From contig JACVTC010000029.1 in NCBI GenBank assembly GCA_016946835.1, forward strand, positions 1,037,501 through 1,101,500: 64,000 bases of DNA, read 5' to 3'. This document shows, one piece after another, positions 1 through 64,000 of the stretch (positions are counted from its first letter, which is position 1; each line of letters opens with the position of its first letter). Origin of the DNA: Neocallimastix lanati (nom. inval.). Its lineage: Eukaryota; Neocallimastigomycota; Neocallimastigomycetes; Neocallimastigales; Neocallimastigaceae. The translations under genes and the position numbers were made by a program. The notes under the pieces are model-generated. The model did not search any database. It was not told the origin of the DNA and worked only from the letters and a program-made list of their open reading frames with translations.

Positions 1-204
1 ATAAAATAAAATAAAATTAAAATTATAAAAAAAAGGAAAATAGAATTCAATAATATATAAAATATATAAAATATATATAAATAAAATTCAATGAATGTTT
101 ATTAGTTTATTAGATAAATTTAAATAATAAAAATTTAATGAATAGTTATCACTTTTAAATAAATTCATGACTAATCAACTGAAAGAAAATGAAATAAAAA
201 AGGA
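1..204. other. AT-rich upstream flank of first scaffoldin gene
   Basis: Almost pure A/T sequence with poly-A and TATATA runs. I see no coding segment. It would hold the promoter of the first scaffoldin gene, but no individual element stands out above the A/T background. Confidence 0.5.
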
Positions 205-786
205 ATGAAAAATTTTTTTTTGTTGACATTATCTGAACGTATAAAATTACAAATAAATCAGCCACATATAAACATTAATATTCAGTTATAAATTTATAGA
301 AATAATTTACATAAATTAAAAAAAGCCATTAAATTAGTTTATTGCTATTGAATAAAATTTAAGATTATTTGATTGATCGAAAATATTTTAAATGTTAAAA
401 AAAAAAAAAAAAAAAAAAGACATAAAAAAAAATAATAAAAAAAAAAAGGACACAAAAATTAATGGATTGAAATTATTATTATTATTATTATTTTTCATTT
501 TTCTTTACTTTTATTTTTAATTTTTTTCATTTTAAACAAATTTAAAACATTTTAACATACAAGAAATAAATAAATAAATAAATAAAAAAAAACTAATAAA
601 AATAAAGAAATAAAATAAAAAAATAAATAATAATAATATTAAAATGTATTATAAAAATATATAAAATATAAATACTAAATATTTATTTTGTATATATATA
701 TATATATATATACTTTTTTTTTTTTTTATGAAATAGCTTTATAGGATTACTTTTAATCCTTAATACTTTCAAGGTTGATGCAGAAG
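205..786 (+). CDS. Leader exons (split signal peptide) of scaffoldin gene 1
   Basis: The large exon at 2190 lacks a secretion signal, so one was sought upstream. An exon ending at 786 (G before GTACAG) encodes a hydrophobic stretch FIGLLLILNTFKVDAE in the frame and phase needed to join GCT CTT CCG at 2190. Its acceptor is AG at 735-736 or at 743-744. A possible first exon is 205-238 (starts MKNFFLLTLSE, donor GTATAA at 239); its phase fits the acceptor at 744, giving LSE-R-LLLILNTF. The matching exon of gene 2 (17366-17418) has the same layout and a similar LIGLIFLC core, which supports the hydrophobic exon. The choice of first exon and acceptor is tentative, because gene 2 uses a different phase at this junction. 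No transcript data were available. Confidence 0.5.
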
Positions 787-2189
787 GTACAGGTAAAACA
801 AAACAAAAACTACATATATATAGATAGATACGTAATAGAATAAATAGCAAAAAGGAGAAAAGCAATATAGAAATATAGAAATATAGAGGGAATAAAAAAA
901 ATAGAAAGAAAGAGAATAACCATATAGAAATATTGAAGATATATAGAAAAAAATAGTAGTAATAAGAATAAGAATAACTTAAAAGAAAAATAGGAATAGA
1001 GATAAAAAAAAAAAAAAACAGTGAAAAGAAATATAGAAATATAAAAAATATATAGAGAAAAAAGAATAGTAAAAAGAAATAGAGTCACTATAGAAATATA
1101 GAATAAATAGAGAAAAAAAATAGTAAAAAGAAAGAGAATAATTATGAAGAAGATATAGAGAAAAAACAAAGAATAATAAAAAGAGAGAGAATAAGTATAG
1201 AGAAATGTAGAATATATAGAGAAAAAATTAAAAAGAAAGAGAATAACTCTCGAAATATAGAATAATAAAAAGAATGAGAAAATAAAAGAATAGTAAAAAT
1301 AAAGAGAATAACTATATAGAATATAAAGAGAAGGGTTGATACAAATAAAATAGATAATTATAGTGATAAAAAATAGTTTATCAATGTATACATTATCAAT
1401 ATTATAGATAAATATATAATGATAATGTATTTAAATACGTTATCATAATAACGAATTAAATAATTAATATATTACATTACGTATAAAATTTTAATTACGC
1501 ATTACATTATGTATTATTCATTGTATATTTGTATACAAAGATAATTTATTTAATTTATAATTGTATATTATAAATACTATTTATAAATTTAAAAAATTTT
1601 AAAAATATTTATGTAAAATACAATTTATGAACTTTATTCATATATATTATAAATATAAATTTCTATAAGAATAAATTTGTATTATATATGAATTATAAAT
1701 AAAAATATATTCAAAAATATATTAAAAAATTGTATATATATAATATTTGTAATATATTATATATATATATTTTGATATATTAATATATTATATTGAACAT
1801 ATATAATATATATGTATAATATCAATAAAAATAAAATATATAAAAATATATATTTATATTAATATAAAAATAATACATCAATATATATTGTTTTTTAATA
1901 TATTCATATATTTTTATTTTATTTATATAATATATATATTGATATATTATATGATTATATATATTCATATATGATCAAATATTAAATGATCAAATATATA
2001 TTTTGAATATATATGAATATATATAAATAATATATTTTTATATTATAATATATATTAATAATAATTTTTTAATATTTATTTTTTTATTTATTTTATTTTT
2101 ATTTTTTTTTTTTAATTTATAATTATGGATTAAAACTAACGAATCATTTCATGTATTAATTTTTTTTTATTGGTTGTTATCCATGTTAG
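787..2189 (+). other. Large AT-rich intron of scaffoldin gene 1
   Basis: About 1.4 kb between donor GTACAG at 787 and acceptor TTAG at 2186-2189. The first half is a purine-rich AGAAATATAGA-type degenerate repeat (roughly 840-1330); the second half is TATATA-rich. Apparent open frames here on the minus strand (for example 810-1169) are low-complexity F/Y/I/L strings and are not believed. The intron is inferred from frame continuity and comparison with gene 2. Confidence 0.45.
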
Positions 2190-5100
2190 CTCTTCCGATA
2201 TGCACTGAACCCACATCTACAGAAAGTCCCAGTGCCTGCATGAAAGATAATACTGCATTGACTGGCACCACCGTTTGTATCTCAAGTGATAATAAAAAGT
2301 TATATATGAGTACCGGGACAACGACAGCTAATCCAAGAAAAAGAGCAGAAAATGGAACAGGGGTTAGCTGTGAAGATATAACTAGTACCTTAGCTTTTGG
2401 TAAATATGCCGTATTTTCATGTACTACAAGCGATACTACTTGTAAAACATATGATCTTACAGGAACAGCGACTGAAAGCACTGAAGGTTCCAAATTAGTA
2501 CTTTATTACAACAAAAGTGGTACAATTGAACAGAAAAAGGATTTCTACTACTTCGCCAATTCAAAATTATTGATTTGTGGCACCGATGGAGCTTGTGAAC
2601 TTCAAACTGAAGCCGGTTATTATGTCGTTACCAGTAGTACCTCCAATGCCACAAAACCTTTAATTCAAGTGAACTCATCAGGCACTGCGGCTGAAGTGAA
2701 AACAGTGAATACCAGCAAAGCCTATGTGGCCCACGACGGTAAGATCATTACATGCGCCACCTCTAGTGAATGTACGGCTACTAATGGTGCGGTCGGCGCC
2801 GTTTATTTGAATGCGGCTAGCACAACCGGTAAGCCCATCATTCAATGTACAGAAGGTGATCAACAACAACCAACTGAACAACCACAACAAGGAAGAAAAC
2901 GTGCAACTGGAGATCAACAAGCTAGTGCAGTCTCTTGTACTGAAGCTGAGTCTGGACTTGGTGACTTGACCAGTATCTACTATGTCAATGCCAAAGGTGG
3001 CGCCAAACCGGTCATTCAATGCACCAGCAACGGTTGTAGTGACATCGCCGTTCGTGCCGGCGCTCATTATCTCACCGTTAAGGGTGGCGTCATTGAATGT
3101 GAAACAGCTGTCAAATGTGATGTTAAAGAGGTAAAAGGTGGCGAGGTCTTTGTTAATTCTGCCGTCACTTCTGGATTAACCAATGCTTTAATTATATGTC
3201 AAGCAGATGAAGTTAAAAATCAACGAAGAGTAACTGAAGAAGAAACTGAAGAAGAAGGCGAAGAAGAAGAAGCTATCACTTGTACCGCTGTCAAAGGAAA
3301 TAAAAATGATTATTATAAAAATGCCGGACTTAATAAAAACACGTTACCATTGATCGCATGTAATACGAAATGTGAAGAAAAAGCTGGTATTGTCGGTGCT
3401 CATTATCTTAATGCCGCTGTTACTGGTGAAGTCATTGAATGTGAAGCAGCTGTCAAATGTGATGTTAAAGAGGTAAAAGATGGCGAAGTATTTATTAATT
3501 CTGCCGTCATTTCAGGATTGGAGAAAGCTATAATTATATGTCAAGCAGATGAAGAAGTTAAAAATCAAGGAAGAGCTGAAACCGAAAATGATGATGAAGA
3601 GGAAAATGAAGAGGAAGAAGGAGAAGGAGGAGCTATTAGTTGTTCCGCTGTCAAAGGAAATAAAAATGATTATTATAAAAATGCAGGATTTAATAAAACC
3701 ACGTTACCATTGATCACATGTAATGATTCGAAATGTGAAGAAAAAGATGGTATCGTCGGTGCTCATTATCTTAATGCCGCTGTTACTGGTGAAGTCATTG
3801 AATGTGAAACAGCTGTCAAATGTGATGTTAAAGAGGTAAAAGGTGGCGAGGTCTTTGTTAATTCTGCCGTCACTTCTGGATTAACCAATGCTTTAATTAT
3901 ATGTCAAGCAGATGAAGTTAAAAATCAACGAAGAGTAACTGAAGAAGAAACTGAAGAAGAAGGCGAAGAAGAAGAAGCTATCACTTGTACCGCTGTCAAA
4001 GGAAATAAAAATGATTATTATAAAAATGAAGGATTTAATAAAACCACGTTACCATTGATCGCATGTAATGATACAAAATGCGAAGAAAAAGCTGGTATCG
4101 TCGGTGCTCATTATCTTAATGCCGCTGTCAAGGGTGAAGTCATTGAATGTACCAAAACAGATGCATGTGATATTAAAGAGGTAAAAGGTGGCGAGGTCTT
4201 TGTTAATTCTGCCGTCATTGCAGGATTGGAGAAAGCTATAATTATATGTCAAGCAGATGAAGAAGTTAAAAATCAAGAAAGAGCTGAAACCGAAAATGAT
4301 GATGAAGATGAAGAGGAAGAAGGAGAAGGAGGAGCTATCGTTTGTGACGCCTACAATGGAATTAAAAATGATTATTATATAAATGCTGGTAGTGAAACTT
4401 TACTATTAATTGTATGTGATTCTAAATGTGAAGAAAAGGAAGGAGTGGTTGGTATCTATCTTGATGGAAGTACCTATACTGCTGGCACTCCTGCCACCTA
4501 TTCCAATTTAATTGTTTGTAGTGGAGATGATGTCGAAGCAAGAAAGCGTGATGGCATTACATGTGACAACTCAGGAGAAGTTATCGATGGTATCTACCTC
4601 AATGGAGCTCAAACTGGATTAACAGACGCTTTAATTGAATGTACTGGAGGAGAAGGTTCAACTGGTGAAGAAAAGACTGAAGGCAATGATCCTACACAAC
4701 CTGAAGAACCTGCTTCAGTTCCAAGAAAGCGTGAAGGAAACGGACCAACTTGTTCCAAGAAAGCTGGTATCAATAAGGACTATTATTTGAATGTTGCTGA
4801 GTCAAGTCAATTAATTTCATGTGATACCTCGAAATGTGTAGAAGTCGCCGATGAAGATATTGTCGCAGGTACCTATCTTGATGGAAGTACTAATGCTGCT
4901 GGCATCTATTCTAAATTAATTGTTTGTCCAGCTTCAGATGAGGCAGTCGCTGAAAAACGTGGTGAAGGTGAAGATGAATGTAAAAGTGAAGATGCCACTG
5001 ACGGTATCTATGTCAATGCCCCAGAAACTGGATTAACTGACGGTTTAATTTCATGTAAAACAGAAGGAGAGGCCGTCACCTGTTCCAAGGATACTGGCGT

Positions 5101-8100
5101 CAATAAGGGTTACTATTTGAATGCCGGAAGTGACAACACCGAAAATCCTTTAATTAAATGTTCAAGCCGTTGTGAAGGTATTGCCTTGAAAGAAGATGAG
5201 GATGCAGGTAGCTTGGTATTCCTTAATGCCAATTACAAGGTAGGAAAAGACGAAAAGTACCCACTTATTAAATGTCCCCCAGGTGAAGCTGCCGGTGAAG
5301 GTGAAGGTGGAAGTGAAAGAAAAAGAGTAGATCCAGCTGAAGAAACAGAAGAAACAGAAGAAACAGAATCGACTGGTAGTTGTGGATTAGCTACTAGTGC
5401 TGCTGTTGCTGAAGTTCCAGAATTTTATGTTAACGGGGACCGTATTAATTCAGAATCAGATGAAGATGGACCATTAAAAACTGATATTATTAAATGTGTA
5501 AAGAACGAATCCTCCTCGAAAAGAGCTACCACTTTAGAATTTACTTGCAGTGTATCAAGTCAATCCACTAAACCTGATGATGTTTTCATTAATGGTAATT
5601 ACGCCGTCAGTAAGAAACAATTAATTAAATGTACCAGTGAAGGTGGATGTATCGAAGCCTCTGCCTTCCCTGAAGAAACAGAAGAAACTGAAGAAACTAG
5701 AAAGAGACAGGAAGGTGCCGAACAAGAAGAAACCGAAGATGGATCAGGTGAAGCATCAGAAGCCGTTTATTATGTTAATGCTGGTAGTGTAAAGAAAGAT
5801 AAACTTCAAGATACCTTAATTGAATGTCCAAGTAGTGACGCAGAATGTAAAATAAAGGTTGCTGCCTCCGAACAAATTTACATTAACGCCAATACAAATC
5901 TCTTAATTCTTTGTTATGAGACTAGTGGTTGTGTTGCCAAGATTCCTGGTGCCTCTGAAAATAATAATGAATTCTATATGAATTCTATTGATACTACACA
6001 TGATCTTAAGAATGATTTGATCAAATGTTACTTAGAGAACAATGAAAAGAAATGTGAAGCCTACACTGGAGTAGAAAATAAGGTGTATATTAATTCCTAC
6101 AACACTACACAGCTTATTTACTGTCTTAAAGAGGAGGGATGCAAATTAAAGGATTCTGCTGCAACTGCTGAAAGACCTGAATACTATGTGAATGGAGATG
6201 ATATTGATTTCGAAAGTAGTACTCCTGAGGAAACTGAGGAAAGGAGAAGAGGTGAATCTGAGGGAAGTGCTACTGATAAACGTCCATTAATCGGAGATTT
6301 GATTGAATGTAAGGTCAATGGAAGCGTTATTAAATGTTCTGTCATAAACGGTCATCTTGGTGATGTATATATCAATGCTAATTACGATAAGGATGAAACC
6401 TATCAGATAATTAAGTGCCCTGACACTGGATGTGTTAATGTTGCAGTTTCAGAAGATATTGACGAAAAACTTCCAGATTATTACCTTAATTCAGGTAATA
6501 AGGCCAAGGACAAGTTTTCTGAAGCCCTCATTAAATGTTCCAAAGCTGAAGAAGCCTGTGAAGTAATTGAGGCCAAAGCCAATGAAGTCTATGTCAATAG
6601 CAATGAAAATCAACTCGATAAGCCAATTATTAAGTGTGCTAAGAATAGCTGTTCTGCGGTTGCCAGTGCAGCTACTGAAAGTAGTAAGGAATACTATATC
6701 AATGCTGGAAAGGCTAGTGATTCTCCACTCGAATATGATATTATTGAATGTTCTGTTGGAAGTGGTGAGGATCCAGCTGATGATGCTACCAAGACCAAGA
6801 GAGCCGAAGAGGTTACCATTAGCTGTTCATGTGTTAAAGAGGCTAAAGCAGGTGTCTATATGAACACGAATTATTCGGAATCTGGAGATAATAATCAATT
6901 AATTCAATGTACCTCTGACAATGGATGTATTGGTGTCAGAACCACCTCCGTGGAATACTACGTCAATGCCGAAAGTTCCGATTTGAATAATGCCATCATT
7001 TTCTGTTCCAATAAGAAGTGTGAAAAGCAGACCCCATCGGATATCAATATCTATTACGTTGGAAAGGACAGTGACAATGTCAATGGTTTAATTGAATGTG
7101 TAGAAACCACCGAAGCTGAAACAGCCACCGAAGAGGAAAAGGAAGGTACACCTGAAACCGACGAAGAAGAACAAAATGCAGGTGAACCAGAAGCAAGAAA
7201 GAGAGCTGCCGGAGATACCGTGAAAAAATGCACCTTAAAATCGGCCTTCACCTCTCAAGGTTACTATTTGAATAGTGGTTACAACAAATCTGTAAATCAA
7301 ACCATCATTTGTGATTCCACGGATGGATGTAATACAGTGAAGGTTGATCTCGGTTACTATGTAAATGCCGGCAATGCCGATAAGCCAATCATCAAGTGTG
7401 AAAAGGAAGGAAATGAATGTGTTGAGGAAGCCAGTAAACCATGTCCAGATCCCGCTAAGGCTGTTCCAGGTAACTACTGTTATGAAGATAGTCAATTGAA
7501 ATTCTTCACGGTCAATAACAGTACTGCCATTGCAGCTTCCAAATCGGATGATACCTATGCCTTTGCTACCATTCCAAGTAACGGATTCCCAGGTATTAAG
7601 AGTGAAACCGGCGCCTTATTCAAGATTTCTCGTTACTTCATTAATCGCTTCTACCAAAGTGGCGTTATCATGATCGATAAGAATGGAAAGTTAGTGGATT
7701 CGTTAGGTGGTGATACCTCAGATATCTCCCTCTATGATTGTAATGATTCCACGAAGGTCTGTACCGAACGTCCAGGATGTACCTCCAACACCTACATGTT
7801 TGACTCTGAAAATCGTAAGGCGGTCTTCTGTAACGATGGAACTCTGGAATACGCTTCCTTCACCGGTTATGTTGTCGATGGCAATCGTGTCACCAGTGGT
7901 ACTAAACATCCATACATTATCCATTGTGAAAATGGAGAAAAGTGTACCAGTTTCAAACCCAAGAGTTCCACCTATTATGAAAACAGTGGCTATGACGCCA
8001 GTACCAACAGTTTAATTCAATGTAACAGTAACAACTGTATGACTGTTGTTGCCAATGTTGGTTACTATGTAGGCCATGGTGAAAGTGATAATAATGGTGT

Positions 8101-10429
8101 TATCAAATGTACCACTGCTACTAGCTGTACCTACAGTCAAGTTAAGAATAAGGTGAAATATGTCAATGCAGGATTTGATAAGCGAAACAATGCCATCATT
8201 GAATGTAAGGGTGGAAAATGTAGTGTTGCTAAGGCTAAATCGGGATACTATCTCACTCACACCAGTACTCTTTTGATTCAATGTACTAGTCCAACCACTT
8301 GTGCTGAATTTACTCCAACGGTCAACTATTATGATAATGCCGATTCCTCTGAAAGTAACAATACCATTATCAACTGTGTCCAAAACAGTAATGTAGTTAC
8401 TTGTTCGTCGGAAGCCACCAACAATGGTTTCTATATGTCCAGTTTATCGAATGTTTTAATTCGTTGTAAGGCCGGACATAAATGTAAGACCATCGTTGTC
8501 AAGAATGGTATCTTCAGAGGAGCCCTTAAGGGTCTCACTTCCAATAAACGTTCTGATAATGTTCAAAATGTTCATGAACGTGATGCTGATGATGACTCGG
8601 AAGAAGATGGAAAGATGGTCAATTTGAGAGACAACTCTGACGATGCCTATGGCGTTATTCGTTGTGTTGCCGGTAAATGTGCTGCCCTTTCTGCAAGTGA
8701 ATTGGCAGCCATTCCAATGTGTGAATTTAACAACAACAAGTGTTACATCACTCTTGAATATGCCATGACTAAATCAGCCACAACTTCTATTGCTGCTGGT
8801 AACATCTGTACCAACAGTGATCGTTCGGTCTTCTACTTCGCCACAGATACTGTCGTAGTCAAACCAAATGTCATTTCTGGAGTGACCTCCACTTATGTCT
8901 ACACCACCACCAACTCCAACTGTCTTGAAGTGAATGATTCCTACAATGATATGTACTTCACCGTCGGATCCAACATTTACACCCTTGATCAAGGTAGTGT
9001 TCTTCAATTCTACGAAACGGGTTACTACTTCCTCAATGTGGCTAAGAATACGCTCGTCAGTGGTAATGAAATTGATGCCTACAATGATGAAAATGTCAAA
9101 CTCTACCGCTGTAACGGAAGTAGCTGTAGTATCATTGATAAGCCAGATGCCAATACTTACTATGCTGATGTCAACAAGCGAATCTTAAAGTACAATGTCA
9201 ATAATGATGTATACACTTTTGCCTATGAAAAGGACGTTATCTGTATCTTTGCGAACAACAAGTGTACGCCAAATGCCGACTTGAAGAACCAAGAATTCTG
9301 TATCACCTATAAGGGAGAAATTGTTCTTGCCACCACTGATATTAAGAACCGTGAAACCGGAGAATGTTATCGTGCCGGAACCATCAATAACTACATCTAT
9401 GGATACTCTCAACACCTCTACCATATGAACCAATTTGCTGCTGAAATGGTTGATCAAACCGGATTCTACATCATCAGTCTCTCCACCAACACCACGGTTG
9501 TCAGTAAGAACTACAAGAACAAGAACAATAGTATTGTGGTCTATGGATGTAACCTCTCGTCTTGTCGTGTCTATGAGCCTGATGAGAATACTTACTACTA
9601 CGATGCTCAAGCCAAGAACATTTTAAGATACAAAGATGGAGTCTGGAGCTCTCCAAGCGCTTCTGGTTATGCCTACATTGCACTTAATCCAACCACTAGC
9701 TATATCTACAAGTTTGCTAAGAAGGGTGATGAAGTCATCATTCAAGGAAAGGCCAACTACGGCTACTACTACACCATTGATAATGAGATGTATCACTGTG
9801 ATCAAGAGGATGGTGAATGTAAACCAATTGATGAAACTGGTTACTACTTCACGAATGCCGGTGAAATCTACTACTGTGTCCATGATTCGGAAGGATTAGA
9901 AATCACAGAATGTGTCAAACAAAACTGTGTCAGTGGACAATACTACTACATTGATGATGCCTACTACCGCTGTGAAGTCAGCTCTCTTCTCGTTCCAGTT
10001 GTTTCTCGTTACTGTTCGTACGATGATAACGTCGTTGTGAACTTCCCACTTGCCTTAACTGAAGAATTCCCAGATAAGATTAAGCAAGCGGTGGAAGACA
10101 TTCAAAAGAATAACAACTCCACCGCCGTAGTCACTCGTCGTGGTAAGAATTATCTTGAAGCAGTCAGTGGTATCTTCACCAACTGTACATACAATGTTGA
10201 AGAAACAAAGTCTACCTTTGATCTTGTCTGTGTGAATAACTATGTTTCCATGGACAAAGAAACTGATGAAGTCAAGATATGTAATGTAGATCAACTCGGC
10301 TATGTAGAATGTATTGAGGATGAAGATAATCCTGAAAAATGTAAAGTAAGTGGAGCCTTCCATGTCTGGAAGTTCTCAATCTTCATGACCGTCGCTGTTG
10401 TTTTCTTTGCTATGATCATGAATAATTAG
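2190..10429 (+). CDS. Giant scaffoldin-like surface protein 1 (main exon)
   Basis: One uninterrupted frame of about 2,745 codons. It is built of dozens of roughly 30-residue units of the form G-x-Y-[YVF]-[LVI]-N followed by 8-20 residues, then [LI]-I-x-C and a second Cys 3-6 residues on. Acidic Glu-rich linkers (EETEETEETE near 5340; also near 3240, 3590, 3950, 4290) separate groups of units and carry RKR/KR sites. From about 7440 the unit pattern gives way to a longer conserved region still rich in paired Cys. The C-terminus is a ~20-residue hydrophobic helix with almost nothing after it, as in a GPI signal or tail anchor. This architecture (secretion signal, Cys/Tyr repeats, thousands of residues, C-terminal anchor) matches the ScaA-type scaffoldins of anaerobic fungi, which are thought to bind the dockerins of secreted glycoside hydrolases. 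Family assignment rests on repeat style and length, not on a search. The frame opens at TTG 2174 but the real start is upstream through splicing. Confidence 0.8.
3089..4028 (+). repeat. Exact 235-bp internal repeat pair in scaffoldin 1
   Basis: Bases 3089-3323 recur at 3794-4028 (offset 705 bp, 235 codons, so in frame) with no difference that I can find by eye. The unit covers a Cys repeat, the acidic RRVTEEETEEE linker and the start of the next unit. Intervening units (around 3430-3700 and 4130-4340) are similar but diverged. This looks like recent unequal crossing-over or conversion inside the gene. Confidence 0.8.
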
Positions 10430-12265
10430 GGTGTGTGGACCTTTAATTTAATATAAAATATTTTCATTAAAGATAAGAAAAGAAAAAAAATTATATACAT
10501 AAATACATACATAAATTCAAACAAAAATAATCAACTATTAATTACAAGAAATGTCGCCTTATTATAATAAGCGAAATAAAAAAATAAAAAATATCAATCC
10601 ACTATAAATGGATATAAATTATTTAATTATTTAATTTATTAAATTAATAAATTTAATTCACATCATACAAATTCATCAAGAAGTCATCTCAAACAATTTA
10701 TTATTTCATTTTAATGAAAAAAAAAATAAAAATTACAAAAAAAATATTATAATGGAATGAAAAGAGAAGACATCTTTTAATTTCCTATAAATTTTAAATA
10801 TAAAAAGCAAGTAATTTCATAATTATTCAATATCATTTTTTTTTAAAAAAAAAATTCAATTATTTAAAATTCTATTATAAATGTAATAATAATGTTATAA
10901 CATTATTTTACAAATTAATTAATAATTATCATTAAGAGAATCATTTAAATATATTATTTATTTTAAAAGAAAGAAACAATGAAAAACCTAGTAAAAAAAA
11001 TAATTATATGTTTTTTATAAGGTATTCATTGTAGTTTAAAATACATTTATATATATAAGAGAAATATCATATATAGAAATATTTAAAATATTTATTTATA
11101 TTTTAAATTCAATTCATTTTCCATTCATTTTCAATATACAAAGTATTGTTTTAAACTCTTCCTTGTGGAAATAAAAGAAAACAATTTCTTTTATTATAGA
11201 GGTTTAAGTATAAAAATTATTTTTTAATTTTATAATGCAGTGCAATCATTTTTTATTTATCAAAACACATTATGCAATGATCAATTTTATTTTCAGTAAT
11301 ATAGTTTTTTTTTATTGAATTATTTAAATAATTTAAAGAAAAAAAAAGCAAGCAACCAACAAGCAATAATTTAAAATATTTTTGCAATCAAGATTTAGTT
11401 TTAAAAACAAAAAGAAAAAAGAAAAAAAAATTATGTATTTAAATATATAATAAGCATTCATAATAATCATATTTGTTTTTTTATAACATATTATTTATTT
11501 ATAAATTTTTTTTATTAAAAAAAAAAAAAAACCTATCTAGTAATAATAATTATAATTATATAAATAATTCTTTCATGTTTAATAATATTAAATTTCAATT
11601 TTACACATTGATATTTTTTTTTTTATTTATTTAAAAAAAAAAAAAAAAAAAAAGCATTTTCATTTTAACCATACAATTAATTGCATTTTAATGGGGTAGA
11701 ATGCCCTCCCCTGCATATATTATTTTATATTTATATTATCATATACTATTGTATATAATAATTATACCTTTTTCTTTCATTTTGCAACTATAAAAATAAT
11801 AATAAAAAAAAAATAAAAAATAAAAATAATTATAAAAAAAAAAACATAATAATAATTTAAAATTTAATATTTTATTAATATTATTTTATTATACATATTG
11901 AATTTTCAATAATTAATGATTTATTTATAATTTTTTTTTATAATAATAATTATTATTATTTATTTAATAATATTTGTATATTTGTTTTTAAAATCATATA
12001 ATTACCAATTGCTTTTATATTATTTTCTTTTTATATTATGATAAGTAGGAATCATCGTGAAAAAATTACTTTTTTTTTTTTTTTTTTTTTTTAATATTGT
12101 ATAATAATCAAATAAATATATATAGATATATGGATATACATATAGATATATTTATTTATTTAAATAATACCAATATCTTTATATACAAAGTATACAAAGT
12201 TATATATCATAACAAAGAGAAGAGAAAAAGAAAAAAAAAATGATAAAAAGAATAAATATCTTTTG

Positions 12266-12337
<72 letters not shown>

Positions 12338-12480
12338 TAATATTACTAGATTTATTTTTTTTTTTTTTTAAAAATTTTATAGTAATATATATAATTCTTT
12401 TTTTTATATATATATACATATATTTTTTTGTATTTTAGTTTATATTAACTTTTTTATTTTTTATTTTTTATCCATTTGTA
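10430..12480. other. Intergenic AT-rich spacer after scaffoldin 1
   Basis: No coding segment is visible. It includes the 3' flank of scaffoldin 1, a small hairpin-capable palindrome CTTATTATAATAAG near 10556, an isolated GC patch GGGGTAGAATGCCCTCCCC near 11693, long poly-A/poly-T tracts, and a pure (ATT)n microsatellite at 12266-12337. Confidence 0.6.
12266..12337. repeat. (ATT)n microsatellite
   Basis: A perfect trinucleotide run of 72 bp (24 units), read directly from the sequence. Confidence 0.95.
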
Positions 12481-12720
12481 AATTGTAATTTTGTTGTTCC
12501 TTACGGAAAAAGACATCTCACCGAGGTTCTCGCTATTTATGGAATCTCTATTGACAACAACAAAGTTTATTTTTATCCGTGGTAACACACTCATGGACCA
12601 TTCCAAAAAATGAAGGAATTTTATTTATTCTAGATACCAACTCAGGAATATTAAATTAATAGCCTTAAATTTGTATGAAAAGCGTTTTGAAACTATTTAG
12701 AAAAAAAAAAAACAGAAAAA
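12481..12720. other. Unidentified higher-GC island, possible gene remnant
   Basis: This ~240-bp stretch has clearly more G and C than its surroundings and codon-like texture on both strands. The plus strand reads VVPYGKRHLTEVLAIYGIS and continues to a stop after about 32 residues; the minus strand also has an open stretch. I recognise no family. It may be a decayed exon or a transposon remnant. Confidence 0.3.
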
Positions 12721-12815
12721 AAAAAAAAGCCAATATTTAGGTGTTAAAATTTTCATATGGTAACTATGGTAGATGTTATGGAATCATAAGTTTTTTTTTT
12801 TTTTTTTAATTTTTA

Positions 12816-13691
12816 TTATTTATTATTATTCAGTTATTTATTATATATTATTCAATTATTTAATATTCAATTATTTATTATTTATTTATTTATTATTTAT
12901 TATTATTTATTTATTATTATTTATTATTATTTATTATTTATTATTTATTATTTATTATTTATTATTTATTATTTATTATTTATTATTTATTATTTATTAT
13001 TTATTATTTATTATTTATTATTTATTATGTATTATGTATTATTTATTGTTTATTATTTATTATTTATTATTCAATTATTTATTATTATTTATTTATTATT
13101 TATTATTCAGTTATTTATTATTCAATTATTTATTATTTAATTATTATTTATTATTTATTATATTTTATTTATTATTTATTATTTATTATTCATTTTATTA
13201 TTTATTATTTATTATTTATTTTATTATTTATTTTATTATTTATTATTTATTTTATTATTTATTACTTATTATTTATTATTTATTATTTATTGTTTATTAT
13301 TTATTATTTATTATTTATTGTTTATTATTTATTATTTATTATTTAATTATTTATTATTTTTTATTTATTTATTATTTATTATTTAATTATTTATTATTTT
13401 TTATTTATTATTTATTATGTATTACTTAATTATTTATTATTTATTATTTATTTTATTATTTATTATTTATTATTTAATTATTTATTATTGATTATTTATT
13501 ATTTATTTTATTATTTATTTTATTATTTATTATTTATTTTATTATTTATTATTCATTATTTATTATTTATTATTTATTATTTATTATTTATTATTTATTA
13601 TTTATTATTCAGTTATTTATTATTTATTATTTTTTATTTATTATTTATTATTTATTATTTATTATTTATTTATTTATTATTTACTATTTAT
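12816..13691. repeat. ATTATTT heptanucleotide satellite
   Basis: About 870 bp of imperfect 7-bp tandem units (ATTATTT and one-base variants such as TTCAATT). Because 7 is not a multiple of 3 and the unit contains no in-register stop, long spurious open frames arise (Y/L/F/I-only translations). These are not genes. Confidence 0.9.
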
Positions 13692-15395
13692 AGATATTTC
13701 TGAAAAAGTTAAATTTTATTGTTTTGTATCTTAAAAGATAAAATTCAATATCTCCATAAAATTTGTTTTGAGGAATAATTTATTTAGTAAAATAAAGTTA
13801 GGATGAACCCAAAATGAATTGGACGTTAACTCAACCAACTTTAAATTTTTAATATTCTTTATTTTATTTTATTTTTCTTAAATCTATTATTTATAATTAT
13901 CTAAAAAACATTTTTATAATGCATTTATCTATCTAACTAACTATTTATTTATTATTGATGTTAATATTTAGTAGATAATGATAATTATTATTTAATATTA
14001 CGTTATGTTCATTATTATATAATTAAAATTTATTATCTATTAGTGATTGATATCAATTATTATTTATGTTATTCTTTTGTATGTAATACTATATTCTATT
14101 TCATGTTATTTACTTTAATTTTTAAGTAGATGATTATTCAATTGAAAAGATTTTAATTACAAAAAATAAATTGTTATTTTAAATAATGTTTTAAAATTTA
14201 CAACATTTCACGATTGAATTTTAAATGAAAATATATAATGTGTGTAAATGATAGAAAGAGTAAAGTTTTGTATTTTTTTTTTTATTTAATTCCATAAAAT
14301 AATATTTTTTTTTTAAATTCTATATTTCGTTGAAAAAGAGATAATAAACATAAAGAAAGGAAAAAGATATTTTAAAATTATAAAACAAAATTATAAATAA
14401 CAGTAAGAATAAAATTTTATTTAAAACTAAAAATATTTTTTTTTTATAAATTATAATAATAATAATAATAATCTTTTTTTTTAATTTTTATTTTCTTCTT
14501 ATATATATTATAATTTTTTATTTTTATTTTTTTTTATAGAATCTAACTTTTTATTCCAAACGATAATAAAAGGTAAATTCTATTTTTAAAATTTTTTTTC
14601 TTTTAAAAATAAATATATCTAATTATCTAAATATACAAATAAATAATTATTAATGTTTTTAATTATATCTATTTATAACTATTTTATTTATAACTATTTT
14701 ATTTATATCTATCTATTTTTATTTATATCTATCTATTTTTATTATTTATTTTATTTATATCTTCCTATTTTTTAAATTTTAATTAATAAAAAAAATGATA
14801 AAAAAAAAAATAGTTTGAAAATTTAATGATTAGAAGAAAGTAGTATTAGAAGAATAATCGAGAGAATAAATGGATCTTATTAAGAAGAAAAATATCTCTA
14901 ATAATAATAATGATGATAAAGAGAGAGAGAAAGTACCTTCGATGAAAACGCTGATGTGAAGAAACAATGGAAAGAGAAAAAGAAAATGGAAATAGAAAAA
15001 TAGAAAAATAAAAAAAAAAAAAAAAAAAAATGGAAGAAAGAGGAGAAAGCGGAAGGAAAGATAAAAAATTAAATGGGGTAATATAAAAAAAAAAAAGGTA
15101 TTTTTATTTTATTTTTATTATTATTTATTACTCCTAAATTATTATTATTATTATAATTATTATTATTATTATTATTATTATTTATTATTATCATTATTAT
15201 TATTAAATATTTAAATATTAATAATAGAACTATTCAATTAATGTTCAACTACTTTATTATTTATTTTTTTTTATTATTTATTTTATTTTATTATTTATTT
15301 TTATTATTATTAATTTTTATTTAATTTTTATTTAATTTTTATTTAATTTTTATTAATTGTTTATATTTAAAATTTTAATATAGCTTACAGTGAAA

Positions 15396-15438
<43 letters not shown>

Positions 15439-16253
15439 CTTACACTCTTTCAATTCAACAAAGGATATCTGAAGAGTCATCAATGAAATGAAATAATTTT
15501 TTTTCCAAAAAAAAAAAAAAAATAAAATAAAATAAAATAAAGTAGTGGTTAATGTGATAAATAAAAATTTATTAATAATTTTAAAATAATAAAAACTATT
15601 TTTTTAAAAAGGTTTATTGGATTTTATTTTATTTTTTATTTTTTATTTTATTTTTCTTATTTCTTATTATTTTCTTATTATTTTATTCTATTTTAGATTA
15701 ATTTTTTGTTGCTTTATTTATTTTTTTTTTAAAAATAAAGAAGAAAAAATAGAAGAAAAAGAAAGCAAAAAAAAAAAATTTTTGTTATTATTAAAAATCT
15801 CAGTAAAAAAAAAAATTTTTTTTTTGCTTACTTTTAATTTTATTTTTTTTAATCAAAATTTAAAATTTAATTAAATTTTTGATTAAATATTTTATATAAA
15901 AAAAAATTTTTTTTTTCTTTCTTTTTTTCAAGTATATAAATATTTCATTTTTTTTCCTTTTCAATTATTTTTATTTACAATCGATTTATTTAATTTTTAT
16001 TCTATTGACAAGAATTGAATTGAATAGAAATTCAATAGGAAATTTTTTTTTATTTTTATTTTTAAAAGGAATAGATAAAAAGAAAAAGAAAAACAAATAA
16101 TTATTATTATTATTTCTTTTTTCTTTTCATTTATTTTTTTTTATTTCTTTTTTTTTAAAAATAAAATAAAATAAATATTAAATTTTTTTATTTTAATTTT
16201 TTTTATTAATTATCATTTATTTTATAAAATAAAAAGGGGAAGTGCAAGCCAAT
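13692..16253. other. Intergenic AT-rich spacer before scaffoldin 2
   Basis: Mostly simple A/T sequence, with a T41 homopolymer at 15398-15438 and several (TTA)n patches. No gene is supported; the open frame at 15617-15874 is F/I/K low complexity. Confidence 0.6.
15398..15438. repeat. T41 homopolymer
   Basis: Forty-one consecutive T residues, one of the longest homopolymers in the window. It could be a poly-A tail on the minus strand, but no retroelement body is recognisable beside it. Confidence 0.9.
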
Positions 16254-16511
16254 ATGTATACCCTAAAATTATCAAGGTAGTTCATGGAATAGAAATAAAA
16301 ATAGAAATATAAGAATTAAAATATAAAAAAAAAAAATAAAATAAAATAAAACTTAATTATCTAGGAAATATTTTTTTAAAATAGGGAGTAATGGAAATTA
16401 AAAATTTTATTAATAAGAGAGAGAGAAATAAAAAAAAAAAAATAGTTTAGTTCAACATAAATATATATATGGTATTTAATATTAGTGAAGAATTAAGAAA
16501 TTAATAATTTA

Positions 16512-16556
<45 letters not shown>

Positions 16557-17051
16557 TACAGTAATAATTATTAGAAAGAAAATTTTTTTAAAATAAAAAT
16601 TTAAATAAAAAACAGATAGTAAATAGTATAATATTTAGTTATTTAAATTTAGGGAAATAAAAGTGAAAAAAAGATTTTTTAAATATTAATAGATAGTAAT
16701 TAGACAAAAAAAAAAGTAGAAAAAAAATGAGAAAAAAAAATAAAAAGTGTTTAGTATTTTATAGGAAATAATAAAATAAAAAACAAATAGTGAAAAAATA
16801 TTTAGTTATTATGAAAAATTTAATGAAGCAAAAAATAAAAAGTATCAAATATAGAAATTTATTTAATAGAAAAGAATTAGTGAAATAGAACAGAAAAAGA
16901 AAAATAGTAATAATTGTAATAATTTGCAAAGAGAAAAACAAAATTTTAGATAAATATTCAATGAAATAAAATATAATAATAGAAAGAGTGATAAATATTG
17001 TATTTAATTATTATTAAAAAAAATTTTTTTGTGCAATAAAATAAACAATAA

Positions 17052-17082
<31 letters not shown>

Positions 17083-20000
17083 GAAAATAGAAATCGTAGT
17101 GTTAGTAATAATAGTATATTGCTAAACATAATGAAAAATTTAATGAAATCTTTTCTAAATTGTTTTTAATTTAGAATAATATAATTAAAATATATTTACT
17201 AAATTTTTGATTTAAATTTGAATACAATTTTTATTTATTTCTATTAATAATAGATATGATTAATTTATTAATTTTTTTTTATTATTAATTATATTTTAAT
17301 ATTTTATCATTTTATTTGGATTACTTTTTTGATTTCATAAAATACTTTATGATTTAATTAAATAGACTTATTGGCTTGATTTTCTTATGTAGTCGTTTAG
17401 CTACAAGTGTTTCGGCAGGTAGTTAATATTTATTAATTAATTAATTTTTTTTATTTTTATTTTTATTTTATTTTATTTTTATTTTTTCTTTAATTTTCTA
17501 TATTATTATTTTTGATCTTTAGTTTATATTTTTAATTTTTAATTTTTGATATTTAGTTTATATTTTTATTTTTAAATTTTTAATTTTTATTTTTCATTTT
17601 TAATTTTTATATTTCATTTTTAATTTTGCTTTTTTTTATTTTTTTATTTTTCATTTTTTATTATATATACGTATTATTAATTTTGAAACAAAACACTAAT
17701 TAAAAAAATAAAAATTTTTATTTATTAATTTCAATATAACTTTTTAATATTGATAGATATTCCTGATTGTACGAGCACAGAAGATGAAAATGCACCATGC
17801 TTTGATTCTAGTACTACGGCCCTGTGTAAAGGTAGTGATAATTTATATACATCTACACCTGCTAGTGGGGATGGAGCAGGATCATGTTCAACTGTATTTA
17901 GCGAGGCAGGATATAAAAAGATTACATGTTCCGGGACAACATGTAATATAGCAGCAGAAAGTGCTACAAGTTTTCTTATCTATGAATATAAGGACAGTGC
18001 AGTGAGCCAATTCATGAAAGATTTATACTCTGACGATACAAAATTGTTTAGTTGTACTGAAGGAACTTGTGTTCTCGCTCCTGTGAAATACTATTACCTT
18101 GACGAAAATAATTCAAATTTGGGGGCGAGTGAAAAAAAATTAGTTAATGTACCTACAACTGCTGGAACAGCAACAGCAGCAACAGACGGTTTCTATTATC
18201 TAACTTCTACAAATTCGAATTTAGAAGATATAACATTAATTAAAATAGATAGTAATGCTGTAACCGCATTAGATAAAACATATTATTATCTTACATCAAA
18301 TGATTGTGACACTATTACTGGTGAAATGTTAATTACAATTGAAAGCGAAGCCGTAACTACCACAGCTACGGGATACATATATCTCACAGAAGACAATTCT
18401 AATGTAGAAGATCCTACATTAGTAAAGGTAACGGATAGTTCTGGGGCTTGCAATATAATTACCGGTTCCGGTTTCTATCTTAATCCAAGTACAGATACTA
18501 CAAATGGAAAAACGGCTAATCCAATATTAAGTCTCGCTGAAGGTGAAGTTACTCCTAAAGCTGCTACCGGGCTAACTGCAGGAACTTATTATTTAGATGG
18601 AGATACTTTAGTAAATGGTAAATCAAAGAAGTTAATAGAATGCAAAGATGAACAAGTAACATGTGATTATGCTTCCACTGTAAGAGAAGGTTACTATTTG
18701 AATGGTGATGTCCCCTCTGAAGGAGGATTAGTAGGTGCTTTAATTCATTGTACTGAATCAGGCGATACATTACAATGTGAAGCCGATCAAAATGTTATGG
18801 AAGGTGTCTATTTGAATAATGCTCCCACTGTAGAAAGCGAAGCTTATTCAAAACAAATTATTACTTGTACCTCAGAGGGATGTAATACAGATTCCACAGT
18901 TGTTGCTGGAAAATATTATATTGATGCCGGTTCTGTTATAGCTTCTGGCCAAGCCAAAAGAGATACTGACCCATCCTTTTCAAAATTGATTTATTGTGAA
19001 GCTACAGATAAGGCATGTGATCCCATTCCTAACCCATCGGTCGGTTATTATCTCAATGCTACTCCAGGTGAAAATAGTAAACTTACGAATGCCTTAATTG
19101 AATGTATCGATGGTAATCCCATTGGATGTAAGGTCATGGCTACGGCGGAAGAAAATTTAATCTACCTCAATAAGGACCAAAAAGATGCCGATAATAAATT
19201 GATTAAATGTACCACGGATGAAGGTTGTGGGGCCATCCCAGGAATTCCTACTAACTATTATCTGAATGGTGGTGCTAACAAGACCAATTCCCCGTTAATC
19301 TTTTGTGACTCTGAAGGATGTATAGAAAGGACTGGAGATGTTGGTATCTATCTTGATGGAAGTACTTATACAAAAAATGAAGAAGATGATACTGTCACCT
19401 ATACCAATTTAATTGTCTGTAGCGAAGGTAGTTCGAATAAGCGTACAACCATTACATGTGATAACCCAGGAGAGGTTACAGAAGGTTTCTATGTCAATGT
19501 AGCTCAAACTGGATTACCAGACGCTTTAATTGAATGTACTTCATCTACAACACCAGAAAAACGTGGAGATAATGGATCTTCAGAGGGACCAACTTGTTCC
19601 AAGAGAATTGGTATTGATAAAGACTTCTATTTGAATGCTGCCGAGTCAAGTCAATTAATCTCATGTACCTCCTCGGAATGTGAAGAAGTCTCAGACGATA
19701 ATATTGTTCCAGGTACCTATCTTGATGGAAGTACCTATACTGTTGGCACCCCTGTTACCTATTCTAAATTAATTGTTTGTCAAGCTTCAGAAGAAGCCCC
19801 TGAAAAGCGTAGTGAAAGTGGATGTACAAGTGAAGAAGCCACTGAAGGTATCTATCTCAATGCAGCTCAAACTGGATTAACAGACGCTTTAATTGAATGT
19901 ACTTCATCTACAACACCAGAAAAACGTGGAGATAATGTATCTTCAGAGGGACCAACATGTTCCAAGAGAATTGGTATTGATAAAGACTTCTATTTGAATG

Positions 20001-23000
20001 CTGCCACTACAAGTCAATTAATCACATGTACCTCCTCGGAATGTGAAGAAGTCTCAGACGATAATATTGTTCCAGGTACCTATCTTGATGGAAGTACCTA
20101 TACTGTTGGCACCCCTGTTACCTATTCTAAATTAATTGTTTGTCCAGCTTCAGAAGAAGCCCCTGAAAAGCGTAGTGAAAGCGAATGTACAAGTGAAGAT
20201 GCTACTGAAGGTATCTATGTCAATGCCTCAGAAACTGGATTAACTGACGCTTTAATTTCATGTAAAACAGGTGAAGGAGATGCCGTCATTTGTTCCAAGG
20301 ATACCGGAGTCAATAAGGGTTACTATTTGAATGTTGGAAGTGACAACACCGACAAACCCTTAATTAAGTGTTTAGATAATTGTCAAAGCGTTGCCTTGAA
20401 AGAAGATGCTGATAGCTTGGTATTCCTTAATGCCAATTACAAGGTAGGAAAAGATGAAACGAACCCACTTATTAAATGTCCATCAAGTGACGCTACACCA
20501 GCTGAAGGTGGAGGTGAAAGAAAAAGAGGCGATCAAGTTGGGGAAGCAGAACCAGAAGCAGGATCGTCTAGTAGTTGTGCATTAGCTGAAAGTGCAGCTG
20601 ATACTGATGTTCCAGAATTTTACGTCAATGGGGACCGTATTAACTCAGATGAGGATGATGATGGCGCCTTAAAAACAGATATTATTAAATGTGTAAAGAA
20701 TGGATCCTCCTCCTCGAAAAGAGCTACCACTTTAGGATTTACTTGCAGTGTATCAAGTCAAACCACCAAACCCGATGATATTTTCATTAATGCTAATTTC
20801 GCTGTCAGTCAGAAACAAATTATTAAATGTACCAGTGAAGATGGATGTCTCGAAGCCTCTGCCTTCCCTGAAGAAACGGACGAAACCCCAGCTAAAAAGA
20901 GAGGAGAAGGCGACGCCGAAGAAGACCCTGGAGCATCCGGTGAAGCATCCGGTGCGGTTTATTATGTTAATGCTGGTAGTGTAAAGAGAGATAAACTTGA
21001 GGATACCTTAATTAAATGTGCAAGTGCTTCCGATGCCTGTACAATTGAGGTCGCTGCCCCCAAACAAATTTACATTAACGCCAATACGAATCAATTAATT
21101 CTTTGTTATGAGAGTAGTGGTTGTCTTGCCAAGACCACCAATGCCTCTGAAAATAATAATGAATTCTATTTGAATTCGGATGATTCCACCCCTGATCTTG
21201 AGAATGATTTGATCAAGTGTTACTTAGACGAGAACAATGAAAAGAAATGTGAAGCCTACACAGGTGTAGATAAGAAGGTATATATTAATTCCTACAACAC
21301 TACACAGCTGATTTACTGTCTTAAAGGTGATGGATGCGATTTAAAGGATTCTGCTGCTACGGCCGAAAGACCTGAATATTATGTGAATGGCGATGATATA
21401 GATTTCGAAGGTAGTACTCCTGAGGAAACTGAGGAAAGGAGAAGAGGTGAATCTGAGGGAAGTGCTACTGATAAACGTCCATTAATCGGAGATTTGATTG
21501 AATGTAAGGTCAATGGAAGCGTTATTAAATGTTCTGTCATTAACGGACATCTTGGTGATGTATATATCAATGCTAATTACGATAAGGATGAAACCTATCA
21601 GATTATTCAATGCCCTGACACTGGATGTGTTAATGTTGCCGTTTCTGAAGAAATTGACGAAAAACTTCCAGATTATTACATTAATTCAGGTAATAAGGCC
21701 AAGGACAAGTTTGCTGAAGCCCTCATTAAATGTTCCAAAGCTGGAGAAGCCTGTGAAGTAATTGAGGCCAAAGCCAATGAAGTCTATGTCAATAGCAATG
21801 AAAATCAACTCGATAAGCCAATTATTAAGTGTGCTAAGAATAGCTGTTCTGCTGTTGCTAGTGCAGCTACTGAAAGTAGTAAGGAATACTATATCAATGC
21901 TGGAAAGGCCAGTGATTCTCCACTCCAGTATGATATTATTGAATGTTCTGTTGGAAATGGTGAGGATCCAGCTGATGACGCTACCAAGGCCAAGAGAGCC
22001 GAAGAGGTTACCATTAGCTGTTCATGTGTTGAAGAGGCTAAAGCAGGTGTCTATATGAACACGAATTATTCGGAATCTGGAGATAATAATCAATTAATTC
22101 AATGTACCTCTGATAATGGATGTGTTGGTGTCAGAACCACCTCCGTGGAATACTACGTCAATGCTGAAAGTTCCGATTTGGCTAATGCCATCATTTTCTG
22201 TTCCAATAAGAAGTGTGAAAAGCAGACCCCATCGGATATCAACATCTATTACGTTGGAAAGGACAGTGACAATGTCAATGGATTAATTGAATGTGTAGAA
22301 ACCACCGAAGCTGAAACAGCCACCGAAGAGGAAAAGGAAGGTACACCTGAAACCGACGAAGAAGAACAAAATGGAGGTGAACCCCAAGAAAGAAAGAGAG
22401 CTGCCGGAGATACCGTGAATAAATGTACCTTAAAATCAGCGTTCACCTCTCAAGGTTACTATTTGAATAGTGGTTACAACAAATCCGTGAATCAAACCAT
22501 CATTTGTGACTCCACGGATGGATGTAATACGGTGAAGGTTGATCTCGGTTACTATGTCAATGCCGGCAATGCCGATAAGCCAATCATCAAGTGTGAAAAG
22601 GAAGGAAATGAATGTGTTGAGGAAGCCAGTAAACCATGTCCAGATCCCGCTAAGGCAGTTCCAGGTAACTACTGTTATGAAGATAGTCAATTGAAATTCT
22701 TCACGGTCAATAACAGTACTGCGATTGCTGCCTCTAAATCGGATGATACCTATGCCTTTGCTACCATTCCAAGTAACGGATTCCCAGGTATTAAGAGTGA
22801 AACCGGCGCCTTATTCAAGATTTCACGTTACTTCATTAATCGCTTCTACCAAAGTGGCGTTATCATGATCGATAAGAATGGAAAGTTAGTGGATTCGTTA
22901 GGTGGTGATACCTCAGATATCTCCCTCTATGATTGTAATGATTCCACGAAGGTCTGTACCGAACGTCCAGGCTGTACCTCCAACACCTACATGTTTGACT

Positions 23001-25624
23001 CTGAAAATCGTAAGGCGGTCTTCTGTAACGATGGAACTCTGGAATACGCTTCCTTCACCGGTTATGTTGTCGATGGTAATCGTGTCACCAGTGGCACCAA
23101 GCATCCATACATTATCCATTGTGAAAATGGAGAAAAATGTACCAGTTTCAAACCCAAGAGTTCCACCTATTATGAAAACAGTGGCTATGATGCCAGTACC
23201 AACAGTTTAATTCAATGTAACAGTAACAACTGTATGACTGTTGTTGCCAATGTTGGATACTACGTAGGCCATGGTGAAAGTGACAATAATGGTGTCATTA
23301 AATGTACCACCGCCACTAGCTGTACCTACAGTCAAGTTAAGAATAAGGTGAAATATGTCAATGCTGGCTATGATAAGCGAAACAATGCCATCATTGAATG
23401 TAAGGGTGGAAAATGTAATGTGGCTAAGGCTAAATCGGGATACTATCTCACCCACACCAGTACTCTTTTGATTCAATGTACCAGTCCAACCACTTGTGCT
23501 GAATTTACTCCAACGGTCAACTATTATGATAATGCCGATTCCTCGGAAAGTAGCAATACCATCATTAACTGTGTCCAAAATAGTAATGTGGTCACTTGTT
23601 CGTCGGAAGCCACCAACAATGGTTTCTATATGTCCAGTTTATCGAATGTTTTAATTCGTTGTAAGGCCGGACATAAATGTAAGACCATCGTTGTCAAGAA
23701 TGGTATCTTCAGAGGAGCCCTTAAGGGTCTCACTTCCAATAAACGTTCCGATAATGTTCAAAATGTTCATGAACGTGATGCTGATGATGACTCGGAGGAA
23801 GATGGAAAGATGGTCAATTTGAGAGACAATTCTGATGATGCCTATGGTGTTATTCGTTGTGTTGCCGGTAAATGTGCTGCCCTTTCTGCAAGTGAATTAG
23901 CAGCCATTCCAATGTGTGAATTTAACAACAACAAGTGTTACATCACTCTTGAATATGCCATGACTAAATCAGCGACTACTTCTATTGCTGCTGGTAACAT
24001 CTGTACCAACAGTGATCGTTCGGTCTTCTACTTCGCCACAGATACTGTCGTTGTCAAGCCAAATGTCATTTCTGGAGTGACCTCCACCTATGTCTACACC
24101 ACCACCAACTCCAACTGTCTTGAAGTGAACGATTCCTACAATGATATGTACTTCACCGTCGGATCCAACATTTACACCCTCGATCAAGGTAGTGTCCTTC
24201 AATTCTACGAAACGGGTTACTACTTCCTCAATGTTGCTAAGAATACGCTCGTCAGTGGTAATGAAATTGATGCCTACAATGATGAAAATGTCAAACTCTA
24301 CCGCTGTAACGGAAGTAGCTGTAGTATCATTGATAAGCCAGATGCCAACACTTACTATGCTGATGTCAACAAGCGAATCTTAAAGTACAATGTCAATAAT
24401 GATGTATACACTTTTGCCTATGAAAAGGACGTTATCTGTATCTTTGCGAACAACAAATGTACACCAAATGCTGACTTGAAGAACCAAGAATTCTGTATCA
24501 CCTATAAGGGAGAAATTGTTCTTGCCACCACGGATATTAAGAACCGTGAAACTGGTGAATGTTATCGTGCCGGAACCATCAATAACTACATCTATGGATA
24601 CTCTCAACACCTCTACCATATGAACCAATTTGCCGCTGAAATGGTCGATCAAACCGGTTTCTACATCATCAGTCTCTCCACCAACACCACGGTTGTCAGT
24701 AAGAACTACAAGAACAAGAACAATAGTATTGTGGTCTATGGATGTAACCTCTCGTCTTGTCGTGTCTATGAGCCTGATGAGAATACTTACTACTACGATG
24801 CTCAAGCCAAGAACATTTTAAGATACAAGGATGGAGTCTGGAGCTCTCCAAGCACTTCTGGTTATGCCTACATTGCACTTAATCCAACCACCAGCTATAT
24901 TTACAAGTTTGCTAAGAAGGGAGATGAAGTCGTCATTCAAGGAAAGGCCAACTACGGCTACTACTACACCATTGATGATGAAATGTATCACTGTGATCAA
25001 GAGGATGGTGAATGTAAACCCATTGATGAAACTGGTTACTACTTCACGAATGCCGGTGAAATCTACTACTGTGTCCATGATTCGGAAGGATTAGAAATCA
25101 CAGAATGTGTCAAACAAAACTGTGTCAGTGGACAATACTACTACATTGATGATGCCTACTACCGCTGTGAAGTCAGCTCTCTTCTCGTTCCAGTCGTTTC
25201 TCGTTACTGTTCGTACGATGATAACGTCGTTGTGAACTTCCCACTTGCCTTAACTGAAGAATTCCCAGATAAGATTAAGCAAGCCGTCGATGACATTCAA
25301 AAGAATAACAACTCCACCGCGGTAGTCACTCGTCGTGGTAAGAATTATCTTGAAGCTGTCAGTGGTATCTTCACCAACTGTACATACAATGTTGAGGAGA
25401 CGAAGTCTACCTTTGATCTCGTCTGTGTGAATAACTATGTTGCCATGGACAAAGAAACCGATGAAGTGAAGATCTGTAATGTCGATCAACTCGGCTATGT
25501 CGAATGTATTGAGGATGAAGATAATCCAGAAAAATGTAGTATCAGTGGTGCCTATGCTGTACTGAAGCCATCCCTCTTTACCTTCATCATTTTATTCCTT
25601 ATCGCCACACTATTCCATTTCTAA
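16254..25624 (+). CDS. Giant scaffoldin-like surface protein 2 (three exons)
   Basis: Proposed structure: exon 1 16254-16276 (ATG, MYTLKLS plus two bases, donor GTAGTT), exon 2 17366-17418 (LIGLIFLCSRLATSVSA, donor GTAGTT), exon 3 17757-25624. The joins are in frame and create a textbook signal peptide with a likely cleavage site after SVSA, before DIPDC. Exon 3 (about 2,622 codons) has the same Y-[YVF]-[LVI]-N ... [LI]-I-x-C repeats, acidic linkers and KR sites as scaffoldin 1. From about 20330 it aligns closely with gene 1, and the last ~1,040 residues before the tail differ at only about eight positions by eye count. The C-terminal hydrophobic tail (about 25 residues, SLFTFIILFLIATLFHF) is unlike that of gene 1. 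The first ~500 residues (to about 19,300) do not align with gene 1 and include YYLT repeats lacking Cys. The role is presumed to be binding dockerin-bearing enzymes at the cell surface, by analogy with ScaA. Confidence in the large exon is high; the small exons are inferred. Confidence 0.8.
16277..17365 (+). other. Intron 1 of scaffoldin 2
   Basis: GTAGTT...AATAG, about 1.09 kb, inside the signal peptide coding sequence. It contains an A38 homopolymer at 16514-16551 and no credible gene. The second intron (17419-17756, GTAGTT...GATAG) is 338 bp and also lacks coding features. Confidence 0.55.
19501..20170 (+). repeat. Near-identical 363-bp in-frame repeat in scaffoldin 2
   Basis: The block starting at AGCTCAAACTGG (19501) is repeated at 19864, an offset of 363 bp (121 codons), with only a few base changes. 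It encodes the units with PEKRGDN and PEKRSES linkers. The location differs from the duplicated block of gene 1, so the two paralogues expand their arrays independently. Confidence 0.75.
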
Positions 25625-28350
25625 GCCTTCCAAAAATTACATTTCATTCATTATCTATTTATTTTATTAAAATAAAATAATTATAGAAAAAAGATAAATA
25701 CCAATTAAATCTATATATAAAAAAAAAATATATGTATTTATACATATGATTTTAAAAATAATCATTTATTCTTTAAAAAAAAAAAAAAAAGTTTTTAAAT
25801 TTTTTTAAATACTATTTAAGAAATTGTATAAACATCATATTTAAAGAAGCTAATGCTCAATTTAAAGACTTCAAAAAAAATATATATATATATATATATT
25901 ATTTTTAAAAATTTTTCAATGATAATTATTATTATCAAATAACAAAAAATACCTGTTTGTTTATCTATCATCAAAAATTCATTAATTTTAATTTAATAAA
26001 ATAAAAAAAAATAAAAAATAAAAAAGAGCAAATTCTTTTTTATTTTTTTTTATTTTATTCAATAAATTTTCATTTAAAATTTATGAAAATTCATTATCCA
26101 TAAATTCAATTCAATTCAATTAATATCAATATTTTAATATTATACAAAATAACGTTGAACAAGTAGAAAAAAAAAAATAAAAAATATATATACCAAAAAA
26201 AAGAAAAATCATCGTTATTATTTACTAAGACATTTTTCTTTTTAAAAAAGAAATTTAAAAATAAATAATAAATACAATAAAAAAAAATTTTTTTATCATT
26301 AATGATCTTTTTATCAAATAAACAAAGAATTAAAAAATAATTTATAAAAAAAAAATAAATATTTTTTAATACTTTGTTTATATACATATTAAATTAAATA
26401 TTTATTATGAAATAGTAAATATTTAATATATGACCTTTAAAAGATCTATAATAAAAAAAAAATTATAATATATATATTATAATTTTTTTTTTTTTTAATT
26501 ATTATAATCAATATAATCAAAATATAATATAGAAATATATTAATAATTATTATATAAAAAAAAATCCATAAATATAATAATTATTATAAAAATAATCCAT
26601 AAATATAAAGACAATTAGAATGAAGTGTTTATCACCTCACAAATTCATCAACTATTATATACATTTAGTCTATTAATATTCAATCATTATATTATTATTA
26701 TTTTTTTTTTTGATTTATATATATTCTTTAAAGAAATATATAAAAATTAAAAAAAAAAAAAGTTTTATTCTATTAAAATCTTATTTTAAACCAATTATAT
26801 AACTTATATAGTTAGTACATTATTTATAACAATAGTTATTAGTTTTCAATTTAAAAAATACAAGCAATTATCATATAAAAAAAGAAATATAGATTTTTTT
26901 TTTATTTAAAATATTTTGCATCCATAAATTAAAAATAAGAATTACAATATCTATTTTTTCTTTTATTTTATTTTTTATTATACATAATTTATAAAATATC
27001 ATAAAAATATGTAATAATATTTATATATTTTATTAAGCATTTATTTTTATTTATTTATTTTATTTATTTAATTTTTTTTTTTTAGCATTTATTAATAAGC
27101 ATATATACAAAAAAAAAATTATTTCATTTTTATTAAATATACCATTTTTCATTTATATTTAACACATAAAAATAATTATTATCATATTTATTTTTATCAA
27201 TTGCTTTTTAATTATAAAAAAATGTTTTATTTTTGTTTTTATAATAGAAACATTTTTTCAATTGTGCATACTATTTTAACAATAAAATGTAAATAATAAA
27301 AAAAATTATATTTATCATCCAATTCCAATATAAATAAAAAAAAATTAAAAAAAAAAAAAAAATGAAGACATTTATATATAAATATAAATATATATAAAAT
27401 ATATATAACGAGATGACTATTAAACTAATATTTAGTAAAAAAGAAAAAAAGAAAAAAGGTGTTAATTTTGAAAGTGGATTTATAATAATAGCTCACTTGT
27501 TAAAATTTTCTTTTTTTTTTTTTGTTGGTATTGATTAAACTAGTTATTCTTTAACTGATATTTTTTTATATTATTATATAAATAAATATGTTAATAAAAA
27601 AAAAAAAGCATTAAAGACGCCAGAGGTAAATCCAAATTTAAATTTTTTTTTTTCTCATTTATATATTATTATTAATAAAATAATAAATTAAAATTTTACC
27701 AATATTCAATTTAAGTTTGAAATATAATAAAATAATAATTTTAATTTTTATATTATTAATTTTTAATTTAAAAAAAAAAAAAAAAAAATTTATTTACAAA
27801 TATATATAGTTAAATTTCGTATTAATTGTGGCTTTAAAAAAAGATATATACAAACTATAATATTAATAAATTTATTTCTCAATGAATTTATTTCTCAATG
27901 TTGTATTTGACAAAGTGGCTTTTTAATAATGTAATTTAACGCTATAAAAATAAATATATAAATATAAATATATAAATAAATAAATTAAATAAATAAATTA
28001 AATATATAAATATAAATATATAAATAAATAAATAATAATAATAATTATAACAAGATAATAATAACGGATAATAATAATAATAATAAAAATAATAAAAACA
28101 AAAATTGAAAATAATTTTCAATTGAAGCTTTAACTAATTATTTCTTTTACTATTTATACTAAAGCTTTAGTTGGGTAAGAGAAAATATTTATCACATTTA
28201 TAATAATTTCATTAATATAAAAAAATTTTTTTTTAAATAATTAAATATTTTAATTAAAATTTTTATATTGGTTTTCAAGTACATACAAAATTAATTCAAA
28301 TAGTTTTAAATATTGACGTTAAATAATAAAAATATTAAAATATTATTAGA

Positions 28351-28387
<37 letters not shown>

Positions 28388-28855
28388 TTAAAATATATAA
28401 TTTTTCATTATTTTATTATTAACATTACTATAAAGAAATAAATATGACTTTTATATAATAAAAAACACATAACATATTGTAGATATATATATATTTAATT
28501 TTTCATATTATTTATTAAATTTACTTTTTATTTTAATTTATTTCATTTTAATTTTATATAAATATTGTTTCTTACAAATATTTATTTAATAATAAAAAGC
28601 AATACTTTTTTTTTTATTAGTAGTATTTTTAGTATATTTATTAAAAATAATAAATAATAATAATTTTTTTTTTTATTTTTATTATTATTTTTTTAATAAA
28701 TATATTAAATTTTTATATTTCAAATTTTATTAATTTATATATATATATATATTATTTTTTTTTTCTGTTTTTGTTTTTAATAAAATTTAAGAATAAAATT
28801 GTTAATGAATTATATTTTTCTTTATTTATTTTTTTTTTTTTTATTTATGAATTAT
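25625..28855. other. Intergenic AT-rich spacer
   Basis: 3' flank of scaffoldin 2, followed by about 3 kb of A/T-rich sequence with TATA runs, (AAT)n at 28350-28386 and many homopolymers. I see no gene. A short mixed stretch near 27900 (GTGGC ... AACGC) resembles motifs scattered around 42.7-43.8 kb. Confidence 0.55.
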
Positions 28856-28950
28856 TTAAACATTAACGTTGGAAATTTCATTTTTCTTATATAATGTTTC
28901 AAATTCTTGTTCGGTTAAATATAATACTCCACTTTTATTACCATTTTGAA

Positions 28951-28955
<5 letters not shown>
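28856..28955 (-). pseudogene. Possible terminal exon of an unknown gene
   Basis: Reading the minus strand gives a coding-textured stretch that includes KSGVLYLTEQEFETLYKKNE and ends at TAA (28856-28858). Upstream on that strand it runs straight into a (TTTA)n repeat (plus-strand 28950-28996) with no clear splice acceptor. The local base composition is less A/T-biased than the surroundings. The family is not recognised; it may be the 3' end of a gene whose body was lost or displaced. Confidence 0.3.

Positions 28956-28996
<41 letters not shown>
28950..28996. repeat. (AAAT)n microsatellite
   Basis: About 11 tandem AAAT units, read directly from the sequence. Confidence 0.9.
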
Positions 28997-28997
<1 letters not shown>

Positions 28998-29506
28998 GGA
29001 TGTTTATAAAATTTTTTTGAAAATAAAAAAAAAAATAAAGTTTTTATTTCAACACTGATTATATAATATTATTATTATTATTATCATCCTTTTTTTTTTT
29101 TTTTTTTAATAAATATAATATTATAAAAAATTCATGTAATAAATTTTATTTATTTTATGTATAAAATTTTATTTATTAACACTATGATGTATAAAATTTT
29201 ATTTAGTTTGCCTAAGTTTATAATTAAAAGTATTACATCTTCAACCTAAAATTTCTAATTAAAATATTACTATTATTATTATTATTATTATTGAAATTAA
29301 TTTAGAAATATAAATATTTTACTATTCGATCCCCACAATCTCTCTATAAACTATCATGGTTGGTAATATTTTTTTATTTTATATGAAATAAATTAATTTT
29401 ATATAGTTGTAAAATATACAATTTTTATATTATTTTTATATTAATAAATATTTAATAAATATAGAATTTAATATTCAAAATACAATAAATTAAAATCTTT
29501 TTAAAG

Positions 29507-29980
29507 GTACACAGCGTTAATAACATAGACTTGCACATATGGGTACCCATCTCCCATATGGCCATACAGTTATTAATTAACTGTAAGGTGATGAGTTATT
29601 GGCATACTGTATCAGCTTCGCCGCTCTCAATCGTCGTTACACACTGCCCGGAGATGCATTCCTAACGTTCCTACATATATCTCTAATGACCACGAGCATC
29701 AGAACGGAACCATTAACTCCTCCCTAGTGGGTGTAATCATTGGCGATTGGAAATTTTACAATCATCAAGGTCTATGCTTCAATTCAAAGCGTAGTATCAG
29801 GGTTGGGTGAAATAATCATCTGAGGGAAAGCCTTATGGACATCACGTGTGGTCTCATGATATCCCAGGATAGAAACCTCATCCGATTATTTGGTGCCATG
29901 CCGAGGATTCGAACCCCGCCCTCTACAGTGACCTGTATCGTCCTAACCGACTGGACCAACATGGCGTACACAGCGTTAAT
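29507..29980 (-). mobile_element. tRNA-derived SINE with 15-bp target duplications
   Basis: A 444-bp body (29522-29965), far richer in G/C than its flanks, is bracketed by perfect direct repeats GTACACAGCGTTAAT (29507-29521 and 29966-29980). These are typical target-site duplications of target-primed insertion. Read on the minus strand, it begins with a tRNA-like head carrying A-box TGGTCCAGTCG and B-box GGTTCGAATCC, the internal RNA polymerase III promoter. It continues through a tRNA-unrelated body and ends in a structured tail with inverted repeats (plus 29536-29560, CATATGGG/CCCATATG). No open frame is present, so it would depend on a LINE for movement. SINE identity is inferred from this architecture; I recognise no named family. 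Confidence 0.8.
29891..29965 (-). ncRNA. tRNA-like head of the SINE (Asp-like) with CCA
   Basis: On the minus strand 29965-29895 folds as a tRNA: acceptor GCCATGT/GCATGGC (one G-U), D-stem GTCC/GGAC, T-stem CGGGG/CCTCG with loop TTCGAAT. The next bases are A then CCA (29894-29891), as in a mature tRNA end. The anticodon arm is about two bases short (stem TACAG/CTGTA around GTCA), so it is not a standard functional tRNA. The GTCAC core resembles a tRNA-Asp (GUC) loop. It is best read as the SINE promoter head. Confidence 0.7.
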
Positions 29981-29984
29981 TGGA

Positions 29985-30913
29985 TGTAAAGAATAATAAT
30001 TAATTTTTATTAAAATAAAAAATAATTATTAATCTTTATTAAAATAAAAAATAATTATTAATCTTTATTAAATAAAATAATAATTATTTAATAAAATTTA
30101 TTAACTTTATTATAAAATATTTTTAATATAAAATTATTATTAATAATTTAAAATTAATATTGTAAAATTATTATTCTTTATCATTGTATTAATTAATAAT
30201 ATTAAAATAATTAAACATTAATATTTTTTATATTTGTTAAAATTCATTTGATAATTATATGTTAAGTTTTAATTTAAATAATTGTTACATTAATATAATT
30301 TTAAACAAATCTAATATAAATTATAGAATTATAATTTAGAAATAATTATAAAATTATATTAAAATCATAATGTAACAAATCAAATGAAAAAAGAATAATT
30401 AATATTTAAAAAATTAATTAAAATAAAACAATGTCATGTATAATTGACATTGTTTAAATAAAACAAATGTTAATTGAAGTTTTCCGATTGGAAAATATCG
30501 GTTTTTATTCAATTAACATATGATCAATTTTATTAATAATTGATCATTAAACTTTTTAGGTTTTTCTCCCAAATCTTTTCCTAAAAAGTTATTCATTAAG
30601 ATTTGGAACTTTACTATAAATAATTCTTGATTTTCTTTATTTTGAAAATCAAGAGTTATTATTATAAGAATATAATTATAATAATAAACAAAATAAATTT
30701 TTAATTTTTTAAAAATAACAAAATCTAAATAAAAATTATTTTTAATAAAAAATATTTTAATAAAAATTTTATTTGAACTAATCTCTTATAATAAACTCCT
30801 ACCCTATTTTAAGTTTCATTAAGTATTTTCTTTTTTTTTAATTTCTCGATTAATATTAGTATTAATTGTAGAAAAGGGTTAAATTTAATTAAGTTTAAAT
30901 TTAATTCTTTACA
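29985..30913 (+). repeat. 5' LTR of Ty3 element
   Basis: 929 bp with 7-bp inverted ends TGTAAAG/CTTTACA. It contains TATAAATA at 30615-30622 and a probable transcription start near AAGAGTTATT at 30651, which defines the start of R. It also holds several inverted repeats (for example GACATTG/CAATGTC around 30430-30453). Confidence 0.93.
30615..30662 (+). promoter_or_regulatory. LTR TATA box and self-primer (5' end of RNA)
   Basis: TATAAATA at 30615-30622 lies about 36 bp upstream of AAGAGTTATTAT at 30651. The reverse complement of 30651-30662 occurs at 30914-30925, immediately 3' of the LTR. In the Tf1/sushi group the first ~11 nt of the RNA fold back onto exactly this position to prime minus-strand synthesis. 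The spacing to the TATA box makes 30651 a sensible RNA start. The same site recurs at 35894 in the 3' LTR. Confidence 0.75.
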
Positions 30914-30925
30914 ATAATAACTCTT
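30914..30925 (+). promoter_or_regulatory. Primer-binding site of Ty3 element (self-primed)
   Basis: ATAATAACTCTT directly abuts the LTR end. It does not begin with TGG and so does not match a tRNA CCA end. It is the perfect reverse complement of LTR bases 30651-30662. The leader that follows includes an unusual uninterrupted A tract (about 31028-31068) ahead of the start codon. Confidence 0.75.
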
Positions 30926-31025
30926 ATTTATAAAAAAAAAAAAATATATAGTAATAATAATAATAGAAATAGTAATAATAATAGTAATAATAATAGATAA
31001 AATAGTAATAATTATAATAATAATA

Positions 31026-31071
<46 letters not shown>

Positions 31072-31177
31072 ATATAATATACTGCTCTAACAATATATTT
31101 TAGATAATTTTGAATCTAGATAAATAAATTAATAAATAATTAATTTCAAAAAAAAAAAAAATATATAATTATAAGAT

Positions 31178-34100
31178 ATGGAAACTACTGAGAACCAAAA
31201 GGAAGAAATAAGCAAAATAAATAAAAATGTGGATGCTTCTAAGTTCATTGAGGCTATAACAGAGTTCGTTCCTACCTTTTTCTCACCTGGAGGGATGCTA
31301 CTAAAGGAAAGTGAGAAGAAGAACAATGGAAGTGTTTTAGAAACAATTATACAGAGCGAAAATTTCTTTGCCGACCATCCAAATTCTTTCCTGTCAGATG
31401 AAACCAAAAATACTTATGTAATTAATAAGTTAGGAGGACTTGCAAAGAAATGGGGGTTATCTTTGCTTGTGGATGGTACCCTGAGCACTTTAAAGTATGA
31501 AGAATTCAAAAATCTCTTACTTGAAAATTTTGACTCCGGAAACGAAAAGAAACAAAAATATATTCTTATAAATAAACTTATAAACTTACAACAACAAAAG
31601 TTGGGGAAAGCCGCAGAATATACCATCGAATTTAGAAAAATTGCTTCAAGACTGGGATGGCCAGATAGTGTCTTTATAGATATTATTGGAAAGGGACTAA
31701 TAGATCAAGTCAGAGATGAATTTGATAAAGTAAAAAACCCAAAGACTTTATTTGAGGCAACCAATATAATAATAAACATTGATAAGAAATGCTACATCGA
31801 AAATAGTTTAAGAGGTTGTAGCTCTGAAGATCCTAGAAGAAAAAGTAAAACTTTTGGAAGAAAGAAATATGAGTTAAATAAGACAAGTAATAAAAACTTC
31901 TTTAAATCAAAATTTAACAATAAACAGAAGAAAGAAGTCCTCTCTGCAAACTACACTCCGGACAAGTCAACTACTATGGTTACTACGTTTGTAATTCTTT
32001 TAAACGAACGAAAACAAAAAATAAACTTTCTTATTGATTCTGGATCAGCCAAAAGCTTTATGTGTAAGAACTTCATAATTGCTAATAGGATCCCGACTTC
32101 AGGACTTACTTCCCCCATAAACATCCAATTGCCTAATAGTAAGAGTATGACTATTAAGCAAGTAACAAAACCAGTAAAAATTAAATTCTTAGATCACGAA
32201 GAGAAATATGAATTTCTTGTGGGAAACTTACAGCTTAATGGAATTAGTGGAATCCTCGGAAGAGATTGGCTTTCTAAGCACAATCCTTATATCGATTTTA
32301 AAAATAACAAGATATATTTCTTAGAATGTTTCTGTAGTAATCATTGTCCTTCAGCAAAAGGAAACAAATTTGTTTTTCATTCCTCTGAAGTAGCCGCGCC
32401 AATGGTTGACGATACTACTGATTCAATAATTCCTTCTTCCATTTCAGAAGATGAACTTTACGAAAATGATATATGCGGAGCTATGCCCGAAATTAAAAAA
32501 GAACTTTCAAGGACAGAAAAAATAATTAACAAATATTACAAATATCTAACTCTTGTGTTTAAAAAACAGGAGGCTGACAAATTGCCTCCACATAGGCCAT
32601 ACGACATATCCATTGATCTTATCCCTGGAAGTCAACTCTATTTTGGTCCAATTTACTCATTGTCACAAGTCGAAATGAGTGCACTTAAAGATTATATCAA
32701 AGAAAATATTATTAAAGGATTCATAAGAAAATCCAGATCACCCGCTGGTGCTCCAATTTTATTTGTAAGAAAACCAGATGGAACCCTCAGACTTTGTGTT
32801 GATTATCGGAGGCTAAACGCAGTAACTATTAGAAATAGCTATCCTCTACCAAGAATTAATGACTTGATTGAAGCCTTTAAGGGATCCAAAATATTTTCAA
32901 AGTTAGACCTAAGATCGGCCTACAATCTTGTTAGGGTTAAAGAAGGCCATGAATATCTCACAGCATTCAGAACTCCCATCGGCCATTTCGAATACTTGGT
33001 GATGCCCTTCGGATTAAGAAATGCTCCGTCCGTATTCCAGCATTTTATTCAAGATGTCCTTGGTGAACTTATTGGTGATCACGTCCAAGTTTACTTGGAT
33101 GATATAATTATTTACTCAAATAATCTTGAAGATCATATCGTTCATGTTAAAAATGTGCTTTCGTTATTAATAAAAAATGGCCTATATGTTAAGAAAGAAA
33201 AATGCGAATTCCATGTTAAAGAAACAACTTTCCTTGGATTTACAATTTCGGTTAACGGCCTCACAATGGATCAAAATAAAGTAAAATCGATAATTGAATG
33301 GCCAACTCCTAAGAATGTTAAGGAATTACAAAGTTTCCTTGGACTTTGTAATTTCTATCGAAGATTTATAAAAAATTTTGCCGAAATTATGGAACCTCTC
33401 CGCATACTTTTGAAGAAAAATAGTGAATATATCTGGAATGATCAAGCCGAAAATGCTTTCAAAAATCTCAAAAAATCTTTTTTATCCAATGAAATCCTTA
33501 TCTTTCCAGACTATAACAAAGAATTTATTGTCGAAACAGACGCAAGCAACTATGCTATTGGTTGTGTCTTATCTCAAATCTCAGAAAATGATCAGCTACT
33601 TCATCCTATTGCGTTCTACTCAAGGTCTCTTAACTCGAATGAAAAGAACTATACAATTTATGATAAGGAACTCCTTGCCGTTATAACAGCCTTTGACGTA
33701 TGGAGGCACCATTTAGAAGGTGCGAAGTATCCAATTCAAGTTATAACGGACCACAAAAACTTGTTGTACTTAAAGAAACCACAACATTTAAATCAACGAC
33801 AAATACGATGGAGTCTCTTCTTATCTAAATTTGATTTTCGTATTTCCTACAGACCTGGAACTAAAAGTGGAAAGCCAGATTCCTTATCAAGAAGGCCGGA
33901 TTATCAAGAAAATAATTTCCCAATAGCATGTGCCATTCCCAATGACAACCCAATATGCTGTACAGCTTATGAAAAAATTGATAAATTAATCGATTTACAA
34001 AAACAAGACAAATTCTGCAAAGAAACAATGAGCAAACTAAAATCTAAATCAAAAGAAATCAAAAGCTCATTGTTTAGTCTTATTCGTGGTGTTCTACACT

Positions 34101-35218
34101 TCCAAGGACGAATAATAGTGCCATCTCTTCTTAGAACAAAGATTTTACAATCTTTTCATGACTCCCCTTTAGGCGGTCACCAAGGAATCCATAAAACTAT
34201 GGATAAATTAAAACGTTATTATTGGTGGCCTAACATGAGGAAGGATGTTGAAAACTACATCCTATCTTGTGAAACTTGCGGAAGATGCAAAACCAGAAGA
34301 CATAAGCCTTATGGTAAACTTCTTCCTCTCCCGGTTCCTAAAAAACCATGGGAAATTATCGGTGTTGACTTTATTGTCTCATTGCCAAGTTCTCAAGATT
34401 GCTCGTGTATCATGGTTGTTTCGGATCACCTCACCAAAATGATCCATTTGGTTCCCTGTTCGGATGTTCCTTCAGCAGATCTTACTGCTAAGCTTCTTCT
34501 TTTCAACGTTTTTAGATATCACGGGTTCCCTAAAACGATCGTTTCCGATCATGGTAGTCAATTTTCTTCGGAATTTTGGACTTCTCTTTGTTCTGCTTTG
34601 CATATTCAGCCTAATCTCGCCACTGCTCACCACCAACAGTCTAATGGCCAAATTGAACGTGCAAATGCCGTTGTGGAACAATATCTTCGCTGCTACTGCT
34701 CTTCAGCACAAAATGAATGGTGTTATTACCTGCCTTTATGTGAATTTGCCTATAATAATTCGCTCCATCAGTCTATTGGTGTCTCTCCCTTCTATGCCAA
34801 TTTTGGATTTAATCCAAATAGTATTATTGATTCCCCTCCAATTCTTTTGAAGGATAATGCTTCAGTTCTTACAAGAGACTGGTCGGCCCATTTTCAATCT
34901 CTTCAAGCTCATCTGGTCAAAGCTAAAGAAGATTTCAAAAAGTATAATGACCTCAAGAAACAACATGGTCCAAATTTTAATATTAACAATAAAGTGTGGT
35001 TAAAAAGATATTATTTCACCAACGAGCCGGCGAAGAAGCTAGCTTCACAATACTTAGGTCCATTCAGAATAACGGAAAAATTAAAACGCATGAATTACCG
35101 GTTGGAACTTCCAAGTAATTTACACTTACATCCAATATTCCACATCTCCCAATTGGAACCCTACGTTGAAAGAAATCAAGATTTAAAAGAGCATTCCAAT
35201 TATGGGAACACATCCTAA
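31178..35218 (+). CDS. Gag-Pol polyprotein of Ty3/gypsy element
   Basis: A single 1,346-residue frame with no frameshift or stop. The N-terminal ~270 residues are gag-like without a CCHC zinc knuckle. Protease has LIDSGSAKSF (about residue 285). Reverse transcriptase includes LRLCVDYRRLNAVT, the LDLRSAYN block and the YLDDIIIYS catalytic motif. RNase H includes VETDASNYAIG. Integrase has the HHCC finger (GGHQGIHKTM ... CETCGRC) and DDE-type residues in VDFIVSLP, SDHGSQFSSEFW and the Glu of NGQIERAN. A GPY/F-like module (YLGPFRI) and HPIFHISQLEPY close the protein, which stops without a chromodomain. All catalytic motifs look intact. Start ATG 31178 follows stops in the leader. The stop lies about 9 bp before the 3' LTR, with a weak purine tract AAAGGG between. 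Confidence 0.95.
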   Translation: METTENQKEEISKINKNVDASKFIEAITEFVPTFFSPGGMLLKESEKKNNGSVLETIIQSENFFADHPNSFLSDETKNTYVINKLGGLAKKWGLSLLVDGTLSTLKYEEFKNLLLENFDSGNEKKQKYILINKLINLQQQKLGKAAEYTIEFRKIASRLGWPDSVFIDIIGKGLIDQVRDEFDKVKNPKTLFEATNIIINIDKKCYIENSLRGCSSEDPRRKSKTFGRKKYELNKTSNKNFFKSKFNNKQKKEVLSANYTPDKSTTMVTTFVILLNERKQKINFLIDSGSAKSFMCKNFIIANRIPTSGLTSPINIQLPNSKSMTIKQVTKPVKIKFLDHEEKYEFLVGNLQLNGISGILGRDWLSKHNPYIDFKNNKIYFLECFCSNHCPSAKGNKFVFHSSEVAAPMVDDTTDSIIPSSISEDELYENDICGAMPEIKKELSRTEKIINKYYKYLTLVFKKQEADKLPPHRPYDISIDLIPGSQLYFGPIYSLSQVEMSALKDYIKENIIKGFIRKSRSPAGAPILFVRKPDGTLRLCVDYRRLNAVTIRNSYPLPRINDLIEAFKGSKIFSKLDLRSAYNLVRVKEGHEYLTAFRTPIGHFEYLVMPFGLRNAPSVFQHFIQDVLGELIGDHVQVYLDDIIIYSNNLEDHIVHVKNVLSLLIKNGLYVKKEKCEFHVKETTFLGFTISVNGLTMDQNKVKSIIEWPTPKNVKELQSFLGLCNFYRRFIKNFAEIMEPLRILLKKNSEYIWNDQAENAFKNLKKSFLSNEILIFPDYNKEFIVETDASNYAIGCVLSQISENDQLLHPIAFYSRSLNSNEKNYTIYDKELLAVITAFDVWRHHLEGAKYPIQVITDHKNLLYLKKPQHLNQRQIRWSLFLSKFDFRISYRPGTKSGKPDSLSRRPDYQENNFPIACAIPNDNPICCTAYEKIDKLIDLQKQDKFCKETMSKLKSKSKEIKSSLFSLIRGVLHFQGRIIVPSLLRTKILQSFHDSPLGGHQGIHKTMDKLKRYYWWPNMRKDVENYILSCETCGRCKTRRHKPYGKLLPLPVPKKPWEIIGVDFIVSLPSSQDCSCIMVVSDHLTKMIHLVPCSDVPSADLTAKLLLFNVFRYHGFPKTIVSDHGSQFSSEFWTSLCSALHIQPNLATAHHQQSNGQIERANAVVEQYLRCYCSSAQNEWCYYLPLCEFAYNNSLHQSIGVSPFYANFGFNPNSIIDSPPILLKDNASVLTRDWSAHFQSLQAHLVKAKEDFKKYNDLKKQHGPNFNINNKVWLKRYYFTNEPAKKLASQYLGPFRITEKLKRMNYRLELPSNLHLHPIFHISQLEPYVERNQDLKEHSNYGNTS

Positions 35219-35227
35219 AGGGTGCAA

Positions 35228-36156
35228 TGTAAAGAATAATAATTAATTTTTATTAAAATAAAAAATAATTATTAATCTTTATTAAAATAAAAAATAATTA
35301 TTAATCTTTATTAAATAAAATAATAATTATTTAATAAAATTTATTAACTTTATTATAAAATATTTTTAATATAAAATTATTATTAATAATTTAAAATTAA
35401 TATTGTAAAATTATTATTCTTTATCATTGTATTAATTAATAATATTAAAATAATTAAACATTAATATTTTTTATATTTGTTAAAATTCATTTGATAATTA
35501 TATGTTAAGTTTTAATTTAAATAATTGTTACATTAATATAATTTTAAACAAATCTAATATAAATTATAGAATTATAATTTAGAAATAATTATAAAATTAT
35601 ATTAAAATCATAATGTAACAAATCAAATGAAAAAAGAATAATTAATATTTAAAAAATTAATTAAAATAAAACAATGTCATGTATAATTGACATTGTTTAA
35701 ATAAAACAAATGTTAATTGAAGTTTTCCGATTGGAAAATATCGGTTTTTATTCAATTAACATATGATCAATTTTATTAATAATTGATCATTAAACTTTTT
35801 AGGTTTTTCTCCCAAATCTTTTCCTAAAAAGTTATTCATTAAGATTTGGAACTTTACTATAAATAATTCTTGATTTTCTTTATTTTGAAAATCAAGAGTT
35901 ATTATTATAAGAATATAATTATAATAATAAACAAAATAAATTTTTAATTTTTTAAAAATAACAAAATCTAAATAAAAATTATTTTTAATAAAAAATATTT
36001 TAATAAAAATTTTATTTGAACTAATCTCTTATAATAAACTCCTACCCTATTTTAAGTTTCATTAAGTATTTTCTTTTTTTTTAATTTCTCGATTAATATT
36101 AGTATTAATTGTAGAAAAGGGTTAAATTTAATTAAGTTTAAATTTAATTCTTTACA
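35228..36156 (+). repeat. 3' LTR of Ty3 element
   Basis: 929 bp, same ends and same sequence as the 5' LTR as far as I could compare. It is followed by TTGGA, the right copy of the target duplication. Confidence 0.93.
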
Positions 36157-36647
36157 TTGGATAAATTTTTTTTTATTTCTATGAATAAAAAAAAGTTAAA
36201 GATCTTCCATCCAATAGTAATAAAAAAAATAAAAAATTTTATGATTAAGTTTGTCAAGACTTTTAGCAATAAAATAAACCAACATTTGTACTTTTTTTCA
36301 AATTATTTCTTACAAATAAAATAAACCAACATCAACTATGCCTTTTTTTTTTTAAAAAAAAAAATAACATTATTATTATTTAAATAACATTGATTTAATT
36401 AAAAATCAACGTAAATATTATTAATAATATATTTATTATTATCTACTTATAATTGTTTATTGCTATTCATAATTTAATTTTTATTTTTATAATTATATAG
36501 TAATTTTATTATAAATTTATTTTTATTACTATCATTATTGCTATTATAGAAAGAATTTTTATTTGAATCAAAGATAGATTAGAAAAATATATTAATTTTT
36601 TTTTTAACAATCCACCTGTTTATATTATTTCTTCTTTTATTTAGCAT

Positions 36648-36751
36648 TTAAAAATAAATAAAATTTAAAAATAAATAAAATTTAAAAATAAATAAAATTT
36701 AAAAATAAATAAAATTTAAAAATAAATAAAATTTAAAAATAAATAAAATTT
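36648..36751. repeat. 17-bp tandem repeat, six copies
   Basis: The unit AAAAATAAATAAAATTT is repeated head to tail without visible change until the last copy. Confidence 0.85.
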
Positions 36752-37354
36752 TTAAACATCTTTGTAAATTATATTAATTATTTTTAAATTATATAATAAA
36801 AATTTAAGCCATATTGCATTAGTGATTTAAAAATTTTATTTTATTAAATATAAACAAATAGTAATAATATATATATGAAATATAAATATATTATTCATAT
36901 TTGTCATATAATAATTACTATATTAATTAATAAACCTATTACTATTCTCTATTCTCTATTTTTTTATTTTTTATTTTTTTTTTTATTTTTATTTTAAAAA
37001 AATTTATATTCAATAATTTATAGAATAGAATATTAAATAAAAATGAAATTTTTTTGTACAATGATTTTATATTTAATAATTTGAATTGTTATAAAATGAA
37101 ATATTCAAACCTTAATTAATATAAAATTAGTTTTATTATTCAAACATAAATTAATGTCATAAATCAAGTTTAAATCAAGTGATTTTTAATAATTTTAATA
37201 TGTGGCTTGATTTCTATTTATTAATTATATTTATAATTAATAATAAATTTTATAGCATAAATCAATGTTTTAATTATATTCTTATTATTTTATATTTTAT
37301 ATTTTATATTTTATATAGTTAATTAAATATGAGTGTTTAATTAAATATAAAATA

Positions 37355-37387
37355 AAACTTTTCCGAAATGAAATTTCGGAAAAGTTT
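37355..37387. repeat. Perfect 15-bp inverted repeat (hairpin)
   Basis: AAACTTTTCCGAAAT, loop GAA, ATTTCGGAAAAGTTT. It is the strongest short palindrome in this spacer and is followed by another CATTTCGC. It shares the CGAAATG core with motifs scattered at 42.9, 43.4 and 61.7 kb. No stop codon or gene end adjoins it, so a terminator role is not supported. Confidence 0.8.
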
Positions 37388-37493
37388 CATTTCGCAAAAT
37401 TTTAATAAATAGATAAATAAATAATAAAATAAATAAACAAACAAATAATAAAAAAATAAATAATAAAAAAATAAATAATAAAAAAATATAAAA

Positions 37494-37776
37494 TATTTGA
37501 ATATAAAATATAAAATATAAAATATAAAATATAAAATATAAAATATAAAATAATAAAATAATAAAATAATAAAATAATAAAATAATAAAATAATAAAATA
37601 ATATAATAATAAAATAATAAAATATAAACTATAAAATATAAAATATAAAATATAAAATATTTGAATATAAAATATAAAATAAAAAATAAAAAATATTTGA
37701 ATATAAAATATAAAATAAAAAATATTTGAATATAAAATATAAAATAAAAAATAAAAAATATAAAATTTAAAATATT
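37494..37776. repeat. ATATAAA / AATAATAA tandem repeat tract
   Basis: Blocks of ATATAAA and of AATAAT units alternate with ATTTGAATATAAAATATAAAA modules. Simple-sequence DNA read directly. Confidence 0.8.
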
Positions 37777-37967
37777 TGAATATAAAACATCAAATTCAGT
37801 AATTAATGGCTTTTATTTTAATTAATATATATATATATATATATATATAGGTATATAAATTAAAAAGTATTTAATAATAAAGTTATTTATTTTTAAACAT
37901 CAAATTTTATTGTAATTAAAAATAATAGAATAGAATATTAGTTCATTTATTATTTTTATTTATAATT

Positions 37968-38335
37968 TAAAAAAATTTTTTTTCCTTTTTTGTTTATTAC
38001 ATACTAAACCAACCCATTTACCATTGTAAGTACAATATTGGGATGCAACACCAGAGGTATACATAGCTCTATGATCCTCAGGTAACCAATCCATTAAATC
38101 TATGAAATAGGAGGAAAACCTTGGAGGATACCTATTATCATAAAAAATAATATCATATTTAATCATTGACATGTTTTGTAGAATTTTCTGATGAATATAG
38201 ATTTAATGTCACATGAATATCAATATTATTTTGTTTTGTGTATTCATTAAATTTTGTCTATTGCAATTGTGAAATATGGAAAGTTGTTATGAAATGAAAA
38301 TGCTACAGCATTTAATTTTAAAGGTATTACATCTT
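37968..38335 (-). pseudogene. Fragment of solute-binding-like surface protein gene (copy A)
   Basis: Minus-strand reading begins after a probable acceptor (TTTTAG near 38336) with KDVIPLKLNAVAFS and an FPYFTIAID stretch. It is then interrupted by stops around 38180-38260 and resumes as YDIIFYDNRYPPRFSSYF and LPEDHRAMYTSGVASQYC before running into low complexity. These phrases resemble the N-terminal part of the periplasmic-binding-protein-like extracellular domains that anaerobic fungi carry on large membrane proteins. The segment 38170-38400 is homologous to 48310-48560 at DNA level, including flanking intronic sequence. The middle of the domain is missing or frameshifted here, so it is a relic. 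The family call is from recognition only. Confidence 0.5.
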
Positions 38336-38524
38336 TCTAAAATAAAATATATATATATATATATAATATTTTTTGAAATTAAAATAAAAAATTAATTTTC
38401 AGTAAAAATTTTTTTCTTTTTTTAAAAAAAAAAAAAAATAAAAAACTTAAAAATAAACTATTTTTACCTTTTTTTAAAAAAAAAAAAATAAAATATAAAA
38501 ATTAAAAAAATAAATAATTAAGAA

Positions 38525-41500
38525 AATTATGATTAATTCAAATGAAAGTTTCTTTGTTAATGGATTTACCGCAGCTGTTCTTATTGATGGATGTGGTAAT
38601 ACGAAATTTAGTCACTCGTTACTTTTTAAATAATTCTATTAAAAAATTATTAAAAAATAGTTGGTTTAGTTGCAAGGTAAAGTTCATCAAGCTATGTTTG
38701 ATGCTGAAGAACTTGTATATGAAATAAGTTCAAATTAGATGTTAATATTGCAAAATTTAAAAATTTCAAGTAATTTTAGAATATCTGAAAAAAGAAGAGA
38801 CTCCTTATATGTTATTGTTATTGGTTTGAAAAGTCAGCATAATCATAGAATTATTGTAGATACTGTGGACAAATACTTATCAATTAAAAAATAAAGAAAA
38901 TAAATTGGTTCCCTTGGTTCCGATAGAAGATATATCCATTTTTCATTCACTAACCTTCTTATGTTATTTATATAGAATGATAATTTCTCAATATTTGCTA
39001 ATACAATTTTTTTTCAACCATAAAAAAGATGATAAAAAGAACTATTATAGAATCAGTTATAGAAGGTATGGATATTATTCAGGAAGATAGAATAAAATCA
39101 GAATTTAAGAAATTGGTTAATAACATTTAATGATGTCATTGCAATAGCTTCAGATGATTTGGAACAATCCAAAATTATTACCTCATCCTATCGAATTTGG
39201 TAGATGGGGGTAAAAAACCTATTTCAACAAAGAGCATGTAAGGTTATCCCAAATCCAATTAAACAAGCATTGAAAGAAGAATTAAAAAATTAAAAAAAAA
39301 AAAATTAATTGATAAAGGATTAATTTCTCCTTCTCACTCTCCATGGTCGTCTCTTTATTATATTAGTACCAAAGAAAAAAAATGGACGCTGGAGACTAGG
39401 TGTAGATTATAGGTTAATTAATAATATTATTAATTAAAAGATGGCATATTCACTACAAAAGATTCAAAAAAAATATTCGACGCTCGAAAGGATGCTACTA
39501 TTTTATTTTCTAAACTATTGATTTTATTTAGGGGATATTATTCAAATTCCTTGTGTTTGTTGATGAACAAGAAGTTACCTTTCTTTACAACAAAATATAG
39601 TTAACTTTTTACTTTAAAGTGATGCTCTTTTGGGTTAACGAATGCACCGGCCACTTTTCAGAGGGAAAAGAATCGAATATTTTTTTTGATTTAATTAATC
39701 ATTGTGTAAAAAAAATATATCTTGATGATATTATTGTTTATTCCCTTTAATGTAGAACAACATTTATTAGATTTAAAAAAAAAAAAAAAGTATTTAATAT
39801 TTTAATAAAACATAAACTAAAAATTAAAATACTGAAAAATGTCATTTTTTTATAGGTATGAAGTAGAGGCTTTGGAACATAAAGTAACAAATAAAGGTTT
39901 ATTACCCTCTTTAGGAAGAAAAAGAAGAAGCAATTTCGTAAAGATTGAATACCCAAAATAATAATATTACGGGAATTATGTTTTTTTTTTTCTAGATATG
40001 GTAGGTTACTATAAGAAATTTTATTGATAATTATAGGTTAATATCAGCTCTATTATGTAAATTATTAAGGAAAAAAAAATGTAGAATATGTCTTGGACAT
40101 TTGGAACATACTGAAAAGTTTCAATATATTGACAAATGCGTCAGTTCATGCACCTATTCTTTGCTTACCCAAGATTTGAATAAACTATTTATCATTCTGT
40201 TCTGATGCAAGTTTTAATGGTATGGTGTCTGACTTACTACAACGCTATGATGATAATATAGAACATTCAGTTTTATTTTGTTACGATGCTCTCTAACTAA
40301 ATCGGAAAGAAATTAGGCCATTACAAAAAAAATTAAGAGGGAACCGCTGCATACTATTTATTGTATTAATCAATTTAGACCAATATATACTTAGTAATCT
40401 ATTTCAGACAGACAATTTTATATACTGACAAATATACTGGACCACTTAAAAATTTTAGTTTCTATTAATTAAGAAAGTTAGAATCTGTTACTAGTAAACA
40501 TGTTCGTTGGTATAATCTTTTTTAGTCAACTTCAAGTTAATATATATATCAACCTTGGTAAGAGTAAATATTATTGCTGATGCATTATCAAGAATTAGAA
40601 AAAAAAAAAGATAATATAATAGTAGATACATTCATTAATAATAATAATAAAAAAAAAAAAAAAAAAAAACAATGATGGAAGGAATAATTCTATAGAGAAT
40701 AACAGGTGATAAGGATGAAAAAAATAATCTTAATTAAGACAATAAATGATGTTGAAAATGAAAAATATATAGATGAATTTATGAAGAAATTCTTAAAAAG
40801 ATCGAAATAATTACAATAAATGGTAAAACATTATATAGAGATAATAATAGACTACGATTGGTCATTAGATGACTACTTAGAGAAGATAAAAATTATAGGT
40901 TAGGTTCACAGAACTTGGGACATGATGTGGTACAGAATAAAAGACGTACGATAGAATAAAGCAAAATTATTATTGAAAAAAAATGATTATTGATAATCAA
41001 AAAAAAGTAACGTCTCTCTTTGCAAAATATGTCAATTAACCAAACTGAACCTATTCCTTGGACAGATATAAAAAATTTCCATCGCCTGTGGAAGCCCCCT
41101 TTTTTTTGTAAAGTTAGGGATTAGATATTGTAGATCCACTTAAAATAGACTCCTAAGAGGTTTTATATATATATACTTAATAGTATGTGTGTGGACTATC
41201 TATTTTACAGGTTGGGTAGAAGCAAAGCCAACAGTTACAGTAAACTTCTCAAGACGTAACAAATTTTTTTTTTTTTTTAATTGAAGTATTTAGTAGACAC
41301 GGACTTCCACAAGTTATATAAATTATGGGATCATGAACCTCAGTTAAATTCAGATTATACCAAAATATTTTTTTTTTTTAGATTTTGTATGGAATATCTA
41401 TTCACTTTGTTTCAGTTTATCAACTCAGCTTCTAATGGACTTGTAGTAAAATAGAAGTTAGAGAAATCAAAAAAAAAAAAAAAAAAAAAAAAACTTAAGA

Positions 41501-41950
41501 ACTTTGAAGAAAGATAATAAGAATTGGGATTTACTACTACTATCTTTAGTGTTATGGACTTTTTACGAACATCATCAGGATACTCTAGTTTCGAATTATT
41601 ATATATGGAACGAGAAAAACTTACTACCTACTGAAATTAACCATTAGGAATTCTCTTTGAGGAACCAATTCAAAAGAACTATGGATGATGATCTTCTAAT
41701 CGAACGGTTCTTGAGAACATCTACGTTAAATTTAAAGAAGCTGCTAATAAAAGACAAGGAACCATAGGAACCATTTAATTATTAGAAGACTAGAAGGGAA
41801 GCTAAAAAAAAAAAAAAAAAAAAAAAAAAGTATGTCCTAAAGGAATAATTATAAAATAGGAGATCAAGTAAAAATCATAGAATACATCATGTGAATTTAT
41901 AAATTAATATATGGGGACTTTTTAATGTGATCTATTTTATTGATAATAAT
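38525..41950 (+). pseudogene. Decayed Ty3/gypsy element
   Basis: Broken pieces occur in the correct Ty3 order on the plus strand: protease-like AAVLIDGCGNTKFSHSLL (about 38570; DGCG where DSG is usual), reverse transcriptase KNGRWRLGVDYR (about 39380), FGLTNAPATFQR (39630), YLDDIIVYS spread over a frameshift (39720), RNase H and connection fragments (about 40190-40540), integrase core pieces (about 41190-41460) and YKIGDQVKI (41850). Many stops and frameshifts separate them. Several gaps coincide with A or T homopolymers of 10-20 nt (39776, 40650, 41260, 41470, 41810). Protein phrases differ from the intact element at 31 kb, so this is a separate, older lineage. No LTR pair was identified. 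Confidence 0.75.
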
Positions 41951-44187
41951 GCAGTTTAGTTATATCTTTATTTAATTTATTAGTAAATAAAAAATAATAA
42001 AAAAAAAGAAAAAAATAAATTTTTTAATATTGGCTAAATTAGTTATTTAATTGATTTTAAAATATTAAATGTATTTTTATTAGTTAATAAAACTATATTA
42101 TTGAATATATAGATAAAATATTGTTCTGAATTTTGTGTAAGGATGTCAGGTTCATCTACTCCTTCGACAACTCTAGATGATAATGATGATGGTCGATACT
42201 AGAACTCTACCAAAGGATTGGAGGTATTCATAAAGATGCAGAGATATGTTTAAAATGTTTGTAATATTATTAAATTTTATAATTTCAAAATGTAATTTTC
42301 TAATAATAATCAATTTCTAATAAAATTGATGATTTACAAATATATTTAATTCGCCATATTCTGAAAATTTTTATTTATTATTTATTTATTTATTTATTCA
42401 TTTAATAATAATATTTAATTTTTTTTTTTTTTTTAATAATAATATTATTAAATTTTATAATAAATGTTAAATTTTTTTTTATGGTCAATTATTATACTTT
42501 ATTTTTATTATTCAATAATTTTATATATTCTTTTAAAAAATTATAAGAATATGTATATTATGTTCTTAAAAAATTATTCAATTAATAATTCTTTCTCATT
42601 TTTTATACTTTTTTTTTTATTTTTTTATTTTTTAATATTAAAATTTGAAATTATTATAAATTATTTATTTAATTATTATTTATTTATTTATTTATATAAA
42701 AAATTATGGGGAGAGCGCGTTTCGGAACCGCACGTGAATAGATATAAGCCACATATTTTTGAGATGGCGTATTATATATAAATTTTTTATATAAATAAAT
42801 AATTAAATAATAATTAAATAAATATTTTATTATTTAATAATTTCATAATTTAATATATTTTTGATAATAAAAAAAATAAAAAAATAAAAAAATAAAAGAT
42901 TAAAAAAATAAAATTTATAAAACAATAAAATTTATAAAGAAATAATATAAGCCACATTTCGAAATGAAAATTTATGTATAATTTTTTAAAGCTACATATT
43001 TTAAGGTGGCGTATTAAATATCTGTTTAAATAAATAATAAATAATTGATAAATAATAAATAATTGATAAATAATAAATAATAAAAAAAAAATAATAATAA
43101 TAAAATAAACAATATAGTAATAATTATAAAAAAGGATTGTCATTAATAATAATAATGATGATTAAAATTATAAATAATAATTATTATTTTTATAATTAAA
43201 TATTAATAATAATTATTTTATTACTATTTTACAAAATATTAAAAAATATATCTATAATTAATTATAAAATATAATAAAAACAAGTTTAAAAAAATTATTT
43301 TGAATTTTTATTTATTTAAAAGAATTATTTTGAATTTTTATTTATTTATTTATTCATTTATTTATATCAATAAGCCACTTGTCGAAATGCAATCTGGCGA
43401 AATGCAACATTTTAATAATATGCCACTTGGCGAAATACAATCTGGGGAAATGCAACTCTCCCATATTTAATATTTAATAATAAAGATTATTATTATTATT
43501 ATTATTATTTCCTTAAAAATATTAATAATTTTGATGATCTTTTGTTAGAAATAAAGTTATAATATCTTAAATAATGAATAATAATTTGGTATATTTATCT
43601 TAGATTGGTACATTTATATTTAATTGTAAATTAAATATGTATGTTATGTAAATTTATGAGGCGCATCCGTAATATACATTAGAATTTTACATGTATAAAC
43701 AAATATAGTTAAATTTTTAAGTAATGTAAATTATTAGAATGTGGTCCAAAACGCCAATTTTTTTTTTGAAATTTTAATAAGCCATCTATTTATTTGTGGC
43801 TTTTAAAATTTATATTATAACGCCATAAAATTTAATATAATTTTAAGTAAAAAAGAAATAAATGTATAAATAAATAAGTAAATAAATAAATAAATAAATA
43901 AAAATTAAAAAGGCCAATAAAAAATAAAATATTTTTATATAATTTTTTTTTTTTTTTTGACAATCATGTTATAAGGAAAATGATAAATAATAATTGTTAA
44001 AGTATTTTATTAATATTTTTTTTTAAATAAATAAATCTATATAATTGTTAAAATATTTTATTAATATTTTTTTTTTTTTTTTACAAAAAATAAACCTTTT
44101 AATTGTTTGAATTTTTTTTTTGTAAAAATATATTTATTTTTATCTAACCATTATAATTTATTTAATTATTCACTTAATAAATTTTAA
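41951..44187. other. AT-rich spacer with dispersed CGAAATG/GCCAC motifs
   Basis: No intact gene. A short coding-like fragment at 42143-42210 starts MSGSSTPSTTLDDNDDG and then stops; it may belong to retroelement debris. Motifs of the form AAGCCACAT ... GGCGTATTA occur near 42748-42775 and 42950-43015 and are structured like short repeated elements. The open frames at 42464-42781 and 42850-43143 are low-complexity. Confidence 0.5.
43375..43465. repeat. Tandem pair of GCCACTTG-CGAAATGCAA units
   Basis: Two ~46-bp units, each reading GCCACTTG, (T/G)CGAAAT(G/A)CAATCTGG, then GAAATGCAAC. The first starts near 43375, the second near 43421. Related single motifs occur at 42950, 61612-61640 and 61768. 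Function unknown. Confidence 0.65.
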
Positions 44188-47100
44188 GAAAATTACTTCA
44201 TTTTAAGGATAAACTATGATAAACCCACTTATTACCTAAATATTTTATTTCTTCTTACCCATTGCCTTCCAATCTATAAAATTAATTGGATCCAAACCAA
44301 CAAAATCAGAACTTTCAGTGAAGTTAAGAAATTTAACAACAAATTTTCTTCTTTTGAAACTAAATCAATGGTTAAAGATTTTCTTTATAGTAGTATTTAC
44401 TCATCGTCTACTCAGTTCTTTAATCTTTGTGTCAGTTGGAACATTAATGGATGGAGTGATGAAAAACGTGATGGTATTAGATACTTTAATGAAATTTTTA
44501 AACCCATCTGTATTTGCTTGCAAGAGGTCGGTAATAGCCAATACTTTAATGTACATTCAAATAATTACCCATTTCTTTGTTACTATAATACAATTTTACG
44601 AAAATCTAATCCAAATATACCCGGTATGAGAGGTCTTAGTATAAGTGTACATCGTTCTTGTTCATTTTCTCCTGATCCTTTTGAATATAAGTATATTATT
44701 TCTGTCAACGTTAACTTCTTTTGGGGGAATTAAATGCACTATTGGTAATATTTATGTTCCTACGGTCACTCATAAGGAAGAAAGAAAGAATGCCTTTTCA
44801 GAAATTACTAATTGGATAAAGAAACATACTAATACACCTTCTATTCTTGTAGGTGACTTTAATATGTCTAAATCCCAATTAGATAGTTTACTTAATAAAT
44901 CATCATATCAGTGGTTCACTAAAAACTTATCAGGTCTCGATTTCACATGGGCTCGGGATGGTAGATCCTCTTGTATTGATCATGTTTTATTTAATTGTAA
45001 AATGAAGGAATACATTAATAAGGTATCTGTTTGTAGTACATTCAATGATATATCTGACCATTTCCCTCTTATCCTTTTCTGTAAGAAAGATGACTCAGAA
45101 GGTTTTCGTGCTCCAACTCTTTCTAGAAGATTCAAATGGTCCCAACACATGTGTAATGAAAAGCAAAATGAAATATTCTCAAGTAACTACTTCTCAATTC
45201 TTCTTAATGAATTTGATGATAATGAAGAACTAAGTTCTAATGAAATGGTCAATAAATTTATAGAAACAGCTAATAAAGTTGATGATAAAGTTCATGCCAG
45301 AGTTCCTTGTGATCTTAAAGGCTCAGCTTTCTACTGCCCTTATTATATCAAGAAACTTTCTCATGAAAAGCATGTTGCATTTAATGAAATCAAAAATTTT
45401 TCTTTCGATGATAATCTTGAAAACCTTGATGAATTTTTAAATTTGCTTAGTGAATATAAAAATATATGTGGTAAAGTCAGGTCAATTAAGTGTTCTATTA
45501 AATCAAAACAATTTCATCAGTCAATAGAATCTTCATGTAATGATTTTCGTAATAAAAATGCTAGGTGTGCTTGGTTAAAATTAAAGAAGCTATCTCACCC
45601 TATGTACTCTAATTCTATTTCGTCAAGCGTTTTAAAGGACAAGCAGGGTAACTTTTTATTTTCTCATTCGGATCAATTAAATCGATTTGCTGAACATTAC
45701 AATGAACTAGCTTCTGATGTTACTCAACACAGTTTGGATAATGAATACTGGGTAAGTTTATTTGGAACTAATCCTAATAATAATCCTGCTTGGGATATTA
45801 ATGATTCTATTACTATGGAAGAAATTCAAAACACTGTGCTTGATATGAAAAATAATAAAGCTCCTGAACCCGATGGTATTCCGATTGAATTTTTTAAAGC
45901 CTTCTTTAGTAAATCTGATTTATCCGATAATTAAAATGATTCTTCAGTTGATGACAACCCTGATTGTGCTAAATGTTTACTTTCATTATTTAACAAAATC
46001 TGGGATGGTGATTTCCCTGAAGAGTGGAATTCGGCTTATATAATATCAATTCCAAAAAAAGGAGATCTTTTGGATTGTAATAATTATCGTGGTATTTCTC
46101 TTATCAATGTTGGCTTAAAAATTATTTCAAAGATTGTTACTATTAGAATTGCTAAATATGCCCTTGAACATAAATTTGTTAGACCTGAACAATTTGGATT
46201 TAGAAATAAAGAAGAATGCATAAGTTTATATATTTCAATTAGAGAGATATGTCAAAGAAGAAATTTTAAAGGAAATTTTACTTATCTTGCTTTTCTCGAT
46301 CTTAAAAAAGCCTATGATTCAGTACCTATCTTTAATATTTTGACCAAATTATATAACTTAGGAATTAGAGATAAATATCATATGTTTTTAAAGAATATTT
46401 ATCTATCTTCTAAAGCTCGTGCTTTTTTTAATGGTAATCTCTCAGAAGAATTTTCGATTAATCGTGGTGTTAGACAAGGATGCCCTCTATCTCCTATTCT
46501 ATTCAATTTGTTCATTAATGATATACTGGATAATTGTGATAAGTATGCTGTATATTTAGATTCTCAATATTGTTGTGGTGGACTTTTTGCGGATGATATT
46601 GTTTTAGTTGCTCCATCTAAACAAGTTCTTAAGAAAATTTTGAATAAAGTTCATGAATGGGCTATTAAAAATGAAATGACTTTTGGAATTAATAAGTGTG
46701 CTATTCTTGTTGTAAAACCGATTAACTTTGTTAAACCGATAAACTATGAAGATCCATCTTTCTTTATTGATAGTAATAAATTACCTAAAACTGACAACTA
46801 TACCTATCTTGGTATTCCTTTTGATGAATCTTTATCACTGAAACCTATACAATCAAAATTAAACAGTAATTTAAATGTCAAGTTAAATTTGTACTTTCGA
46901 TTTCTTATTAATAAATTTATTCCTCTCCCATTGAAGAAATATGTTTTAATTTCGTTTATTCTTAGTCTTGTTATATATTATGCTCCTCTCTTTGGTTCAA
47001 ATAAGAGCAGATGTTCTAAAGCTCAAAAAAATTATTAATAAAGGACTTTATTGGAGTTATGGATTTAAATCTTGCAATTCTTATGTTAGTCTCTATGATA

Positions 47101-48238
47101 TTACTCGTGAATTGAGAATACCTCCTCTTTCAGCTATCTATGCAATATTTCAATTAACGATGCTTTAGAAAATGGAAAAATTCATCATGTATTATTAATC
47201 ATCTCACTAATAATATTCCTACTATGTCACATTACTCATGGACTAAAGAATCAAGGACTTTGGATAAGAAATTAAATGGTAAAAAAACAAGTGAAATAAA
47301 AAAGTTTTATTGGGAAAGAGATGTCTTCAAACCCTCAAAAGCTAAAAAAGCAATTATTTACAAGGAGAATGATTTTGGATTTATTTCAGAAATCAAAGAC
47401 TTAACATTTCAATATCCTAAGTATCAGTTGGGATTCTTTTGGATTTCTCGAATTAGGTGTGGTTTTAAATTTGACATTAGTATTTCCATTAAAAGAAAAA
47501 TCGTCTCAGAAGATTGCCCTATATACTGCCCTTGTTGTGGTGTTAGTATACCTAGATTTTCTCACTGGATCTTTGCCTGTAAAGAATTGGAAAATTACAG
47601 AAATAAATCTTTACCTTTTCTAGATGAACTCTTTTTGAAGTTTGCTATGATAATTGAACAAAAATCCTTGGATGTTTCTTTAGATTCAGAAAAGGATTAT
47701 GATAATAATATTTATTATTATATATTGAGTGCTCTTCTGGGGCGTTCAATATATTCAAAAATTAAAGTTAATGATGGGGAACATAGACAATTAGTTGACA
47801 ATATTTTTAGACGAAGTTCAACTTCGTCTACTGTTCCGTATTTTGTGGGGATTGCGGAGTTTTTAACAAACATAATACCATTAATTTGTCGATCTTTTAG
47901 ATTGATGATGAAATGGTATTCCATTGAATCTATCGTTGCCAAGAGCGTCGACGTTGAAATGATAAGGCATGGATTTTCATTTCCCGGTGAAATGACAGAT
48001 ACAGATTCGATTGATAACACTAATACTGATATTATTACTAGCAATAATGGACGTGGTGTTATTATCGAGGAGTGGGAAAAGTTAGAGGCTATTGCTTCTA
48101 ACGCACTTTTATAATTTTATAATATATAATATTTTATTTCATGTATTTTATTATTTTTTTTTCCTTTAAAATCATGTAATTTTATTATTGTTATAAATTA
48201 AATAAAGTTATTCTCTTAGTCTAAAAAAAAAAAAAAAA
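44188..48238 (+). mobile_element. Inactivated APE-type LINE with poly(A) tail
   Basis: The open frame from about 44188 gives an APE endonuclease start (SWNINGW, ICLQEVGNS). After a frameshift near 44700 it continues with GNIYVPT, VGDFNMSKSQLD and ISDHFPL. The reverse transcriptase follows in the same frame: NNKAPEPDGIPIEFF, TAA stop at 45932-45934, then NNYRGISLINVGLK, AFLDLKKAYDSVP, GVRQGCPLSPILFNL and the FADDIVLVAPS catalytic motif. Two more frame changes (about 47020 and 47165) lead to a C-terminal C-x2-C-x8-H-x4-C finger near 47525-47580. It ends at 48112-48114, then AATAAA and an A-tract (48223-48238). APE plus RT plus a C-terminal CCHC finger fits the Tad/I/R1/L1 superfamily range. No ORF1 was seen, so the copy is 5' truncated or ORF1 is unrecognisable. 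It is dead as it stands. Confidence 0.88.
45932..47038 (+). pseudogene. LINE reverse transcriptase domain (after in-frame stop)
   Basis: The frame resumes straight after TAA 45932-45934 and stays open to 47038. It holds fingers, palm (LDLKKAYDS, GCPLSP, FADD) and thumb. Because upstream and downstream share one frame, the TAA is a point lesion rather than a domain boundary. The catalytic Asp residues are present. Confidence 0.85.
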
Positions 48239-48280
48239 TATTTGTTATTTAATAAAAAAAAATTTTTTTTATATATATAT

Positions 48281-48510
48281 TTAAAAAAAAAAACCTCTAT
48301 TAAGCATGAATTCTATTGTTGATCCATAGTCTTTGCCATATTTTGTAGAATTATTTACTGAATATAGATTTAATGTAACATGTATATCAGTATTATTTTG
48401 TTTTGTATATTCATTAAATTTGTCTATTACAATTGTGAAATATGGAACGTTGTTTTTATATGAGAATGCTACAGCATACAAGTATCACATCTTTGTAAAA
48501 TAAAAAAAAT
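48281..48510 (-). pseudogene. Fragment of solute-binding-like surface protein gene (copy B)
   Basis: Minus strand reads YAVAFSYKNNVPYFTIVIDK and, further on, YGSTIEFMLNR before hitting T-rich sequence. It matches copy A at 38 kb over ~165 bp of exon and about 80 bp beyond it on the 5' side (shared ATTAATTTTCAGTAAAA), so the duplicated unit included intron. Next to the likely acceptor a small deletion relative to copy A (KDVI region) shifts frame. It is truncated right where the LINE tail (48238) and A/T tracts begin. It may be the N-terminal exon of a lost gene. Confidence 0.5.
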
Positions 48511-48959
48511 ATTTATATATTATATATTTTTAAAAATTAAAATAAAAATTTAATTTTCAGTAAAATATTTTTTTTTTAAACAAGAAAAACTACCTATTAA
48601 AAACAAATAAAATATAAAAATGAAATAAATAAATAGTCTCATATTAATATTTTATAATATATCATTGAAAGAAAAATAATTAATTTTCATATCAAAAATA
48701 TTTTAATAATTGTTTATTAAGAATTATTGTCATTTTTATAGTATTTATTAAAATATTATTAAACTAATCATTTGAAATAATGAATTTACATTCATTAAAA
48801 TATTTATTATATATATCAAAAATAATATTAAAGTCGAAGGTTACTTTAATACTAATATATCTATATTTGATATATATTAAAATAAGAATAAAAAATAAAA
48901 TTTTAATTAAAAGTATTAAATTTAAATATTATTAAAAAAGAAAAAAAAAAAAAGGCTCA
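48511..48959. other. AT-rich spacer
   Basis: No coding signal. The first ~80 bp are the intron-like continuation of fragment copy B; the remainder is A/T sequence. Confidence 0.5.
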
Positions 48960-50414
48960 GTACAAGAGGAGATCAACAACATAGAAACTTGTTTTACAAA
49001 TGTGGTTTTTATATTTTAAGGAGATTGGAGCAGTTTTACTTTCAATAATTTCTCTATTTCATACTGCTGTTCTTTCAGTTTATCAACTTATTCGAGTGAA
49101 TGTAGGACTTACGTCTGAGCCTACCAGCGAGGGACAATGTGAAACTCGAGAAAAGTAAAAAATAAAGGAAATATAAAAATAAGGATCATATTAATAATAA
49201 TAAAACTATTTTCTCTCTTAATTTTAATAAAGAGGATTGTTGTGATTGACGCTGTGGTTGACATTAAAACTATTTTCGTTGCTCTTGTCGTGAACATCAT
49301 TTGGAAAAATTGGTAGTGTTCTAATTCTGTATTGAAGTAGTCATCTCTGATTATGATGTTTGCTGGTTGATGTTCGTCAATAACTACTTCCCTTACTGAG
49401 TATATGCTGCGATCATTGTAGTCCATAATAATATAATAATAAGATTCAAAATTGATACCTAAAAATATACCTTTTTTTGAATTTGGTTCAAATTAATTTA
49501 CGTTTTGGGAGATATTTTTGAAATATGCAACATGTCCAAATGTTTTAATATATTTCAAATCAACTGTTTTATTAAAGAATACTTCGTTATGGATTAGATT
49601 AGATATTCCTTTTAAAAGAATTTAAAACCTTTATGAGGAGTTATGCTTATTAGGAGTTAGCATAGATCACTACGAAATCCCAGAATTCTAGTCCTAGTTT
49701 ACTCCAATGAATCCATAGTCTTAGCGCAATCCGTTATAGTGTAGTTAAGTCTTTCGGCCATCCCGTTATTTTGGGGGTTGTAAGGAGGATAGTATATTTT
49801 CTTAATTCTATTATTTTTTGCAGTAATTTTCAACTCTCTTATTCTTAAACTCCTTTCCGTTATCAATTTTGTAATATTTTAATTTGTAGTTGAATTGTGA
49901 TTTGATGAAGTTAAAGAACTGAATGATTAATTTTGGAATAGATTTCTTTTCCACAAAGTAGATCTAAGATTTTCTTCTGTATTCAAGAATGTAAAAATAT
50001 AGCTTTTCCATTGACTGATTTGTTGATCGATCCCATCAAATCAGAATGAACGGTTTCAAGAATTCTTGATGTTTTAGTTGGATTTTCATTGTGAAGTTTT
50101 CTTTTTAACTTTGTGATTTTACGATTCAGATATTTTTCCAAATCTTCGTGGTAGAGATGTCCGAGTCTTTGATACCAAATTTGTTTACTATAATTTGTTT
50201 TTGTAGCATTTATTATTAAGCATATTAATATTTCTTCAATTCTCATTATAACAGCCATACTGTCATTAATATTCTTTGACTTCAAAGAGTACATTAGATA
50301 CAACCAATATCTAATGTCTGAGGATTCCTTTTTATCGTATTCCTTTCTTAACTTTTTCATAAGTTCGAACGGGCTTTTGCATCCTTTGACCTTTTCATGG
50401 GCAGTTAACGTGAT

Positions 50415-50448
<34 letters not shown>

Positions 50449-50671
50449 GGATGATAGCAGTAACAAGAGGTTCTCTAGCTTAAATTTTTTCTAATTATTT
50501 AACCAGGTCATTTCCAGCATGGTTTTCCAACTTGAATTTTGCTACATTGTCTGATTCAATAAAGTATAGAAGTTTTTCAGATTTAGGTGTGATGTAAATT
50601 TTCTCATACCAGATTTCGAAGTTTCCTTCTTTAAGGCGTTCTTCATCTTTAAGTAATAATCCGAAGTTCAT
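48960..50671 (-). pseudogene. Internally deleted Ty1/copia element
   Basis: On the minus strand a gag start at 50671 reads MNFGLLLKDEERLK and EGNFEIWYEKIYI. After stops and a long T-homopolymer (about 50420-50447) gag resumes with SPFELMKKLRKEYDKKESSD. This runs without a gap into the GAG-pre-integrase segment WYQRLGHLYHEDLEKYL and the integrase opening ETVHSDLMGSINKSVNGKA. The zinc knuckle and protease that should lie between are absent, so an internal deletion joined them. Integrase core debris follows (YKIDNGKEFKN, PPYNPQNNGMAERLN near 49740-49850) and a post-integrase stretch at 49121-49426 (REVVIDEHQPANIIIRDDYF). Reverse transcriptase is not found. Not functional. Confidence 0.8.
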
Positions 50672-51107
50672 TTTTATACTACTAGTTAGTTTGAAACTCT
50701 TAATCTTAAAGCAAAAGTAAAATTAAGAATTAATTATTTAAACTTTATTTATTAATATAAAATTAATAAGGTAATTACGATTTACAAAATTTATAAAAAA
50801 TACATGAGTTTATATATAAATTATGGCTTGTGTCAAAATACAATGAAGTTTATTACAATGAAATTAAACAATGAAATGTTGTACAATGAAAAATATAAAA
50901 ATAAATATTTTTAATTTATTTAAATCATAAAATAATATATGTCAAAAATCTTTGTTTGCTAACAATTTATTTAAGTAATCGAAATTCTAACAAATCTTTT
51001 ATTGATTTTTATATTTAATATATTAATTTTATATTATAATATATAATTTATATTTAATTATAATTTTTTTTTCTTTTTTTTTTTGTTTCTTTAAAAATTT
51101 TAAAATT
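50672..51107. other. AT-rich spacer, 3' flank of the LRR gene
   Basis: Contains the 3' untranslated region of the minus-strand LRR gene and the 5' flank of the copia fragment. I did not identify an LTR. No gene seen. Confidence 0.5.
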
Positions 51108-53240
51108 TTATATTATTAATAATACTAAATAACTTAATGAAATTATAAATGATACAATAATATAATTATAAAAATTTGGTTTACTTGTATCGTAATTACA
51201 ATCAGGATTTTGTGTAACTTTGCATTTTTCTGTAACTGTGACTGTAGTTGTTTTACTTTTAGTTTCTGTAACAGTAACTGTATGAGTGGAAATTAAAGTG
51301 GAGGTATTGCATTTTTCAAATATTGTTGTTGTTGATGGTTCACATTTCTCTGTTATTGTCATGATTTTAGTTAATGTTTCTGTTGTTGTTGTTTTAATAT
51401 TTATTGGACTTGCACTTATGATTTCATTTGTGATGTTAGTAGTTGATGAAATAGTTAATGAGGATATAGTATCATGAGCAGGTGATGTGGTTGATGTAGG
51501 TATAATATCAATAGTGAATGATGTTGATGAATATATATTATCAGTGTATGAAGTAGAAGATATAATATCAGTAGGAGATATAGTTAATGAAGACATAGAT
51601 GATCCAGTTGATGAAGTTATAGCAGTTGAGGATGTTATTATTAAATCTAATGTATTAATATCTTCAATATTTGTATTTGTATTAGTTGCTATTTTTGAAT
51701 CAATACTAGTAGTTGATTCCATAATAAATGATGTTAAACCATTTTTAACATCTGAAATATCTTTATCATTGCATAGCTTGTAATCATTACTAGAAATATT
51801 TTCACAAGTATCTTTTTGAATACAAAGTATAGTACTATTTTTCAACGAACATACAGAAATTGAATTACCAAAATTTATTATTTTTGCTGTTAAATTTAAA
51901 TTATTTGAAATATCTCTATAAAAATGAGTAATATAATATATTTTAAGAATTAATATATAAATATTAAAATAAATAAAATATATATGTATATTTACAAAAT
52001 ATTTAAATGAGATAACTTAAATAGAGTATTTGGTAACCATTCAAGATTAGAATAAGAAATATTTCTTTTTATTATATATAATATAAAAATTAATAAATAT
52101 TTTAAGAATAAATTATTAATTATGAATATATTATTAAAAATAAATAAATAAATAAATAAATATTTTTTATTATTATAAATATGTTAGATTTTCCAAATTA
52201 TTTATATTTGATGGCAAATATTTAATATTTTTATTTAAACTTAAATTTCTGTATAATTTTTTTTTTTATAAATTAAATTATGTTAAAATTGTTATATGTA
52301 AAAATTTTAATTTTAATATTAAAAAAAATAATATAATTAAAATTTTATTACAATGAAGTTAAAGATTGTATTCCCATAATGTATGTTAAATCATTATCTA
52401 TTAAAGTATTATTAGATATATTTCTATATAATATTTAATTTAAAAGATAAAAAAAAATTAATAGATATTTTTATATATTTTTAAATTTGTTTTAAAATTA
52501 TTATTTAAATTTTTATAAAACTATATACAAATATTCTAATTTGGTTAATTTATTAAATGAGGATGGAATACTACTCAATTTCTTATTAGATAAATCTCTA
52601 TTTTAAAAATTTTTTTAAAATATAATAAAATAAAATAAAATAAAATAAAATAAAATAAAATAAAATAAAATAAAATAAAATAAAATAAAATAAAATAAAA
52701 TAAAATAAAATAAAATAAAATAAAATAAAATAAAATAAAATAAAATAAAATAAAATAAAATAAAATAAAATAAAATAAAATAAAATAAAATAAAATAAAA
52801 TAAAATAAAATAAAATAAAATAAAATAAAATAAAATAAAATAAAATAAAATAAAATAAAATAAAATAAAATAAAATAAAATAAATAAAATAAAATAAAAT
52901 AAAATAAATAAATAAAATAAAATAAAATAAATAAAATAAAATAAATAAAATAAAATAAAATAAAATAAAATAAAATAAAATAAAATAAAATAAAATAAAA
53001 TAAAATAAAATAAAATAAAAAGAATATATTAATATTAAATATTAATTGTAAAATTTTTAATTATAAATATTATTTTAATAAATATTGTTATTTATTATTA
53101 ATTTAAAATTAATTATTTATATATTTACATTTTAGTTATATGGTTGTTGTTACAAGTAATTTTATCATTTTTGCAACAGTCATATATATTATTTTCTCCT
53201 ATTAGGTTGTTAATGATTTTACATTCTTCATAAATTGTTT
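51108..53240 (-). other. LRR gene cassette 5 and C-terminal stalk/anchor
   Basis: Cap 53129-53240 (EECKIINNLIGENNIYDCC); LRRs 52529-52597 (69 nt), 52352-52423 (degenerate, 72 nt), 52177-52248 (72 nt, AT donor), 51996-52064 (69 nt); final exon 51108-51915. The final exon opens with an LSNN-like LRR start and two Cys positions shared with the EGF exons, then diverges into Ser/Thr/Ile repeats, TVTVTE motifs and a hydrophobic C-terminus. LRRs here are the most diverged of the gene. Confidence 0.75.
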
Positions 53241-56200
53241 CTATATTGTTATTAAATGATGATATTAGATGAAATATTAAATTAATCAAATAGGTAAATT
53301 ATTAATAAACTATTAATTTTATACATTTATATACTTTTTATATATAGAAAAAAAGAAAATATCTTACCATTAAAACATTTGATATAACCTATACCAGAAT
53401 ATCCATTGTTACATTTGCAAACGCCATTAATAAGTGAGGCATTAGGTTCACATTTCGTACAATCATAATAAGTTTCTGGGTATGAACAGTCAGAAAGTTT
53501 TTCCGATTTGGAATAACATAAAGATGTATTATAATATGTACATGAAGGATTATCCTTTTTCGGTTTAAAATAAATATTTCCAGATAAATTAGGATTATTA
53601 TCTAAAGATCTAAATTTTAAAATTTTATTTAATTCATTAAAATTTTTTATTTTATTATAAATTTATAGGAATCATTTTTAAAATTTATTTAATTTATTAT
53701 AAATATATAGGAATCATTTTTAAAATTTATTTAATTTATTATATCACAATATCATTTTAATCATAAAATTAATTTTTTATTTCATTATTATAAAATTTAT
53801 AAATTAATATATATAATATAAAATAATTACAAATATATTAAATTTTCTAATTTTCCAATTGAAGTTGGCATTTCTCCACTTAAATTATTATTAGATATAT
53901 CTCTAATTTTATTAAAAAATAAATTTATTAAGATAATTGTGAAAATTAAATATGATTATTTTATTTTATTAATTTATTAAATAATTATTAATAAATATAT
54001 TAAAATAATATTTACAAGTATTCTAAGTTACTTAAATTTCCAATTGTTGAAGGAATACTTTCTAAATTATTATTATACAAAAATCTTTTTTTTTTTTATA
54101 AATTAATAAAATATTTAATAATATAAATAATATAATGTTCTATACCATAATATAATGTATTTTATTAATAGGTTTATTTAATTCATTATATAAGAATATT
54201 ACATTTCTTTAACTTTAGATAAGTTGCCAATTGAAGCAGGAATATCGCCACTTAAATTATTGTAAGATAATTCTCTTTATTTTGTTAATTAAAAAATTAA
54301 TAATGAATAATATAAAAATATGAAAATTAATAATAAATATATATATTATATATCTTATTTACAGAAATGTTAAATTATTTAAATTTCCAATTGATGATGG
54401 TATTTCTCCTTTAAAATTATTGCTTCTTAAAAGTCTATTTTAAAAAAAAAAAAAATAATTAATTAAATAATAAAAATTATTGTATTAAATTTTAAAAAAT
54501 ATAAAAATAAAATTAAATATTTACAAATATTCTAATTTAATTAATTTTCCAATTGAAGAAGGAATTTCATTTATATGTGATTTTGAATCACTATATTTAT
54601 TAAATAAATAAAATGTAATATGTTTTTTCAATTTTAAATGAATTTTTTAATATTAATAAATTAATATTAAAAAATTATTTATATTAATAAATAAATAATA
54701 AATAAAATTAATTTTAATATATATAAATATTAAATAATGAAAATAATTAAATACATTAAAATTTTAGTTATATGACCGTCTTCACAAGTAATATCATATA
54801 CATCAGATTCACAACAATTATATGATTCTTCTTCTCCAATAATAGCATTTATAATTTTACATTCTTCATATATATCTTTGAAAAAATTATATATGAATTA
54901 ATAAAAACATACTTATATATAAAAAAAAATTAAATTCGTTTTTTTTTTTTTAAATTCAAATTAAATTTATATTATAACTTCATTTTAATATATTAATATA
55001 ATAGAATTACCTAATAAACTTTGATCATCATTTTCCTCATTATTTTCATTTTCTAAAATTTTTATTTATAAAAATTATTAATGAGAAAAACAATTTTTTT
55101 TTTTTTTTAATATATATTCTATAATTCTAATATTTTTATTTTAAAATTTTAAAATAATAAGCCATCTTTACCATTTGTACATTTAATATAGCCAATACCA
55201 ATATAGTCATTGTTACATTGGCATATATCATCAATAAGTGACGCATGAGGTTTACAATCAGTACAATCGTAATTTGTTTTTGGATAAGTACAAAGAGAAT
55301 TTACTTCTTCTTTTAAATAGCATAAATTTGTATCACTTAGTTTACATTTTCTCAAGTTTTTATTATTATTTAAAGAAATCTTCCCATATAAATCCTCATT
55401 ATACCTCAAATCTCTAAAATATCAATTATATATATAAATAAATATTTTAATTGAATATGTATAATTTTTTTTAAATTAAATGCTTTTATATAAAAATATA
55501 AATTAACAATAATATATATTATATATATATTTGATAAAATATATAAAATATATAAAATAATATTATTATATAAATTACTAATATTAATATATAAATATAT
55601 ATTTGCATACAAATCTTTCAAATTACTTAAATTTCCAATAGAAGATGGAATTTCACCACTTAATTTATTACTTGATAAATCTCTATTAAATTTTATAAAA
55701 AAAATTAATATATATCAATAATAATATATTATAATATATTTTATAATATATTATGAATAAAAAGTAATATATTTACAATTCTAATAAATTACTGAAGTTA
55801 TTGAATGAAAAAGATATTTCACCACTTAAATTGTTATTAGATAAAATTCTATTATATATATATATTTTTAATTTTTTTGTTAAATAATTAAAGGAATAAA
55901 AAAAAATATACTCTATATAATAATAATATTTTTTTTTTTTATTTTATATATAAATGGAAAATATACAATTTTGTTAATTTATTTAAATTATTAATTGATG
56001 GAGGAATGGAACCACTTAATTTATTATAAGATAATACTCTATTTTAATAAATTGATAATTTTATATAATATTAATAAGTAATAATATTAACATTAATATT
56101 CATATTATAATATATTATATTTTATAGTAATATTAAAATTTACAATTCTGTTAAATTTTCTAAATTACTAATTGAAGAGGGAATAGAACCACTTAAATTG

Positions 56201-59200
56201 TTATTACTAAAAGATCTTCATAAAGTATTAGTATTATAAAAACAGAATATAATTAACGTTAGATTTTAGTATTTAATAAACGAATTTATATTTTATATTA
56301 AAATTAAATTAATATTAACAATTTCTTTAATTTTTTTAATTTTCCAATTGAAGAAGGAATAGATCCGCTTAAACTATTATCATATAAAAACCTAATAAAG
56401 AAAAAAAAGATAATCAATAAAATTTAATTTATTTATAATTTTTTTAGTTTAGAGAAGGATTTGCTATAAGATTCTTACAATTCAATTAAATTATTTAAAT
56501 TTCCAATTTCAGATGGTATAGTACCATATAAATTACTACTAGATAGAGTTCTATATTATCATGATATTAAATTATTTGAATTAATAAAAATATTAAAAAT
56601 TTATACAGTTATATTAGGTCCAAAAAAATAATTATAATAAAAAATTAAAAATCATAGTTTTATTAATTATTAGTTATTATAATAAATATTTACAAGCTTT
56701 CTAATTTACTTAGTTTACCAATTGAAGAAGGAATAGGACCAACTAATTTGTCATTATGTAAATTTCTAGTAAATATTTAGAGAGAATAAATTTTAATGCA
56801 TAAGAATTATTTTTTCATTATCGTTGTTATAAAATATATTATTAAAATATATTTTTATAAAATATAATATATATACATTTTTATTATTTGATTATCTTTG
56901 CATGTAATATCTTCATGTTCACAACAATCATAGAATTCATCTTTTCCCAATAGAGAACTAATAGTTTTGCATTCTTCATAAATTGTTGCTTTTTTTACAA
57001 TATTTATATTATTTATTTTATTTTTTTTATAAAATAAATATATATTATATATATAAAATATCGAAACAAAAAAAAAAAAAAAAAAAAAAAATTAAAATAA
57101 AATAAATAGTATATAATTAAAATTATTATTTATTTATAATTTTCAAAATATATATTTTTTTATAAGCATAATTTTTCACGTATATATTATTTAAATATAT
57201 TTAAATAATAAAAATAGAAGAAGATAAAATAATGATTTTTACAGTTTGTACATTTAAGATAACCAACTCCAGTATAACCATTTTTACAATAACAAACATC
57301 ATTTGTAAGTGATGCATTTGCTACACATTTTGTACAATCATAATTATTATTTGGGTAAGAACATTCAGAATTCATTTCTGATTTTGAATAACATAGAGAA
57401 GTATCTTCAAAAAAACAATAATTTATATTTTTAAATGTATTTACTGAAATTTTCCCTGATAAATGTGGATTATTACTCAAAACCCTTTAATATTAAAATA
57501 TTTTAAGTAAATAATAAAATTTAAATTTTATTGTAATATAAATATTAATATAAATAAAATTAAATTATTATTTAAGTTTTTATTTAAAAAATATAATATA
57601 TTATATTTTATATACATTAATAATAAATATTTTTAATACTTTTATTAATATAATTAATATTATTAAAAATTTACAGTTGTTCTAAATTAGTTAATTCTTT
57701 CAATGATAAAGGAATATAACCACTTAAATTATTATCAGATAATACTCTATTTAATTTATAAATAAAAAATATATTATATATTCCAACAATATTAATATTT
57801 TATGAGCTTTTATATAGCTAAAAATAATAATATATTGGGATTTGAATAGAATAATAAAAATGAAATGGTTACAGATTTTTTAATTTAGTTAATTTTCCAA
57901 TTGAAGAAGGAATAGGACCACTTAAATTATTTTCACTTAAATATCTTTTATTATTACAAAAAATAATTATAAATTATTAATTTAAATTATTTATATATAA
58001 ATTATTATTATTACTTTGTATAATTTTTTTATAAAAAGTATTATAGAAAACTTACAGAGATAATAAATTTTTTAAATTACAGATCGTAGAAGGAATAGTA
58101 CCTGTCAGTTGATTTTTAATTAAAGATCTATTTTTTGAAAGGAAATAAATTTCAATAATAAACAATAAATTATAAAATTATATAAAAAATTATAAAAAAA
58201 TTTATTTATTTTCAATATAAATAATATACGATTTATATTATTTACAAATATTTTAGATAACTTAAGTCACCAATTGAAGAAGGAATTTCACCAGTTAAAT
58301 AATTATTATCTAAATATCTTTATTTTATAAATTAATAATAATTATTATTTAATTATATTTAAAAATTTCAGATAAAAAAGGAAAAACAATCTTACAATGT
58401 TTCTAAATTGCTTAATTTACCAATGGAAGAAGGAATTGTACCATATATTTCCATACTATTTAAATCACTATTTATATAAAAAAAAATTTTAAAATAAATT
58501 CTGAATATTTATAATACTAATAAATATTAATAATAAAAATACATTTCAGTTATATGATTATCTTCACATGTAATTCTTTGGTGGTTACAACAATTATATG
58601 ATTCATTTTCACCTAATAGGCTATTAATAATTTTACATTCTTCATCTATTCCTATAATATTTTTGTATAATATTTTGTTAATGTTTTAATTTAATTAATT
58701 GTATTTGTATAAACAATAAGAATTATATATTAAAAATACTATTAAAGATATATATTTTTATTAAATTCTTTATTATTTTAATAATTTAATGTAAAAAAAA
58801 TATATATAAATATCATACCAATTCCGTTATTATTAGTGTTATCTTATTTGTAATAATAATTATATTATTATATAATTAAATAATTTTTAACATTTTATTA
58901 ATAATTATTATATTTTAAAAAAGAATCAATTACTTAAAAAATTGTTTTAAATAATTTAATCAATATTTATATAAAATAGTTAATAATTTACCAATTCTAC
59001 ATTTAATATATCCAACACCATTATATCCACTATTGCAGGTACAATAATCATCTTTTAATGAAGAATTTGGTTGACAATTATTACATATATAATCAGTTTC
59101 AGGATAGGTACATTTAGAATTTTTTTCCGTAAAACATATAACAGTATTTGTTAATTCACAAACTGACAAACTTGCTTTACCACTAATATATATTTTTCCT

Positions 59201-60472
59201 GCTAAATTTTCATTATTACTTAAATCTCTGTAAATAATTATTTTTAATAAAATATTTATAATAAATAATAATTATAATAATAATAAAATTTAATTATTTA
59301 TATAAAAAAAAATTATAATATTATATTATATCCACTATTATAAATAAAAATTTTGAACATAATAAATATTAAATTATAATTTACTTTTAAATTAATAATA
59401 TTTTATTATTTAAAATAACAAAATACGTACAAATAGTCTAATTTAGTTAATTCTGAAATAGAAAAAGGAAGATAACCATTTAATTTGTTATTACTTAAAA
59501 CTCTGTTTTAATGAATATATAATAAAAAATTATATTATTAATAATATTAAATAGCATTTTAAATAAAAATACAATTATATATAAAATAAATATTATACAA
59601 ATATTCTAATTTGCTTAATTTTCCAATTGAATAAGGAATTTCACCTTCTAATTTATTATCTGATAATATTCTATTTTTTTTAATTATTAAATAAAATTAT
59701 GGAAAAAGATTTTTAATAAATGAAAAAATAATAGTATTAATTATTAATGGCTTCAAAAAAAATATTACAAAATTTCTAGATTTTTTAAATTTCCAATTGT
59801 AGAGGGAATTGTGCCATTTAGTTTGTTATTATTTAAATATCTATTTTATTTTTATTTATTATTATTATTTTTTTTTTTTTTTTTTAAAAAAAAAGTAATA
59901 CATAAAATAATTTATATTATTAATTATATAAATTTTAATGATAACTAATAATAGAAAAAAATAAATTTAATAATAGTTACAAAAACTTTAAATTAGTTAA
60001 ATTTCCAATTGAAGAAGGAATATGACCACTTAAATTATTATAGTTTAAATATCTTTTTAAAGAATTTTTTAATATATAATTACATTATTAATTTTATATA
60101 TCATATTATATAAAATTATTAAATATATAATTTTATAGATAGTTAATTATATTATTTACAAATATTGTAAATTAGTTAATGTATCAATGGACGAAGGAAT
60201 AGAACCGTTTAAATTTTTTTCTTGTAAATTTCTTATTTACAAAATATATAAATAATATTAATAGTTTGATCAAAAATAAATTATTAAAAATAATACAATA
60301 CTTATTATGAAGTATTATATATCAATAATAATTTATTTATTTTATAAAGGTTTATTTTATATATTATTTATTTACATTTTTATTATATGATTTTCTTTAC
60401 AAATAATTCCATCGTGATTACAACAATTATAAGATTCATCATTTCCTAATAAAATATTTACAAATTTACATT
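51108..60472 (-). CDS. Multi-exon LRR/EGF-like cell-surface protein
   Basis: At least 38 exons can be joined in one frame from 60472 down to the TAA at 51108. Five cassettes recur: a Cys cap exon (EEC ... LLG ... YxCC ... ITC ... HI), four to seven plant-type LRR exons (consensus L-S-x-N-x-L-x-G-x-I-P-S-S-I-G-x-L) and an EGF-like exon with eight Cys ending C-x-C-x(2)-[GD]-Y-x-G-x-G-Y-x-K-C. I count 26 LRR exons, mostly 72 nt, all entered and left in phase 2 with GT...AG introns. The last exon (51108-51915) starts like an EGF exon, then becomes a Ser/Thr-rich stalk and a C-terminal helix (FIISLSYLVLLII), so the protein is wall- or membrane-anchored. Estimated length is about 1,400 residues. 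The first cap exon at 60376-60472 needs an upstream leader exon that I could not find. One donor (52175-52176) is AT, not GT. Adhesion or recognition is inferred. Confidence 0.78.
52626..53021. repeat. (TAAAA)n pentanucleotide array inside an intron
   Basis: About 396 bp of almost perfect TAAAA units with a patch of TAAA variants around 52880-52950. It lies in the intron between the cassette 5 cap exon and its first LRR exon, making that intron much longer than the others. Confidence 0.95.
53368..55052 (-). other. LRR gene cassette 4 with acidic linker micro-exon
   Basis: A 42-nt acidic linker exon at 55011-55052 (ENENNEENDDQSLL, phase 1 to 1), cap 54755-54875, LRRs 54525-54590 (66 nt), 54363-54434, 54203-54274, 54016-54084 (69 nt), 53831-53902, EGF-like 53368-53609. 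The cap exon is two codons longer and the first LRR two codons shorter than usual, so the exon boundary has slid without changing total length. Confidence 0.75.
55172..56988 (-). other. LRR gene cassette 3: cap, 7 LRRs, EGF-like
   Basis: Cap 56877-56988 (EECKTISSLLGKDEFYDCC); LRRs 56694-56765, 56479-56550, 56320-56391, 56144-56215, 55967-56038, 55777-55848, 55611-55682 (all 72 nt); EGF-like 55172-55413 (CQCNNDYIGIGYIKC). It is the longest cassette, two LRRs more than its neighbours. Confidence 0.8.
57243..58842 (-). other. LRR gene cassette 2 with 24-nt linker exon
   Basis: Possible linker micro-exon 58819-58842 (Asn-rich, phase 1 to 1); cap 58543-58651 (ECKIINSLLGENESYNCC); LRRs 58396-58467, 58246-58317, 58056-58127, 57873-57944, 57675-57746 (all 72 nt); EGF-like 57243-57484 ending CYCKNGYTGVGYLKC. 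Joins with cassettes 1 and 3 keep frame in phase 1. Confidence 0.78.
58992..60472 (-). other. LRR gene cassette 1: cap, 5 LRRs, EGF-like
   Basis: Exons in plus coordinates: cap 60376-60472; LRRs 60160-60231, 59981-60052, 59769-59840, 59599-59670, 59431-59502 (all 72 nt); EGF-like 58992-59227 with Cys pattern VCELTNTVICFTEKNSKC ... CTCNSGYNGVGYIKC. Each LRR exon begins one base after AG and ends with two bases of a Leu codon. Confidence 0.8.
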
Positions 60473-63118
60473 CTATTATATTATTTTATTTTTTTATGTA
60501 TATGTATTAATAATTAGATATATACAATTAATTAATGATTAAAATTCAATAAATTATATTATATATATTTAAAAATAATATTTAAAATAATATTATTTTT
60601 ATTATATAATTTTTTGTATTTTTAGCTAATATTTTTCATTATATATAATAACCTCCTATATATTGACTATCCCTTTGAGAAACTGGTTGTAATAAATATT
60701 AAAGATATAAATAATAACACATATAAAAAAAGAAATATTAACACATATCCTAGATTTTATTTATTATAATAATATATGATATATATAAATTTTATAACAT
60801 TTTATAATTCTATTATGATTTTAAATATATAAAATAGTAAAATTCGTTATACTATATTAAATAAATAAATAATATAATACTTTTGAAAAATTTCAATTCA
60901 GTAAGAATCAAAATTTTTGTATGTTTTTATAAGATATTAATTTAAATATTCTATTTTATTTTAATAAATAATTTTTATAAATATTTGTTTTTTGAAACAT
61001 TTTACTACATTTGTTTTCAGTAGCTTTCACATTTTTAATAGTTAATAATAATAAGTGTAACGATATTATTAAAAATCTAATTTAGTATAATAAAACATTA
61101 ATAAAAGTTTATATTAACTTTTTTTTGTTTCATATTATAATATTTTATAATTTAAATGTTTTCTTTCTACATACTGTAGAATTTTATTAAATATAGTATA
61201 TAATAATGCCATTGTTTTACTTCAAGAATTTAATGAATAAAAATATATAATAAAATAAACAAATCATTAAATATATAAATAGTTAATTTAATTTTAAAAT
61301 TGTTCAGATATTAAATTATACCACATTTTTATTATATAATTATCTCATTAATCTTTAGTATTTATATCAATTTTTATCATCATCTATTAAAATATATTAA
61401 TAGAATAATAAAAAAATTTCAGTTTAAATCTTTAAAAAAAGTTCAATTTAATTAAAAAATGATTTTAGGTTTTTTAAATTTAATAAAAAATAATTTCTAT
61501 ATTTATTAAAAAAATGATAAAATAATAATAATATTTAATAATGTGAATCATTTCGACATAATTTATGTATAATCATCATAAATTTTTGTACAATGTGTAA
61601 AATATGTGTAATACGCCACTATTTTCAACGTATATTTTTATTTATTGTATTTTAGCATTAAAAAATAAAATAAAAATAAAAACAAAAATAAATTTAACCC
61701 TATTTCTATTCATTTATTTTTACAAGCCACATTATAATACATGAATAAATGATCAAACATAAATTATGTCGAAATGCAATACTCCCTCCTAAAACTAATA
61801 TTATTCTTATACTATGATCTCAAGAATTACTATAATTTAATATTTATTATTCTTGGACAGAGAACTAAAACTATTTCTATGTATTTTTCTCTTTTATAAT
61901 TATTTTCTTTAATAAAGTTTTCCTATATTAAATTATAAATATTAATTTAATGGTTAAATAATAAAAATATATAAATTTATTTCTAATAAAAATACAATAA
62001 AAACTAGATTAATACATAAATTTATGCATTTACTACATTTCTTATTAACATAAAATTATTATTAATTAGAGTTTTTATATCTATTTTATATCATTTATTT
62101 TATATTAAACTTATTTCTAACAAACTTTATTTCTAACACTATTTAAATTTTAAAGTAAAATTTCTTATTAAATATATATTTGTTATATATTATATTTCTC
62201 AATTTTTTAATTATTAAATATTTTATTATAAAATTATTTTTATATCATGGAAAGCATAATATTGACTATAAATTAATATTGTATTTTATGATATAAATAT
62301 TACAACACAAAATATATTATTATAATTAAATAATAAATTTTAAATATTAGATTAAATATTTTCCGTTATTATAATAAATAAAATTTTAAATGTTAGAATT
62401 TAAAAAAATATAAAATTTTTTAATATAATTATTATTAAAAATATTCCTATATTCCACAAAATAATAATTTAATATAAACCTTAATGTATAATAATTTAGT
62501 TATAATTATATTACTTTTTTGGATTAATTATTATCCCCTTTTTTGTGTTGTGAGATAAAAAATATAATGTAAAATTACATAATAAAAACATAAACATAAA
62601 TAGAACATTTTTAACAATAAAAAATTAATATTTATTGAGCAATGAAAATTTATTATTATAATTTAAATAAATAATAAATTTAAAATTAGATTAAATATTT
62701 TCCGTTATTATAATAAATAAAGTTCTAAATGTTAGAATTTTTTAATATAATTATTATTAAAATATTCCTATATTCCATAAAATAATAATTTTAATATAAA
62801 CCTTAATGTATAATAATTTAGTTATTTTACTTTTTTTTGGATTAATTATTATCCGCTTTTTTGTGTTGTGAGATAAAAAATAGTAAAATATTTATATAAT
62901 ATAATATAAAATTATATAATAAAAACATAAACATATAATGAACATTTATTTTTTTATTTGAGAAAAGTATAAAAAGATTAAAAAATTATTTAAAATAAAC
63001 AAATTAAATTTAAATATCTAATAATAAAAAACAAATCAAAATAATAATTTTGATAAGAATTAAATAACATTAAATATTAATCAAAAAAAAAAAAAAAAAA
63101 AAAAAAAAGAAAATAGAA
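60473..63118. other. Intergenic region between LRR gene and mannanase
   Basis: About 2.6 kb with no recognisable gene. It must hold the missing 5' end of the LRR gene (minus) and the mannanase promoter (plus). It includes CGAAATG/GCCAC motif relics at 61549-61640 and 61725-61780, and a tandem duplication at 62325-62950. Confidence 0.55.
62325..62950. repeat. Tandem duplication (~339-bp period) upstream of mannanase
   Basis: The segment with TTCCGTTATTATAATAAATAAA at 62361 recurs at 62700, and TTTTGTGTTGTGAGATAAAAAATA at about 62541 recurs at about 62861, in the same order with small indels. The right copy ends about 170 bp before the start codon. Confidence 0.8.
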
Positions 63119-64000
63119 ATGAAATTGATTAGTGCTTTATCGATTATAGGTTTAACTGTTGCCCTTACTAGTGCTGGCTTCGTTACTGTTGAAGATGATG
63201 GAAATTTTTATGAAAATGATAAACGTTATATTGTCTGGGGAGCTAACTATTGGGAAGCTATGAATCTTGGTTAGAATATTAAAAAATTAGCTTATTTAAT
63301 TTATATTAATAAAATTGTAAAATATATTAATAATTTTATACAATATATATATATATATGCATAATTGTAGGTGCTCAAAAAACTGGTAATTGAACTCGTC
63401 TTGTTAATGATCTTGATAAATTGAAGACTATGAATATTAATAATCTTCGTATTATTGCTGCTTCTGAAGGTCCAGCTGATTCTCAAAAGCCAGTAAATGT
63501 TCTTATGCCTGAACCTGGTGTTTATAATGAAGATATGTTTAAGGGTCTTGATTATGCTCTTTATCAAATGAAAAAACGTGGAATGAAAGCGGTTATGATA
63601 TTAAATAATTTCTGGCAATGGAGTGGTGGTTTTTCTCAATATGTTTCATGGGTTAAGAATACTACTATTCCATTACCTCCAGGTTATCCAGAAAATGATC
63701 CACGTGCTCAAAGTTCATGGGATGAATTAATTAACCATTCTGCTGAATTTTATACTTGTAAAAAATGTATTTCTATGTGGAAGAAACATATTAAAACAGT
63801 TATTAATCGTAAGAACGTTTACACAGGAAAACGTTATAAAGATGATGATACAATTTTTTCATGGGAATTTGCTAATGAACCAAGACAAAACAGTGATGGA
63901 TCAAAGCCTATGACTGATGAATTTATTGAAGATATTTCAGGATATATAAGATCACTTGATAAAAACCATATGATCACTCTTGGATCTGAAGCTCATCCAA
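63119..64000 (+). CDS. GH5 endo-beta-1,4-mannanase, 5' part, with in-frame TGA
   Basis: The ATG at 63119 follows a long A tract and opens a signal peptide (MKLISALSIIGLTVALTSA), then the start of a GH5 domain (YIVWGANYWEAMN). An intron 63270-63370 (GTTAGA...TGTAG) is spliced in phase 1. Exon 2 continues NNLRIIAASEGP, NNFWQWSGGFSQYVSW and WEFANEPR, where the Glu of NEP is the acid/base of GH5; these signatures fit subfamily 7 mannanases. The nucleophile lies beyond the window. Eight codons into exon 2 a TGA (63391-63393) interrupts the frame, which then continues cleanly, so this copy is a pseudogene, an allele with a nonsense change, or carries a sequencing error. The product would be secreted and cleave mannan. 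A C-terminal dockerin, expected for cellulosomal enzymes of these fungi, cannot be checked here. Confidence 0.85.

What the first reader, a model, noticed from the sequence alone, without database searches (positions are those of the whole stretch)
51108..60472. One LRR per exon: modular 26-repeat surface protein with cassettes
Almost every 24-residue LRR is a separate 72-nt phase-2 exon with short AT-rich introns, and caps and EGF-like modules are also single exons. Exons are symmetrical, so LRRs can be added, lost or skipped without frame damage. Five [cap-LRR-EGF] cassettes in one chain are unusual; the LRRs have the plant-receptor-like SGxIPSSIG consensus. In a rumen fungus this could be a diversifying recognition or adhesion system for plant wall or microbes.
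Basis: partly seen in the sequence, partly recalled or inferred. Interest (0 to 1): 0.8.

Follow-up and report, generated by a model that had tools for sequence, protein, structure and literature searches.

The report
Fungal surface protein, one-repeat exons
A gut-fungus-like genome carries a gene for a chain of five plant-receptor-like recognition modules in which each repeat sits in its own tiny exon; its relatives include likely membrane receptors, although an older survey concluded that fungi lack such receptors.

Summary
The gene model holds up as sequence. On the minus strand, 51108-60472, 38 predicted exons join into one open frame of 1,415 codons with a single terminal stop. All 26 LRRs are separate phase-2 exons: 22 of 72 nt, three of 69, one of 66. 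Twenty LRR-like 72-nt phase-2 exons were counted against a mean of 0.012 in 500 shuffles. Cap exons run phase 1 to 2 and EGF-like exons 2 to 1, so only LRR exons, two linkers and whole cassettes are frame-neutral. The fifth cassette ends in a Ser/Thr stalk, not an EGF-like module.

It belongs to a family: 15 of 20 other loci scanned hold such exons (13 were chosen by a pattern that requires a donor). Seven relatives have a membrane segment with a tail by hydropathy; six carry PPxYxEV. Exon length, phase and intron position match rice LRR kinases (PMC3050792); brown algae share length and phase (PMC11378527). So: a new fungal variant of a known architecture, at odds with a survey reporting LRR receptors almost absent in fungi (PMC2939053). 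Recent exon gain and positive selection were not shown; start codon, splicing and ligand are unknown.

The parts
60376..60472 (-). cap 1 exon (97 nt, phase 1 to 2), cysteine cap
60160..60231 (-). LRR exon L01, 72 nt, phase 2-2
59981..60052 (-). LRR exon L02, 72 nt
59769..59840 (-). LRR exon L03, 72 nt
59599..59670 (-). LRR exon L04, 72 nt
59431..59502 (-). LRR exon L05, 72 nt
58992..59227 (-). EGF-like exon 1 (236 nt, phase 2 to 1), begins with a partial LRR
58819..58842 (-). small linker exon (24 nt, phase 1-1), lower confidence
58543..58651 (-). cap 2 exon (109 nt, phase 1 to 2)
58396..58467 (-). LRR exon L06, 72 nt
58246..58317 (-). LRR exon L07, 72 nt
58056..58127 (-). LRR exon L08, 72 nt
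57873..57944 (-). LRR exon L09, 72 nt
57675..57746 (-). LRR exon L10, 72 nt
57243..57484 (-). EGF-like exon 2 (242 nt, phase 2 to 1)
56877..56988 (-). cap 3 exon (112 nt, phase 1 to 2)
56694..56765 (-). LRR exon L11, 72 nt
56479..56550 (-). LRR exon L12, 72 nt
56320..56391 (-). LRR exon L13, 72 nt
56144..56215 (-). LRR exon L14, 72 nt
55967..56038 (-). LRR exon L15, 72 nt
55777..55848 (-). LRR exon L16, 72 nt
55611..55682 (-). LRR exon L17, 72 nt
55172..55413 (-). EGF-like exon 3 (242 nt, phase 2 to 1)
55011..55052 (-). small acidic linker exon (42 nt, phase 1-1), lower confidence
54755..54875 (-). cap 4 exon (121 nt, phase 1 to 2); donor lies 6 nt further 3' than the usual place
54525..54590 (-). 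LRR exon L18, 66 nt
54363..54434 (-). LRR exon L19, 72 nt
54203..54274 (-). LRR exon L20, 72 nt
54016..54084 (-). LRR exon L21, 69 nt
53831..53902 (-). LRR exon L22, 72 nt
53368..53609 (-). EGF-like exon 4 (242 nt, phase 2 to 1)
53129..53240 (-). cap 5 exon (112 nt, phase 1 to 2)
52616..53020 (.). (TAAAA)82 array inside the intron between cap 5 and L23
52529..52597 (-). LRR exon L23, 69 nt
52352..52423 (-). LRR exon L24, 72 nt, degenerate LRR
52177..52248 (-). LRR exon L25, 72 nt, donor reads AT instead of GT
51996..52064 (-). LRR exon L26, 69 nt
51108..51915 (-). terminal exon: partial LRR, cysteines, Ser/Thr-rich stalk, hydrophobic C-terminus with nothing after it
60959..61081 (-). signal-peptide-like open stretch (by eye) with no in-frame ATG before it; possible 5' exon, unresolved

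Best explanation
One minus-strand gene encodes a large cell-surface protein made of five plant-type LRR solenoids in series, each opened by a cysteine cap, four of them closed by an EGF-like cysteine module, and attached to the surface through a Ser/Thr stalk and a hydrophobic C-terminus (GPI signal or tail anchor). It most likely works as a multivalent binding or adhesion protein without a cytoplasmic signalling part, in a family that also contains likely single-pass LRR receptors with PPxY tails. The locus grew by two frame-neutral moves: duplication of single LRR exons (phase 2-2) and duplication of whole cassettes (phase 1-1). Shown at sequence level: exon grammar, family, motifs, hydropathy. 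Inferred: single transcript, splicing, anchoring type, binding role, duplication history.
For: 20 LRR-like 72-nt phase-2 exons against 0.012 expected. Joining all 38 exons gives one open frame with a single, terminal stop and rebuilds the 24-residue LxxLxLxxNxLSGxIPSSIGxL register across junctions; LRR_1 scores 1.6e-49 on the first 761 spliced residues. None of the five caps has an in-frame ATG ahead of it in its open stretch, whereas in 11 of 13 relatives whose cap exon was read an ATG-headed hydrophobic leader lies in the same open stretch. EGF exons 1-4 have phase-1 donors that fit the phase-1 acceptors of what follows, while in C113, C522, C13 and C3 the EGF-like frame runs into a hydrophobic end and a stop. 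C157 shows the same phase-1 joint between two cassettes. Six of seven loci found by EGF match, and 15 of 20 loci in all, hold 72-nt phase-2 LRR exons. Best PDB matches of cassette 1 are plant LRR receptor kinases. The hydrophobic C-terminus is the end of the protein.
Against: No transcript. No start codon assigned. L25 has no GT donor; L24-L26 are poor LRRs by eye. Splice sites were picked at AG/GT, so their agreement is partly by construction. EGF-like module not recognised by Pfam; its fold prediction failed (mean pLDDT 39). Trees of caps and EGF modules did not show that the five cassettes arose within this gene. No recent exon duplication visible. Anchoring rests on hydropathy only, and the C157 two-cassette relative has a weak end (0.89). 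No ligand evidence.
Confidence: 0.68

Rival explanations
1. Several independent neighbouring LRR genes (one per cassette), not one chain.
For: One-cassette members exist (C113, C522, C13). Read on without splicing, EGF exon 2 runs into a short hydrophobic run before its stop.
Against: Caps 2-5 lack an in-frame ATG and leader; EGF exons 1-4 have phase-1 donors that fit the next phase-1 acceptors; the joined frame stays open through all five.
Confidence: 0.1
2. A decaying gene or pseudogene: the array is a relic of a once functional member.
For: No start codon found, one donor without GT, degenerate LRRs in the last cassette, a (TAAAA)82 array in an intron.
Against: All 38 exons are open in the joined frame; four cysteines invariant in 5 of 5 caps and eight in 4 of 4 EGF modules.
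Confidence: 0.2
3. The LRR exon unit came from plants by gene transfer with its introns, which would explain the equal exon length, phase and intron position.
For: Same 72-nt length, phase 2 and place in the first Leu of xxLxLxx as in rice LRR kinases (PMC3050792 passages); nearest PDB sequences are plant; gut fungi are reported to hold a plant-like lyase (PMC6712302 passages).
Against: LRRNT_2 finds none of this gene's caps; no kinase match in the terminal exon; EGF-like module; brown algae share length and phase (PMC11378527), so convergence or old ancestry suffices; the plant-like lyase was judged not orthologous to related enzymes.
Confidence: 0.1
4. An immune-like receptor system: the exon grammar serves alternative splicing or fast turnover of LRRs to change specificity.
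For: Brown algal ROCO genes with 72-bp phase-2 LRR exons are reported to splice alternatively (PMC11378527); relatives with membrane segment and PPxYxEV exist; in the pair C742/C357 dN/dS is about 0.83 over LRR exons and the cap has 7 non-synonymous against 0 synonymous changes.
Against: No transcript data; six and six 72-nt LRR exons in the one recent pair compared; LRR position classes at 0.57 and 0.89, not above 1; no recent exon copies in the window gene.
Confidence: 0.25

Closest known systems
Brown algal LRR-ROCO genes (PMC11378527, passages seen)
   Same: One LRR per 72-bp phase-2 exon, tandem arrays, frame-neutral exons.
   Different: GTPases with ROC-COR; here cysteine caps, EGF-like modules, hydrophobic C-terminus and repeated cassettes; alternative splicing reported there, untested here.
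Plant LRR receptor kinases with many exons (rice, PMC3050792, passages seen)
   Same: 72-nt exon for one LRR, phase 2, intron in the first Leu of xxLxLxx; SGxIP-type LRRs; N-terminal cysteine cap in the PDB alignment to GSO1.
   Different: No kinase found; caps not found by LRRNT_2; cassettes repeated; EGF-like module.
[quoted passage not shown]
   Same: Arrays of equal LRR exons with phase-2 introns in a lineage-specific family.
   Different: 90 bp not 72; thousands of young genes there, tens of clusters here.
Fungal LRR proteins surveyed by Soanes and Talbot (PMC2939053, abstract and passages seen)
   Same: Kingdom; after removing doubtful models they keep five LRR-receptor genes in four fungal species and list fifteen secreted LRR proteins in ten.
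   Different: They conclude that LRR receptors are almost absent in fungi; here one genome has tens of split-LRR clusters and seven relatives with membrane segment and tail by hydropathy.

Membership tests
Plant-specific LRR class (24 residues, SGxIP; class name recalled) | 24-residue repeat with SGxIP | tested here: met
   22 of 26 LRR exons are 72 nt; among these 22, G 20, P 20, conserved Leu columns 19-21
One-LRR-per-exon genes (plant, brown alga) | LRR exons of 72 nt, phase 2 | tested here: met
One-LRR-per-exon genes (plant) | intron in first Leu of xxLxLxx | tested here: met
   junction codons in the spliced frame against the wording of PMC3050792
Brown algal ROCO | ROC-COR domains | tested here: not met
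   no such Pfam match in the parts scanned (the LRRs of cassettes 4 and 5 were not scanned)
Brown algal ROCO | alternative splicing of LRR exons | not testable with these tools
   no transcripts held
Plant LRR receptor kinase | kinase domain after TM | tested here: not met
   terminal exon has no Pfam match at E up to 1 and ends in a hydrophobic stretch
LRRNT_2 (PF08263) | profile match of the N-cap | tested here: not met
   two weak matches in the genome, neither in this gene
EGF domain | profile match and canonical cysteines | tested here: inconclusive
   eight invariant cysteines with an EGF-like C-terminal half by eye; best Pfam EGF hit E 0.06, below cut-off; fold model failed
LRR receptor as defined in PMC2939053 (LRR plus one TM helix) | single TM helix | tested here: inconclusive
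   window gene: C-terminal hydrophobic end only; C742, C357, C179, C156, C157m, C113b and C47 have an internal hydrophobic stretch with a tail, by hydropathy, not TMHMM
Tetrahymena 90-bp LRR genes | 90-bp exons | tested here: not met
   72/69/66 nt

The most novel reading that the evidence does not exclude
An anaerobic gut fungus has its own large repertoire of extracellular LRR recognition proteins, including true single-pass receptors with a shared PPxYxEV tail motif and multi-solenoid surface chains, built from a two-level frame-neutral exon grammar (single LRRs 2-2 inside cassettes 1-1); such receptors would be overlooked in fungi because each exon alone is too small for domain searches.
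Probability: 0.35. Interest if true: 0.85.

Novelty: new variant of a known kind. Interest (0 to 1): 0.62.

Why it matters
A survey of 101 eukaryotic genomes, 49 of them fungal, concluded that LRR receptors are almost absent in fungi (PMC2939053, abstract and passages). A gut-fungus-like genome with tens of split LRR clusters, some with a membrane segment and tail, reopens that question and makes it testable with ordinary RNA-seq. It also adds a fungal case to a recurring exon plan (72 nt, phase 2) described in plants and brown algae, which bears on whether the plan is old, copied or favoured by the repeat itself. Practical point: the six-frame LRR_8 search did not list the window gene (only 150 of 361 candidates were scored), so intron-blind searches can hide such genes.

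Tried and rejected
Fold of the EGF-like exon from four window sequences: mean pLDDT 39, not used. Trees of 10 EGF modules and 12 caps: 6 of 7 and 6 of 9 inner branches open, so cassette history is undecided. Pattern of the LRR exon end without the donor: 589 matches against 612 for the reversed control, uninformative; with the donor 140 against 17 (100 places listed, a few of them low-complexity or with a stop, so the 49 clusters include false ones). The first LRR regex was wrong and matched 0 of the 72-nt exons; replaced. PPxYxEV DNA pattern: 11 matches against 28 for the reversed control, so the motif is not enriched as such; 6 of the 11 lie in or just behind LRR genes of this kind; at the other 5 places (C7, C34, C90, C490, C112) no LRR exon was seen in the 2.8-3.5 kb fetched. 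In C179, C156, C113b and C47 motif and membrane segment share one frame; in C742 and C357 they lie in separate open stretches, and that they are one gene is inferred. Of the 21 loci, five had no 72-nt LRR exon (C3 is mostly N; C1, C135, C323 and C24 hold other LRR types or none recognised). C1 looked like recent exon copying but is mainly a tandem gene duplication. Plant gene transfer and immune-like diversification were kept as rivals only.

Literature on LRR proteins in anaerobic gut fungi: 3 papers with both terms; 1; 0; 2,299 papers hold 3 of 6 broad terms, 15 listed; by title and start of abstract none is about such receptors; none of these was opened. Spelling variants and subscription papers may be missed. 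Exon plan.

Full report
WHAT IS THERE. The finding lies on the minus strand. From 60472 down to 51108, 38 predicted exons (5 caps, 26 LRRs, 4 EGF-like modules, 2 small linkers, 1 terminal exon) join into a frame of 1,415 codons with one stop, the last; the first codon is incomplete because its first base lies in an unknown upstream exon. One search lacked L23 (52597-52529, 69 nt), which one search added. Of 37 donors 36 read GT and L25 reads AT; the 38 acceptors read AG. Exon ends were picked at AG and GT, so this agreement is partly by construction. LRRs per cassette are 5, 5, 7, 5 and 4.

CHANCE. Open AG-72 nt-GT stretches in phase 2 occur 21 times in the region's minus strand, against a mean of 0.49 and a maximum of 3 in 200 dinucleotide shuffles; in the other 51 kb of the window, with its long coding frames, there are 13 and 24 on the two strands. 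With an LRR-like pattern the count in the region is 20, against 0.012 on average and at most 1 in 500 shuffles, and 0 in the other phases, on the opposite strand and in the rest of the window.

GRAMMAR. LRR exons are 2-2 in all 26 cases. Cap exons are 1-2, EGF-like exons 2-1, linkers 1-1. An LRR or a whole cassette can be added or skipped without frame damage; a cap or an EGF-like exon alone cannot. The split codon is the Leu that opens LxL in xxLxLxx.

ONE GENE OR SEVERAL. None of the five caps has an ATG ahead of it in its open stretch. In relatives the first cap usually shares an open stretch with an ATG-headed hydrophobic leader: C113, C157a, C157m, C522, C13, C379, C742, C179, C156, C113b and C47, that is 11 of 13 read; C357 and C468 did not show it. 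In C113, C522, C13 and C3 the EGF-like frame runs on into a hydrophobic end and a stop, while window EGF exons 1-4 have phase-1 donors; EGF exon 2, read on unspliced, does run into a short hydrophobic run. C157 has two cassettes with the same phase-1 joint. This favours one chain. The start of the window gene stays open: a leader-like stretch at 61081-60959 has no in-frame ATG.

FAMILY. A search with EGF exon 4 found 12 places, four of them in this gene. A search with cap 2 found 45 places at E up to 10; 18 have E below 0.001, five of these in this gene. C157 is the only other gene read with two caps; four weak cap matches within 12 kb on C4 were not examined. A pattern of the LRR exon end plus donor has 140 matches in the genome against 17 for the reversed pattern; the 100 listed fall into 49 clusters, 18 with two or more matches. 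Twenty loci besides this gene were scanned, 7 chosen by EGF match and 13 by that pattern, which itself requires a donor, so they are not an unbiased sample. In all 21, 108 of 175 LRR-like AG..GT candidates are exactly 72 nt and phase 2; 16 loci have at least one, among them 6 of the 7 chosen by EGF match. C44 alone has 25 with that pattern (26 with the looser one), so the window array is not the longest count of LRR exons; its five caps are the longest chain seen.

TWO LRR WORLDS. Three LRR genes in long frames without introns were looked at (C101 1,064 aa, C654 677 aa, C762 241 aa): they have LPxEIGNLxNL repeats, another LRR class. The other long frames were not read. In the loci read the SGxIP class is mostly split; C47 is in between, with several SGxIP LRRs in one exon.

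RECEPTORS AMONG THE RELATIVES. C742, C357, C179, C156, C157m, C113b and C47 have an internal hydrophobic stretch followed by a polar tail; the window gene, C113, C522, C13 and C3 end at or within one residue of theirs; the end of the two-cassette C157 gene is only weakly hydrophobic, 0.89. Six (C742, C357, C179, C156, C113b, C47) carry PPxYxEV, in four within the same frame as the membrane segment, in C742 and C357 in a separate open stretch downstream. These six are 6 of 11 genome-wide matches to the DNA pattern, whose reversed control has 28. That PPxY binds WW domains of Nedd4/Rsp5-type ligases is recalled; no call tested it.

EVOLUTION. In the window gene the 22 exons of 72 nt are on average 64% alike, at best 85% (L02 and L09). 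Among 36 of the 37 introns (the one over 400 bp left out) pair scores average 0.17 against 0.13 for mononucleotide shuffles, best 0.44 against a shuffled maximum of 0.41: marginally higher, no near-copies, hence no recent exon duplication. The pair C742/C357 keeps six 72-nt LRR exons one to one, exons 90-99% and five introns 81-96% alike; dN 0.055, dS 0.067, ratio 0.83; strand positions 0.57, the rest 0.89; the cap has 7 non-synonymous and 0 synonymous changes. The numbers are small and do not prove positive selection. Trees left the origin of the cassettes open.

COMPARISON. Rice LRR kinases: short exons of 72 nt, phase 2, first Leu of xxLxLxx (PMC3050792, passages). Brown algal ROCOs: 72 bp, phase 2, alternative splicing; gonadotrophin receptors share the phase (PMC11378527, passages). 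Tetrahymena: 90-bp phase-2 exons (PMC6564038, abstract and passages). Fungi: LRR receptors reported as almost absent in a survey with 49 fungal species, which kept five examples (PMC2939053, abstract and passages). Laterally acquired and plant-like genes in gut fungi: PMC6712302 (passages). The closest solved proteins to cassette 1 are GSO1, FLS2 and other plant LRR receptor kinases.

ORGANISM. CBM_10 has 1,440 first-look candidates, of which 150 were scored and all 150 matched, and a GH5-like frame, just under Pfam's cut-off, stands beside the gene. Both fit an anaerobic gut fungus; that such repeats are typical dockerins of this phylum is recalled.

VERDICT. A family-backed gene architecture that is far beyond chance; a new fungal variant of a known exon plan. 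Multivalent surface binding is the best guess, not shown.

Noticed in passing
window 2174-10429 and 17750-25624: Two long cysteine-repeat frames (2,751 and 2,624 aa), nearly alike over their second halves by eye, with YYxNxG..LIxC repeats and no Pfam match at E 0.01; recalled as similar to gut-fungus scaffoldins, untested.
   Followed up: partly
window 31178-35218: Open Ty3-type retrotransposon frame with gag, protease, RT, RNase H and integrase matches.
   Followed up: partly
window 44645-48114: Three consecutive open frames; the middle one matches RVT_1, probably pieces of a non-LTR element.
   Followed up: partly
L023 (C1:3152501-3158500): Tandem duplication, about 2.7 kb apart with units 81-99% alike, of a gene with another LRR type and a hydrophobic segment.
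   Followed up: partly
L025 (C44:101001-108500): Run of 25-26 72-nt phase-2 LRR exons in about 5.7 kb, ending near an N gap.
   Followed up: partly
L042 (C47:268501-272500): Receptor-like gene with several SGxIP LRRs in one exon and a PPNYEEV tail: possible intron-loss or precursor form.
   Followed up: no
L046 (C112:333401-336500): Multi-pass membrane protein frame with a PPSYDEVV stretch in the same locus, no LRR exon seen.
   Followed up: no
L019 (C223:2302001-2312000): EGF-like module read in two frames (possible extra intron or frame break) beside a long N gap.
   Followed up: no
   Followed up: no
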